DNA from: Aradus depressus
Taxonomy: Eukaryota > Arthropoda > Insecta > Hemiptera > Aradidae
DNA length: 64,000 nt
Reading direction: 5' to 3'
Assembly: GCA_963662175.1 (NCBI GenBank)
Contig: OY759226.1
Location: 22,794,946 to 22,858,945 of the forward strand
In this document: positions 1 to 64,000 of the stretch, one piece after another
Layout of the letters: every line of letters begins with the position of its first letter
Numbering within the stretch: position 1 is the first letter of the stretch
The notes under the pieces: model-generated
What the model was told of the DNA's origin: nothing
Database searches by the model: none
Seen by the model: only the letters and a program-made list of their open reading frames with translations
Made by a program: the position numbers and the translations under genes

Positions 1-640
1 GATTTTCTGGACGGCTTTCAGCAGCTCTTCTCTGGTGATCGGTGGTACCGGTTGTTGGTCACCGAGTAGTCTGGGCTCGAGGGTGGTTTCTGTTTGCGCC
101 GGAAACAGTGTTCTCACTATCTCGTCCAGGAACTCCGGGTCCGTTGGAGCTGCTGAGCTTCGACTTCGGAGCTTTCCCATAATCATCTTGTACGGTCTGC
201 CCCAAGGGTCTTGATCTACCTCGCTACACAGGTTCCTCCAGCCACGGCGCTTGCTGGCCTTGATCGCTTTTCCTAGCGATCTCCGCGCGTCAGCGTACTG
301 CTCTCTAAGGGCAGGGAAGGACTGAGTGTTCCTGGCTCGCTGTGCTCTTCTCCTGGTTTGGAGACACTTCTTGCGGAGCGCTGCGATCTCGGCGTTCCAC
401 CAGTAGACTGGGCCGTGTCGGCTGCCGATTTTGCGCCTTGTCATGGACGCGTCGCAGGCCCTCCCAACCAGGGCCATCAGCTGAGAGACTTTGTGTTCAG
501 CTGTTCCCGTCAGCTCGATGTTCGTCTCCATCTCCACGGTAAACGCGCCTTGATCGAAGGAGCGTGGGTTCCAGCCCCTCGTTCTCTGATTTTTTATTCT
601 CGTCATCCCTCGAACCACCCGGACGCCAAAGAGGGGCATA
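1..640 (-). pseudogene. Non-LTR retrotransposon pol fragment, continues past the left edge
   Basis: Read on the minus strand this is the linker between the endonuclease and reverse transcriptase domains of an R1/Jockey-type ORF2. Recognisable pieces are GWNPRSFD, GPVYWWNAEIAALRK, the basic stretch ASKRRGWRNLCSEVDQDPWGRPYK and, at the window edge, PPITREELLKAVQK, which leads toward the reverse transcriptase. The block resembles the same part of the ORF2 at 61775-63730 (a W-W-x-x-x-(I/L) motif followed by a WG-x-PY motif). The reading is open in the parts I translated, but I did not check every codon. The upstream (right) end abuts a TA microsatellite. It is a retrotransposon gene, not a host gene. 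Confidence 0.8.
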
Positions 641-643
641 TAC

Positions 644-678
<35 letters not shown>

Positions 679-679
679 C
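639..679. repeat. TA microsatellite
   Basis: Alternating TA tract with one interruption, marking the junction between the retrotransposon fragment and a terminal-repeat fragment of another element. Confidence 0.9.
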
Positions 680-767
680 TTTAGTGGAATAGACAATATT
701 TCAAAAAAAGTTTGTTTTATTCATTTATTACAAGTTTCCACAATATGTCCGCGTTCCTCAACTTAGA
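680..767 (+). repeat. Terminal fragment of a Penelope-like or unclassified element
   Basis: The stretch reading TTTAGTGGAATAGACAATAT followed by AAGTTTGTTTTAT recurs at 7970-8045 in the same orientation and at 7547-7605 inverted, next to a hammerhead-like motif. It is therefore a piece of a dispersed terminal repeat. The classification is inferred from the complete copies. Confidence 0.5.
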
Positions 768-787
768 AACTATTATATATATTTTGT

Positions 788-1246
788 GAGGGGGGCCGGT
801 AGCTTATATGTAACCTGCTAATCTACTGAAACTCAAGATCGCGGGTTTATAACCAGGCCAAGTCCCTTAGATTTTTTGTCTGGGAGATGAAAAAAAAAAA
901 ATTGAACACTCCGTTCTTCGGATGAGGCGTTAAACAACCTGCTAATCTACTGAAACTCAAGATCGCGGGTTTATAACCAGGCCAAGTCCCTTAGATTTTT
1001 TGTCTGGGAGATGAAAAAAAAAAAATTGAACACTCCGTTCTTCGGATGAGGCGTTAAACGATGGTCCCGAGACTGTTAAAGAGGTGTTACCGTTAGGTGA
1101 ATAAACCTGGGTTGGCAATATTTAGGATTCCCAGTGTAATGTCATGTTCATGTGGTAGGCGATATTTATGATTCCCAGTGTAATGTCATGTTCAGGTAGT
1201 AGGCGATATAATCTCGTCGTTAAAGACCAGACATGAATCATAATAA
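788..1246 (+). repeat. tRNA-derived SINE with internal tandem duplication
   Basis: Plus-strand copy of the main SINE family. The head has a degenerate A box (GGTAGCTTA) and a B box-like GCGGGTTTATAACC. The body contains the conserved CCGTTCTTCGGATGAGGCGTTAA, and the tail ends in GACATGAATCATAATAAC. A segment of about 124 bp (roughly 812-935) is repeated almost perfectly at 936-1059, so the head is present twice. Confidence 0.75.
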
Positions 1247-2513
1247 CTTAACTATATATTTTGTGAAATAGACAATATTGTATAAGTCTCGTTGACGTGC
1301 ATGCTGAAGTGTGTGTGTCGGACGGTTGTGCGCGCAGCTCACACACACAACTTCACACTTCTTTATCTGTGATGTCAGCTATTTTTAAACATTTCTATTG
1401 TATTTTAACAACATTATTGATCATATTTACCGTTGTAGTGAGTTTAACTAAAATATCAATACTACGAACTATCTTTCGGTAAGAAACTTTTAGGTTAAGA
1501 TGCTTCGATAGCTTAAATTTGTAACAATAAATAAAATTTGTGGTAAAAGAAAATAATATACCAGTGTGACTCTAAAAAAATACTAGGTGTGGAATACATT
1601 CTGCTGTTTGCAAAAACTGAGCTGAGTCAGGCATATCTGTATAAAAAACTCAGTTAATGTTTTAATAATTATCAGTAACTTCTCACCTTGTATGTTCTTT
1701 ATGAATATATTAACACTTTAAATAGATTTCAATTGAAATCAATGGATTTTTTCTAGCCTTTTTGTAGACAACAACATCTGTGAATATTTTTTATCGAAAA
1801 AAAGTAGAAGTTTGTACGTTAGAACACTGAAAAAAACGGCTCAAAAAAAGTGGCGTCCGATGGTAAACCAAAAAGGGGTTCGCCCGGATTTTTACATTTG
1901 AAATCGAAAAATTCTATTTTGCGCGAGAATTTTGTCTCTTAATTGATTTCAGTGGGGATTTCGTTTTTCGGTGATTATTCCTCCGTGGTATGTTCGATTT
2001 CAGATTTTTTTAGTAAACCATCGTCACCGTGTCCACTACCATCGTGGCAAATTTCAATGTGATCGGTAAAGGGGTTTAGGAGGAGTACGAGTACAACGAA
2101 ATACATGAGTCGCCAAAGAAAGAGCTTTGTAAACTCAGCTCAATAATATATAATATTTCAATGTATTATTATATGATATTGTATAATATTGTTATCAATA
2201 TATAATAATAACTGCTGAAAATATCGATCAATAAATAATATATTTGTTGTCATATTGTTACAACAAATAATATAATGTTGTTACCCATTTCAGGAGTTAC
2301 CGAACTTATTTCATTTTTAAATGACAAACTTAATCTATAATGAATTCGAATTGAAGCATTTCAACAACAAATTCGAAAACTACCATCGATGTATTCTCGT
2401 GGTATTTAGAGACACTACAATCACAGTTGTATGTATCTTATTTTAGCTGTCACAAACCTATAATTTAATGTATAAAATAAATTTGAAAGTTTAATTCCTC
2501 ATAGGTTAGGTTT
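1247..2513. other. AT-rich non-coding sequence, nothing recognised
   Basis: No coding exon, tRNA or element with clear ends seen. The 61-codon reading frame at 1297-1482 has no recognisable motif. The stretch lies between the SINE at 788 and the next one at 2514 and is probably intron or 5' flank of the DCAF8 gene. Confidence 0.5.
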
Positions 2514-2832
2514 TATGACTCATGCCCGGGCTTTAACTACGAGGTCATATCGCCTACTACCAGAGCGCTCTTGCGTCATGAGCCCGACTCTACTGTGGGA
2601 GTCCTAAATTTTGCCTAACCTAAATTTTTATTCATCTAGGGTAGGGGGTCTTTAACGAGTACCTGACATCGTACAGGCTCGGGACCATCGCTTAACGTCC
2701 CATCCGAAGGACGGCGTGCTTAAGTTTATTTTACCTTCCAGATAAAATAAACTAAGGGTCTCGGTCGGGTTTTGAACCCACGCTCTTGAGCTCAGAAGCC
2801 AAGCACGCTTACCACTGAGCTACCGGCGCCTG
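2514..2832 (-). repeat. tRNA-derived SINE, near full length
   Basis: Reference copy of the family. On the minus strand it starts GGCGCCGGTAGCTCAGTGGT (A box), has a B box GGTTCAAAACCC, a middle part with a perfect TTTATTTTATCTGGAAGGTA-type hairpin, and a tail with the palindromic CCACAGTAGAGTCGGGCTCATG and GGTAGTAGGCGATATGACC, ending in GCCCGGGCATGAGTC. Head-derived promoter boxes mean transcription by RNA polymerase III. About 15 copies or pieces occur in this window. Confidence 0.85.
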
Positions 2833-3643
2833 TTAATAAAGAAAGTTTATATTAAAAAACAATTAAACCTATTTACAAAAAACATAATAATTATAATGGA
2901 AAATTACAAACCATCATTAATAACGAAAATATTTTCTTAACAAAAATCTCTTTGGAGGAAGTTTAATAAGGTTTTTGAATATTATATTTACATTAAGATT
3001 TTTTCTATAAACATTAAAAATAATTGGTGATTCTAAACAATAAATTTGGAGATTGTATTAATACTTTTTTTTATTATAAAATGTTATATGTTGATGTTAA
3101 TAAAAAATATATAAGATTTCTTAAGAGCACACAATATGTAAATATATAAATTTTGTATCAACACAAAAGGAAGTAATATACACTTTTAGTTATGTTTGTT
3201 ATGTAATTCAACCTGTAAATGCAGTTTTTCTTTTATATTTCTTGTCTATATTTATATCACTTTTTTTTTTTTGTATAATTTATTTGTATTTTTATTATTA
3301 TATTCTTTTTTCTTGATGTATTATTAGTATTGTATATATTTTACACATTGTGTATATATATATTATTGTTTTGTACATATTCTCCATCACATCACATATA
3401 AATTTTTATTTTTTATTTATTTATTTAAAAAAAAAATTAAATTTCTTAATATTAAATTATTATTGTATAAATTTGATCTTCTTAATTCCTCATGCTGTTT
3501 TTCTTATTGTAACATTATAATACAAATTTTTGTAGAGTAGCGCATAACTCACACATTTGCTTTCAAGAAGTGGGGAAAGACGTTAAAGAAATTGATTTTT
3601 TTTTTGATTTATAATTGAATGTTGTGTATTATCTGTTGTGTAG
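2833..3643. other. Very AT-rich sequence before the first visible exon
   Basis: Simple AT-rich DNA with poly-T and TATTAT tracts. It ends in a polypyrimidine-poor acceptor TGTTGTGTAG immediately before the exon at 3644. No gene seen. Confidence 0.6.
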
Positions 3644-3879
3644 TGTAAGTATCTTCCACTGACGGGAGATGGACACATAGTGACCTGTTCTCGGGACGGA
3701 CAAGTCCGTCTGGCCCTTCAAAACTCGACAGGCTCCTATGAGAGCTCTGTGAAACTGGCTGAGCACACCCGAGCTTGCCATAAACTGGCCCTACTCTCCT
3801 CTGAGCCACACACTTTCCTCTCGGCCGGAGAAGATGCACAAATCATCTCTATAGACGTCAGAGAAAAGAAACCTGACAA
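3644..3879 (+). CDS. DCAF8: DCAF8 exon A (first in window)
   Basis: Begins after the acceptor AG at 3642-3643, reads [20 protein letters not shown] and ends in phase 2 at the donor AA|GTAAGT (3880). It contains one complete WD blade and the IDVRE D-x-R box. The incoming codon is TGT in the homologous position to the residue before K-(F/Y)-LP, so the phase at the 5' side is inferred. Confidence 0.88.
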
Positions 3880-4584
3880 GTAAGTCATCAGCAAAATTAT
3901 AACTTGCCCATAAATGTCAAAATAAATTGCGAATAAACCACAATTTCATAACTTCTTCGTATAGGTTTATTATTGCTCTTTATTTTTTTGGGTGCACCTT
4001 GCGTTTGTGCAACACCCGTCTATGCTGTCCGGACGACCAAAATGTGTCAGCTGACACAGACCTGCTGAACATTGGTTTGCTGGTCTCCGTCACCAGCTAC
4101 CGCAGATCCGGTCCCGCGAATCAACTCTACCGTGGCCTGGTCATAAAGTGGGCAATCGAGGATTACGTGTTCTGAAGTCTCGATGACCCCACATGAACAG
4201 TTTGGGTTGTTCTTCCTCCTAAAGAAGAAGAGTTTGTTGTTAAAGTCTCCACGACCTGATAATATGTGGGACATCCAGTGGTCAGGCTGTTTCCATGACG
4301 AGTTGAGGCGTACCCGGATATCCAGAAAATATGCTCTTTCGAAAGTCGAATATTTTCAAAATAAATAACCCGAGCTTATGGGTTGATATGTGAGTTTTTT
4401 GTCTGAAGGATGTTCATTTATTATTTTTATTTATCAAAAATAACCACTTAAACCACAATAAAAGTTAATTTTAGTTATTAGCTGGTTATACAAATTCATT
4501 TTACTTCGCCAGCTACACGAAGTATAGGGGAAGTTATGTAATCGGACAGAAATTCGATGCATTGATTAATTTTTAGCTGGGAAA

Positions 4585-4659
<75 letters not shown>

Positions 4660-7600
4660 GGTTGCCGACCTTCGGTGGAGGCCACGACACCATCGCCGAA
4701 TCGTCGGGGAAAATCCTGACATCTCTTCGGGCCTGGTATACGAAGTGAAGAGTGAAGAGAAGTCATTTCACTCTTCTCTGTTTTAGTTATTGTGACTCAT
4801 GCCCGGGCTTTAACTACAAGGTCATATCGCCTACTACCAGAGCGCTCTTTTGTCACTCTGATGGACATGAGCCTGACTCTACTACGGGAGTCCTAAATTT
4901 AGAATACCCGAAACATTTAGAGGGGGGGGGGGGAAGGGGGGTTAACTTTTGTCGCCGAAGTTGCTAAATTCAGTTATCTTCAATTATCTTCCAACCGCTG
5001 TGCTGTGTGGGTGGGATGAACCACTGATGATGACGCTGTTGCGTCGAAAACCGGTTCTGGTATAATATAAAACAGTGGGAAGACAATGTCTTTTATTTCT
5101 ATTAGAAATCTCGTCCCACAACATCTTACTATCACATATATTGCTAAATTCAGGTATAAAAAACAATTTTCCTCAATTAGTTACCACAATAATCCTATAG
5201 TCCGTGCCCTCCATTCTGCCATACTTCCCCAACGACGGCTTAAGTGCCAATGGCCTAGAGGGCCTCCTTAGCAGCAGCAGTAACAGTGATTATTTACAAA
5301 TAACAACTCACTGAGGAGTGTCACCACTGAGTGATTTCACTCCTCTTGAATTTTGACATTACCATTTCAGCACATCTGCTTGTATAGTCAGCTATTATGA
5401 TTCATGCCCGGGCTTTAACTACATGGTCATATCGCCTACTACCAGTGCGCTCTTTCGTCTCACTGGTGGACAGCCCGACTTTACTATGGGAGTCCTAAAT
5501 TTTTATTCACAAGAGTGGGGGGGGGGGGGGGGGGTCGGTAATGAGTACCTGACATCGTATAGGATCCATGATCTTGAGCTCAGAGGTAGCTTTCTATCTG
5601 GAAGGACAAAATATCTTGAGCACCCCGTCCTTCGGATGGGACATTAAGCTAAGGTAAGCAACATTTAGGACTCCCACAATAGAGTCGAGATCATGTCCAC
5701 CAGATCGATGGAAGAGCGCTCTGGTAGTAGGCGATATGACCTCATAGTTAAAGCCCGGGCATGAGTCACAATAACTAACTATATTTTGTATAGAGTTTTA
5801 AATCTTTATTTGTAAATAAAACAATTGTTAGTATGCAATTTAATAATCAATCATTGTAATATATTATTTATATTATATTTATTTAAATTATTTTCAGATT
5901 AATGACGGTTAAAGAGAAGAGTAAAAAAGTAAGTTTGTACAGTATCCACGCCAACCCACTAACTGGGAACGAGATTTGTGTTGCTGGTGAGGACTACTAC
6001 GTTCGTATTTACGACAGAAGGTATCCATCGAGAAACGGACACGCCGAAATTAAATATGCACCTCAGAATCTTGTAAGTTAATGTATCAATTATATATATT
6101 TACGTAGTTATTGACAATAAAAAGATAACTTATTTTATTTCTATGAAAAAAAAAAAAATCTAAATAAAATAAATTCTTTTGATATACAGGTACAAAATAA
6201 AGTTTAAAATAAATAAATAAAACAAGCTAACTAGTTGTGTATTTTCATTATCGTATCGTATCTGATCTTATACTAACAGAGCTAGTTGAACTTTATGCAG
6301 ATGCGCTTCTGAGAGTAATATGAATATAGACTGGGAAATGCATTTGTATATAATAATAGTGACACAGGAAAAAAAAAAATGAAAAATAATAATATTACAG
6401 AGAAAAAAAAAAATAATAATACTATGGCATGGACAGGTAGGGTCAAAGTCGTGGCGATTTCACTCTGTCTTCACCTATCCACTTTGTTATTCACAGGCTA
6501 GTTGAATTATTAACGTTTTATTTACACTTTCATAGGCCAATAGGCCCCTTTCATAGGGCAATAGGCCCCTTGTTGGTCTACTCAACGTCATGTATACTTT
6601 ATGTACTCATGTAATAAACTCATTCTCCTGATTTGGTTGAAAATCATAGATTTCATACTATCATTGATTTCATCATAGAAAACTGTCATTTTAAAAATGA
6701 CGTCGTTGCTCATTATTTATCATTGACAAGTGACTGTTTGTCTCAAGTGTGTCTATAATTCCGAGTACAATGATTGTATTGACAGGAAATTTGACATGTA
6801 AATTCCAAATCACGTAAGGATGACAACTAATAATTTTCATCATAAATCGGCCAAAGAGAAGGGCGGAGCTCAACTAAAAAACCCCAATAAATCTCGACGT
6901 AACGAATGTACCTACACGACATTCAGTATGTAAATTCAACTCCCTATAAGGTCTATACTTTTTGAATTGTTTTCCAAATTGGCAGTTAGGTTTTATGACT
7001 CATGCCCGGGCTTTAACTACGAGGTCATATCGCCTACTACCAGAGCGCTCTTTCGTCACTCTGGTGGACATGAGCCCGACTCTACTGTGAAAGTCCTAAA
7101 TTTTGCCTACCCTAAATTTTTATTCACCTAGGGAAGGGGGTCTTTAACGAGTACCTGACATCGTACATGCTCGGGACCATCGCTTAACGTCCCATCCGAA
7201 GGACGGCGTGCTTAAGTTTATTTTACCTTCCAGATAAAATAAACTAAGGGTCTCGGTCGGGTTTCGAACCCACGCTCTTGAGCTCAGAAGCCAAGCATGC
7301 ATACCACTGAGCGCCCTCAAAGAATATGATATATATTCCGGAAAAATAAATGAAATAAATTAATAATAATAAGATAAAATAATATATATATAATAAAAAT
7401 TAAATGGGTATGCAAGTGTTGATTTGTTTCACGTAAATTTTCGGCTTGGGAATAAATAAACAACAAAAAAAATTCCGAATATTCAAGTCGCGAATGTTAT
7501 GTTGTACATGGAATCGATAATATGGGTAACTTTCTAATGAGGAAGGTATTTATAATAAATAAATAAAACAAACTTATTTTTGAAATATTGTGTATTCCAC

Positions 7601-10600
7601 TAAAGATATATATGTATAACTACCGGTTTCGGCCTTACACCATCGTCAGGTCTAGTTATGAACAAAGTTAGTTTGCAGAGAGCGACCCTTCAAATACATC
7701 TCAGGTGAAAGAGTACTATTAAAACTTGGGAGTCCCCCGACTGTACCCTTAGCTATCTCATGAAATATTTCCTAACAAAACTTAGTTCTAAATTTACATA
7801 ACACAATATCATTAGACTAATACGTTGAAAAATACCAAATAATTAAGTACGAAAAATACAAATAAATAAAAATAAAAAATAGAAATAAAATTCATAATAA
7901 TATCAAGATTTAGATAACATGAAACATATATGTGGAACCAAATATTAATAACAGATAATACAAACATATATGTGGACAATATTTCAAAAATAAGTTTGTT
8001 TTATTTATTTATTACAAGTTTCCAAAATATGTCCGCGTTCCTTAACTTGAAGAAGGTACTTATATTCATGAATTATAATTGTATCTAGTATTTCGTAATA
8101 TTTTGTTTTGTTTATTAACTCATTCTTTTGTTTATGTCTTAAGATCTTTTTTTTTTCATTATATTATAATAATTAAACTATAATTAAGTATTATAGTTAC
8201 TAGTATTATATTTATATTATTATTATATTTATTATAACACACGTATTTAATATTGGTTTTTGGGTTTGTACTTGACATTCGCTCCCTCCAATTAGCTTTA
8301 GGTTGTTTGATGTATAAATATATTGAGTGAGACTTTTTTAGCTTTTGAGAAGAATATAATATAAAAAATATATTGTTTAAAAAGGTCTGGAGAAACGGTT
8401 AGTGTATAATATCAGTTCCTTGGGTAATACTGTTAGTGTATAATATCAGTTCCTTGGGTGATACTGTTAGTGTATAATATCAGTTCCTTGGGTGATACTG
8501 TTAGTGTATAATATCAGTTCCATGGGTGATACTGTTAGTGTATAATATCAGTTCCTTGGGTGATACTGTTAGTGTATAATATCGGTTCCTTGGGTGATAC
8601 TGTTAGTGTATAATATCAGTTCCATGGGTGATACTGTTAGTGTATAATATCAGTTCCTTGGGTGATACTGTTAGTGTATAATATCAGTTCCATGGGTGAT
8701 ACTGTTAGTGTATAATATCAGTTCCATGGGTGATACTGTTAGTGTATAATATCAGTTCCTTGGGTGATACTGTTAGTGTATAATATCAGTTCCTTGGGTG
8801 ATACTGTTAGTGTATAATATCAGTTCCATGGGTGATACTGTTAGTGTATAATATCAGTTCCTTGGGTGATACTGTTAGTGTATAATATCAGTTCCTTGGG
8901 TGATACTGTTAGTGTATAATATCAGTTCCTTGGGTGATACTGTTAGTGTATAATATCAGTTCCATGGGTGATACTGTTAGTGTATAATATCAGTTCCTTG
9001 GGTGATACTGTTAGTGTATAATATCAGTTCCTTGGGTGATACTGTTAGTGTATAATATAGTTCCTTGGGTGATACTGTTAGTGTATAATATCAGTTCCTT
9101 GGGTGATACTGTTAGTGTATAATATCAGTTCCATGGGTGATACTGTTAGTGTATAATATCAGTTCCATGGGTGATACTGTTAGTGTATAATATTAGTTCC
9201 TTGGGTGATACTGTTAGTGTATAATATCAGTTCCTTGGGTGATACTGTTAGTGTATAATATCAGTTCCATGGGTGATACTGTTAGTGTATAATATCAGTT
9301 CCTTGGGTGATACTGTTAGTGTATAATATCAGTTCCTTGGGTGATACTGTTAGTGTATAATATCAGTTCCTTGGGTGATACTGTTAGTGTATAATATCAG
9401 TTCCTTGGGTGATACTGTTAGTGTATAATATCAGTTCCTTGGGTGATACTGTTAGTGTATAATATCAGTTCCTTGGGTTATACTGTTAGTGTATAATATC
9501 AATTCCTTGGGTAATACTGTTAGTGTATAATATCAGTTCCTTGGGTAATACTGTTAGTGTATAATATCAGTTCCTTGGGTGATACTGTTAGTGTATAATA
9601 ATTGTTAAATTATAGATTGTAAATACAAACATTGATCTGAGAAAAATTTTTTATTTCATTGAGTTACATTATTTTATTTCATTCATGCATCCTAAAATAT
9701 TGTTGAGAGACGAAGAAGAAGAACGAAAATGACTATACCAAATCTTTCATTCTATTGATGCGATAGGTTATAAAGGAATGCAGCAGTTTCTTTGAGGACT
9801 CTTTCACTTTTTCCATTTCTTTATTCGGTAATGGTCCTTGGAGTACATCAACACAATCCGTCCTTGGAAAAATGTCAATATTGTCTAGCTGGTTCACAAT
9901 ATCGTCCGGACCACAACATACGATATGCCCTTGGCTGTAGTCTTCTGAGGTTTGAGGCCATCCAATTGTCTCACAAATCGTCCTACAAAGTTTCTTTATT
10001 TCACCTCGATTGATTGGTAAATTGAACATGTTAAAAAGGACACACGTTTTCAACTTTAGATTTTCTACAAACTTCGAAAAGTTTTTACGTAAGGGTGGAT
10101 CATCACCCAGCTTTGTAGGCTTTAAATCGAACATTCCTGACCAACTTGTGGTTATTCGCAGCTCCGCTTTATTCTTTTGTGCATAAAATCTAATGACATT
10201 CTCCAAATAAAGTAAGTTCCCTGATACCATTGTACTCCAAGTGGTGGAATTACTTGATTCTAGTAGTGCGTTTCTCTGCGCTGTGTATAAGATATCTTCC
10301 GGAGCAGCTGAGGGATGGTACATCAGATTACTACCCTTATCCAAGATTTGTCTAGCTGTAGTATCTCCAAATCTTTCATAGAGGTAGTTTTTATGAGTTT
10401 GTGTAAGTTCCGGGAAAGGGGATTCCGTTGATATTTGTTGATCAAAATCATTAAGATGTGAATTTTTAAGTGTATATGATAGATATGATGTTTCATTATT
10501 AATATAACATATCTCAAAAAATGTCAATAACTGTTCTCCTACCTGGTGTCCATTATTTAAATGTTCTCCCAAAAGGTGTCCATAATCCGTGAGTTCTCCC

Positions 10601-12449
10601 TTTCCATTATGTCCGCACCTGTTCACTGTCCTGAAGACCCTTTTCTTACTGGCAACTTTAGGTTTCCATCTACAGTACCTCATTTCACTATCTCCATTTC
10701 CAATAAGCTTCAGATCAAATGTTCCGGTACATGTGTATTCTAAAACATCCAACTTCAACGATCCATCATATGGAGGGCAACTAGAGTATATTGTCCCACC
10801 TTTTGGTACAACGATTGCACTCTGTCCATCACGAATAGTAGGACGATAATAACCGTGATCCCCTGTCTCTAACTTTTCAGTAACGACAGGTTGGTATGAC
10901 CCGTCACGATCCGTATAAGATTCCCCAATCAAAATTATACACTCAGAGGTGCTCATTTTTATTTTGAAATCAGTGTAAAATGAACCCATTGGGATTAGAC
11001 CCACCATAAATAGTATGATACACAATCTCAACATATTTCTCATCGCACTAAATCTGCCACAATGGATCCCAGCTCCTGACGTGGCCTGTTATATACGAAA
11101 ATCTAGGCAGGAAGGTGAACTGTTTTTGGAGCAGCAGGTATTATTTTGTCACTGGAGCATTATGTTCCAGGCTCACTTTACTTCCCCTCTGGGTATTAAC
11201 ACAAAACCTCTCTTAAATGCCGTTGTAATGAATGTATTGACATGAAATATATAGCCTATAGCTCTACTATGCAGAGAGGTGACCTGTTATTGAAGTAGCA
11301 GCTATTATTTTGTCACTGGAGCATTATGTTCTTGGCTCACTTTACTTGCCCTCTGGATATTAACACAAAACCTCTAATAACTGCCGTTGTAATGAATGTA
11401 TCGACATGAAATATATAGCCTATAGCTCTACTAGGCAGGGAGGTGACCTGTTATTGTAGTAGCAGGTATTATTTTGTCACTGGAGCATTATGTTGCAGGC
11501 TCACTTTACTTCCCCTCTGGGTATTAACACAAAACCTCTAATAACTGCCGTTGTAATGAATGTATCGACATGAAATATATAGCCTATAGCTCTACTAGGC
11601 AGGGAGGTGACCTGTTATTGTAGTAGCATGTATTATTTTGTCATTGGAGCATTATGTTCCAGGCTCACTTTACTTCCCCTCTGGGTATTAACACAAAACC
11701 TCTATTAAATGCCGTTGTAATGAATGTATTGACATGAAATATATAGCCTATAGCTCTACTATGCAGAGAGGTGACCTGTTATTGAAGTAGCAGCTATTAT
11801 TTTGTCACTGGAGCATTATGTTCTTGGCTCACTTTACTTGCCCTCTGGATATTAACACAAAACCTCTAATAACTGCCGTTGTAATGAATGTATCATGACA
11901 TGAAATATATAGCCTATAGCTCTACTAGGCAGGGAGGTGACCTGTTATTGTAGTAGCAGCTATTATTTTGTCACTGGAGCATTATGTTGCAGGCTCACTT
12001 TACTTCCCCTCTGGGTATTAACACAAAACCTCTAATAACTGCCGTTGTAATGAATGTATCGACATGAAATATATAGCCTATAGCTCTACTAGGCAGGGAG
12101 GTGACCTGTTATTGTAGTAGCAGCTATTATTTTGTCACTGGAGCATTATGTTCCAGGCTCACTTTACTTCCCCTCTGGGTATTAACACAAAACCTCTATT
12201 AAATTGTTATTGAAGTAGCAGGTTTTATTTTGTCACTGATAGTCCCCTGATATGTGTTTGTCTGTTACAGGGTAAGGATCTTTCAGTATACGTTACCTGC
12301 GCTGTTTTCAACTATAATGGCACTGAAGTGATGGGTTCCTATAATGATGACGATATCTACCTTTTTGATACAAAACATACATCTGGCTCGAATTACGTAC
12401 ATAGGTATGAAGGACACAGAAACTGCGAAACAGGTAAATTTGTTGAACA

Positions 12450-12508
<59 letters not shown>

Positions 12509-15500
12509 GGGGCATAGCCAGGGGGGGCACGTGCAAAAAAATAGATAAAAATTAAATAAACTAAAAAAATAGTTATTATTAAAAATGGATTGCTTGCAAG
12601 TTACCAATAGGATCTTCAAATTTCACGTGCGTCTGATTCTTAAATCAGCTGTTGCAAGTGCGGTGCAGGCGCCAGCATTTTTAAATATACATGAATTCGA
12701 TCATTACATTTCGTCGCTCAAAATCTTCATTTATGTTATAATTTATTCTCTTAAAGCTGATTTTACATGCGTAGTAAAAATGCAAAGCACAGCAGCAGCA
12801 AATGCACGCTATTGGCTGTAAGTCATTTAATTCCAAAAGTTCAGAAATCACAGCGTGCATGCTACTTCGCTTTGCATTTTTGCTGCCTTTACATGAGCAG
12901 CAGGTTAAGTATTGCAGTCAAGAGCTAGGGGTCCGAACCTCCCAAATTAATAAAAAAAGTCTACAACGGTAACCATGGAAACTGCGGGCTGTGCCCCCGG
13001 GAGTCAATATCCCCCACCCCTGTAGCCTAACTTTGCCCCCCCCCCCCCCCCCTGCCCAAAATCCTGGCTACGCCCCTTTATATATATATATATTGTGTAA
13101 CCGTTTCGTTTTTCGCCATATTCAAAAGTACCGTAAAATGTGGTTACTTTGGCACTTTGCATTTCAAATACCAAACTCTGAAAAAGTTAAATGCGCCATT
13201 TTAAAAATATTTTATACCCTCATCACTAGAAGGGGAAAAAACATTTCTTCACGTTAGGTTGGCTATACTGGTAAATTGGAGAGAGCAACAGATGACCTAA
13301 ACCTTGGAAAATAAACTTTTCATTTCTATATTTTAAATAAAATAAATTAATCAGTGAAAAACATGTTAGTTATTATTACTCATGCCCGGACTTTAAGTAT
13401 GAGCTCATATCGCCGACTACCAGAGCGCTCTTGCGTCATGGTGGACATGAGCCCGACTCTACTGTGAGAGTCCTAAATTTTGCCTACCTAGGTTTATTCG
13501 CCTAGAATGGAGATGGAGATGGAATGAATGTTATATATGTGTGACCAAAACCCCAAAAGAACAACACCTATTGATTTTCAGCCAAATCGGCCAATGTGGG
13601 GGGGGGGGGGGTGGGCTGGTTTAGGGGAAAGGCTTGACTCTAAAACTTTGATAACTGCTGTTGTAATGAATGTATCGACACAAATTTCATATGTGAATTC
13701 AAGACCCCATAAGGACAACATCTACCGATTTTCAGGGGAACTGGAACAAGGGACGGAGGGATCAGAGAGGACACAATTCATTTTCAACAGTCACCAGTTA
13801 GTTATTTTGACTCATGCCCGGGCTTTAACTACAAGGTCATATCGCCTACTACCGACGTAGAGTGCTCTTTCGTCGCTCTGGTGGACATGAGACTATTGTG
13901 GGTGTACTAAATGTTGCCTACCTATGTTTATTCACCTAGAATTGGAGTCTTTAACGAGTACCTGACATTGCACAGACTCGGGATTATCGCTCAACGTCCC
14001 AACCGAAGGACGATGTGAAGATTTTGTCACCTCTTATTGTTAGATAAAAAATTTATTTCGGTTGTCTAGTACGCTACTTCTGAGCAACTGGAGCCCTCCA
14101 ACTGAAAAAGAAGTGGAAATGTCTCTAATAGCGCCTGTGGTATCTAAGGAGCTTAAGTTCGATTTTTCAGAAATTACAAATACAATTTACAAAATGTGCA
14201 GTCGGGCGTCTTTTATGCCTTCTATAGTATAACAACGTCGTCCAACTAATGATTCTGTAAATTGAACTTTTTTTTGTAAAACTTTTTATTGGCAACATTC
14301 CTCCATACATCATTTTGATATATCTTCAACGCTTTAAGCGGCATTTTCTTAGCTGCAGTTTTTTTGCGCTGCGTAGAACTGGATAAGCTCTTGCGTCGGC
14401 AGGAACGCGCAACTGAAACATGCTGCGAATTTTTGTTTTCCTCCAAACTGAAAACGCGGGCGCATAAACTATTCAGTGCTTTCTGGAAAGAGCTCGGTTC
14501 AAGCAATTTTCGTGTTCGTTCATCATTTTGCATAGGAGAAAAGAAAAGGAAACTAGTTGGATTGCTGATAGGTAAACACATGATGGATGATGAAGAAGAG
14601 GCTTTCGTTCTTCTGAATTATGTTAACGATAGAAATCAGTAATATGTTTTTGGATCGAGAGGACGAAGGTCTGTTTAAATAACTGATTCAACGACGCTTA
14701 ATCAACGACGAAGAGAGATTCAAAGCATATTTCAGACTTACCCGACTACAGTTTTCATCGCTAGTGAACGACGTTGAAGAGGACAAGAGGAGAGTCAGAA
14801 AAACACTTACACCTGGCCGACTTCGGATTTTTTTTTTTTTTTTTAATAGACCTGGCCCATGTTTGCGCTGCGTACTGCGTAATAGACCCGACCAGAGCCA
14901 GTCCATCTGTTACGCAGAATGTACAACGCAATGCGCTCTATAGGAAAGCAAACCCATTACTTTCTATGTGTTTGGATCCACTGAGCAACGTATTGCGCAC
15001 TACGCAGCGCAAAAAAACTGCAGTTAGGAAAACGCTCCTGTAGGCAGCTTATGCAATAAATGGCGACCGGACTGTCGTTTCTCCCCAAAGTTGCTTCACT
15101 TTTACCATCACTGCTCAACTCTCTTTAGATAAAGCGCGAAGATGTATAGCCTATGTCCACCGGAAAGAAATGTGCTTCATATATAATTATCCCAAACGGT
15201 TAGTGCTATCGAAAAATTGATTCTCACAAAAAAAAAAAAACTGTTCCTTATTAAACTTACAATCGCTAAAAACTGTTCCTTATTAAACTTACAATCGCTA
15301 ATAAGTGCTCAGATTTGAGATAGGATCAACGTTATAGCGGCTCAAAGAATAAAAAATTTCTGTAAGAAATATTTTATAATTATAAAAAGTACCGCTGACG
15401 CCAACTCAGTACTATACCCAGTAATGCCTGTATGAAATGATTTTGAGAAGGGGAGGGGGGAAGAGAATGATCTTGCTGAGTTGTTGGTATAAGAAAGTAT

Positions 15501-18500
15501 AATGGCCACATCATATATATATTTTTTGCAATGTAACTTGAATATGTATGTTTCTTAGTGAAAGGTGTCAATTTTTTTGGACCAAAAAGCGAGTACATTG
15601 TATCTGGATCGGATTGTGGTCACATTTACTTCTGGGATAAGAACACTGAGGCTATTGTACAATGGATGAGAGCTGATGAAGAAGGCGTGGTAAGTTATAT
15701 TTTGATACGAAAATTCGTTCGTAATAAAGGAGCTATGCGACAAACTTTCGAGCACATTCAAACCCATATTTTGATTCAAACCCTTGAACATGAAATGGAA
15801 CCCACGATTTTGAGCTCAGAGGGCAAGTACGCTACCTCTGAGATATCTAGGTTAGGTTTTATGACTCATGCCGGGGCTTTAACAACGAGGTCATATCGCC
15901 TACTACCGAAGCGCTCTTTCGTCACTCTGGTGGACATGAGCCCGACTCTACTGTGGGAGTCCTAAATTTTGCCTTCCCTAAATTTTTATTCACCTAGGGT
16001 AGGGGTCTTTAACGAGTACCTGACATCGTACAGGCTCGGGACCATCGCTTAACGTCCCATCCGAAGGATGGCGTGCTTAAGTTTATTTTACCTCCCAGAT
16101 AAAATAAACTAAGGGCCTCGGTCGGGTTACGAACCCACGTTCTTTAGCTCAGAAGTCAAGCACGCATACCACTGAGCTACCGGCGCCCTCGCTGAGATAT
16201 CTAGAGTAAGTCCTAGAAACGGCTGCCATGGCAACTGAACCTTATAAAAATTTTTATTAATTTTTAAAAAAGTAAATTTTTTTTCACCATATCACCTACT
16301 ATTTTACTATGTACTAAATTTTATTTAATCAAATCTAATATTTTCCAAAGACCACGATGGGAATGTTCCGTGCAGCTCCGACTTACTTATTACAGATAGG
16401 TAGCAGATACCAGTAGCATAAAACGGTCGCAGTTATCAGTATCAGATACTGGTGATATGATACAAGCTACAGATACGGGTAGCATTTACCATTTCTAAAT
16501 TTTACCACAACTAAAGTTCGTTTTGTCGGATGTAATAACCTCCCTTTATGGTTATACATGCGTTAACGTATAACCGTTTATTATTGTTATTATTATTATT
16601 ATTATCATTTTCAGATAAATTGTTTGGAACCACACCCGAAAATTCCTGTCCTTGCTTCCAGTGGTCTCGATTCGGACATTAAAATATGGATTCCTTCTTG
16701 TGAAAATGAACCGACCCTGGAGGGCCTTCCTAAGGTTTGTATATGGTTTAGGTACATTTCTTGGTGGTAGGCAGATGTAGTGGACTAACTTGTTAAATAA
16801 GTAATTAGATTTATCAGTCCAACATATTTTTTTATTGAAACCACAACTAGTTTCGGCAATTTGCCATCTTCAGGTGGTCAATCTGAACATACATAAACCA
16901 AAACTTAGATTAGAATTTACGAGCTTTTAAAGTTCATGTCAATCATTAACTAATGAATAAATAAGTTAAAACTAAAATATAACAATTTAAAAATACGTAA
17001 CAATTACCAAAAGTACAATAAGTTAAAATATTTGAATTAAAAACAGTACAATAAATTAAAATACCTTTCTAGAGAAGAGGTCAAGGGACACGTTGGAGTA
17101 TCAGGGACCAGCTGGACACTGGCTGACTGGAAGACTCCCACTCCCCAAAACAAAGCTTAGGAAGGGGGGGGGGGGGGGGGGGGTTTCAAATTGAGTTATC
17201 CTATTTAAGCAGAGGTATTTTTTTGTTTTTAGACATTTCTTAATTTCTAATTTTTCGAACCAGTCGAGTGTGGGACCTTTATCTGCGAAATGTAAAAATT
17301 CCACATTTTTGTCGGCCAAAAACCTGTGACCTGTGGCTATCAGGTGGTCTTTGAAGTCGGAAACTCTACTAGACCTTTTATTATCTAAAAAATATAAAGA
17401 AAAACGTATATTTTTAATAATATTGTCTATTTCACAAGGTATATAAAATATATGGTAGTAGCTTTGGCTATTGCTGCCATCTTCAGCCACGACTTAACAA
17501 ATACTAAATGGAAGTTCAACAAGTTTACAATCCAAACTGTCCCCTTTTTCAGTTCCCACTAGGTTTTTCTCTATCCGTCCTGTACAGTTAAGTCTTAAAA
17601 ATATGGAAGACATTTAAAATAAAATTTTGTTTCAAATTGAAATCTTAATAATAATATAAATTTGTTGAAATAATATGTACTGAATTAAAGTACCCTTTTA
17701 TCGCCAATAATATAATCCTCTAGTCTCTGTGCATATGTACTTACTTTATCAAAAAACTGTGTATTTTATTATAGGTTAGATTAGATTTTATGACTTATGC
17801 CCGGGCTTTAACTACAAGGTCATATCGCCTACTACCAGAGCGCTCTTTCGTCACTCTGGTCAACATGAGCCTGACTCTACTGTGGGAGTCCTACATTTTG
17901 CCTGCCCTAAATTTTTATTTTATTTATTCACTTAGGGTAGGGGTCTTTAACGAGTACCTGACATCGTACAGGCTCGGGACCATCGCTTAACGTCCCATCC
18001 GAAGGACGTGTGCTTTAGTTTATTTTACCCGAGCTCGGAAGTCAAGCACGCATACCACTGAGCTTCCGGCGCCCTCTTTTTTTATTATATATATTTATTG
18101 TTGTCATCTTTGATTTATTTCATACATGCATTGTAATAATTGGAGTGTACTCTACTTATTTAAAATATCCCCACAAGGAGGATGTCAAATTGTAATATTT
18201 GTTGGTTTGCGCGTCCCGTTTTTAATAAAAAAAAATGATATTTGAATTTACTTTTAATCTTATACTGCGGAGATTTTCTCAAAAATGCTTTGTCTTTTCT
18301 AATTTAAAATGTCCAAAGGATGCCAGATCGCCCATGTAATAAAACGATCATTTAAATTTACTGATTTTAATTTACGAATTGGATTTCTATAACCAAAGGC
18401 GAAAAAGATTCGTTCAGCGAAAAGAGTTTTGAAAAACCAAATTCTTAAATCAATATTGACTTGCGATGGCATGGGAAACAAACTACTGAAAAATTACCAA

Positions 18501-21500
18501 CTCATATTTAAAAGAATATATTTACAAAATAAAAATTAAATAAAAATTAAAAACATAATATAAAATTGAACCTTATGGATAATGGTGTATGGATGCTGGG
18601 GGTGGAGGCTAATCGGATGATGATGGCTGGACGGCTCTGCGAGGGTTTGAGAGTGGAAGAACAGACTAGCGGCTGAGTTCCTCCTGAACTTCTGGGGTTG
18701 GATGCTGGGGGCTGGAGCTTCCCTCGAGGGCTACTGGATCAGGACTCCAGACTTCAACTGGTGGATTTCGACTGGCCACTTCCCCCTCTCAACTAGAACC
18801 CTCTGACTCTTGGATCTAGACTAGACTGAATGAACTCCAGACTTGAACTCATGTCTTCCTCTCCTCACTTGGAACTCTCATGACTTGAGCTCTGCACTTC
18901 CCGAGGCTTGCATCTTCCCCCACTACTTTGCGATACTCCCTGGCGGAGATCCGGGAGCAGACTTCAAAGGGGGAACTTTATCCATTGAAGAGTGGATAGG
19001 TTGACACTCGAGGCAAATTTATGTGAGCCCAGGTATGCACCCTGGAGGTTTATATGACCCTAACAGAGGGCTTGGAGCTATAATCTGGTAATATCTTCTT
19101 TCTTCTGTCAACTGGATGGGTTGTAAAAGGCTATACAAATACTCATCCAGGTAACTAGGCTATCCCTCGGTACCTGAGCCGGGTCCCTCTAGCCAGCCTC
19201 CAGAATTAATTTCTTCCTCCATACTTTATATTGTTTATATATTATTATTTATTTTACAGAATATTTTTAGATCTATTCGCAAATTGACTACATAACAGCA
19301 TATATATTTGTATTTTAATTCTGCTCATACTATTTCAAAATTACATAGGGTAATAATACCCCGTGGGAGCTGAAAAAGGGGACCGTTTGGATTTTAGTAT
19401 TTGTTAAGTCGTGGCTGAAGATGGTACCAATACCGAAAGTACTCCCATATATTTTATGTATTTTGTGAAATAGACAATATTTTAAAACAAAATATATTAT
19501 AACCAATCTCCCTCCCTGTGTGAGTGCAAATCGCGTAATTAATAAAATAAATAAAATTGAGATCGAAAAATTATTAAATTTGAAAATTATTTAAATCGCG
19601 ACTTTAATTAAACAATGCCTGAATAGCTGAAAGCACTCCCACGGGAAGAACGGTTACAAGATCCTAACGGTTAGTTGACATCAGTAATTAACAATAATTA
19701 ATTACTGTTGTCAACCAGAAGAAGCATGAGTGGGGGGGGAATGAAATGAATCAAACCTATAACTTTAACATATTTATTTTAATGAGAACATATTTACAAA
19801 ACAACAATTGAATATATATAATTTGGCCGTGTGTCTGAAGGACTGAATTATAACTTAATTACGAGGTACCTCGATACGATATCCATGGCGAATGACGGCG
19901 TGATCACCCTTTCTGGACTTCCCGTAGAAATCGTCTATTCACATAGTCCCTGAAGATCTGCGTAGTTTCGAGGGCACACCAGAAGTTACACCCCCACTGA
20001 CTTTGCACCATCCAAAATCAAAGTGTGTCTCTACGACTAATTCACATATTCAAACTAAACTTTACAAAAGAAAGTAACGTGGTAATCCACCAAGACATGA
20101 GCAAAGAAAGTTAATTCACATATTTAAACTCAACTGTACAATATAAAAAGAACGTGGTGACCAGCCAAGACATGAGCGACGAATGAGTAAAACGGGGAGT
20201 GGCTTCCGATATCCGACCGTGGTAGGGGACAGTTCTCCAGGCTTGATTGGTCGTCGGACTCCGCCCATTTTATTTCCAGCCAATCGCATATTACCAATTA
20301 ACATCTGCCTCTAGTTGTGTGAAAACCTGGAGTAAGAAAAAAAACCTTTACTGCTTATTCCTTATACACCGGATGTAGACAATTATCTTGGCTTCCTTTC
20401 CATTGTGTCTCTATTATTCTTTATTTTCGCTCCCAGCGATCGCGATTCTCTCGCAGGCATCATTGGTTCCGAGCATTCTCTTCCAAATGCAATTCTCGTT
20501 TATTCAACACCACACAACCCATACTTTGCTCCTAGCGATCGCGATCCTCTCATAGACATCGCCAGTTCTGAGCATTATCTATAGGGTAGACATGCTACAA
20601 TATCCCCCGTTCCCGTTAAAATAAAATATGTCGGCTAAATGACCATTGGAAGTCACATATTTTATTAGTTTCACTTAACACTTGCTCGTTCACTGAGCAT
20701 ATACACTTAACCAAATACTCAGGTATCGACCTCATTATCATGCGTGACCAAAACATGATTTTAAATTTCCTTTCGAATCGGCATGGCTTGCCTATGCATG
20801 CGTGACCAAAGCATGATTTTACTTTACGCTGTACTTCTTGGAGTTAACCCTCTCCATTGGCAAATAACGATGATTCTATTTCTAGCATACATTCACTGAC
20901 TAGTTAAAACATCCAAAAAGGCCCCACGCCTCGACAATGTTTCAACTGAATTCCCATATACCTAATCCGCTTCAACAAAAATTTGGGTTGACCAAACCCT
21001 AACCATATGCCTCCTTAGGCCTTCGACAGGTATTTACCTTCTGCCGGAACGACGACGAAATATAAAATAGAAAAATAAGCCCACTCAAATCCCATCTCAG
21101 TTTCATAAATATATGTAAATTCCGGCATCCGCATTAATCAAGTAGCGAAACCCTTTCTTCAGATCAAACAGTCAGTTCATGGCATAAAAAATAATTAAAC
21201 AACTCCCGCCCCTTTAAATGGATTCTACAAGCATCAATGGAGTGGCCCCTTCTCCGTGTGTACGATAATTAAATATTCAATTCTGGGTATCCCCTCCAGT
21301 TTATAATATATCTCCCCCTCCAGTCATGTATGCTTCGGCTCCTTGCCTTAGGATTTCTTAACTAAAATAAAAAAATTGACATTTGACCTACCGTGGTCGA
21401 CACTCATAATAAGTAAGGTCCATACCTGGATATATGTGACAAATATATTTACAAGGCTCTCATTGGGTTAACATAGCCCATCATGGTCACTAGATAAAAT

Positions 21501-24500
21501 ATGGGTCAATGTGACATTTTCAATAGATACACACGGTCGGATACTAATACAAATATTATTTTAAAATACAAAACAAAACAGACAAATACAATTGAAAGTA
21601 CATTTACCATACGTGACTACCTACAAATGTGTGTGCCATCGCCTCGCTGTCAGCCTACTCAGATCCGCGTCTCCTAATCAAATTTAAATACGTAGGAATA
21701 TTCCCATGGATGGCCAATCCATATACCGTCTGCCCCGTCCTACAATTATGTCAATTTCAAATGAAGCCACAAACCTATCTAAACTAAATTATCCCAACAT
21801 CATAAACAAATTGCTAATACTATTTAAAAAAATACTCTTACTAAATATATGAACAAAAATAAACTTTCCTAACTTATTATCTAAATTACCTACTATTATA
21901 AAAAAATGCCCTATTACTAAAGTTATATAAAACATATCCTAACTTATTATCTAGAATAAAAAAAAATAAAACTACCCTAACTTATTATCTAAAATTATAT
22001 CTACAACCTGGCGATTCACTTTGGAATCTTTGAGCTCGACTAAGGGGGGTATGCTCGATGTTAAGCCCCAGGGGAGTGCCAGAATGTCCCCGTCTGCCTT
22101 ATCCTATTTACAAAAAAAAATAACTAAATAATAAATCCCGTGTCCCCAATAAATGTGTATGTGTGATTCTTTGTGTGTTGTTGTATAATGAGGTGTTGGC
22201 CGTTAGTGTAAAATAATAAATAATTCCCAAATAATAAAAATAGTGTCTGTTTTATGTATGTGTGACTTTGTCTAACTGTTCCTGGGATAGCTGGGGATGG
22301 ACACCCATAGAGACGTCACAAATCTCTTCCCTGACTCTAGGGCCGCGATCTCGTCTGCAATAATCGCCCCCCTAACTCGGCTGAAGTAAGATCGTTAATC
22401 TCAAAGAGAGCCCTAGCGCTTCTCTAGCCTGCTTGTAAATTTATCCGCTAATACACGGCTTCTGTGATGTCATATAAAAGATTCCTCCTTCCGCTACGTC
22501 GCTGCCGAGATGTCCTAAAATAAAAATTTGAGGACTTTCCTTGTCTAAAATCTGGTAAGGTCCTTCCCAGAATAGTAAGAATTTAAATACAAAATGGTTG
22601 GGCAAATCCAAAACGCTATTACGTAACGCCACCTCACCACGTTCGTAATTTTTCACGTAGACATCTTGGAAGGTGACATTGCTAGGCTGTTCGCGAGCAA
22701 AAGTCTGGTTCGTAGGCCAATTCCTATGTCCTTCGGGTACGGTAAATGTCATTCGGTCATCTTGTTTTGGGGTTGAGATCTGAGTTTGACCCGAAACAGT
22801 ATCTATTCTCTTCGAGATATCGGCGAATCTCTTCTCACAATCGGTACTAATAATATTTTGGTTCGAATTTATTTCTTCGACCTCCTTATCTAGATGCTGT
22901 GTTTCTGACACGATCCCACCTGTAACTTCATGATAACTGACACCTACCATGTCCCTAACTTTAGAAGTAGGCTTATCATATCTCTCTTCTGAATTGTCCT
23001 GCCTAGATTCAGATTGTACGGTACCCATATTACGTTTAATGGATTCGATATTATTTGCCATTGCCGAAATTTGTTCCTTTATCTCCGAAGTCTGCTGTCC
23101 TATCTGTTCCTGCATGGCCTTTCCCTGTTGTACTAGTCCCGAAATCTGTTCCTGCATGGCCTTTCCCTGCTGTCCTATCTGTTCCTGCATGGCCTTAAAC
23201 ATCGCCTCTAGGTCAAATTTAGGATTTTCTACCGGGGACTCCGGGGGCGTACGGATAGTTTTCCTAGACCGTGTCTGTATCGGCTCTAAGTCCGACTTCC
23301 CTTTCCCTTCCATTCTGATAAGAAATATATATCAAAACAATTAAATGAATTATACGGGAGGTCTGGTGCTAACCTAATTTCTATGGTGACCTGTCAGATG
23401 GCATCACAATACAACAATAGTTATAATATGTAAAATAAATGCCTACTAAATCTACATAAAAAAAAAAATCAAAAACAAAAAAAAAAAAAATTATTTCAAT
23501 AAATGATGTCATTCATTGTCCCTACCCTCACCCATCCTTCTTCAGTTTTGATTCTAAATACCGACTTTAAGTGAAAATATAACATTGTGGCCTAATAGGC
23601 TGGAATCTACGTTAAAAAGAAAAAAAAAAAATTTTTTTTTTTTTTTTTTTTTAATTAAAAAAATTAATTAATTAATAAGGGACCGATTAGTGGGGTTCAT
23701 TAATTATACTAATTGGCATAATTAATAAACAAATCAAGTCCCTGTTCGGGCGCCAATTATAACCAATCTCCCTCCCTGTGTGAGTGCAAATCGCGTAATT
23801 AATAAAATAAATAAAATTGAGATCGAAAAATTATTAAATTTGAAAATTATTTAAATCGCGACTTTAATTAAACAATGCCTGAATAGCTGAAAGCACTCCC
23901 ACGGGAAGAACGGTTACAAGATCCTAACGGTTAGTTGACATCAGTAATTAACAATAATTAATTACTGTTGTCAACCAGAAGAAGCATGAGTGGGGGGGGA
24001 ATGAAATGAATCAAACCTATAACTTTAACATATTTATTTTAATGAGAACATATTTACAAAACAACAATTGAATATATATAATTTGGCCGTGTGTCTGAAG
24101 GACTGAATTATAACTTAATTACGAGGTACCTCGATACGATATCCATGGCGAATGACGGCGTGATCACCCTTTCTGGACTTCCCGTAGAAATCGTCTATTC
24201 ACATAGTCCCTGAAGATCTGCGTAGTTTCGAGGGCACACCAGAAGTTACACCCCCACTGACTTTGCACCATCCAAAATCAAAGTGTGTCTCTACGACTAA
24301 TTCACATATTCAAACTAAACTTTACAAAAGAAAGTAACGTGGTAATCCACCAAGACATGAGCAAAGAAAGTTAATTCACATATTTAAACTCAACTGTACA
24401 ATATAAAAAGAACGTGGTGACCAGCCAAGACATGAGCGACGAATGAGTAAAACGGGGAGTGGCTTCCGATATCCGACCGTGGTAGGGGACAGTTCTCCAG

Positions 24501-27500
24501 GCTTGATTGGTCGTCGGACTCCGCCCATTTTATTTCCAGCCAATCGCATATTACCAATTAACATCTGCCTCTAGTTGTGTGAAAACCTGGAGTAAGAAAA
24601 AAAACCTTTACTGCTTATTCCTTATACACCGGATGTAGACAATTATCTTGGCTTCCTTTCCATTGTGTCTCTATTATTCTTTATTTTCGCTCCCAGCGAT
24701 CGCGATTCTCTCGCAGGCATCATTGGTTCCGAGCATTCTCTTCCAAATGCAATTCTCGTTTATTCAACACCACACAACCCATACTTTGCTCCTAGCGATC
24801 GCGATCCTCTCATAGACATCGCCAGTTCTGAGCATTATCTATAGGGTAGACATGCTACAATATATATATATTATATAACATAAAATCACCGGATAAGTGA
24901 AACTTAGGGAACCCACTCACTTTAGTTACACTTGACTGTAATATTTGTCTGTTTTCAGGCTGTGAAGCTGAATAGAAGAAAGCGTAGCTATAGAAATTAC
25001 ACCTCGAGAGATTCTCTAAATGAAACTCTGGCAAGATGGTGGCGTCAGATGAGATATCTACAGCGACAACAGGTAATATGTAATATAAATACAGGAACTA
25101 ATGCAGTGTTGCCTGTGAATACATAGATGAATAATATATCTTTTTCAATTTATTTTCACTGTTAAATGAATCATTAAAGTTTATCAGTAGATAATTTCAT
25201 GCATTCATTGTTGAACTATAATGTATCTATTTTCTAATACAGTAGAGTCCCGCTAATCCGGACCAGATGGGACCGGAGCCCGTCCGGATCACCGAAAGTC
25301 CGGATTAAACGGAATTTGCTGTAAAATGAACATGATAAATATTTTAGCGATTTTTTTCTCATAAATACACCTTTTCCTTCAGCTTAATTTCAATTTCAAT
25401 ACTACATAACGTATATGTATGTAGATCTAAGTTTTCGACCTATGAACTGAGATAGGGTTAACAAAACAAAACATCTTTGTTGTACGTTTTGTGTACAAAA
25501 CTCAAAATTTATTTATTGTACAGTACTACTGTTCAAAACAAACCACGGTACATTAATGTAAAAATTAAGAATTTTGAACAGGACTATAAAATAAAACAAT
25601 GTACAGTACGTAATGAAAGCAAGAATAATACTTTTAGACTCACTGAAAAAAGTAATTTCCTGGAAAATAGGGTGCGCGCGCCGTTTTCTTTGTCGGAACT
25701 TTTTCATCGTAGCCAACTAAGTCAAGTCAAACCCTCTCTTTGAATTATTTTCGTACTTACCGCTCGCTAAGTTGAATTTTATTAGTTTTTTTTTTAAATT
25801 CCGTTCGGATTAACCGGATGTCCGGATAATCGGTGTCCGGATTAGCGGGACTCTACTGTATGTCACTTACCATTGCTGATCGATTTATTGCATGGAAATC
25901 TTTTTATTTTCATTCGAATAATCTATTTCGTGTGTACTTTTTGTATTCAAAATACGTTTTCTTGGTGTTTTTAAGTTTTTTATATGTTGTTATTTATCTA
26001 AAATATTATTTTCGATCAAGTTATCATTTGTAGAACGTATTGTTATTGCCTATTCATGCCCGGGCTTTAACTATGTGGCCTACTACCAGAGTGCTCTAGT
26101 CACTGGTGGATGTGAGTCCGACTCGACTCTAGGAGTCCTAAATATTAATTACTTAGGTTTAGTTACCTAGGCTAGAGGCCTTTAACGTGTCCCTGACATT
26201 GTACAGGCTTGGGCTATCTACAAGGTCATATCGCCTACTACCAGAGTGCTCTAGTCACTCTGGTGGATATGAGACCGACTCGACTCTAGTAGTCCTAAAT
26301 ATTAATTACTCAGGTTTAGTTACCTAAGCTAGAGGCCTTTAACGTGTCCCTGTCATTGTACAGGCTTGGGCTATCTACAAGGTCATTTCGCCTACTACCA
26401 GAGTGCTCTAGTCACTCTGGTGGATGTGAGTCCGACTCGACTCTAGGAGTCCTAAATATTAATTACTTAGGTTTAGTTACCTAGGCTAGAGGCCTTTAAC
26501 GTGTCCCTGACATTGTACAAGCTCGGGCTACCTACAAGGTCATATCGCCTACTACCAGAGTGCTCTAGTCACTCTGGTGGATGTGAGACCGACTCGACTC
26601 TAGGAGTCCTAAATATTAATTACTCAGGTTTAGTTACCTAAGCTAGAGGCCTTTAACGTGTCCCTGACATTGTACAAGCTCGGGCTACCTACAAGGTCAT
26701 ATCGCCTACTACCAGAGTGCTCTAGTCACTCTGGTGGATGTGAGACCGACTCGACTCTAGGAGTCCTAAATATTAATTACTTAGGTTTAGTTACCTAGGC
26801 TAGAGGCCTTTAACGTGTCCCTGACATTGTACAGGCTCGGGCTATGTACAAGGTCATATCGCCTACTACCAGAGCACTCTTTCGTCACTCTAGTGACATC
26901 CCTTGACGTCTTTGAGGTAACCTTAGTCGTGATAATGTGAACGTGCCTCATATTCTTCAAAACACCTTAACGTAACATAAAACTAGAAAATAGAGAATGG
27001 TTACCAGGTGAATACTAAAACAAGACATGGTTTTTTTTTTCAAAAGACAATAATAGTATATATTTGATTTAGACATGTCTTGAAACTGTACAAATAATAA
27101 TTATTATGGATACTCCGTTTGGAATAATAATCAATATGATACCTAACATTTTCAAAGAGTTATTGTGAAACACTTAATAAAAATATAACGAAAAAAGAAA
27201 CGTTTTTTAAAAAAATATTGTCTATTTCACAAGATATATAAAATATATGGGAGTACTTCCGGTATTGCTACCATCTTATATACATATACCTACCTAACAT
27301 ATTCTCTCCCCAAATCCCAACTTTCTGTTTATCTGATTTGACTGAAAATTAATAGATGTCATACTTAGGGGTTCTGGATACACATATATAATCTCGTGTC
27401 GATACACTCATTATATCGAAAGCTACCATGTTCACAGACGTACAGGACTGCAATTTGTATTTCAATTTTGAAATCAAAGTGTTGGAATACGTGAAATGCC

Positions 27501-30322
27501 GGTGAAAAGTCAACTTCGATTTTCTGAGGGATTACACAACGTCCTTTATGCTCCCTAAATGTTTTAGATTGGCTTTAATAGTTTTATTGAGAGTTTTTTT
27601 CTTTTTCATAATTCAATTTTATTTTGTGTTAATTGTAGAAATCAAAATGATTTTCCAAGGTAATCTATTGTGTGAACAATTGTTCCGCATGTAAATTAGT
27701 TTCGAAATACGTACATTGAGTAATATTCTCTTAAAAAATAATTTGTGACAATCCACTGATATATTTATGCATTGAAAAAAAGTCTTATCAAGAAAATTAG
27801 TTTATTCTCAAATCCATAGAATAATAAGCTGAGTTTTTGTCACAACAGCTATTATAATTGATGAACGAAATTATGATTTTTGTCTATTTCTACAACAGAT
27901 GCGATGAAAAGACATAATCAAAACATTTCTCATAACATTTCCTATGAGCCTACTTTATTTGCGATTCAACTTCCTTAATTTGTGAACACGATAAAGTCCA
28001 GATAAAATGTATGCATCGGCACGGAATTTTATATTTGTATTCAGAACTCTATAATGGCGACATCTATTGATTTTCAGCGAAATTAGTCGAATTGAAGAGA
28101 GGCTCGACTTGAATACTTATAACTGCCACGAATGTCTCGACAGTGTAAGCATTGAGAGAGGCCACGATTCAAGTCAAATATTAATTCGTGCTGAGGAGGT
28201 ACATAGCGAGTGATCCATCCATGTATTTTTAACTTCCCAGCTTAGAGGGAAGTTATTGTAATGGGTCCCAAAATATAAATAAACATTTTCAACATATTTT
28301 TATGTTTCAAGGTAACTATAGTATTTTTACACTATTTTTGAAAAGATGTATGTAAGTGTGAACGTACTTGGGTGCTAAATTTTTCCTGCACGAAATCTCG
28401 TGAATAAATATGATGTCGACTCCACTCTGGTGCCAATCGAAGCGTGTCAACGTCAATATGATCCGAAAGAAAGACTGCAATAAAGTGAATTTTAGGATTT
28501 CTTGAAAAAGATTTATCCGATCTAATTTGTTCTGGTGGTATCGATACATTGAAATATCAGAAATTCTCATAGAGTTGTTATCAAATTACATCTCATATTT
28601 TTTATAATATTAAACAAATTAATAAAAAAACAATAAATACCAATATTAATTGTAGGAATATTGAGGGTCAGTCAAAGATGAAAAAAAAAAACACTATTCA
28701 GATGCCAACGTTTCGATATATTTTATATCATCATCAGGGCCTACAAACATGGGGGGGAAATCAAGATTAGAATCAAAAATAAACAAAAATTGTTTTTGTT
28801 GATAAACATTACTGGACGTTAAAAATACATTATAACAAGTTAAACATTGAAACTGACTTACTATGAATAATTACTAAACATTAAAATTAAATATGAGTAC
28901 ATAATTTTTGTTTATTTTTGATTCTAATCTTGATTCCCCCCCATGTTTGTAGGCCCTGATGATGATATAAAATATATCGAAACGTTGGCATCTGAATAGT
29001 GTTTTCTTCCATCTTTGACTGACCCTCAATATTCCTACAATTATAATCTACAGTCGCTAATCAGCATCATCAATAGTAATAATAACGAATATGAGAATGA
29101 ATCGAATAATATTTATTTTATTGGCTTTTCGCTTACTCTCCTGTTATTATTATTTTTAAATTTTATTATTCGTTATGCATTGTATTATATACTCTATTTT
29201 ACTGAATTGGAGTATTTAGATAGTATTTGAAGGTTTACACTATTTTATGATATGATATATTTTTCTACAACAATTATAATAGGTTAGGTTAGGTTTTATG
29301 ACTCATGCCCGGGCTTTAACTACGAGGTCATATCGCCTACTACCAGAGCGCTCTTTCGTCACTCTGGTGGACATGAGCCCGACTCTACTGTGGGAGTCCT
29401 AAATTTTGCCTACCCTAAATTTTTATACACCTAGGGTAGGGGTCTTTAACGAGTACCTGACATCGTACAGGCTCGGGACCATCGCTTTACGTCCCATCCG
29501 AAGGACGGCGTGCTTAAGTTTATTTTACCTCCCAGATGAGCTCAGAAGTCAAGCACGCATACCACTGAGCTACCTCACAATTATAATATATAAGGCTATG
29601 AAATTATAATATATAAGGCTATGAAATGAGTTTACATCAAAAGTTTGGAATTCTATTTTTCTAGTTTGAGACTGAAAATATCTATAGGTATTTTGTTGAC
29701 GTGGAAGAGCACGATAGAATTATATTTCTTGTTTAAATTTGGTTTGCCATTCCAAGGTCGATTTTACGAGTTCATTTTGGGCATTGAAAATATAAAAATC
29801 TTACAATTTTTCATTTTCGCCTACATATGTGCATTCGCATGTCAATTAAAAATGTATGTATAGATGAGCAATTCTGTACTGAATAAAATGCCTACTTTTG
29901 TGATATTATTATTGATATTGATACCATGGGAAGTTTGCCGAGTGGACCTCAAGGGCCGCACTTAGTTAGAAATGCCACCTTTGTAGAGACTTAATATACG
30001 GCCCAGTAATTTCCTCTGATTTAGGGTGCAAAGAGGCGAAACACACATCCGAGAACCTCCTTGTTTATTTTTCTTTCTCTCTTTGGTGCATCAACTACGA
30101 AGTAATTAGCGCCTTTTATTTACTTATCCATATCTGCTGACATTATTATTATTATTATCTTTGTAGAATTTCCGAGAAGGAACAGGACCACCGGTGTTCA
30201 TCGAGATTGGCGCCCTGGGCACTCTGGTGGACGGTCGAGAAACTGAGTCCATCTCTTCCTCCTCCAGTGACTCTTCTTCTTCCTCTTCGTCATCCTCCTC
30301 CACCACTAACTCCTCCGAATGA
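3644..30322 (+). CDS. DCAF8: DCAF8-like WD40 protein, seven 3' exons (5' exons outside the window)
   Basis: Orthologue of DDB1- and CUL4-associated factor 8 (WDR42A), a WD40 substrate receptor of the CUL4-DDB1 ubiquitin ligase. Exons are 3644-3879, 5898-6072, 12271-12433, 15559-15689, 16615-16734, 24959-25072 and 30167-30322. All have GT-AG borders and together give 364 continuous residues in one frame. The product runs through the later blades of the propeller ([84 protein letters not shown]). It then has a basic helical tail (RRKRSYRN to [13 protein letters not shown]) and a serine-rich C-terminus ending at TGA 30320-30322. Two D-x-R boxes used by this family to bind DDB1 are intact (SIDVRE and RIYDRR). 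The N-terminal region and first blade are missing, so the start codon must be upstream. Introns total about 25 kb, mostly transposable elements. Confidence 0.92.
3975..4370 (-). pseudogene. C-terminal ORF2 fragment of a non-LTR retrotransposon
   Basis: Minus-strand reading has HGDFNNKL-like context ([20 protein letters not shown]) and the terminal zinc-binding motif C-x-C-x6-SEHVILDCP typical of Jockey/R1/I ORF2 C-termini. The reading is closed by a stop after QQVCVS (4047). Only the last domain is present, so it is a relic. Confidence 0.7.
4587..4790 (-). mobile_element. Severely 5'-truncated retroposon end with 72-nt A tail
   Basis: On the minus strand about 110-130 bp of GC-richer sequence (with CCTCCACCGAAGGTCGGCAA) runs into an uninterrupted A tract of 72 nt (poly-T at 4587-4658 on plus). 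This is the structure of a truncated LINE or retroposed 3' end. No target-site duplication was obvious. The poly-lysine reading frames here are artefacts of the tail. Confidence 0.6.
4795..4957 (-). repeat. SINE tail fragment
   Basis: Tail half of the main SINE (GACTCATGCCCGGGCTTTAA through CTACTACCAGAGCGCTCTTT and GGGAGTCCTAAAT), then a 13-G run. The head is missing. Confidence 0.75.
4961..5153 (+). mobile_element. 167-bp insert with hammerhead-like motif, flanked by 13-bp direct repeats
   Basis: The 13-mer TTGCTAAATTCAG occurs at 4961-4973 and again at 5141-5153, as expected of a target-site duplication. The insert 4974-5140 carries the hammerhead-like motif at 5015-5065. Hammerheads are known in terminal repeats of Penelope-like retroelements, so this is best read as a solo or truncated Penelope-like terminus. 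No coding sequence fits inside. Confidence 0.55.
5015..5065 (+). ncRNA. Hammerhead-ribozyme-like motif 1
   Basis: The core CTGATGA (5024-5030) is followed by a 5-bp helix II (GACGC/GCGTC, loop TGTT) and GAAA (5046-5049). Helix III is a self-complementary AACC/GGTT without a loop. Next is C5057 at the cleavage position, then TGGT, which pairs with ACCA (5020-5023) as helix I. The loopless helix III suggests a dimer-type hammerhead as described for Penelope-like elements. One extra T separates CTGATGA from helix II; the other copies here share it. Confidence 0.65.
5398..5570 (-). repeat. SINE fragment, left half of an inverted pair
   Basis: Tail-side SINE sequence in minus orientation (CATGCCCGGGCTTTAACTAC through CCTGACATCGTATAGG) with a 16-G run in the middle. 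It runs straight into a plus-oriented copy. Confidence 0.75.
5575..5775 (+). repeat. SINE fragment, right half of an inverted pair
   Basis: Plus-oriented SINE body and tail (CCGTCCTTCGGATGGGACAT through GGTAGTAGGCGATATGACCT and GCCCGGGCATGAGTC). With the preceding copy it forms a snap-back structure. Confidence 0.75.
5898..6072 (+). CDS. DCAF8: DCAF8 exon B
   Basis: Acceptor ATTTTCAG ends at 5897 and the donor is CTT|GTAAGT. It completes the split K codon and encodes [20 protein letters not shown] through [10 protein letters not shown]. This blade carries the second D-x-R box for DDB1 contact. It ends in phase 0. Confidence 0.93.
6073..6984. other. Intron sequence with an old dispersed repeat
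   Basis: AT-rich intron. Around 6880-6960 is a weak copy of a dispersed repeat (CTATAAGGTCTATACTTTTT near ACGACATTCAG) that also appears near 13640-13760 and 28030-28150. No coding sequence recognised. Confidence 0.45.
6993..7312 (-). repeat. tRNA-derived SINE, head slightly truncated
   Basis: Same structure as the copy at 2514 with B box GGTTTCGAACCC (plus strand). It ends CCACTGAGC then GCCCTC, losing part of the head. Confidence 0.85.
7547..8045. mobile_element. Inverted-repeat element with hammerhead-like motif (Penelope-like remnant)
   Basis: The terminal segments 7547-7605 and 7970-8035 are inverted copies (AATAAATAAAACAAACTTAT against AAGTTTGTTTTATTTATTTA, each with CAATATTTC). The left arm continues into a hammerhead-like motif on the minus strand; the right arm stops before it. 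Inverted terminal copies with hammerheads are a known feature of Penelope-like elements. No reverse transcriptase remains between them. Confidence 0.45.
7612..7662 (-). ncRNA. Hammerhead-ribozyme-like motif 2
   Basis: On the minus strand: CTGACGA (7649-7643), an extra T, a short helix II (GGT/GCC), GAAA, then palindromic ACCGGT as loopless helix III and A at the cleavage position. Helix I pairing is imperfect close to the core, with ATAAC/GTTAT possible further out. It is less convincing than motifs 1 and 3. Confidence 0.4.
8399..9601. repeat. 34-bp minisatellite, about 35 copies
   Basis: Tandem array of a 34-bp unit containing TTAGTGTATAATATC and GGGTGATACTG. Copies fall into two classes that differ at one base, CCTTGGG or CCATGGG. 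One copy has a small deletion near 9057. The last unit runs directly into the 3' flank of the nuclease-like gene. The same unit is present about twice, diverged, at the 3' side of its paralogue (59135-59195), so the array grew from sequence belonging to that gene. Confidence 0.97.
9733..11043 (-). CDS. Secreted nuclease-like protein A (divergent DNA/RNA non-specific endonuclease family)
   Basis: Single-exon 436-residue protein with an N-terminal signal peptide ([16 protein letters not shown]) and many cysteines. The C-terminal half follows the arrangement of insect dsRNase-type Endonuclease_NS proteins: EDILYTAQR (249-257), [15 protein letters not shown] (267-281, matching the N-x-G-N-W-x-x-L-E segment), ELRITTS, then CETIGW (357-362) and [10 protein letters not shown] (372-381). 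At the expected R-G-H site it has Y-H-P (242-244); the histidine is kept but the arginine is not. The usual metal-binding asparagine before GN is valine. Activity is therefore doubtful. It lies antisense inside a DCAF8 intron, with a TATA box upstream and AATAAA signals just downstream (near 9675). Paralogue at 59326-60585. Family assignment is by motif reading only. Confidence 0.72.
   Translation of the reverse strand: MRNMLRLCIILFMVGLIPMGSFYTDFKIKMSTSECIILIGESYTDRDGSYQPVVTEKLETGDHGYYRPTIRDGQSAIVVPKGGTIYSSCPPYDGSLKLDVLEYTCTGTFDLKLIGNGDSEMRYCRWKPKVASKKRVFRTVNRCGHNGKGELTDYGHLLGEHLNNGHQVGEQLLTFFEICYINNETSYLSYTLKNSHLNDFDQQISTESPFPELTQTHKNYLYERFGDTTARQILDKGSNLMYHPSAAPEDILYTAQRNALLESSNSTTWSTMVSGNLLYLENVIRFYAQKNKAELRITTSWSGMFDLKPTKLGDDPPLRKNFSKFVENLKLKTCVLFNMFNLPINRGEIKKLCRTICETIGWPQTSEDYSQGHIVCCGPDDIVNQLDNIDIFPRTDCVDVLQGPLPNKEMEKVKESSKKLLHSFITYRINRMKDLV
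11070..12220. repeat. 164-bp tandem array upstream of nuclease-like gene A, about 7 copies
   Basis: Units repeat every 164-166 bp (the marker GCCTATAGCTCTACTA is at 11254, 11418, 11582, 11746, 11912 and 12076). Each has CACTGGAGCATTATGTT, CTCACTTTACTTCCCCTCTG and TAATGAATGTATCGACATG plus a TATA-like ATATATAG. The unit nearest the gene includes the promoter. About three units lie in the same position upstream of the paralogue. The second half of the unit matches a dispersed repeat (for example 13638-13685). Confidence 0.95.
11085..11098 (-). promoter_or_regulatory. TATA box of nuclease-like gene A
   Basis: GTATATAA on the minus strand about 45-50 bp upstream of the ATG. The block around it, including CCACGTCAGGAGCT, is conserved at the same distance in the paralogue (60634-60650), which supports a real promoter. 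Confidence 0.6.
12271..12433 (+). CDS. DCAF8: DCAF8 exon C
   Basis: Acceptor TCTGTTACAG and donor CAG|GTAAAT. Encodes [20 protein letters not shown] through [16 protein letters not shown] and [13 protein letters not shown], a very well conserved blade of DCAF8. It ends in phase 1. Confidence 0.94.
12452..12507. repeat. TA microsatellite
   Basis: Long alternating TA tract just inside the intron. A hAT-like element is inserted in it, and the tract resumes at 13078. Confidence 0.95.
12508..13077. mobile_element. Non-autonomous hAT-like element
   Basis: Terminal inverted repeats AGGGGC(A/G)TAGCCAGG at 12508 and its complement at 13077, followed inwards by G-rich (left) and C-rich (right) runs. 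The flanks GTATATAT and TTATATAT are 8 bp and differ at one base, as expected for an 8-bp duplication inside a TA repeat. No transposase is present. An internal inverted pair (ATGCAAAGCA/TGCTTTGCAT-like) is visible near 12780-12890. Confidence 0.6.
13378..13505 (-). repeat. SINE tail fragment
   Basis: Diverged tail of the main SINE (CATGCCCGGACTTTAAGTAT through GCCCGACTCTACTGTGAGAG). Confidence 0.7.
13510..13797. repeat. Dispersed repeat related to the 164-bp array
   Basis: Contains GATAACTGCTGTTGTAATGA followed by ATGTATCGACA, the same sequence as part of each 164-bp unit upstream of the nuclease-like genes. It is followed by GACCCCATAAGGACAACATC, which recurs in diverged form elsewhere. 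It also contains an 11-G tract. Confidence 0.55.
13798..14035 (-). repeat. SINE copy, head missing
   Basis: CATGCCCGGGCTTTAACTAC through TTTAACGAGTACCTGACATT and CCCAACCGAAGGACG. Diverged copy without clear A and B boxes. Confidence 0.7.
14341..15035 (+). mobile_element. Non-autonomous PIF/Harbinger-like element with transposase remnant
   Basis: Terminal inverted repeats of about 35 bp (CTGCAGTTTTTTTGCGCTGC on the left at 14353, its complement on the right near 15022). Inside, around 14580-14820, a broken plus-strand reading has [13 protein letters not shown] and later [20 protein letters not shown], which resembles the N-terminal region of Harbinger nucleases before the DDE domain. The rest of the transposase is missing. 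I could not settle the 3-bp target duplication. Confidence 0.5.
15236..15300. repeat. Short direct repeat
   Basis: The 31-bp phrase beginning CTGTTCCTTATTAAACTTAC is present twice in tandem (15241 and 15271). Confidence 0.85.
15395..15535. mobile_element. Partial copy of the roughly 200-bp palindromic MITE
   Basis: Shares ATGAAATGATTTTGAGAAGG and GTTGGTATAAGAAAGT with the copies at 32055-32254 and 39945-40130. The left half is degraded. Confidence 0.55.
15559..15689 (+). CDS. DCAF8: DCAF8 exon D
   Basis: Acceptor TTTCTTAG and donor GTG|GTAAGT. Encodes [20 protein letters not shown] through [20 protein letters not shown], the most conserved DCAF8 blade. It ends in phase 0. Confidence 0.95.
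15850..16192 (-). repeat. tRNA-derived SINE, full length
   Basis: Complete copy. The head at the right end has GGCGCCGGTAGCTCAGTGGT on the minus strand, and the B box region has GGGTTACGAACCC on plus. The tail is at the left. Confidence 0.88.
16193..16614. other. Intron sequence, no gene
   Basis: AT-rich, with a short degenerate repeat of CAGATAC(C/T)(A/G)GTAGCAT-type words at 16390-16490 and a TTATTATTATTATT tract before the acceptor of the next exon. Confidence 0.5.
16615..16734 (+). CDS. DCAF8: DCAF8 exon E
   Basis: Acceptor CATTTTCAG and donor AAG|GTTTGT. Encodes [20 protein letters not shown] and [20 protein letters not shown], the last propeller blade. Phase 0 at both ends. Confidence 0.94.
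16790..17500 (-). mobile_element. Penelope-like element remnant
   Basis: On the minus strand the order is a degenerate hammerhead-like terminus (17490-17445), a 100-residue coding relic, an 18-C tract, AT-rich sequence, and an intact-looking hammerhead motif (16880-16836). The coding relic has [13 protein letters not shown], then [10 protein letters not shown] and FEKLEIKK and a final LNR. This spacing of H, H, KG, E-x-x-EI and N-R resembles the C-terminal part of the GIY-YIG endonuclease of Penelope-like elements. The GIY and YIG motifs themselves are absent. The assignment rests on the relic plus the hammerheads. Confidence 0.4.
16836..16880 (-). ncRNA. Hammerhead-ribozyme-like motif 3
   Basis: Best copy in the window. 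Minus strand: helix I strand GACCAC, CTGAAGA (16872-16866), an extra T, helix II GGCAA/TTGCC, GAAA, palindromic ACTAGT as loopless helix III, T at the cleavage position, then GTGGTT, which pairs fully with the first strand. All core bases of the hammerhead consensus are present apart from the extra T. Confidence 0.7.
17765..18075 (-). repeat. tRNA-derived SINE with internal deletion
   Basis: Minus-oriented copy. The middle AAACTAAGGGCCTCGGTCGG part and the B box are deleted, so the sequence jumps from TTTATTTTACC to CCGAGCTCGGAAGTCAAGCA. The A box region GAGCTTCCGGCGCCC is at the right end. Confidence 0.8.
18131..19260. repeat. Dispersed repeat of about 1.1 kb (copy 1)
   Basis: Matches 40280-41255 in the same orientation: TGCGGAGATTTTCTCAAAAA, ATGTCCAAAGGATGCCAGAT, CGAGGCAAATTTATGTGAGC, GGAGGTTTATATGACCCTAA. 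The middle is rich in ACTTCAACTGGTGGATTTCG-type words. There is no long ORF. It could be a solo LTR, but I found no convincing end motif or target duplication. Confidence 0.65.
19408..19450 (+). ncRNA. Hammerhead-ribozyme-like motif 4
   Basis: CTGAAGA (19415-19421), an extra T, helix II GGTA/TACC with loop CCAA, GAAA, palindromic AGTACT as helix III, C at the cleavage position. Helix I has only two clear pairs, so it may have decayed. Confidence 0.45.
19496..20599 (-). repeat. 3' LTR
   Basis: 1104 bp, identical in length and by eye in sequence to the copy exactly 4260 bp further right. On plus it starts ATTATAACCAATCTCCCTCC and ends GGGTAGACATGCTACA. The 62-codon reading frame inside both LTRs is not a gene. 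Confidence 0.93.
20600..20625 (-). other. Probable polypurine tract
   Basis: On the minus strand AACGGGAACGGGGGATAT directly precedes the TGTAGC start of the 3' LTR, the position of a plus-strand primer. Confidence 0.6.
20626..22440 (-). other. Non-coding interior of the LTR element
   Basis: About 1.8 kb between the integrase-tail stop and the polypurine tract. There is no reading frame with recognisable retroviral protein motifs. It contains a tandem word around 21830-21990 (CCTAACTTATTATCTA three times). Confidence 0.6.
22441..23313 (-). CDS. Gag N-terminus fused in frame to an integrase C-terminal tail
   Basis: 290 residues. Residues 1 to about 110 are Gag-like with a coiled-coil segment made of three AMQEQI(S/G)-type repeats (about 37-75). 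About 185-215 is a polar linker. From about 225 the sequence [20 protein letters not shown] followed by [11 protein letters not shown] is the C-terminal integrase domain of Ty3/Gypsy polyproteins (the K/R-V-x-L-R ... F-x-x-x-x-EGP(Y/F)-x-I motif). The junction shows a deletion of nearly all of gag-pol that kept the frame. Whether the fusion protein is made or useful is unknown. Confidence 0.72.
   Translation of the reverse strand: MEGKGKSDLEPIQTRSRKTIRTPPESPVENPKFDLEAMFKAMQEQIGQQGKAMQEQISGLVQQGKAMQEQIGQQTSEIKEQISAMANNIESIKRNMGTVQSESRQDNSEERYDKPTSKVRDMVGVSYHEVTGGIVSETQHLDKEVEEINSNQNIISTDCEKRFADISKRIDTVSGQTQISTPKQDDRMTFTVPEGHRNWPTNQTFAREQPSNVTFQDVYVKNYERGEVALRNSVLDLPNHFVFKFLLFWEGPYQILDKESPQIFILGHLGSDVAEGGIFYMTSQKPCISG
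23738..23755 (-). other. Primer-binding site of the LTR element
   Basis: Minus-strand TGGCGCCCGAACAGGGAC begins at the base next to the 5' LTR. It is the 18-nt lysine-tRNA type site well known from lentiviruses and also compatible with insect tRNA-Lys. It fixes the orientation of the element. Confidence 0.9.
23756..24859 (-). repeat. 5' LTR
   Basis: Second 1104-bp LTR, followed on the minus strand by the primer-binding site at 23755. Its right end GGGTAGACATGCTACA meets the ATAT duplication. Confidence 0.93.
24959..25072 (+). CDS. DCAF8: DCAF8 exon F
   Basis: Acceptor GTTTTCAG and donor CAG|GTAATA. Encodes [20 protein letters not shown] followed by [18 protein letters not shown], the basic, aromatic helix after the propeller that corresponds to the H-L-R-Q-R-R region of vertebrate DCAF8. 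Phase 0. Confidence 0.9.
25240..25858. mobile_element. Pogo/Tigger-like non-autonomous element
   Basis: Terminal inverted repeats CAGTAGAGTCCCGCTAATCC at 25240 and the complement ending at 25858, with TA on both sides. The CAGT-x-GAGTCCCGCT start is characteristic of pogo/Tigger elements. 619 bp with no transposase; the short reading frames inside have no domain motif. Confidence 0.8.
26050..26895. repeat. SINE-derived 157-bp satellite, five full units
   Basis: CCTACTACCAGAG marks each unit at 26079, 26234, 26391, 26548, 26705 and 26862, a spacing of 157 bp after the first. The unit is the tail half of the main SINE plus a private stretch (ATTAATTACT(C/T)AGGTTTAG). Units agree closely, so amplification was tandem and fairly recent. 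Confidence 0.95.
26896..28648. other. Intron sequence with old repeats
   Basis: AT-rich. 27210-27290 is a degenerate minus-strand copy of the hammerhead-bearing terminus (ATATTGTCTATTTCACAAGA, then ACTTCCGGTATTGCTACCAT). 27390-27420 and 28030-28150 are weak copies of the dispersed repeat that also forms part of the 164-bp arrays. No exon recognised. Confidence 0.5.
28703..28745 (-). ncRNA. Hammerhead-ribozyme-like motif 5 (left arm)
   Basis: Mirror image of motif 6: CTGATGA, an extra T, helix II GATATA/TATATC with AAA loop, GAAA, palindromic ACGT, T at the cleavage site, and a 3-bp GCC/GGC helix I. Confidence 0.6.
28948..28995 (+). ncRNA. Hammerhead-ribozyme-like motif 6 (right arm)
   Basis: CTGATGA at 28956-28962, extra T, six-pair helix II (28964-28969 with 28973-28978), GAAA at 28979-28982, ACGT helix III, T28986 at the cleavage position, GGC (28987-28989) pairing with GCC (28953-28955). 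Confidence 0.6.
29282..29575 (-). repeat. tRNA-derived SINE with internal deletion
   Basis: Tail at left; the head region GAGCTCAGAAGTCAAGCACG through CCACTGAGCTACC is at right. The B box segment is deleted, as in the copy at 17765. Followed by a 24-bp tandem duplication at 29577-29626 (ATTATAATATATAAGGCTATG). Confidence 0.85.
29627..30166. other. Intron before the last DCAF8 exon, no gene
   Basis: AT-rich sequence without a recognisable element. It ends in a TTATTATTATTATTATC tract and the acceptor TTTGTAG. Confidence 0.6.
30167..30322 (+). CDS. DCAF8: DCAF8 last coding exon
   Basis: Follows acceptor CTTTGTAG. Encodes [20 protein letters not shown], then VDGRETE and a run of about 15 serines ending TTNSSE and TGA. 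The acidic/serine-rich tail after the basic helix matches the DCAF8 family layout. Confidence 0.85.
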   Translation, partial: NFREGTGPPVFIEIGALGTLVDGRETESISSSSSDSSSSSSSSSSTTNSSE

Positions 30323-31714
30323 ACAACCAATCAACTGTTCCTTCTCATACTTCACGTGAGTTATATATAGTATTTCCAAATAATATTTAGGCAGGGCGCA
30401 AGTTGAGACGCAGGGTTTCTGTGAAGCACAGAAATTAATACTACCGCGAATGTTCATACGCAGCGTTAAGTGACTTAAGTTTCTGCCTGCCATGAGTCTG
30501 CGAAGTTCTGTGTTCGTTCACATTTTTCACGACGTGAGTTACGACATCCCCAGTGTTTTTTTTTTTTTTTTAAATTTTCAACATGGAAGAAAAACTTCTA
30601 GAGGCAGTTCGTGGGTGAAAGATGTTGAACCACACCAGTCATGGAGACTACATGAGAAGTTGATTTAAATCAGAGATATGGGAAGAAGTTGCGACAGAGA
30701 TTGGGGTTAATAATTCTTGTATTTTTCATTAGAACATTCAACATTAAGGTCTTTCTTTTTTCCAAATAACTGTTTTTCGGAAGCTTCTTATGATAACATA
30801 AAGTTACGATTACTTCGTCGTCATAATCTTCAGAATCAGATTGTGAACTTAATATACAATTTGCAAATATTGCACTCATCGACACTACGTCACCGAACTA
30901 CATCTCAACTTGCCAATTTCATGTCGATACATTCATTACATCGGCAGTTATTGGGTGTTTTGATTTGTGCCCCTTTGATTCCCGCTTCCCCTCTGCCGAT
31001 TTCATTGAAAATTAATAAGCGTCTCATGAGGTTTTGGATACACTCATACAATTTCGTGTCGATTCATTGGGAGTTATCGTGTCCAGACATTTTTTCTTCT
31101 GGAATCTAGAGATCGGAAAACATGAAATTCCATTGAAAATCCGCATCCAATTTCGACCACATAAATTCCTCTATACTTCGTATAGAAATAAAAATACAGA
31201 ATATAAAAATGCAGAATAAAAAAATACAGAATATAAAAAAAAAATAAAAAAAAAAGCTTAGAAAAATAAAAACTAACATATTTTTGTTTGTTTGTCTTTT
31301 TCCCCAGGAAGAACTTCAATGTTAGATTGAAGAACTGAGGACCAACGTGAGAACAGATATATAACGTGTCGGTTCACGGATCGAATATATAATATATATG
31401 TAAAGAGAAAAACTATAAAAAACTAGTTTTAACTTATATAATTTTTTTCTGTATTGTGAATATCGAAAAGCCTGTGTATTAATTATAAGAAAAAAAATAT
31501 GTTGTCTTACTTAATTTTGAAAGATATATTTACTGAAATTTTATATTAATACAATGGTTTAGTGTAAATAATAAATAAAAAATAGAGAAAAATTGCAAAA
31601 AGTATGAATAAAAAATTAAAATTAATAAATAGAATTGTTGATATATTTACATGTATATTATAAAAAATATGTTGTGTAAGTTTGGGTGTTGTATCGTTTG
31701 TTTATTGTAATTGT
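30323..31714. other. Probable DCAF8 3' UTR and flank with old repeats
   Basis: No coding exon. 30921-30951 is an inverted copy of the dispersed repeat in the 164-bp array (ATGTCGATACATTCATTACA then TCGGCAGTTA); 31050-31080 is another weak one. AATAAA-type signals occur near 31205-31260 and 31560-31640, but I cannot choose the real polyadenylation site. Confidence 0.45.
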
Positions 31715-31800
31715 GATTCAGGTCCGGGCTTTAACTCACCAGAGCGCTCTGGTGGAGATGAGCCCGACCCTACTGTGGGAGTCCTAAATTTTCCCCAACC
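31715..31800 (-). repeat. SINE tail fragment
   Basis: GTGATTCAGGTCCGGGCTTT, ACCAGAGCGCTCTGGTGGAG, CCTACTGTGGGAGTCC. The head is absent. Confidence 0.7.
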
Positions 31801-31847
31801 GACTGTTATTTAAAATATAAGTTTCATTTTCAGTAGTAAATTATATT

Positions 31848-32054
31848 ACTTTTTTTGGTTGATCCAGAAATTAATTAATATAATGTAGTCCCATATAAAA
31901 TTTTCGAACCAGACGCATCGCATCCTGTTTTAATTTTTAGAAGTAATGTAACACAATGTCATATATGAACTGTTCTTATTGATATTTTTTTGGTAAGTTT
32001 GTTGTTAATTTAATGGTTAGTTATTTTGACTCAGGCCTGGGCTGTAACTACAAG
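31848..32054 (-). repeat. Repeat segment inverted at 43150-43345, with SINE tail
   Basis: About 190 bp (GTTGATCCAGAAATTAATTA, CGAACCAGACGCATCGCATC, GTTCTTATTGATATTTTTTT) ending in GACTCAGGCCTGGGCTGTAA, the SINE tail. The complement of the whole block is at 43150-43345 adjoining another SINE tail. The unit may be a longer SINE variant or a shared insertion target. Confidence 0.75.
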
Positions 32055-32254
32055 GGACATTCTTATACCAACCACACTTACAGATCAGTCTCTCTCACCC
32101 TTCCCCTTCTTAAAATTATTTCATACTAGCATTACTGGGTATAAGGATGTCTAATCTCAGGATTACGCTGAACAAAGAGACAAAATGAAATAATCTTGAG
32201 AAGAAGAGGGGGGAGAGAGAGTGATCTGTAAGCGTCGTTGGTATAAGAAAGTCC
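32055..32254. mobile_element. 200-bp palindromic MITE inserted in a SINE tail
   Basis: The ends GGACATTCTTATACCAAC and GTTGGTATAAGAAAGTCC are inverted copies and pairing continues through CTTACAGATCA and the C(T)-rich/AG-rich stretch to TTATTTCAT. It interrupts the SINE tail that ends CTGTAACTACAAG. Related copies at 39945-40130 and 15395-15535. Confidence 0.75.
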
Positions 32255-32399
32255 TCTAATGACCATATTTATGATATACTAGCAGTAATGAACATTGACT
32301 TTTCTCCTTATCTCTCATCCGAATCCTATTCAATTCTTCAACAGGACATTCATGATGTTATAATTTTCAATTATTCATATGGAAAAAGGCTTATAGTCC

Positions 32400-32700
32400 T
32401 TCACGGTAGACACCCCAGCTATTATCTACTTTGCAGCGGTGAACACCACAGCTAGTATGCTCCTTTCAACGGCAGAAACCACAGGCAGTTAATATTTATC
32501 ATCGCTGGACATCCTAGCCAGTGGATAAGAACGCTTGTGACCACAGGAAGTATCGGCCTTGCAACGGCGTGCACTCCAGCCAGTAAGTGCTCGGAACCGC
32601 ATGGCACCACAGCTAGAGTGTGCCTTGCAGTGGCTGACACCTCAATTCATGTGCTTAGGACCGCTGGGTCCTACAGCTAGTATATGCCTTCAGCATTAAT
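32400..32700. repeat. Degenerate tandem repeat of about 42 bp
   Basis: Words such as ACCACAGCTAGTATG(C) and TTGCAACGGCGTGCACTCCA recur in diverged form across this block. The 62-codon reading frame on the minus strand is a by-product. Confidence 0.55.
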
Positions 32701-32893
32701 GCTCCCCCGACCCTCACGTCCAAAACGTTGAGACGTCACAGCCAATTTTAATATTTTGCTTTTGAAACTACTACATGTGGAATTTCATGACAATCTGATT
32801 ATCCGTTAATGAGTTAGCACTATTTTTATGCTTAGCCCCCCTCCCGTTGACAATTGTGAGACGTCACACATCCTATTTTTCAATTTGTCTTTT

Positions 32894-32906
32894 AAGAATA
32901 CTAGAT
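32894..32906. repeat. Target-site duplication, left copy
   Basis: AAGAATACTAGAT, repeated after the poly-A tail at 38764-38776. Confidence 0.9.
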
Positions 32907-33236
32907 CACAGTCGTGTGTTTGTATTCAAAGTGTAAGGAGCTCCCGAGGATTAACTGATAAGTACATTCCTGTGACTCTTTATTACTAACATTGTTTCTT
33001 TTAATATCATTATTTTTTCCCTTACAATTTATTTTTAATTTATTAAATCTCTTCCCCCTTTTAAGGGGGGTCGGAGGGTTTTCGTTTATTTATTATTTAT
33101 TAAATCGTGTCTTGCAAGTCTTACGAAAGGATTGATTTTATTTAGTTTTATTAAAATATATCCAAGAGGAGACCTTTATTTATATATTTTTTAATTGATT
33201 ATTGTTTTTCCTCATTAAAATAGCTCGTGACGAGTT

Positions 33237-34646
33237 ATGTCTGCATCTAGTGGAGGTCCTGGACCTCCTAACTTACGAGTTTTAGATAATAATGGTGAAG
33301 GGCAAATTAACGATAGACTTAGTGTTAAAACAGATGGTATGGCGGCCATGGATGTGAATACGATTGAACTTGGTGACAGTCAGAAAACAAACAATTCAAC
33401 CACAGATAAGTTAAGTAGAAATACAGAGTTAAGAGAAAGATTAATTAAGAATAGATTTAGTCCTAACACTAAAGGTCCCTACCATGTTTATGTGGAAGGA
33501 ATAGAGGACAACATAGGTAAGTACCATGCTATGTCTTTTGGTAAATGGCTATTTAAAGAATTTCAACTCAAGCGAGACGATATTATCAATATATTCATAG
33601 CGGGTAAAAACCGTGTAAAATTGGAAATAAAAGACTACCATACTGCCAACGCTCTAGCTGGAGCCAAAAAGTTCGAGGACAACAAATACTTTGCTTATAT
33701 TCCGGAGCACCTTACAACCAGGGTAGGCGTACTTAGGAACGTTGATGTAACATTATCTGAAGAAGAAATTATTTCTGTCATTCGTTCCCCTGTCACACCA
33801 CTGAGGGTCAGGAGACTGACTCGTAAGATTAAGGAAGATGACCTCATTAAATTTGTTCCTTTGCAAACTTGTTTCGTCACCTTTGCTGGGCAAGCACTGC
33901 CAGACTATGTCTCTATTTACGGTGCTCGCTGTGCTGTCAATACCTATGTCCCGCCAGTCAGACAATGTGTCAACTGCCTTCGTTTTTCTCACTCCTCCGC
34001 CCAATGTAGAAGCCGTCAGAAGTGTTTACACTGTGGTATGGACCACTTGATCAAAGACTGTCCTTCCATTGATGGCCATCCTGTTTGTGCTAATTGCAAA
34101 GCTGCACACAAATCTAATGATAGGAACTGTCCCGTATACTTGGCCAAGGTTGATGAAAATAAAAAAAAATTCACTCAGGTTACTTATTCTGACATAACTT
34201 CCAATAAGTTTAGTTTACTGAACCCTGACACCCCCCTAGACTCTGAATCAAGGGCTAGTAAAAACACCCCCAAGGAGAACTTCCCACCCTTGCCAACTTC
34301 TAGCCAATACACCTTTAGGACAAAAAATAGATCCAACCGATTTCAACCTTTCTCACGTCCAACCTTTAACCTACCCTCTCCGCAAACCCCCACTGGTCCA
34401 ATGGCGCCGATAACTCATAACCCACATAAGACATCGACCCCCGAGAATTACGTTCAGACCTTGTCTAAGCTGCTCGAAACTCTAAAGTCAGAGCCTAATA
34501 TGTCACATGAAAAAGCCATTGATAATATAGGGTATGTATTTTACAATATTTTAAGCAAAAACGAACCTATAGTAGAAAAACTAAAAAAGAAATACACAAC
34601 TAATACATATGATACCCATGAACTGGACAGGACCAGGTCACAATAA
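33237..34646 (+). CDS. ORF1 (Gag-like, three zinc knuckles) of the I-like element
   Basis: 469-residue nucleic-acid-binding protein that would coat element RNA. The N-terminal 80 residues are polar. A middle domain from about 80 (GPYHVYVEGI to RVGVLRNVDVTLSEEEIISV) resembles the RRM-like Gag region of I and Jockey ORF1 proteins. Three cysteine-histidine knuckles follow at about 244-298: CVNCLRFSHSSAQC, CLHCGMDHLIKDC and CANCKAAHKSNDRNC. The C-terminus is proline/serine-rich. The ATG at 33237 is the first in frame after the 5' UTR. No internal stop or frameshift seen. Confidence 0.9.
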   Translation: MSASSGGPGPPNLRVLDNNGEGQINDRLSVKTDGMAAMDVNTIELGDSQKTNNSTTDKLSRNTELRERLIKNRFSPNTKGPYHVYVEGIEDNIGKYHAMSFGKWLFKEFQLKRDDIINIFIAGKNRVKLEIKDYHTANALAGAKKFEDNKYFAYIPEHLTTRVGVLRNVDVTLSEEEIISVIRSPVTPLRVRRLTRKIKEDDLIKFVPLQTCFVTFAGQALPDYVSIYGARCAVNTYVPPVRQCVNCLRFSHSSAQCRSRQKCLHCGMDHLIKDCPSIDGHPVCANCKAAHKSNDRNCPVYLAKVDENKKKFTQVTYSDITSNKFSLLNPDTPLDSESRASKNTPKENFPPLPTSSQYTFRTKNRSNRFQPFSRPTFNLPSPQTPTGPMAPITHNPHKTSTPENYVQTLSKLLETLKSEPNMSHEKAIDNIGYVFYNILSKNEPIVEKLKKKYTTNTYDTHELDRTRSQ

Positions 34647-37600
34647 CAGAACTCCTCAACCTCTACATAAGTTACGCTTCATTCAGTGGAACATGAGATC
34701 ATTTAATGCAAACAAAAATAACTTAGAAGTAGCATTAGCTAGTCACAATATTGATATTGCTTTACTTTCCGAGACGTGGATGCTACCTGACCATAACTAC
34801 AGTATTCGTGGATATAGCATGATTCGTGATGACAGGCCGGACGGCTATGGAGGTAGCTGCATCCTGGTTCGGCATGGCCTGTCCTATTCACCTGTTCAGA
34901 TAACTCATAACCCCCACAACAATCTCCAAATCTGTGCTGTCTCTCTCAAAATCATGGACAAAGTGGTTCCTGTTATATCGGCCTACTTACAACCTAATAG
35001 TAAAATCAGTGCAGCCCAATGGATCAATGTACTCAGGCAATTCGCCCCTCCTTTTATTTTAGGGGGAGACTTGAACATCCATTTAACTTTCCTAGGGAGT
35101 TCCTATGAGGACGCTGCGAGTCGAGCCTTTCAAGACTGTGTAGAGCAATGCAATTTATGCTTTCTCAACGACGGCAGCCCTACCAAAGTCCAAAGACCAG
35201 GATTACGACCTTCAGCACCAGACGTCACGCTGACATCCCCGGAATTAGCCGCAGACTGCTCTTGGATGGTCTTAGACAAATATCTAGGCTCGGACCACCT
35301 TAGCATACTATTTGAATACTGTTTTAGAAATTGTACCCTCGTAGACTCTCCCAGAGCCTCCCCTCTAAGATGGAAAATTGATAAGGCTGACTGGTCCCTC
35401 TATGGAACTATTATTGGCAACATCATTGACATCAATAAACCTCAGAGTTATGAGGAGTTTTTGTCAGTTATTAATTACGCTGCAGGTCGAGCCATTCCAG
35501 CCTATTCCAATCATCCTTCCAGAAGGCGCAAGTGCAAGATGTGGTGGGACGACTCTTGCAGGGAAGCCTGGGCCATGAAGCAGCGCACGTATCACCTTTA
35601 TAAACAGCATTCAACTTATGTAAATTTAATTGCACTGAATAAGGCGGAAGCAACCTGTCGACGTTTATTTAAGAAACACAAGCGACAGAGCTGGATCTCA
35701 TTCTGCGAGTCTCTTAACAACACTGTTCCAATAAAAACCGTCTGGGAAAAAGTCAAAAGGCTGAAATCAGGTGAAGCTATGATTCTACAGAATGATTCTG
35801 GTTCGAGTTGGGCGGAAGAGTTCTTGCATTCAATAACACCACAAACCGCTTCTGAATATTTGGATATTCCTAATAGGGATGGAGCGAGAGCAGAATTCGA
35901 TTCCTTGTTTACATTCTCAGAACTCCAGCAAGCTATGAAGTCTAACAGCAATACCTCGCCAGGCATTGATAATATTCACTACGCTATGTTAAAACACCTC
36001 CCAATCAACGCCCAAACGACGATGCTTAAATTATTCAATGACATCTGGGTTGGGATTGCTAACATCCCCAAAGACTGGCAGACACAGATTATACACCCCG
36101 TGTGCAAACCCAACAAAAACCCATCAGAGGCATCGTCCTACAGGCCCATAGCGCTTTCATCCTGCATCGCTAAGACTTACGAAAGGATCGTCAAAGAAAG
36201 ACTCGAAAGATGGTTGTATATCAATAGAGTTATCCCCGAATATCAACATGGCTTTCGGAAAGGACACAGCACCATGGACTGCCTCACAACCCTGATCGCT
36301 GACATCAAGCAGAGCATCTCTTCAGACAACTATTTACTTGCAGTTTTTCTTGACCTGGAGAATGCTTTCAATTGCGTAAACATTAAGATACTCATGCAAG
36401 TTATGATAGACTGTGGACTCCCAACAAGAATAATCAGCAGCTGCATACGCCTACTTTCTCACAGAAGGATATACCTCCGAGTACAAGACGCACTCCATGG
36501 ACCAAGATTAGCACAGACTGGCCTGCCTCAAGGAGCGGTTTTAAGTCCAGTCCTCTTTAACATCTACACTACGTCACTCAAGAGGTTGTTAACTGATAAG
36601 ATTTCTTTAGTCCAGTTTGCTGACGATGTAACAATTTACACCAGCCGGAAAACTCTTGATGAAGCAAAGAGAGCCATGTCAGTGGCCATGAACAGCCTGC
36701 ACATCTGGAATACTAACCTTGGGTTCGCCGTCTCGGAAAGTAAAAGTTCTGCGATGATTTTTAGTAAAAAAAGAAGAATTCCTATTAACGAATCAATTAA
36801 TCTGGGTCCTTATAAAATTAAGTACGTTCTCGAACAGAAACTTCTAGGCTTGCACATTGATCATAAACTCCTTTGGAGAAGTCACATTAGTTCTGTGGTT
36901 AACACATGTGAGCAAGGCCTGAATATAATGCGCTGTGTGACTCGAGTTAGTTACGGTTCCCATCCTGCTATAACTCTGACCTTATACAAGGCACTAATAT
37001 TGTCAAGAATGGACTATGGTTGTATGCTTTTCGCGGATGCTGCTAAAACACACCTAAAAAAATTGGATAGCATCCAATACAAAGCCTTGAGGATATGTCT
37101 TGGAGCTATGCAGTCTACACCAATCAACGCTCTGCAAGCGGAAGCTAAACAAATGCCACTCCACATCCGTCGAAAACTATTAGCAGGAAGATACGTGGCC
37201 AGCAGGATCCTTAAAAATGAGCATCCTGTAAGACAAACCCTCAAGGAGTTAAGTGCATGTTTCCATACACAACAATATTGGAATAATAAAACCGTCCTGC
37301 TCATGGTAAAGACATTTGATATTCAAGCCTACATCACCCTGGGAGTCAAAGAGCAGTCTGTGAACGATATGACCGGACATCCTCCATTAAACTCGCACAA
37401 CATAATTACCTCCATAGAAGACCTTGAGCGGCTCTCGGAAGCACCAGAGTTTCTGCGACAGAGTTGCATCCGTGGGATGACCAACGAAGCTTTCACTATC
37501 TATACGGACGGGTCAAAAACTGTGAACGGAGTCGGAGCAGCATTCTATGTTCCAAGTTTAGATTACTTCGAGCAAATCAAGCTCCCTCATGTATGCTCCA

Positions 37601-38355
37601 TTTACACAGCGGAAGGTGTAGCCATCTCTGAAGCTTTAAAATATTCATCACAACAACCTCATCCGAAAATAGTTTTATTTTCCGACAGTAAAAGCGTCCT
37701 GCTTGCACTCAAGAACTCCAGGGAATGTAGCAATTCAATCATACAGGAAATCGTAATCCGCTTAACAGAGCTCCGACACCTTAAGGAATCTGTACACCTC
37801 ATTTGGGTAAAAAGCCACCAAACTAACATATACAATAATAAAGTGGACGAGCTAGCCAAGAAGGCGGTGACCTCCGGAGTAACTTACAATGTGGTAACGA
37901 CAGACGACATAAAGGCGCACTTCAAGTTGGTGACTCACAGAATTTGGAAGAATGCATACCAAACAGCGGGGCAGGTCAAGGGACGCCACTACACCGCTAT
38001 CCAGCCGACCATCCCAATCAAACCTTGGTTTTCGAGTGTTGACAGACCCAGAAAGTTCTTCTCTACCATCATCCGCCTCCGCTTCAACCATGCCCAAACC
38101 TCGGCTCATCTCCACAAGATAAACATTCTTCCCTCACCTTACTGTTCCTGTCCCGACAGTCCTATCGCAGACTCCAACCATCTCATCCTCTCCTGTCCAT
38201 TCACATCCGATGGACGCAACCTCCTACTCACTGAGTTAGTTAGTCTAGGTATACCTCTCCCAACCAACATTCAACAAATAGTATCGCATATTGATAGAAT
38301 AAACGTCCTGGACACTCTATATAAATATATCTCTGAGCACGAAATCCTCATTTAG
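34609..38355 (+). CDS. ORF2 (endonuclease, reverse transcriptase, RNase H) of the I-like element
   Basis: 1248 residues. The APE-type endonuclease at about 20-230 shows QWN (26), SETW (54), GGDLNIH (152) and GSDH (227). The reverse transcriptase at about 490-760 shows SYRPIALSS, HGFRKGHST, FLDLENAFNCV (579), LPQGAVLSP and the catalytic FADD (about 669). RNase H at about 960-1085 has IYTDGSK, the E of TAEG, SDSKS and the D of KVDELAKK. A C-terminal zinc-type motif C-x-C-x11-H-x4-C lies at about 1179-1198. Start overlaps ORF1 by 38 nt, so translation probably depends on reinitiation or coupling; the fourth codon is also ATG-proximal (MIPM), so the exact start is uncertain. All catalytic residues I looked for are present. 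Confidence 0.93.
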   Translation: MIPMNWTGPGHNNRTPQPLHKLRFIQWNMRSFNANKNNLEVALASHNIDIALLSETWMLPDHNYSIRGYSMIRDDRPDGYGGSCILVRHGLSYSPVQITHNPHNNLQICAVSLKIMDKVVPVISAYLQPNSKISAAQWINVLRQFAPPFILGGDLNIHLTFLGSSYEDAASRAFQDCVEQCNLCFLNDGSPTKVQRPGLRPSAPDVTLTSPELAADCSWMVLDKYLGSDHLSILFEYCFRNCTLVDSPRASPLRWKIDKADWSLYGTIIGNIIDINKPQSYEEFLSVINYAAGRAIPAYSNHPSRRRKCKMWWDDSCREAWAMKQRTYHLYKQHSTYVNLIALNKAEATCRRLFKKHKRQSWISFCESLNNTVPIKTVWEKVKRLKSGEAMILQNDSGSSWAEEFLHSITPQTASEYLDIPNRDGARAEFDSLFTFSELQQAMKSNSNTSPGIDNIHYAMLKHLPINAQTTMLKLFNDIWVGIANIPKDWQTQIIHPVCKPNKNPSEASSYRPIALSSCIAKTYERIVKERLERWLYINRVIPEYQHGFRKGHSTMDCLTTLIADIKQSISSDNYLLAVFLDLENAFNCVNIKILMQVMIDCGLPTRIISSCIRLLSHRRIYLRVQDALHGPRLAQTGLPQGAVLSPVLFNIYTTSLKRLLTDKISLVQFADDVTIYTSRKTLDEAKRAMSVAMNSLHIWNTNLGFAVSESKSSAMIFSKKRRIPINESINLGPYKIKYVLEQKLLGLHIDHKLLWRSHISSVVNTCEQGLNIMRCVTRVSYGSHPAITLTLYKALILSRMDYGCMLFADAAKTHLKKLDSIQYKALRICLGAMQSTPINALQAEAKQMPLHIRRKLLAGRYVASRILKNEHPVRQTLKELSACFHTQQYWNNKTVLLMVKTFDIQAYITLGVKEQSVNDMTGHPPLNSHNIITSIEDLERLSEAPEFLRQSCIRGMTNEAFTIYTDGSKTVNGVGAAFYVPSLDYFEQIKLPHVCSIYTAEGVAISEALKYSSQQPHPKIVLFSDSKSVLLALKNSRECSNSIIQEIVIRLTELRHLKESVHLIWVKSHQTNIYNNKVDELAKKAVTSGVTYNVVTTDDIKAHFKLVTHRIWKNAYQTAGQVKGRHYTAIQPTIPIKPWFSSVDRPRKFFSTIIRLRFNHAQTSAHLHKINILPSPYCSCPDSPIADSNHLILSCPFTSDGRNLLLTELVSLGIPLPTNIQQIVSHIDRINVLDTLYKYISEHEILI

Positions 38356-38719
38356 AGTCTTTTTGCATCATCTATGAGGGATAGGGGTGCGGGTGTGGGG
38401 CGGGCGGGACTTTTGATGGTCCGGGGTGGGCCGGGTTGGTGCCCCCTGCGGGTGGAACACGCCTGGCTCCCTGGGCGCGTTAGCCCCGGAGCTCGCGGGG
38501 ATGTGGACTCTTCCACGTAGGATCTCGATGTCAAATGGTTTCTATCCACATCCCCCGTTGCGACCTTCGTAAGTGTAAGATGTTAATAGGTGAGCCTGGG
38601 GGTTTCGCCTGCTGGGGGTTGCGGTTCGGTCCCCCCGGGGGTCGGGGGTCCCGGCGGTCCTTCCCCGCATCTCGTCCCCAGATACAAAAGGGACCTGGCT
38701 AATGTGCTTCGCACAAGGC

Positions 38720-38767
<48 letters not shown>

Positions 38768-38776
38768 ATACTAGAT
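38356..38776 (+). other. 3' UTR, A tail and right target-site duplication of the I-like element
   Basis: GC-rich UTR with C/G runs (GGTTCGGTCCCCCCGGGG), an A tract from 38721 and then AAGAATACTAGAT (38764-38776). Confidence 0.85.
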
Positions 38777-39519
38777 GTGAAATTCCATGACAATCCGACC
38801 ATTAGTTAATGAGCTAGCACTACATTTATACTTAGGCCCCAGGTGGGTGCGTGGGGGGTAAGGGTGGGATGAAACTATGTTCTAAACCTTCTCGGTGACT
38901 ACGAACATAAATGCTGAACACAAGAACAAAATCAGATCGAAGTTTAGGAGTCTATTAAATACAAACATTAATTTTTATAATTTTTCAAAAAAACTACCGA
39001 GTGACGATTTTAACATTACTTAGATATATTCCTTACAGACATTTAGTTTACAATCTTTGGGGCGCTATAACCTTTGTCCTATTGATCATATCTCAACTCT
39101 GATGACTAATTAGCGATTGGAAATTTTATAAAAATCATTTTTGGTAAGAATCAATTATTTTATAGGACTAACTGTTTTCGGGAAAATAAAGGAAAAGTCT
39201 AAATATATTTGTGTTTCAAACCTACATTTCCAATACAGTTTTCAGTATGTATCACCGGAAGACATCCCTACAACTATTACTCGAAAAGATTTTTGATGTC
39301 GGCTGATTTTGGCCAAAATCTAATCAGATCTAAGTTAGATGTGACTTCTTCATTCCAAATTTCAAGTTCATAGCTACAATCGTTTTTGCTGTAGAGAGCT
39401 CACAACTTTTCAATCACTTACTTGAAACGTAAATTATTCCGTTGAAAATTCGATCTCGGATTTTCGCACGATTACAACACTTCCTTATACTAAATCTTGT
39501 AGGTGGAAAACTGAAGGGA
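38777..39519. other. Intergenic sequence, nothing recognised
   Basis: The first 60 bp resemble 32760-32840; the rest is AT-rich without coding or clear repeats. Confidence 0.5.
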
Positions 39520-39930
39520 TGATAGGCAACTGAAGGGATGATAGGCAACTGCTTGCCATCCCGGGTCAGTCATCATTCTGGTCCTTGAGGCGGGCGGTTC
39601 TCACAGCTTGAGCTAAAATGGTACTACGGGGGTGGTTGCTTCCAAGCAGCACCACCATCTGAGATTGGATTCGTAGTGGCTGTGGTTACTGGCACCAGCA
39701 CCGGAAGCCAGTCCCTGTCAGATTCTGGATGCTGGGAGCAGAACGAAGTAGTGGGTGTTCCAATTCTTCCCCTATTCCAATTAACTCCCCCCTAGACCAA
39801 TTTCCACCCCAGGAGGATGTCCTAAATATTTTTAGAAGGTTGGATTCTATCCTCGGCGGGGTATGGGCGAGAGCCTCAGTATCGCTGATGATTGATTTCT
39901 ACCAACTAAAAAAAAAAATAATAAAATAAA
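39520..39930 (+). mobile_element. Probable retroposed fragment with A-rich tail
   Basis: A GC-richer block begins with a 23-bp tandem word (CTGAAGGGATGATAGGCAA twice at 39510-39550) and ends in an A-rich tail at 39909-39935. Content and tail suggest an untranslated region of a non-LTR element or retroposed transcript; the source was not identified. The 66-codon reading frame is not supported as a gene. Confidence 0.4.
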
Positions 39931-39944
39931 AAATAACTTTCAGA

Positions 39945-40130
39945 TGAGTCTCTCTTCTCCTTCTCAAAATTATTTCATACTGGCATTATTGAGTATAAGA
40001 ATGTCTAATCTCAGGATTTCGTTGTACAAAGAGACAAAATGAAATGATTTTGAAAAGGGAGGGAGACACAGTGGTCTGTAAGCGTCGTTGGTACAAGAAA
40101 GTCTTGTAATGGCCACGTCACATATATTTT
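39945..40130. mobile_element. Palindromic MITE, third copy
   Basis: AAAATTATTTCATACTGGCA and its partner TGAAATGATTTTGAAAAGGG with GTAAGCGTCGTTGGTACAAG at the right end, matching 32055-32254. The left tip is degraded. Confidence 0.65.
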
Positions 40131-40220
40131 GTTTTCCTTTAACATTATAATTCTATTATGATGTAGGTTTTGTTTATTTACATTCAGTTTTTATTATATT
40201 TCAGCTTATTTAAATGTACT

Positions 40221-40227
<7 letters not shown>

Positions 40228-40280
<53 letters not shown>
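40228..40280. repeat. TA microsatellite
   Basis: About 26 TA units directly before the 1.1-kb repeat. Confidence 0.95.
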
Positions 40281-40283
<3 letters not shown>

Positions 40284-41255
40284 AATAATTGTAGTGTTGC
40301 GCGTCGTGTTTTTAATAATAAAAAATGATATCTATATTTACTTTAAATCTAAACTGCGGAGATTTTCTCAAAAATGCTTTGTCTTTACTAATTTAAAATG
40401 TCCAAAGGATGCCAGATCGCCTGTGTAATAGAACGATCATTTAAATTTACTGATTTTAATATACAAATTGGATTTCTATAACCAAAGGCGAAAGATTCGT
40501 TCAGCGAAAAAGAGTTTTGAAAAACTAAATTCTTAAATCAATATTGACTTTGGATGGAGCATAGGAACAAACTACGGAAATTTAGTAACTCATATTTAAA
40601 ATGAATATAATTACAATAAAAGAAATTAATAACTAAAATAAAAATAAAAATTATAATATAAAATATAAACCTTATTGGATATACGTTGTATGGAGACAGG
40701 GGTTGGAGAGATAGACTGGATGATGAGTAGATCCGCTTGGGAGTAGACAGGATGACTGTCTAGATCTGCGAGGGTCTTCGAGTGTGGGAGGATGACTGCT
40801 AAGATCCGGACTTGGGCTGGTCGTCTGGACTCTAACTCTTGACCGGAGACTCCTCTGAACTCTTCCCCATCGAGCTCTGGACCTGAACTGAAGACTTCAA
40901 CTGGTGGATCTCGACTCCTGAACTCTTCAGCTCTGCACTTCCCCCACTACTTTGCTATACTCCCTGGCGGAGATCCGGGAGCAGACTTCAAAAGGGGAAG
41001 TTTATCCATTGAAGAGCGGATAGGTTGACACTCGAGGCAAATTTATGTGAGCCCAGGTGTGCACCCTGGAGGTTTATATGACCCTAACAGAGGGCTTGGG
41101 CTCTAATCTGGTACCCTTCTGTCATGCTGGTAATTTTACTCTCCGTCAGGTAAATTGATGGAGGTGAAAAGGGGTCCTTTCTTTTATAGCTGTTACCTGC
41201 CTCCAAAATTTAGGATTTATTTCTCCATTATTGTCTATATGTATTATTGACTTTA
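40280..41255. repeat. Dispersed repeat of about 1.0 kb (copy 2)
   Basis: Same-orientation partner of 18131-19260. This copy lacks the roughly 50-bp stretch at 18150-18200 and shows many small differences, so the duplication is old. Confidence 0.65.
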
Positions 41256-41300
41256 CTTTTTAAAAATACATTTATATGTAGATGCAGTCGCAAATCCATT

Positions 41301-42921
41301 ACACTACAATATATCGGTGGGACAAGATCTGGGAGAGCCTCTTACGGGACTTCAAGATCCCCAGGTATCTGATGAAGATCATCAGGAACTACCTAAGCGA
41401 GAGGATGCTGTTCGCGGACACCACTGACGGAACCAGGGAATTCAAGGTCACTACAGGAGTTCCACAAGGGTCAGTCCTTGGCCCCACACTGTGGAACATC
41501 CTGTACAATGGCTTGCTGAGCCTGCCAATGCCAGAAGACCTTACCTTGGTGGCGTATGCTGACGATGTAGGGATCGTCATAGTGGCTGATGATCTGGAAA
41601 ACCTGGAACGCAAATTCCAGGCTGCCATGGAGCGGATACACCATTGGATGAGCTCTGTGGGCCTTTCCCTGGCCATCCACAAGACGGATGCAGTACTCTT
41701 CACCGGGAGGAAGGCCAGAACCAACATGTCACTGACCTTCCAGGGTTATACTATCGAGACCCAACCGGCAATCAGGTACCTGGGAGTAATGCTGGATCAG
41801 AGGCTCACTTTTAGGGAGCACCTCAAATACGTGGGAGCGAAGGCCGCCAGGACATCGGCGGCGATTTCGAGAATTCTGCCCAACGTCGGTGGCCCTAGGC
41901 AGAGCAGGAGAAGACTGCTGGCAGGAGTCAGCACTTCCATCCTTCTGCACGGGGCCCCAACATGGGCAGATGCAACGAGGATTCCCTCATACCTGAGGCT
42001 GATCGCCCCCGCTCACAGGCGAAGCGCACTGAGAGTCGCATGCGCCTACCGAACAGTTTCTGGCGACGCTGCCTATGTAATTGCTGGGCTGCCCCCCATT
42101 GACCTCTTGGCACGGGAACGTACGCGACACTTCAAAAGGAAACAAGACCCGGTTCAGGTGGAAGAGGTGGTGCAGCGCTTCGACCACAGGGGAAACCGGG
42201 TCTTCTATCAGGACGCGGGGGCCAGCCCTGGTCCAGCAGAGCCAGAGAGGGCCAGGACAATTAGGGAGTGGCAGGAAGAATGAGACAAGTCCACAAAGGG
42301 ACGGTGGACCCATCGGCTCATCCCTCGAGTCGAGCCTTGGCTCACCAGAAAGCATGGGGAGGTGAATTACCACCTCACCCAGGTACTCACGGGACACGGT
42401 GGGTTCCGGGGGTACCTCCACAAAATCGGGGCAGCAATAACACCAGACTGCCCCGCGTGCCTTAGTGAGACGGAGTCGGCGGAGCATGTCCTCCTCAAAT
42501 GCCCCAGATTTGAGGAGGGAAGGAAAAATCTGGAGTGCAGCATGGGCGCCCCACTGACTGCTACCAGTTACGTGGACGCTATGCTGCGCTCCCAGGAGTC
42601 GTGGGATGAAGGCTGCGATTTTGCAGCGCTCATCATGGGCGGGTTGGCCCTTCAGGAGAGGGCTGACAAGGAACAGTAGCGGTAATAAAACAGAAGAAGG
42701 GGCGTTACCAGCCACCCTTCCTCCCTTCCGCGAAGTAATGACAGACCGTCAGTTCCGCGGAAGGGAATCAGGATCGGCAAGGAGGGGGTTTTAGTGGGTA
42801 TGGTGATGGTGAACCGTCTCGAGTCCCACACTATCCAGGGCTACCTTCCCTGGATGTGCGTCACAGCATTTCCCCCTCCAATGCAAAAAAAAAAAAAAAA
42901 AAAAAAAAACACTACAATATA
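41301..42921 (+). mobile_element. 5'-truncated R1/Jockey-like retrotransposon
   Basis: The insert 41314-42908 is flanked by the 13-bp duplication ACACTACAATATA (41301-41313 and 42909-42921) and ends in an A tail (42885-42908). Truncation is inside the reverse transcriptase, the usual outcome of incomplete target-primed synthesis. Confidence 0.88.
41314..42679 (+). pseudogene. Reverse transcriptase C-terminal half of ORF2, with one nonsense codon
   Basis: Starts in the RT fingers/palm and shows GVPQGSVLGP (near 41455), catalytic YADDVG (near 41557), RYLGVMLD, then the C-terminal domain with C-x2-C-x9-H-x4-C (CPACLSETESAEHVLLKCP) and the stop at 42677-42679. An in-frame TGA at 42281-42283 interrupts the otherwise open frame. 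There is no RNase H, which separates it from the I-like element and fits R1/Jockey types. Confidence 0.85.
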
Positions 42922-43190
42922 GATCGTGGGTTCGAAACCCGGCTAAGGCCCTTAGGTTTTTTTTTATATAGGAGGTGAAAAAACCTTGAGTACAACGTGC
43001 TTAGATGGGACGTTAAGCGATGGTCTCGAGTCATTATTGACTCCTACCTAGGTGAATAAACGTGGGTTGCCAAAATTTAGAGTCGGGCTCATGTCCTCCA
43101 AAACGACGAAAGAGCGCTCTGTTAGTAGGCGATATGACCTTGTAGTTAACGCCCGGGCATGAGTCATAATAACTAACTAACCATTAACAA
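42922..43190 (+). repeat. SINE, plus strand, A box region missing
   Basis: B box GGGTTCGAAACCC at 42928, then body and tail to GCCCGGGCATGAGTCATAAT. It starts at the right target duplication of the preceding retrotransposon, which therefore landed in this SINE or its edge. Confidence 0.8.
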
Positions 43191-43345
43191 CAAAGTTACC
43201 AAAAAACTATCAATAAGAACAGTTCATACATGATTTACATTAGTTCTAAAAATTAAAACAGGATGCGATGCGTCTGGTTCGAAAATTTCGGGACTACATT
43301 ATATAAATTAATTTGTGGATCAACCAAAAAAAAGTAATACTTTTT
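43150..43345 (+). repeat. Inverted copy of 31848-32045
   Basis: ATCAATAAGAACAGTTCATA, GATGCGATGCGTCTGGTTCG and GGATCAACCAAAAAAAAGTA are the complements of the block near 31848-32010. Confidence 0.75.
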
Positions 43346-43669
43346 TTTTTTTTAATTTATTGAATGAGGAGGTTGAAAAAGATGATAATCCGTTGTAAAC
43401 GCATCGAATTTCTGACAGAGTACATAACTTGTTCTATACTTGGTTTTGGTGGGGAAGTATGAAGATAGTGATGAGCCGAAATAGAAATATAGAAATGTTG
43501 ATCACTGGGATATTTTAGTGGGTTGCCCAACCTCTGCTCTTTGTCAATTGTATTTTTTATTTACTTTGTTATTGAAGTGAAACGAAACTGAATTAATTAT
43601 ACATAGATTCCACGTATTAGAATTTAGCCAAGGATATCGGCCTGCTAAAATACCACGTATACCTATGTG
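43346..43669. other. Intergenic sequence, nothing recognised
   Basis: AT-rich; no coding, RNA gene or repeat with clear ends. Confidence 0.5.
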
Positions 43670-43860
43670 AATGAGGCCGGTGGTACAATGGTAGAGTACT
43701 TGCCCACTGAGCTGAAGACTTGAGGTACCCGTTATAGACCCCTACTCTAGCTAAGTAAACTGGGAAAGCAAACTTGGCTCAGGTCCATCAGAGTAATGGA
43801 AAAGCGCTTTGGTAGTAGGCGATAGTTAATGAAAAGCCCGGGCATGAGTCACAATAACTA
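43670..43860 (+). repeat. SINE, plus strand, diverged subfamily
   Basis: The head GGCCGGTGGTACAATGGTAG has a better A box than other copies. The B box is degenerate (GTACCCGTTATAGACCC). The tail is shortened (GGTAGTAGGCGATAGTTAAT, GCCCGGGCATGAGTC). Confidence 0.75.
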
Positions 43861-44159
43861 ACAAACTAAATAGAAAATAGAGAAGAAAAACCTTCGGGAA
43901 ATCACAAAATCTTTGATTTTACCAGAAATAAATGATAAAATGTTGTTAAAATTTTCAATTACGTTTCTTTGACGTGATGCGGTCCAGGAAAAATTTACGG
44001 AAGTCGGAAAAATCAATTTTACAAGAGAACCGAATAATGTGGCAACATTTAAATTGTCGATTTTATCACCAGTTCTTAGTAGTAACATTTGGCAAAATTG
44101 TGGACTAAAAACGAGCGCTAAAATTTAAATTGTCGATTTTTGGTTAGGTTTCTCTTTCA
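43861..44159. other. Intergenic sequence, nothing recognised
   Basis: The 76-codon minus-strand reading frame here has no recognisable motif and ordinary AT-rich composition; I do not call it a gene. Confidence 0.5.
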
Positions 44160-44269
44160 AAGCTCAGAAGTCAAGCACGCTTACCAATCAGCTACCGGCG
44201 CCCTCGGAATAAGTAAATAACGACTCGTAAGATGGAGTCCTAAACTTTCCCAACCCAGGTTTAGTTACC
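44160..44269 (-). repeat. SINE pieces left of the giant inverted-repeat element
   Basis: A head piece (GCTCAGAAGTCAAGCACGCT to GCTACCGGCGCCC) is joined to a tail piece ending GGTTTAGTTACC. The SINE continues on the other side of the element at 57818, and GTTACC (44264-44269) is present again at 57818-57823. Confidence 0.8.
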
Positions 44270-44777
44270 AGTAGAGAATATATGGGAGAGCTGCCCCCGC
44301 CACATCGGTGGCACCGGTGGCACCTCCCCCCACCCCTGTGTGGCACCCGTCTGAGGCTCCCCTGTGAGGCTCCCACCGCACAACATCTATTCCCATGGCT
44401 CGCGCAGCTCAACCTATGATGTACTTCCCCAGCTCAAACTATGATGTACTTCCCCAGCTCAAACTATGATGTACTTCCCCAGCTCAACATCTGAGCACCC
44501 TCACCTTCGGACCCACCACTTTTTTTTGCGTATGGAGAAAATATAGTCCATGACGTCACACCGACATGTCCAGACCTGCTTTTCCTAAGAGGTACTTCCC
44601 CAGCTCAACCTGTGAGCACCCGCACCTTCGGACCCACACAATCCTTTGATTTTTTTAAATTTAAATATTAGTAAATTATAATAAGCACACTAGCGCTCCC
44701 ATGCGTCTAGAATGTAAATTAATATTTATATAAGTAGCTAGGTGCGGCTTCTTAATAAAAAAAATAATAACTTGTAC

Positions 44778-44860
44778 TTACGGTATCGAACCCATCTACT
44801 TTGACTTGAGAGGCCGATACGCTAACCACGTGACCATTGTGACATGGTTACTGAAGGTGG
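44778..44860 (-). repeat. tRNA-like SINE head 1 in the left arm
   Basis: Minus strand: A box TGGTTAGCGTATCGG and B box GGGTTCGATACC, about the spacing of a tRNA gene, with a CTC at the anticodon region like glutamate tRNA. The acceptor stem does not close, so it is a tRNA-derived retroposon head. It is followed by CAAGTTATTATTTTT and a tail with CTAGACGCTTGGGAGCGCTAG. Mirrored at 57256-57338. Confidence 0.65.
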
Positions 44861-45778
44861 TGATAATCTAGGTATATAAATCTCCGGGGAGTATTAGCAG
44901 CACCAAGGTTCAGCGGTTTCTTGCCTTTTCACATATTTTGATCACCCCTCACCCCAAATTTCTTTCAAGTCATCCTTACTATATATTTTTTTAATTCACA
45001 TTACCCTCTCCTAATTTTCCGCGATCGTATAGCAATGTGGTTCCACTGAGGTATGGAGGACGTATAGCAATGCGGTTTCTCTGAGGTATGGAGGTCGTAT
45101 AGCAATGTGGTTCCTCTGAGGTATGAAGTAAGTAGTAATAACATAGTGGTTCCTCTGAGGTATGGAGTAAGTATAACAATGTACCTCCCCAGCTACATCC
45201 TATGCATAGACAAAGTATAGTCCTTTCCCCTCCCCTCCCATTCCCCGCCCCTTTTCCAGAAAAATCCTTGAGGGCGCTCAACTGGGTTGAAGAAGACCTA
45301 ACCAGAGAGCCCCCACTCGACCAAATTTTTTCATCCTTCTTAACCCAAAGAAGTTTCCGCTCTCCCCAACACAACAACAGTCACTTCTTAGGAACATTTC
45401 TTCTAATTTTTTATTTCTATCTAGTCTTACACACCACATCAATGATGTCCTTTAAACCTTTTTTTCTCAAGTTGGCGTAGCCAATCGCCCTTCCCAAAAC
45501 TTTTGCATCTCTCAGACCCCCTCATCACATTACAGAAGCCACTATGAGGTCAACCTATACTAGAGTTGTTCACTTTGAATCACATTCAATGTACCATCCC
45601 ACATCAACTCTTCACCCAATGTACCTCCCCAGCTCAACCCCTATAAGTCATCTCTCGCTTGAATCACTTACCCAGCGCTCACCAACCACGCCACTATTTT
45701 CTTACTTTGCCCACTAGAGCTCCCAAGCTTCTAGAATTTATAGATTGCTAGATGCGACTTAAGGAAAAAAATAACTTG

Positions 45779-45855
45779 CCCTAACGGGGATTGAACGCGG
45801 TCCCGGCACCTTTGGCATGGGAGACAAGCAGCTAACCCCGAGACCTACCCTGTTG
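45779..45855 (-). repeat. tRNA-like SINE head 2 in the left arm
   Basis: Minus strand: GGGTTAGCTGCTTGTC as A box and GCGTTCAATCCCC as B box. It is followed by CAAGTTATTTTTTTCC and CTAGAAGCTTGGGAGCTCTAG, the same tail type as head 1. This defines a second SINE family, distinct from the main one. Mirrored at 56261-56337. Confidence 0.65.
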
Positions 45856-48800
45856 AAGCAGGCGAAAATCTAGGTATACAAGTCAACAGATATCTCAAGA
45901 GGCATTGTAATCCGACTAAAGATTATTTTTCTGATCACTCATACAGACCCATCTCACACGATATTTTACATTACAGTCCTACTTCCACACATCAATCATT
46001 ATAAAATCATAATTCGTAAATCCTACTTCCCCAGATCAATTTTACTTCTCCTTCTAAACCTGAACAACCTCAATAGGAACCCTTACACTCAATCCAAAAT
46101 ATTTTTTCAAGACCGGCATACATTCACTTTTACTTCCTCATACTAATTCTCCGTCAACCCTCAGAACAGCGTCATAGTCAGTCCATCTCAATTTTCTCAC
46201 TTATACTTCCCCACATAAATTAGATAATTTTTTTACTCCAGCTTGTCTACACCCGAGCAATTTTCTTAAGATTTCATAATAGCCCATTACTTTTGACCTT
46301 AGCACCATCCTTCTTTGCCCAACTCATACAACCTCTCCTCTAGATCGTCTGACATTTTTTTCGGTCTATTCATACATTCTACGCCCACGAACCTTCCCCT
46401 ATGAATCAGTCGTACTTACCCACCACAAATCACCTTCAATGTACATACCCACGCCAACACTTCCTTTAAAATCATAATTTCTCATTACAATCCTACTTCC
46501 ACACATCAATCATTCTAAAATCATAATCTTTAATTATAGTTCGACTTCCTCAGACCAATTGTACTTCTTCCACTACTACAGATCCCCCTACACCTAGTTC
46601 TCGGGTCTTTCTCATATTTTATACTTAACAACATGAATTTTTTTAATTTTTTCTCGTTTTGTCCTAACCAATTTTCGACTCTCACCTCTAACCCTTCTAC
46701 TCACACACTATTCTGCTTCCACTACTACAGACCCACCCACACCACTACCCTAAGGATTTTCTTTTGATTTCGTCATAGTCTAATCGGTACTCTTAACCTT
46801 TTCCTTAGCACCATCCTTCTTCACACGTTTTCTTCGTCCAACTCCCACAATCTCTCTAGACATGATTCGTTTAACATTTTTTCATCATAACCGGGTTTAC
46901 CCATACATACACCGGTATCATCCTACAGACCCATTCAACTTAGACTTTTTTATCCCTTAATTCTAGTCACCAATCTTTAGCATCATTACTCTACATACCA
47001 ATTTCCTAGTACACATTAAAATGTTATTTTTGAATTAATGCCAGGGCGGTAACCTCCTTTGACCCTACTCAATATAAACTATCAACCCAAAAACAAAGTA
47101 AATAGGTATTCCCTCCCAGCTAAATTCTCGTTCCCTCTCCTGTATAGTATACCTTAAGCTCTACAGTGAACCATCCCGACCCTAACACAATGTCTATCGC
47201 CTTATACATATTATTGTATTTATCATGGTAAGTTATATCACAAAACATTTTCCTACAACTAACATTCAACAGTACCCAAATTAAGATCAGCACACTACTC
47301 TGGATGTAGAACACATTCCCGTACATACGACATTTTCATCATACCCATTAAGATACTTGAATCTACAACACACCTCTCCCTTGCTCTATAATACTCTTTA
47401 GGACTAGATGTTCCTTTTCCGCGGTCTCATGGAGACATTCTTCGATCAACATGTGGTATATTTAACTTAAATTATTTTACATGCTGCTTTTTGTATACCT
47501 TAATTTCACTTGGACTGCTTTTCATCTCCAGCCATCGCTTGGGCTGCTTCTCGCCAACCTCTCTACATTCACCTCATACTGAAACATACTTTATGAGGGG
47601 TACATCTCTACCAATCCTCGGTTTTACTGGTTAAACACTTGTTTTCTCCTGCCACCAACAGTCTACAGTAATTGCTCTCATAGCCTTAGAGACCTCGCCC
47701 AATCCATACCAATTTGCCGCTCTTCAATTCTACTTACCATACATTATACCGAGATAGGCTTCTACAAGTATAGACCACACCTCCGTCAACATTTGATTCA
47801 AACCACTTCTATCCCAATAAACCTTTCACTGAGACATACATACATACTAGCATACAACATCAGCCAAGGGATTTTCTTCAGAATTCATCATAACCTAACC
47901 GGCACTCTTAGCCTATTCTTTAGCATGTACCAAAAAACCTCGTGATTCACACATTTCTTCAACCAACTTATACAACCTCATCGATATTCTTACTTCAAAT
48001 CCTATGATCCTAGCACCCCAGGTCTTCATTTACACCCTGTTTTATATGTATTTAAATATTTTCACATACCTAATCCGGCAATGACAACATCCACAGTTCT
48101 CGTCGATATTTAGATTCGCATTTCCAATGTTACTTTAGCCTCACTATATTTTTCGACTAAAACCTAAAGTAGGAATACATTTCAGTTACATCGATAGGTT
48201 TAATTCATACATCATCACCAACTTCCTACCACCAATAGACCTCACCTACTGTATTACGGACATCTCATCTAGGACTTCATACTCTTTCCTCTACAACCTA
48301 TTACACACATACAACATTATATATACTAAAAACCTTGTCAGCCTATACTAATTTATTTAATTAATTAGCTTATTCCCTACCATCCTTTGACATCGCCCTA
48401 GTATGCAACAATACCATTGTAAATGTTTCATTAGGTTTTACATTTCACATTTTCATATATATCACAGACCACAATCATTATTGAACCCTCCCTACTACTT
48501 CACTACCTATGGATTCTGTCAATTAAACACGTACAGCACAGCCGAGTAATTCAGACCGACCTCACACCCTCATGTGCCCTTTGCATTTTCTAATACTCTT
48601 GTATACAATACCCATAATTCCAACGTCTTCCATTTATCATCTTCATACCTAACACCTATGATCTATTCTTTTCTTTAGAACCATCTATACCCTAAAACCC
48701 CTGCTTCACACTTCACTCAACTCCCAGCACCACAACCTCTCCGAAATTTTTGTAATGTGTACTGCTGGGGAGCAGTACATCATAGTTCTCCAAAGACTTG

Positions 48801-51244
48801 TATTATCTTAACATAAATCATATATATCCATTTTCAACAGAATTACTAACATATATTTTACAAGATTAGATTCATAATCGTAAATCCCCGGTATTTTTCA
48901 GAGTTCTCAGAGTTATTTGACCCCAATTCGATGTCACAAGAAGCTTCAAAACAGTCTGTGTTCTATTAGTTTTTCCTTGTGTATTTAATACAATAAATTC
49001 ATGTATATACCTTACCGCCTCTGAAGCAGTCCTACACAAACTCCCCAATACTTGGTACATTCGGACCTGATTTCATGCTGGAAGTCTTATAAGAGTATAT
49101 TAATACGTCTTCATACATCTGTCAAACTACATTTTCATAACCATCAACATTCTCCCAACATATAAATTTCTTACCAGAACTTTCAAGAAGACCGGACCAT
49201 ATTCATTCGAAGCTCAACCTTATAGGATGTGTATTCACAGTATTATCATGAATAAACTGAAAACAAATCCACTCCTTGTATGATGTACAACTCAATGGGG
49301 ATACCTAAATACCATTCCTATCAATCCTTGGCTTAACATCTTTAAACTTCAAGTTTCACAGAATGTAACTTAGACACAGTATTTGTGTGCTCATGGGACT
49401 GTGGAGCGGGCATTTCTCAAGTTTTAAAGTGTTTAACACAAAATCCATCTTTTGTTTTAAATTACATACTTTATCATCAGCTGTACCCAATATACCTCTT
49501 TTCATAAAGTATCCAGTGTTTTATTAGACATGTAGCATATTTCGATTAGTATCCTTGTAGGTCACCCATTTTTCGACAATTGAAACTCTTATAATAACAC
49601 CCTGACGTAGGTATTCATTCCAGTCACACAGCTGCAAAATTGTTTTATTCCTTTAAAAATTAACCAACAAAACCATCCTATGCGAAGAAGTCATTGAACA
49701 ATTTACCCACTTAGCCGGATAATTATTTTTTAAATGGTAAAATCTAGGCCTTGTAGGCCCCAAAACACATCAGACCTTTACATTTATAATAAAGTAGCAC
49801 AGATCCCGATAACCAAAGTAGGAACCATTATAACATCCAACTAATGCTAGAATAATATAGGCTAGGATAAAATATATATTTTACATACTTTACAACACAT
49901 CATTCGAGAACGTAACCTACCACCATACACCATTAAAATTTTTTTTTACACAAACAACACATTATAGAGGTATTCAACCTTATTACTACGAAACCACCGG
50001 TTCAAAACTTCAAACACATTGATACTCATCGCACTAAAACTATACATTTTTTTAGTACAATCCATATCATACCTTGACATAACCTTTGGCAACAACAATA
50101 CTTCAAAACCCAGGTTTTTGCGTTTTTCTTTAGGTCCTTTACATTACGCATTTTTCATATACATCACAGACCCCATCATTATTGAACCCTATACTCATAA
50201 AATCATTCATTAAAACTACTTCACTACCTAACTACTTTTTTCATCTAAGCACGTACAGCACAGTCGGTAGGTTATAGTTCACACCGACCTTACTCATACA
50301 ACACACATACTTACATACATTTACATACACTTCAATTTTAATTCATACCCTATAAAATTATAACCGTCAGCCCCTGTATTATTCTCAAACTATGTCAAAA
50401 GCGCTACAAACCCACTGACTTTTTTGTTCACATGTGACACCTATTATAGTCTTATAGGCCTGCATCAAACACCATCCACACCTTACAGCGAACTCTATCA
50501 CAAGTAGCTCCGTCCATCTCTTTGGCATGTGTCATATTTCGATTCGTATCCTTTTTTAAACCATTTTTCATATATGTGACTTTTTATCGCCCACATACCT
50601 GTGAAACAATTCTTTAAACATAATTTAAGTACATCAACTAATATTCTTAATATATTTTACTTATTTCATTCATTCATTTCCTTTATCTCACTTAGGATGC
50701 TCCTCACCAGCATCAGAGCTTTACACCAGGAGTCCCCTCAGACCTGTATCATACTGAAAATATACTTTTTACCCCCTCAAATAATTTTTCTGGTTCTGAT
50801 CAGTCTTACCTACCAACAGCAATTGTTAGCTCTCTCAGGAACCTTATAATTTCTCACACCATCACACATCAATTACCCCACTTATTCCAATCCTACATGT
50901 CGAAACAGAGAATATTTCCGGAGAGTCTTAACCCCAATAGGAGCCCTTGTACCGAACCTCCCATCCCTCCTTTCTAGAGGTCAGACACTTAAAATTTCTT
51001 TGACATCTACCCACTTTTTACCCCAAACCAACCTACATCCTAGTCCATCATGCATCATAACTCTAGCATAGACCACCTAATCCTTAACGCGAACTCAGGC
51101 ATTTACTTTATGTCACTTCGGGTGCTTTTCACCACCCTCGACACAGATCACGCCTGAAGTGAGCCGCTTATAGTCGAACACACCCCGATTATAGACGAGT
51201 CAAACGACCGGAGGACACCTGTTAACAACGTATACCAAGTTAAA

Positions 51245-52245
51245 CTAGATAAAAATCCAATATTTATATAAAAATGTGGAATTATACATAAATCGGACCA
51301 AAAAGTGTATAATTATTGAAAAATGTGGTGTTTTTACATAACTCAGGCAAAAAAACGTGGTAATGAGACAAATTAGACATTATAAACTGGATAATGTTGT
51401 TAAATCAACACAGCCGGCAGAAGACCTCTCCGAGATACAGTGTGCTCGGACGTATATAGTTTAAACTCTCCTCACATCTACATTTTCTAAGGAGTTTCAT
51501 AGAACTTGAAGTAAATTTTGTAACATCTACTGACTGACGATTACGAGAGATGTGTGCTGCAAAGCCGGGTTGGGGTCTCTAAACGGAGTAACTACTACAG
51601 CCGGGTTTGGGGGTCTGTATATAATATAGCTGGTGTGAGGGTCTGTACATAATATAGTCGAGGCTTATACTTACTGACTTTTAGCAAGAGATGGGGGCTG
51701 TGTAGCCGAGCCGTGTGAGAGGCTATATGGCTGTATGCATCTCTTCCTAGATAAAAATCCAATATTTATATAAAAATGTGGAATTATGCATAAATCGAAC
51801 CAAAAAGTGTATAATTATTGAAAAATGTGGTATTTTTACATAACTCAGTCAAAAAAACGTGGTAATGAGACAAATTTGACATTATAAACTGGATAATGAT
51901 GATACATCAGCACAGCCGCCAGAAGACTGCTCTCTGAGGGACAGTGTGCTCGGGCGTATACAGTTTAAACTCTCCTCGCATATACATTTTCTACGGAGTT
52001 TCATAGAATTTGAAGTAAATTTGTAACATCTACTGACTGACTCTGACGAGAGATGAGGGCTGCAAAGCCGGGTTGGGGTCTCTAAACGGAGTAACTACTA
52101 CAGCCGGGTTTGGGGGTCTGTATATAATATAGCCGGTGTGAGGGTCTGTACATAATATAGTCGAGGCTTCTACTTACTGACTTTTGGCAAGAGATGGGGG
52201 CTGTATAGCCGAGCCGTGTGAGGGCCTGTATGCATTTCTTCTATG
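51245..52245. repeat. 502-bp tandem duplication in the spacer
   Basis: Unit 1 is 51245-51746, unit 2 is 51747 to about 52245. Both start CTAGATAAAAATCCAATATT and end near CTGTATGCAT(C/T)TCTTC. They differ at scattered single bases and small indels. Confidence 0.93.
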
Positions 52246-52489
52246 CGGAGTCAGAGGGATCGGGAAGGAGACACTGCTAGAATCATACCGATATCAAATT
52301 TCATAAAAACATGAGGAAAATTAGTTGAGATAGGGAGAAATTGAAACACCTCTGGCTGAGTGGTTAGCAGTGCCGGTGACCATGAAGGGAGAGCTGAATC
52401 ATTCTAAGTGGAGAAGTACATTGGTAATGATTCAAAGAACAAAAATTTATATGAAAAATCTAGTTGGAGTGGAAACCTCAGGATGGTTA

Positions 52490-52605
52490 GCAGTGGTTAG
52501 GGCTGGGTTTAAGTGGTTTGAGGTGATTGGGGCTGGGTTCAAGAGGTTTGAGGTGGTTAGGGCTGGGTTTCAATGGTTAAAGGTGATTAAGGTTGTGTTT
52601 TCAAC
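52490..52605. repeat. Minisatellite of about 32 bp
   Basis: GGTTAGGGCTGGGTTT followed by (A/C)A(A/G)TGGTTTGAGGTG-like sequence, about 3.5 diverged copies. Confidence 0.8.
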
Positions 52606-55600
52606 TGGGGAGGGATAACTACCATACGACCTGAGGCGCAAGATTGGTATGTAATTTAAAACAAAAGATGGATTTTGTGTTAAACACTTTAAAACTTGAG
52701 AAATGCCCGCTCCACAGTCCCATGAGCACACAAATACTGTGTCTAAGTTACATTCTGTGAAACTTGAAGTTTAAAGATGTTAAGCCAAGGATTGATAGGA
52801 ATGGTATTTAGGTATCCCCATTGAGTTGTACATCATACAAGGAGTGGATTTGTTTTCAGTTTATTCATGATAATACTGTGAATACACATCCTATAAGGTT
52901 GAGCTTCGAATGAATATGGTCCGGTCTTCTTGAAAGTTCTGGTAAGAAATTTATATGTTGGGAGAATGTTGATGGTTATGAAAATGTAGTTTGACAGATG
53001 TATGAAGACGTATTAATATACTCTTATAAGACTTCCAGCATGAAATCAGGTCCGAATGTACCAAGTATTGGGGAGTTTGTGTAGGACTGCTTCAGAGGCG
53101 GTAAGGTATATACATGAATTTATTGTATTAAATACACAAGGAAAAACTAATAGAACACAGACTGTTTTGAAGCTTCTTGTGACATCGAATTGGGGTCAAA
53201 TAACTCTGAGAACTCTGAAAAATACCGGGGATTTACGATTATGAATCTAATCTTGTAAAATATATGTTAGTAATTCTGTTGAAAATGGATATATATGATT
53301 TATGTTAAGATAATACAAGTCTTTGGAGAACTATGATGTACTGCTCCCCAGCAGTACACATTACAAAAATTTCGGAGAGGTTGTGGTGCTGGGAGTTGAG
53401 TGAAGTGTGAAGCAGGGGTTTTAGGGTATAGATGGTTCTAAAGAAAAGAATAGATCATAGGTGTTAGGTATGAAGATGATAAATGGAAGACGTTGGAATT
53501 ATGGGTATTGTATACAAGAGTATTAGAAAATGCAAAGGGCACATGAGGGTGTGAGGTCGGTCTGAATTACTCGGCTGTGCTGTACGTGTTTAATTGACAG
53601 AATCCATAGGTAGTGAAGTAGTAGGGAGGGTTCAATAATGATTGTGGTCTGTGATATATATGAAAATGTGAAATGTAAAACCTAATGAAACATTTACAAT
53701 GGTATTGTTGCATACTAGGGCGATGTCAAAGGATGGTAGGGAATAAGCTAATTAATTAAATAAATTAGTATAGGCTGACAAGGTTTTTAGTATATATAAT
53801 GTTGTATGTGTGTAATAGGTTGTAGAGGAAAGAGTATGAAGTCCTAGATGAGATGTCCGTAATACAGTAGGTGAGGTCTATTGGTGGTAGGAAGTTGGTG
53901 ATGATGTATGAATTAAACCTATCGATGTAACTGAAATGTATTCCTACTTTAGGTTTTAGTCGAAAAATATAGTGAGGCTAAAGTAACATTGGAAATGCGA
54001 ATCTAAATATCGACGAGAACTGTGGATGTTGTCATTGCCGGATTAGGTATGTGAAAATATTTAAATACATATAAAACAGGGTGTAAATGAAGACCTGGGG
54101 TGCTAGGATCATAGGATTTGAAGTAAGAATATCGATGAGGTTGTATAAGTTGGTTGAAGAAATGTGTGAATCACGAGGTTTTTTGGTACATGCTAAAGAA
54201 TAGGCTAAGAGTGCCGGTTAGGTTATGATGAATTCTGAAGAAAATCCCTTGGCTGATGTTGTATGCTAGTATGTATGTATGTCTCAGTGAAAGGTTTATT
54301 GGGATAGAAGTGGTTTGAATCAAATGTTGACGGAGGTGTGGTCTATACTTGTAGAAGCCTATCTCGGTATAATGTATGGTAAGTAGAATTGAAGAGCGGC
54401 AAATTGGTATGGATTGGGCGAGGTCTCTAAGGCTATGAGAGCAATTACTGTAGACTGTTGGTGGCAGGAGAAAACAAGTGTTTAACCAGTAAAACCGAGG
54501 ATTGGTAGAGATGTACCCCTCATAAAGTATGTTTCAGTATGAGGTGAATGTAGAGAGGTTGGCGAGAAGCAGCCCAAGCGATGGCTGGAGATGAAAAGCA
54601 GTCCAAGTGAAATTAAGGTATACAAAAAGCAGCATGTAAAATAATTTAAGTTAAATATACCACATGTTGATCGAAGAATGTCTCCATGAGACCGCGGAAA
54701 AGGAACATCTAGTCCTAAAGAGTATTATAGAGCAAGGGAGAGGTGTGTTGTAGATTCAAGTATCTTAATGGGTATGATGAAAATGTCGTATGTACGGGAA
54801 TGTGTTCTACATCCAGAGTAGTGTGCTGATCTTAATTTGGGTACTGTTGAATGTTAGTTGTAGGAAAATGTTTTGTGATATAACTTACCATGATAAATAC
54901 AATAATATGTATAAGGCGATAGACATTGTGTTAGGGTCGGGATGGTTCACTGTAGAGCTTAAGGTATACTATACAGGAGAGGGAACGAGAATTTAGCTGG
55001 GAGGGAATACCTATTTACTTTGTTTTTGGGTTGATAGTTTATATTGAGTAGGGTCAAAGGAGGTTACCGCCCTGGCATTAATTCAAAAATAACATTTTAA
55101 TGTGTACTAGGAAATTGGTATGTAGAGTAATGATGCTAAAGATTGGTGACTAGAATTAAGGGATAAAAAAGTCTAAGTTGAATGGGTCTGTAGGATGATA
55201 CCGGTGTATGTATGGGTAAACCCGGTTATGATGAAAAAATGTTAAACGAATCATGTCTAGAGAGATTGTGGGAGTTGGACGAAGAAAACGTGTGAAGAAG
55301 GATGGTGCTAAGGAAAAGGTTAAGAGTACCGATTAGACTATGACGAAATCAAAAGAAAATCCTTAGGGTAGTGGTGTGGGTGGGTCTGTAGTAGTGGAAG
55401 CAGAATAGTGTGTGAGTAGAAGGGTTAGAGGTGAGAGTCGAAAATTGGTTAGGACAAAACGAGAAAAAATTAAAAAAATTCATGTTGTTAAGTATAAAAT
55501 ATGAGAAAGACCCGAGAACTAGGTGTAGGGGGATCTGTAGTAGTGGAAGAAGTACAATTGGTCTGAGGAAGTCGAACTATAATTAAAGATTATGATTTTA

Positions 55601-56260
55601 GAATGATTGATGTGTGGAAGTAGGATTGTAATGAGAAATTATGATTTTAAAGGAAGTGTTGGCGTGGGTATGTACATTGAAGGTGATTTGTGGTGGGTAA
55701 GTACGACTGATTCATAGGGGAAGGTTCGTGGGCGTAGAATGTATGAATAGACCGAAAAAAATGTCAGACGATCTAGAGGAGAGGTTGTATGAGTTGGGCA
55801 AAGAAGGATGGTGCTAAGGTCAAAAGTAATGGGCTATTATGAAATCTTAAGAAAATTGCTCGGGTGTAGACAAGCTGGAGTAAAAAAATTATCTAATTTA
55901 TGTGGGGAAGTATAAGTGAGAAAATTGAGATGGACTGACTATGACGCTGTTCTGAGGGTTGACGGAGAATTAGTATGAGGAAGTAAAAGTGAATGTATGC
56001 CGGTCTTGAAAAAATATTTTGGATTGAGTGTAAGGGTTCCTATTGAGGTTGTTCAGGTTTAGAAGGAGAAGTAAAATTGATCTGGGGAAGTAGGATTTAC
56101 GAATTATGATTTTATAATGATTGATGTGTGGAAGTAGGACTGTAATGTAAAATATCGTGTGAGATGGGTCTGTATGAGTGATCAGAAAAATAATCTTTAG
56201 TCGGATTACAATGCCTCTTGAGATATCTGTTGACTTGTATACCTAGATTTTCGCCTGCTT

Positions 56261-56410
56261 CAACAGGGTAGGTCTCGGGGTTAGCTGCTTGTCTCCCATG
56301 CCAAAGGTGCCGGGACCGCGTTCAATCCCCGTTAGGGCAAGTTATTTTTTTCCTTAAGTCGCATCTAGCAATCTATAAATTCTAGAAGCTTGGGAGCTCT
56401 AGTGGGCAAA
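56261..56410 (+). repeat. tRNA-derived SINE 2, right-arm copy of head 2
   Basis: Plus-strand mirror of 45779-45855, with body and CTAGAAGCTTGGGAGCTCTAG tail. Confidence 0.6.
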
Positions 56411-57255
56411 GTAAGAAAATAGTGGCGTGGTTGGTGAGCGCTGGGTAAGTGATTCAAGCGAGAGATGACTTATAGGGGTTGAGCTGGGGAGGTACATTGG
56501 GTGAAGAGTTGATGTGGGATGGTACATTGAATGTGATTCAAAGTGAACAACTCTAGTATAGGTTGACCTCATAGTGGCTTCTGTAATGTGATGAGGGGGT
56601 CTGAGAGATGCAAAAGTTTTGGGAAGGGCGATTGGCTACGCCAACTTGAGAAAAAAAGGTTTAAAGGACATCATTGATGTGGTGTGTAAGACTAGATAGA
56701 AATAAAAAATTAGAAGAAATGTTCCTAAGAAGTGACTGTTGTTGTGTTGGGGAGAGCGGAAACTTCTTTGGGTTAAGAAGGATGAAAAAATTTGGTCGAG
56801 TGGGGGCTCTCTGGTTAGGTCTTCTTCAACCCAGTTGAGCGCCCTCAAGGATTTTTCTGGAAAAGGGGCGGGGAATGGGAGGGGAGGGGAAAGGACTATA
56901 CTTTGTCTATGCATAGGATGTAGCTGGGGAGGTACATTGTTATACTTACTCCATACCTCAGAGGAACCACTATGTTATTACTACTTACTTCATACCTCAG
57001 AGGAACCACATTGCTATACGACCTCCATACCTCAGAGAAACCGCATTGCTATACGTCCTCCATACCTCAGTGGAACCACATTGCTATACGATCGCGGAAA
57101 ATTAGGAGAGGGTAATGTGAATTAAAAAAATATATAGTAAGGATGACTTGAAAGAAATTTGGGGTGAGGGGTGATCAAAATATGTGAAAAGGCAAGAAAC
57201 CGCTGAACCTTGGTGCTGCTAATACTCCCCGGAGATTTATATACCTAGATTATCA

Positions 57256-57432
57256 CCACCTTCAGTAACCATGTCACAATGGTCACGTGGTTAGCGTATC
57301 GGCCTCTCAAGTCAAAGTAGATGGGTTCGATACCGTAAGTACAAGTTATTATTTTTTTTATTAAGAAGCCGCACCTAGCTACTTATATAAATATTAATTT
57401 ACATTCTAGACGCTTGGGAGCGCTAGTGTGCT
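57256..57432 (+). repeat. tRNA-derived SINE 2, right-arm copy of head 1
   Basis: Plus-strand mirror of the 44778-44860 head, extended by its tail CTAGACGCTTGGGAGCGCTAG. Confidence 0.6.
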
Positions 57433-57817
57433 TATTATAATTTACTAATATTTAAATTTAAAAAAATCAAAGGATTGTGTGGGTCCGAAGGTGCGGGTGC
57501 TCACAGGTTGAGCTGGGGAAGTACCTCTTAGGAAAAGCAGGTCTGGACATGTCGGTGTGACGTCATGGACTCCATACACTATGTAGAAAAAAAAGTGGTG
57601 GGTCCGAAGGTGAGGGTGCTCAGATGTTGAGCTGGGGAAGTACATCATAGTTTGAGCTGGGGAAGTACATCGGAGGGAGCTGCGCGAGCCATGGGAATAG
57701 ATGTTGTGCGGTGGGAGCCTCACAGGGGAGCCTCAGACGGGTGCCACACAGGGGTGGGGGGAGGTGCCACCGGTGCCACCGATGTGGCGGGGGCAGCTCT
57801 CCCATATATTCTCTACT

Positions 57818-57995
57818 GTTACCTTTAACGAGCATACCTGACATTGTACAGCCTCGGGACCATCGCATAACGTCCCATCCAAAGGATGGCGTGCTCAAGC
57901 TATTTTAATCTTGATAAAATACCCAAGGGCTTTTGCCGGGTTTCGAACCCGCGATCTTATGTTCAGTAGACAAGTACGCTACCTTATCTACTTCC
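57818..57995 (-). repeat. SINE right of the giant element (split copy)
   Basis: Starts with GTTACC, the second copy of the 6-bp duplication, then TTTAACGAGCATACCTGACA, CATCCAAAGGATGGCGTGCT and the B box GGGTTTCGAACCC. Together with 44205-44269 it restores one SINE. Confidence 0.85.
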
Positions 57996-58059
57996 CTAGC
58001 GAGAAGCTCTTTGTTTATCTTTACATTAATAAGTAAAGCTTCTGCTTTCTTACCTCAAG

Positions 58060-58890
58060 TTATTGCAAACTTTGACTAGGTGAAACTCTTCTTTCTCTTC
58101 GAATTCGCTCAGATTTTCCTAAATTTTTTTATTTGCAACTCTAGGTCTGCAACAGAAGATCTACAAACTCTAGGAACGTGGCCTATTTTTTCACAATTTG
58201 TACAAACATTATTTTTGAATTTACAAACTTTTCTTATATGGCCTTTTTTGTCACAACCAAAACAAACTTTATTATTTCAAGTTGTGACTTTCTTGTTCTT
58301 GTCTCTTTTTACTAATTTGAGATGTTGACCCTGGTTACTGTCCGAAATGATAATATCCGTTTCCCTTGAGACACTCTCTAGTGATACTGCAATGTCCAGG
58401 GCCCTAGTCTTGGCCCTTAAGGGATAAGTCTCTTTCATATACGAGAACCTCTGCTGGATCCCTTCTGAACGTAAGCCCAAAGACAAGTAAGTCACGCAAC
58501 ATATCCTCTAAAAACTTTTTATACTGACAATGTAATGCAAGACTAATGTAATTCTCAATATGAATCATTTATTGACTCACCTTCTAATTGCCTTGTTTTT
58601 AACAATCTGAACCGTTCCGCAATTATGATTGGTTTTGGACAATAGTGACCAATCAAAAGTAGCCCAAGTTCCAAGAAGGTCTTCTTGGGGTTTGTCAACC
58701 TGTCAGAGCCTTCACCTTGGAGTAGTCTGGAGTCCGATGTGCCACAGCAGAAGTCTACTTCTGGTTGGCTCCGGCACTTCTCCAGCTTCAAAAATGTTTT
58801 CTACCACTTCAACGTACTCTTCAATCGAATGTTCTGTACTAAAACTCGGTATATTTACCAATTTTATTAGCCAGTTTTCTTTTCCTCGTT
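58060..58890 (-). pseudogene. Degenerate Ty3/Gypsy Gag
   Basis: Minus-strand pieces in shifting frames follow the Retrotrans_gag layout. They are EEYVEVVENIFEAGEVPEP, PKPIIIAERFRLLKTRQLEG with ESIN, LGLRSEGIQQRFSYMKE, and finally two zinc knuckles CFGCDKKGHIRKVC and CTNCEKIGHVPRVC near 58150-58280. At least one stop and frameshifts break it. No LTR recognised nearby; not related in sequence to the element at 19496 as far as visible. Confidence 0.75.
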
Positions 58891-59037
58891 CGCCAATTTA
58901 TTAGGCCTTACATAATTTAATAAATGGATAATTGTTTAACGATACTTTTTGTGTATTTTCAAAACTTCTGATCTCTAAAACATACACATATGCTATTAAT
59001 AATAATTATTAAAAACATATGGGTATTAAAACATAAC
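58891..59037. other. Short AT-rich spacer
   Basis: No feature recognised. Confidence 0.4.
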
Positions 59038-59110
59038 AGTTCTGGTGGACTTGAGCCCAATGCTACCCAGAAGTGCTTGATATTGCTTACCTGCGTTTAA
59101 TTAACTAGGG
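59038..59110 (-). repeat. Diverged SINE fragment
   Basis: TCTGGTGGACTTGAGCCCAA and CTACCCAGAAGTGCTTGATA TTGC are a decayed form of the SINE tail (GTGGACATGAGCCCGACTCT). Confidence 0.5.
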
Positions 59111-59134
59111 TGTACGAGGATAACGCGAGGTAAT

Positions 59135-59195
59135 ACTGCTAGTGTATAATATCAGTTCCTTGAGCAACGCAAGGTAAGACTGTTAGTGTATAATA
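59135..59195. repeat. Two diverged units of the 34-bp minisatellite
   Basis: CTAGTGTATAATATCAGTTC CTTGAG and a second TTAGTGTATAATAATTG lead into TGTTAAATTATAGATTGTAA, the same order as at 9560-9625 beside nuclease-like gene A. This is the unexpanded form of the array. Confidence 0.85.
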
Positions 59196-59325
59196 ATTGT
59201 TAAATTATAGATTGTAAATAAAAACATTGATCTGAGAAACATTTTTTATTTCATTGAGTAACATTCTTTTATTTCATTCATGCATGTTACAATAATTGTT
59301 GAGGTAAGAAGAAGAACGAAAATGA

Positions 59326-60585
59326 CTACACGAAATCTTTCAATCCATTGATGCGTGAGTCTATATAGGATTGCAGCAGTTCCTTTGAGGACCGTTTCAC
59401 TTCGTTCATTTTTTCATCCGGTAATGGTCCTTTGAGTACATCTACACAATCCGTCCTTGGAAAAATATCAAAATCGTCTAGCATGTTCACAATATCGTCT
59501 GGACCACAACATTCGATATGCCCTTGACTGTAGTCTTCTGAGGTTTCAGGCCATCCAATGTCCGCACAAACCGTGCTACAAAGTTTCTTCATTTCATATG
59601 GTTTGAATGGTAAAAGGTACCAATGAAAAAGGACACAAGATTTCTTGTTTGTATATTCTACCAACTTCAAACCACTTTTACGTAAGGGTGGATCACCAGG
59701 CATCATTGTATGCTCAAATTCGAACTCTCCTGACCCACTTGTGGTTATTCGCAGCTGCGCTCCATTAGATTGTACATAACGTCTAATGACATTCTCCAAA
59801 TAAAGTAAGTTACCTGCTACTATTGTACTCCAAGTGGTGTAATTGCTTGCTTCTATTAGTGCGTCTCTTTGTGTTGTGTACATGAAATCTTCCGTAGAAC
59901 CTAAGGGTCGGAACATCATATGACTACCCTTTTCCAAGATTTGTTGAGCTATATTTTCTCCAAATCTTGCATAGAGGTCGTTTTTATCAGATTGTGTAAC
60001 CTTCGGCAAAGGTTCCATTAATATTTTATGTATATGATTATGAGGAAGAGAATAACTAAGTCTATATGATAGGTATGATGCTTTATCATCAGTAGAACAT
60101 ATCTCAAAAAGTGATAAAAATCTTACTTGTTTCGCGTTGTGTCCATAATACGTGAGTACTCCCTTTCCATTATATCCGCACCTGTTCCCGGACCTTTTCG
60201 CACTGACTTTAGGTTTCCATCTACAGTACTCCATTTCAACTCCATTGCCTTCAGTTGGAATCAGAAGAGATTCTTTCCCACATGTGTACGTGCGAGTTTG
60301 CAACAGAGTAGCCCCTTCCTCTATGGGGCAACCAGTGTATATATTCTCATATCTTTGTACACCCATTACTTTCTTATCTCCAATAATTACATGAGGGTAA
60401 TACACATCCAACAGATGCAATTGAATGAATACGGGTTGATATACTATGACCTCATTGTTTAGCTTTCTTGTCGGTTCCAGGTTTTCAATGGAAATTTCAC
60501 AATCATATCCTTTGACTTCATCGATAATTGAACCCATAAGGATAAGACCCACCGTAAATAGTATGATACACAAACTCACCATCAT
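59326..60585 (-). CDS. Secreted nuclease-like protein B (paralogue of 9733-11043)
   Basis: Single-exon 419-residue protein with signal peptide (VSLCIILFTVGLILMG). Clear paralogue of protein A: shared CRWKPKV, NRCG(H/Y)NGKG, SLFEIC/TFFEIC, EDF-M-YTTQR (232-240), TTWSTIVAGNLLYLE (250-264), [16 protein letters not shown] (349-364) and the C-terminal [15 protein letters not shown]. At the place of the nuclease R-G-H motif it reads F-R-P (225-227), so the catalytic histidine is gone here, and the metal asparagine is again valine. It keeps most cysteines, suggesting a stable secreted fold without hydrolysis. Upstream it has the same TATA block and about three 164-bp repeats. Function unknown. Confidence 0.72.
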   Translation of the reverse strand: MMVSLCIILFTVGLILMGSIIDEVKGYDCEISIENLEPTRKLNNEVIVYQPVFIQLHLLDVYYPHVIIGDKKVMGVQRYENIYTGCPIEEGATLLQTRTYTCGKESLLIPTEGNGVEMEYCRWKPKVSAKRSGNRCGYNGKGVLTYYGHNAKQVRFLSLFEICSTDDKASYLSYRLSYSLPHNHIHKILMEPLPKVTQSDKNDLYARFGENIAQQILEKGSHMMFRPLGSTEDFMYTTQRDALIEASNYTTWSTIVAGNLLYLENVIRRYVQSNGAQLRITTSGSGEFEFEHTMMPGDPPLRKSGLKLVEYTNKKSCVLFHWYLLPFKPYEMKKLCSTVCADIGWPETSEDYSQGHIECCGPDDIVNMLDDFDIFPRTDCVDVLKGPLPDEKMNEVKRSSKELLQSYIDSRINGLKDFV

Positions 60586-60614
60586 TCTGATCGCACTAAA
60601 TCTGTCACAATGGA

Positions 60615-61079
60615 GCCTAGCTCCTGACGTGGCCTGTTATATACGTAAACCTATGCAGGGAGGTGACCTGCTATTGGAGTATCAGGTTTTATTTTGTCAC
60701 TGGAGCATTATGTTCCTGGCTCACTTTACTTCCCCTCTGGATATTATAACAAAAACTCTAATAACTGCCGTTGTAATGAATGTATCGACATGAAATATAT
60801 TGCTTATAGCTCTACTAAGCAGGGAGGTGACATGTTATTGGAGTAGCAGGTATTATTTAGTAATTGGAGCATTATGTTCCTGGCTCACTTTACTTCCCCT
60901 CTGGATATTATAACAAAAACTCTAATAACTGCCGTTGTAATGAATGTATCGACATGAAATATATTGCTTATAGCTCTACTAAGCAGGGAGGTGACATGTT
61001 ATTGGAGTAGCGGGTATTATTTTGTCATTGGACCATTATGTTCCAGGCTCACTTCACTTCCCCTCTGGGTATTAACACG
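60615..61079. repeat. 164-bp tandem array upstream of nuclease-like gene B, about 3 copies
   Basis: Same unit as at 11070-12220 (markers GCTTATAGCTCTACTA at 60802 and 60966). The third unit is cut at GGGTATTAACAC by the retrotransposon that starts at 61080. Confidence 0.93.
60634..60650 (-). promoter_or_regulatory. TATA box of nuclease-like gene B
   Basis: GTATATAACAGGCCACGTCA on the minus strand, identical to the promoter block of gene A and about 50 bp from the ATG. Confidence 0.6.
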
Positions 61080-61785
61080 TTACAGGTTACACAATATTAA
61101 CAACGACGCAGGGAAGTTACAAGAAGCTCTGGACAAATTGACCCCGTGCGAGCTCGGGATCAACATTAAAGCCTGCCGGCCCGCCAGGAGAGGGGGGATC
61201 CTCCTCGAGGTGTCCTCTGCTGACGAGCTGAGAGCACTGTCGACCAACGCAAAGCTCCAGGAAGCGGGCCTCAAGGCAGAGGCACTCCAGAGAAGGAGCC
61301 CACGCCTCGTGGTATATGATGTGCCCTCGGGCTGGTCAGTAGAGGACATCACCAGGAGGTTCCGAGCCCAGTACCCAGATCTTTCTCCCCCTGTCCCAGT
61401 ATATAGAAAAGGCCCAAGGGACCAATCGGCAGTTCATTGGGTAGTGGATGTGGCTCCAGAAACCAGAAAAGTCCTCATCAATGCCGGCAGTATCACCCTA
61501 GGGTGGTACTCATGCAGGGTTCGCGACTGCTTGGATGTCTCGAGATGTTGGAAATGCCAGACGTTCGGCCACATTGGTAAGTCGTGCAGCAAAACCAGGG
61601 TGTGCGCGATGTGCTCGGAAGAGGGGCATGACAGCAACAACTGCCCTAACAAAACTAAGCCGCCGAAGTGTTGCAACTGCAGCACGAAGGGTACCCGCGC
61701 CGCTCACAAAGCTGATAGCGATGTCTGTCCATCATATATCCGCGCTCTTGAGTCTCTGGCCTCGCGTACGGATTATGGTAGATAG
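61080..61785 (+). pseudogene. ORF1 (Gag-like) of an R1/Jockey-like retrotransposon, 5'-truncated
   Basis: Reading LHNINNDAGKLQEALDKLTP through RRSPRLVVYDVPSGWSVEDI is the R1-type Gag core. Three knuckles follow: CWKCQTFGHIGKSC, CAMCSEEGHDSNNC and CCNCSTKGTRAAHKADSDVC. It ends TAG at 61783-61785. The true N-terminus is missing because the insertion begins inside ORF1; the upstream codons in the same frame belong to the 164-bp repeat. Confidence 0.85.
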
Positions 61786-63730
61786 AAATCGCGGGGGCCT
61801 TCGTTTACTGCAGCTCAATATGAATAGGCGCCGGATTGTGGCTGAGGAAGTACGACAACTTGTGCCTACGGAGAATATCCAAGTGCTAGCCCTCCAGGAA
61901 CCCTACTGTGTTCGGGGTAGCGTGGCAGGCCTAGGTACTAGCCACAGAATTGTTACAGGCGCTCGGAACGACGAACGGCCAATGGCCGCAATCGTGGTGA
62001 CCGGCCCTCAGGTGGATGTGATGGCGCTCCACCATCTGTCCACTAGCCACATTGCTGTGGCTTTTATCAGGCACGCCAACGCCAGCTGCTATGTGATCAG
62101 CGGATACTTCCCTCCGTCTGAAAACATAGAACGACAGCTGGGTCACCTGGATCTAGTATTGAATGCCCTCACAGGACGCAACATCATAGTTCTGGCTGAC
62201 GTCAACTCCTGGTGTGTCTCTTGGGGATCGGTTCGAACTGACCGCCGGGGCGACAGGCTATTGGAGCTGATCGCCCGCCATGACCTGTGCATAGTCAACG
62301 ACCCATCCTCACCGCCTACATTTCACGGCTCCCGAGGACACTCTCACATCGATGTCACACTGGTGTCGAGTGGACTGTACCCAGCTGTGGGCAGTTGGAG
62401 TGTCCGAGAGGTCACGTCTAGCGACCACAGCGTACTAGACGTTTTGCTCTTTGACAACCGCCTCCCCGCAACCAGGCCCAAAGACCCCCGTTACGCTACA
62501 CGCAAAACAATATCTGACGCCTTTGTGACCGCCGTTGCTGCCTACTCCTGTGATGAAGAATGGGAAGGTCTCAGGAGTTCGGACCCGGATGACCAGATTG
62601 AGGATGAGGTCGGCAAACTCAGTAATTTATTACTTCGAGCTGCTGACGAGACCATCCCCAAGAAGGTCCACCGGGTTAAGAAGGTACCCTGGTGGAGCAA
62701 AGATCTTACCCTTGACAAGAGGTCCGTTTATCGTGCCAGGCGGAGGTATCAGCGGTGCCGAGACCCAGTCCAAAGGGAGGCGCGAAGGGAGGAGTACCGG
62801 CAGCTCAGCAGGGCGTATGGCAGGAGAGTCGAGACCGCAAAAAAGGAGAGTTGGAGAAGTTTTGTTGAGGAAGAAAGCAGTAGGAACCCGTGGGGAATAC
62901 CTTACCGTGTCATCACTGGGAGGCTCAAATCAATTCCACCTGTAGCCTCCATCAGGGACGGCCACTTGCAAGCAATGTCCCTAGCGGAGACGAACAGGTT
63001 ATTCCTGGAGGAGGCCTTTCCCGCTGACGATCCGGCACAGGATTCGCCCGGCCAACGCGATATCAGGAGCGCTGCTCGTACCCTGCCAGAGACGGAAAAT
63101 GCACCTGACTGGGACGAGCTCGATCTGCTCTTGGCGGTTGGGAAACAAAAGAGTGGCGGCGCCCCTGGGAACGATCTCATCGACGCCGCTATAATCAAGA
63201 AAGCATTCCCGACCATCAAGACAGATCTTCTACATCTGTTCAACGCTTGTCTAAGGCGAGGCCATTTCCCGAGCGCTTGGAAGCGTGCTCTAATATGCAC
63301 CTTTGTTAAGCCCGGGGACAGGGACCTCTCCTTGGCCAAGAGCTACAGACCAATCAGCCTGCTCCCCGTCTTTGGGAAGGTACTGGAGACCCTTATCTTC
63401 AATGGAATTCAAACGCAAGTACACGCCTTAGTATCCCATAGGCAATTTGGCTGCATGAGGGGTAGATCTGCCGAGGACGCATTGAGGATGCTGAGAGCAG
63501 ACGTAGAAGAACGCGACGGCAAATATGCCCTCTGCGTTTTCTTCGATATTGCGTCGGCCTTTGATTGCGCCTGGTGGCCAGCCATCCTCACGAGACTGCG
63601 GACTATGGAATTGCCTAGGAATTTATTTGCGCTGATATCTAGCTTCCTCTGCGATCGATCCGCCACCATAAAGGGGGCTCCACACGCAACGGAAAATCCG
63701 AAGGCATGCCTCAAGGCGCCGGGCCTTGAG
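61775..63730 (+). pseudogene. ORF2 (endonuclease and N-terminal reverse transcriptase), broken in the RT
   Basis: ATG at 61775 overlaps the ORF1 stop by 11 nt, the usual R1-type arrangement, and gives LRLLQLNMNR at once. The endonuclease shows LQEPY, LADVNSWC-WG and SDHSVLD. RT begins near 62990, with GGAPGNDLI, SYRPISLLPVFGK, FGCMRGRSAEDAL and FFDIASAFD. After CDRSATIKG (63675) the frame is lost; a +1/-1 reading still shows GMPQG near 63710, then the element ends without YADD. The 3' half is absent, which is unusual since these elements normally lose their 5' end. Confidence 0.85.
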
Positions 63731-63798
63731 GCGAACCCAAATAGTGGGGGGTCTCCACACACTACGGAATATCCGAAGGCCAGCCTTAAGGCACTCCA
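63676..63798. repeat. 72-bp spaced duplication at the broken end of ORF2
   Basis: CTCCACACGCAACGGAAAAT with CCGAAGGCATGCCTCAAGGC at 63678 is repeated in diverged form at 63750 (CTCCACACACTACGGAATAT, CCGAAGGCCAGCCTTAAGGC). The first copy still contains the RT GxPQG codons. Confidence 0.7.
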
Positions 63799-63802
63799 GT
63801 AT

Positions 63803-64000
63803 ATCGGTGTATTCACATTTTTTGAGTGTGAATACGAGTGTATTCATATTTTTTGACTGTGAATATCAGTGTATTCACATTTTTTGGGTGTGAATACGAG
63901 TGTATTCATATTTTTTGTCTGTGAATACGAATATATTCGTATTCATATGTGCTCGTACCTGAAAATACAATTGTATTCGTATTCGAAAATGCGAATACGA
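63803..64000. repeat. Palindromic minisatellite at the right edge
   Basis: Units of GTGTATTCA(C/T)ATTTTTT followed by (A/G/C)TGTGAATA, about 33 bp each, so each unit can fold on itself. It degrades into ATTCGTATTCGAAAATGCGAATACGA and continues beyond the window. Confidence 0.8.

What the first reader, a model, noticed from the sequence alone, without database searches (positions are those of the whole stretch)
44264..57823. 13.5-kb mobile element with 5.2-kb terminal inverted repeats, 6-bp target duplication and no recognisable protein
GTTACC flanks both ends and the flanks join into one SINE, so the outer borders are certain. The ends read AG...CT. Six-bp duplications and AG ends are known for Polinton/Maverick elements (established), but no Polinton protein is visible and the arms make up about three quarters of the element. 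It is either a non-autonomous Polinton derivative or a class that has not been described.
Basis: partly seen in the sequence, partly recalled or inferred. Interest (0 to 1): 0.88.

Follow-up and report, generated by a model that had tools for sequence, protein, structure and literature searches.

The report
Palindromic satellite of a Maverick element
This stretch is a recent insertion of a gene-less mobile element that shares its ends with a virus-like Maverick (Polinton) transposon in the same insect-like genome, and whose complete relatives are 16.6-kb DNA mirror images, which suggests that it multiplies by folding back and copying one half of itself.

Summary
In detail: a 13,548-bp element (44270-57817) with exact 6-bp duplications, AG...CT ends, near-identical 5.2-kb arms and no protein found. 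A 16.15-kb Maverick on C15 of the same genome (rve integrase, PolB N-terminus, A32-type ATPase, double-jelly-roll capsid protein; duplication GTTGAG) shares about 308 bp at its end. Exact 6-bp duplications flank 10 of 13 two-ended copies, a 197-bp miniature, a nested PolB element and that Maverick.

New is the architecture. Copies of about 16.6 kb are near-perfect palindromes: two ~8.3-kb arms (8,040/8,040 and 8,110/8,110 identical letters in two copies) around a 42-nt asymmetric core. The window copy keeps one whole arm and 35 core letters; about 3.2 kb of the other arm is missing. Arms agree within a copy (0 substitutions in 2.2 kb in 6 of 8 copies) while copies differ by 0-61, so both arms seem made from one template. 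A related family has an open ~1,221-aa PolB frame, 38 scored, 28 of them in 14 divergent pairs. I read the element as a satellite mobilised in trans and copied by fold-back; the fold-back step is inferred.

The parts
44264..44269 (.). target-site duplication GTTACC, left copy
   Evidence: 6-bp duplications of other copies
57818..57823 (.). target-site duplication GTTACC, right copy
44270..44577 (+). outer region (el 1-308) shared with the right end of the C15 Maverick; first 107 letters identical; starts AGTAGAGAATATATGGGAGAGC
44270..52613 (+). complete arm of the palindromic element
   Evidence: alignment to the ~16.6-kb relatives
52614..52648 (+). remnant of the asymmetric palindrome core (35 of 42 nt)
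52647..57817 (-). second arm, outer 5,171 bp only; about 3.2 kb of its inner part is missing
44405..44487 (+). 25-bp subterminal tandem repeats carrying GTACTTCCCCAGCTCAA; fewer copies in the right arm
45026..45182 (+). 35-bp subterminal tandem repeats, mirrored at 56934-57091
44685..44882 (-). tRNA-like module 1 reading outward (my reading; ARAGORN and Rfam call no tRNA); el 407-682 around it is ~75% alike to a stretch near the end of the PolB element
45709..45884 (-). tRNA-like module 2, homologous to module 1
51245..52241 (+). two tandem ~500-bp units (94% identical in aligned columns) in the inner part of the complete arm

Best explanation
It is a non-autonomous satellite of the Maverick/Polinton (adintovirus-like) lineage. 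Shown: AGTAG...CTACT ends in many copies; 6-bp duplications; about 308 outer bp shared with a Maverick of the same genome that encodes an rve integrase; complete members that are ~16.6-kb palindromes; arms that agree within a copy and mostly differ between copies; a related palindromic element with an open PolB frame in each arm. Inferred: the Maverick integrase inserts it in trans; a Maverick-type PolB copies it outside the chromosome; each round copies one ~8.3-kb arm around a fold-back (hairpin) centre, so that both arms of a new insertion are the same sequence. The window copy arose from such a palindrome by loss of ~3.2 kb from the core into one arm, before or after insertion.
For: Ends and 6-bp duplications: 10 of 13 two-ended copies, the 197-bp miniature CGCATC, the nested PolB element TACATG, the C15 Maverick GTTGAG. 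Helper genes: (DJR capsid 1e-99, rve 1.5e-11, Pox_A32 4.2e-11, PLA2 8.9e-13). Palindromes. Arms: 0 substitutions in 2.2 kb within 6 of 8 copies against 0-61 between copies; 65 of 73 gap-free variable columns agree between arms in every copy; copy C5:4.72 is 54-61 substitutions from the other left arms with identical arms of its own in that region. PolB.
Against: Gene conversion after insertion would also equalise arms and is not excluded. The 42-nt core alone does not fold better than shuffles (z 0.24), so a self-priming hairpin is not supported by energy. If the GC skew came from cytosine loss on the strand displaced in adenovirus-type replication, its sign is the opposite of that expected (reasoning mine). 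Excision, extrachromosomal DNA and RNA could not be examined. Of 13 two-ended copies one lacks a matching duplication (C14:13.7), one has mirrored flanks (C1:80.37) and one showed no recognisable ends (C14:11.36). The PolB element shows no integrase.
Confidence: 0.8

Rival explanations
1. A Maverick-mobilised satellite whose arms are kept identical by gene conversion or mismatch repair between arms after insertion, with no fold-back copying.
For: Inverted arms a few kb apart are good conversion substrates (general knowledge); the divergent copy C5:4.72 keeps 99.5% arm identity over 7.6 kb.
Against: Differences between arms do persist in C5:12.51 (3 substitutions, 1 indel) and C14:12.37 (5 substitutions) in 2.2 kb and in C5:4.72 (35 mismatches in 7,581 columns). 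Two ~16.6-kb copies are exact over 8 kb, and PolB scores are equal in 11 of 14 pairs. None of this excludes conversion.
Confidence: 0.3
2. A foldback-type cut-and-paste transposon of another superfamily (Mutator, P, Dada, IS3EU, Ginger) that merely resembles Mavericks.
For: Long internally repetitive arms and no ORF are foldback traits.
Against: 6-bp duplications, AG ends and ~308 outer bp shared with a Maverick. Tetris has 8-10-bp duplications, Galileo copies are bounded by 7 bp, IS3EU has TA..TA ends, Ginger TGT ends, and the Dada-U6 and Dada-U1 groups lack TIRs.
Confidence: 0.04
3. Assembly artefact: the inverted arms are fold-back errors.
For: One copy (C1:80.37) has mirrored flanks, 821 bp at 100%.
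Against: Of ten pairs tested, seven show no inverted match between flanks and two only a short one (30 bp; 115 bp at 77%) away from the ends. Flanks carry duplications, the centre is asymmetric and copies carry different inner deletions.
Confidence: 0.05

Closest known systems
Maverick/Polinton (polintovirus, adintovirus-like) elements
   Same: 6-bp duplication, AG...CT ends close to the reported (AGT)2//(ACT)2 motif (PMC8097293), size in the 12.7-24.6-kb range, ~308 outer bp shared with an integrase- and capsid-encoding copy
   Different: no gene found in the window copy; arms of 5.2 kb here and ~8.3 kb in complete copies, against 46-1,447-bp TIRs in intact vertebrate Mavericks; whole-element palindrome
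Foldback elements (FB, Galileo, Tetris)
   Same: long inverted arms with internal tandem repeats, copies without ORF, variable repeat number between arms
   Different: 6-bp rather than 7-10-bp duplications; arms several-fold longer than the longest Galileo TIR of D. mojavensis, 1.26 kb; Maverick ends
Defective adenovirus genomes with long inverted ends (recalled, not looked up)
   Same: gene-poor derivative of a protein-primed linear replicon with self-complementary ends, dependent on a helper
   Different: inherited chromosomal insertions with duplications; not a simple deletion of the Maverick seen here, with which only the outer ~308 bp match over the stretches held
MITE-type derivatives of DNA transposons
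   Same: the 197-bp copy with CGCATC duplication is such a miniature
   Different: the window copy is 13.5 kb and palindromic

Membership tests
Maverick/Polinton | 6-bp target-site duplication | tested here: met
   window copy and 9 others of 13 two-ended copies,
Maverick/Polinton | AG...CT ends, (AGT)2 or (AG)3 motif | tested here: met
   AGTAGA start in the ends shown; one letter from (AGT)2. The exact hexamer is not met; the motif comes from vertebrate elements
Maverick/Polinton | terminal inverted repeats of hundreds of bp | tested here: met
   present but far longer than reported
Maverick/Polinton | encodes protein-primed PolB and rve integrase | tested here: not met
   window copy: none found. 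Hence a non-autonomous relative, not an autonomous member; genes exist in relatives
Maverick/Polinton | terminal sequence shared with a gene-bearing copy | tested here: met
   outer ~308 bp shared with the right end of the C15 Maverick
Mutator/P-type foldback | 7-10-bp duplications | tested here: not met
   6 bp in this family; values for Tetris and Galileo
Dada | insertion into specific small-RNA genes; no TIRs in the U6 and U1 groups | tested here: not met
   varied flanks and long TIRs; definition
IS3EU/GingerRoot | TA..TA or TG..CA ends with 6-bp duplications | tested here: not met
   ends are AG..CT
Satellite or defective-interfering element | replication depends on a helper and interferes with it | not testable with these tools
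   no expression or replication data

The most novel reading that the evidence does not exclude
A class of inherited palindromic satellites of a DNA virus-like transposon: each unit is an ~8-kb arm that replicates as a fold-back molecule and integrates as a mirror-image dimer, in a three-level system (capsid-encoding Maverick, PolB-only palindromes, gene-less palindromes), so that arm-to-arm divergence dates each insertion as LTRs do for retrotransposons.
Probability: 0.4. Interest if true: 0.9.

Novelty: new variant of a known kind. Interest (0 to 1): 0.78.

Why it matters
Mavericks are thought to replicate as protein-primed linear DNA; the passages I read mention no direct sight of the intermediate. 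A gene-less, recently active family whose complete insertions are mirror-image dimers of one arm makes that step open to test: it predicts an extrachromosomal fold-back form and arms that are identical at birth. It would also be a chromosomal counterpart of defective viral genomes, and the PolB-only palindromes would be an intermediate stage between virus-like element and satellite. Very long perfect palindromes are generally held to be unstable in chromosomes (recalled), so several persisting 16-kb ones bear on palindrome tolerance too.

Tried and rejected
Rejected readings: the 4-bp TTAC duplication with CAG...CTG ends, which fitted this site (refuted); other 6-bp superfamilies; foldback Mutator/P; a mitochondrial origin because of the skew (table 5 ORFs: longest 215 aa in an arm, not followed); 'flip/flop' of the palindrome core as a replication signature (in a palindrome it only shows the direction of insertion). 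A substitution count between internal repeats did not explain the skew. An Endonuclease_7 match in PolB tempted me to a cruciform-resolving enzyme; I make no such claim, since by my reading it lies between exonuclease motifs and is, as I recall, usual in such polymerases.

Led nowhere: exact patterns in IMG/VR (0 stretches; 4 stretches with a 17-mer, not followed) and in genome contigs (0); phages and plasmids (none); protein searches with an orphan ORF and an arm ORF (none at E<=0.001); PolB in IMG/VR (3 pattern matches, none confirmed); PolB against solved structures (the listed matches are nearly all zinc fingers, no polymerase).

Literature: search listings seen. Passages only were read of PMC10045372, PMC3706591, PMC2836005, PMC4455052, PMC4046053, PMC12220804, PMC4079207, PMC3573991, PMC8097293 and PMC6431247. 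'palindrom' does not occur in the main text of PMC8097293 or PMC6431247, and the search with polinton, palindrom and hairpin terms (5 papers) listed nothing on such elements by title. That is a narrow basis for novelty.

Full report
What is in the window. The element spans 44270-57817 and is flanked by GTTACC on both sides. Its arms are 5,200 and 5,171 bp. A block of 4,924 bp differs at one base; the outer 275 bp differs by one more base and by the number of 25-bp repeats. Six-frame Pfam scans with X at stops found nothing at E<=1, whereas the same method on the three + frames next door detected a LINE reverse transcriptase. ORFs are no longer than in dinucleotide shuffles. The joined flanks align with SINE copies of the window; TTTAGTTACC on the left occurs in three of those copies, the right-hand GTTACC does not, and about 13 bp of SINE are missing at the junction.

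Borders. At this single site a 4-bp TTAC duplication with CAG...CTG ends would have fitted as well. The genome resolved this. The outer 201 bp gave 41 matches, a lower bound since only 40 of 179 candidates were scored. The base before AGTAG varies between insertions. Of 13 two-ended copies looked at, 10 have exact 6-bp duplications (GTTACC, TCTACC, CAGATA, CACATA, AATAAC, ACAACG, AAGGGC, GTTAGT, CATGTT, GTTACG). One does not (C14:13.7). One has mirrored flanks (C1:80.37). One showed no recognisable ends (C14:11.36). One further pair (C1:68.26) was not fetched. A 197-bp miniature has CGCATC.

Architecture of the family. Pieces of nine other copies were compared with the window element, and in seven of them the two sides were compared with each other. 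Copies of about 16.6 kb are palindromes: in C5:32.95 the two sides match over 8,040 of 8,040 letters, in C2:10.75 over 8,110 of 8,110; of C5:4.35 the left piece and centre were seen, and C5:4.72 (16.8 kb) matches at 99.5% over 7,581. The centre is a 42-nt asymmetric core, the same letters in either orientation in 5 of 7 pieces examined; a sixth (C5:36.02) has a variant, and in the seventh (C5:4.72) the centre lies at the piece's end and was not found. Either orientation is expected because an otherwise palindromic element can insert either way. The window copy contains a complete arm, 35 of the 42 core letters (52614-52648) and the outer 5,171 bp of the second arm, so about 3.2 kb is missing from the core inwards. 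C3:32.69 and C5:12.51 also carry inner deletions, C14:12.37 has an LTR-retroelement with reverse transcriptase and integrase inside, and C5:36.02 has a second palindromic element inside.

Arms within and between copies. One search aligned a 2.2-kb region of 17 arms: both arms of 8 copies and one arm of C5:4.35; C5:36.02 was left out. The two arms are identical in 6 of 8 copies; the other two differ by 3 substitutions plus 1 indel and by 5 substitutions. Between copies the left arms differ by 0-61 substitutions. Of 73 gap-free variable columns 65 agree between arms in every copy. Copy C5:4.72 differs from the other left arms by 54-61 substitutions, yet its own arms are identical in this region and 99.5% identical over 7.6 kb. 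So arm identity is a property of each copy, not just of a young family. Copies C5:32.95 and C2:10.75 are identical over the region at different loci with different duplications, which points to recent movement.

The PolB relatives. The insert in C5:36.02 (about 14.8 kb) has ends AGTAGGGGAGGAAAG, a TACATG duplication, arms of 6,842 bp at 99.6% and a 1,221-aa open frame in each arm, pointing outward. Pfam finds DNA_pol_B_2 (6.3e-31) and Endonuclease_7 (4.4e-8) in it; N-terminal zinc fingers match solved structures, no polymerase structure does by sequence, and I recognise the exonuclease and polymerase motifs from memory in the translation. No other Pfam family reached its cut-off in that arm. 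The genome search scored 38 such frames, of 1,985 first-look candidates, all 38 without stops inside, at 92-100% identity; 28 form 14 divergent pairs less than 10 kb apart, 11 with equal scores, and 10 are single among the scored hits. These are lower bounds, and only the C5:36.02 pair was read as DNA. A stretch of the gene-less element (el 407-682, around a tRNA-like module) is about 75% alike to a stretch about 300-600 bp from the end of the PolB element.

The Maverick. Ends L006, L023 and L029 share only the outer ~310 bp with the window element over the stretch held. Behind L006 lies C15:71364-87515, 16,152 bp, with GTTGAG on both sides. Its ORFs include an rve integrase (1.5e-11), a Pox_A32 ATPase (4.2e-11), a double-jelly-roll protein (1e-99), a phospholipase A2 domain (8.9e-13), a matrixin (4.6e-33) and a zinc-finger N-terminus that aligns with the PolB above at 36% over 192 residues. 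The stretch that should hold the rest of that PolB (73701-76399) was not fetched. The shared right end aligns over 308 bp of the window element, with its first 107 letters identical.

How it most likely works. The shared outer sequence and duplication length make the Maverick integrase the likely inserting enzyme (inferred). The miniature suggests that less than 200 bp of end sequence suffice in cis (inferred from one copy). A Maverick-type PolB from either relative is the likely replicase (inferred). Copying of one arm around a fold-back centre explains palindromy, within-copy identity and between-copy difference in one step; conversion after insertion is the main rival. The core alone does not fold well, which speaks against simple self-priming. 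Central deletion, as in the window copy, would then be the usual fate of an unstable palindrome (general knowledge).

Compared with what is known. In PMC8097293 (passages read) intact vertebrate Mavericks are 12.7-24.6 kb with TIRs of 46-1,447 bp, 6-bp duplications and (AGT)2 or (AG)3 ends. This family shares size range, duplication and near-motif ends, lacks the genes and has arms many times longer. Foldback elements share long repetitive arms but the two read about have 7-10-bp duplications. I found no description of palindromic Maverick satellites in the listings and passages read, but the library lacks most subscription journals.

Changes on checking: counts of compared copies, of core sightings and of held Maverick letters were mended, and results against the tRNA-like and polymerase readings were added.

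Noticed in passing
44270-57817: Extreme GC skew: -0.39 in the left arm (1-kb windows to -0.61), flipping at about 51258 to +0.39 in the right arm, against -0.02 for the rest of the window, where single 1-kb windows reach 0.35 in a minisatellite and 0.31 near 21 kb. Arm pieces of relatives show it too. No cause established.
   Followed up: partly
44685-44882 and 45709-45884: Two homologous tRNA-like modules per arm, reading outward, with a T-run shortly after the B-box-like stretch (alignment score 110 against shuffle maximum 38). ARAGORN and Rfam call no tRNA there.
   Followed up: partly
G000:C1:80372391-80396754: Copy whose flanks are mirror images over 821 bp at 100%: real inverted duplication or assembly fold-back.
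   Followed up: no
L075:3475-4974 (C15 Maverick): Matrixin metallopeptidase with a peptidoglycan-binding domain among the Maverick genes, possibly host-derived cargo.
   Followed up: no
L023:2022-3170: A32-type ATPase and phospholipase A2 ORFs lie just outside an AGTAG-type end, so one element seems to sit in or next to another Maverick.
   Followed up: no
G000:C13:36744393-36764869 and C2:41572063-41599430: Four PolB frames in -,+,-,+ order at each place, i.e. two neighbouring pairs.
   Followed up: no
9733-11088 and 59326-60636: Two similar-looking 436-451-aa single-ORF genes (hydrophobic N-terminus) without Pfam family; the first had no homologue at E<=0.001 in the large protein search.
   Followed up: partly
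8380-9600: Minisatellite of roughly 32-bp units.
   Followed up: no
28685-29008: 75-nt inverted repeat, 99% complementary, 174 nt apart: perhaps a small MITE.
   Followed up: no
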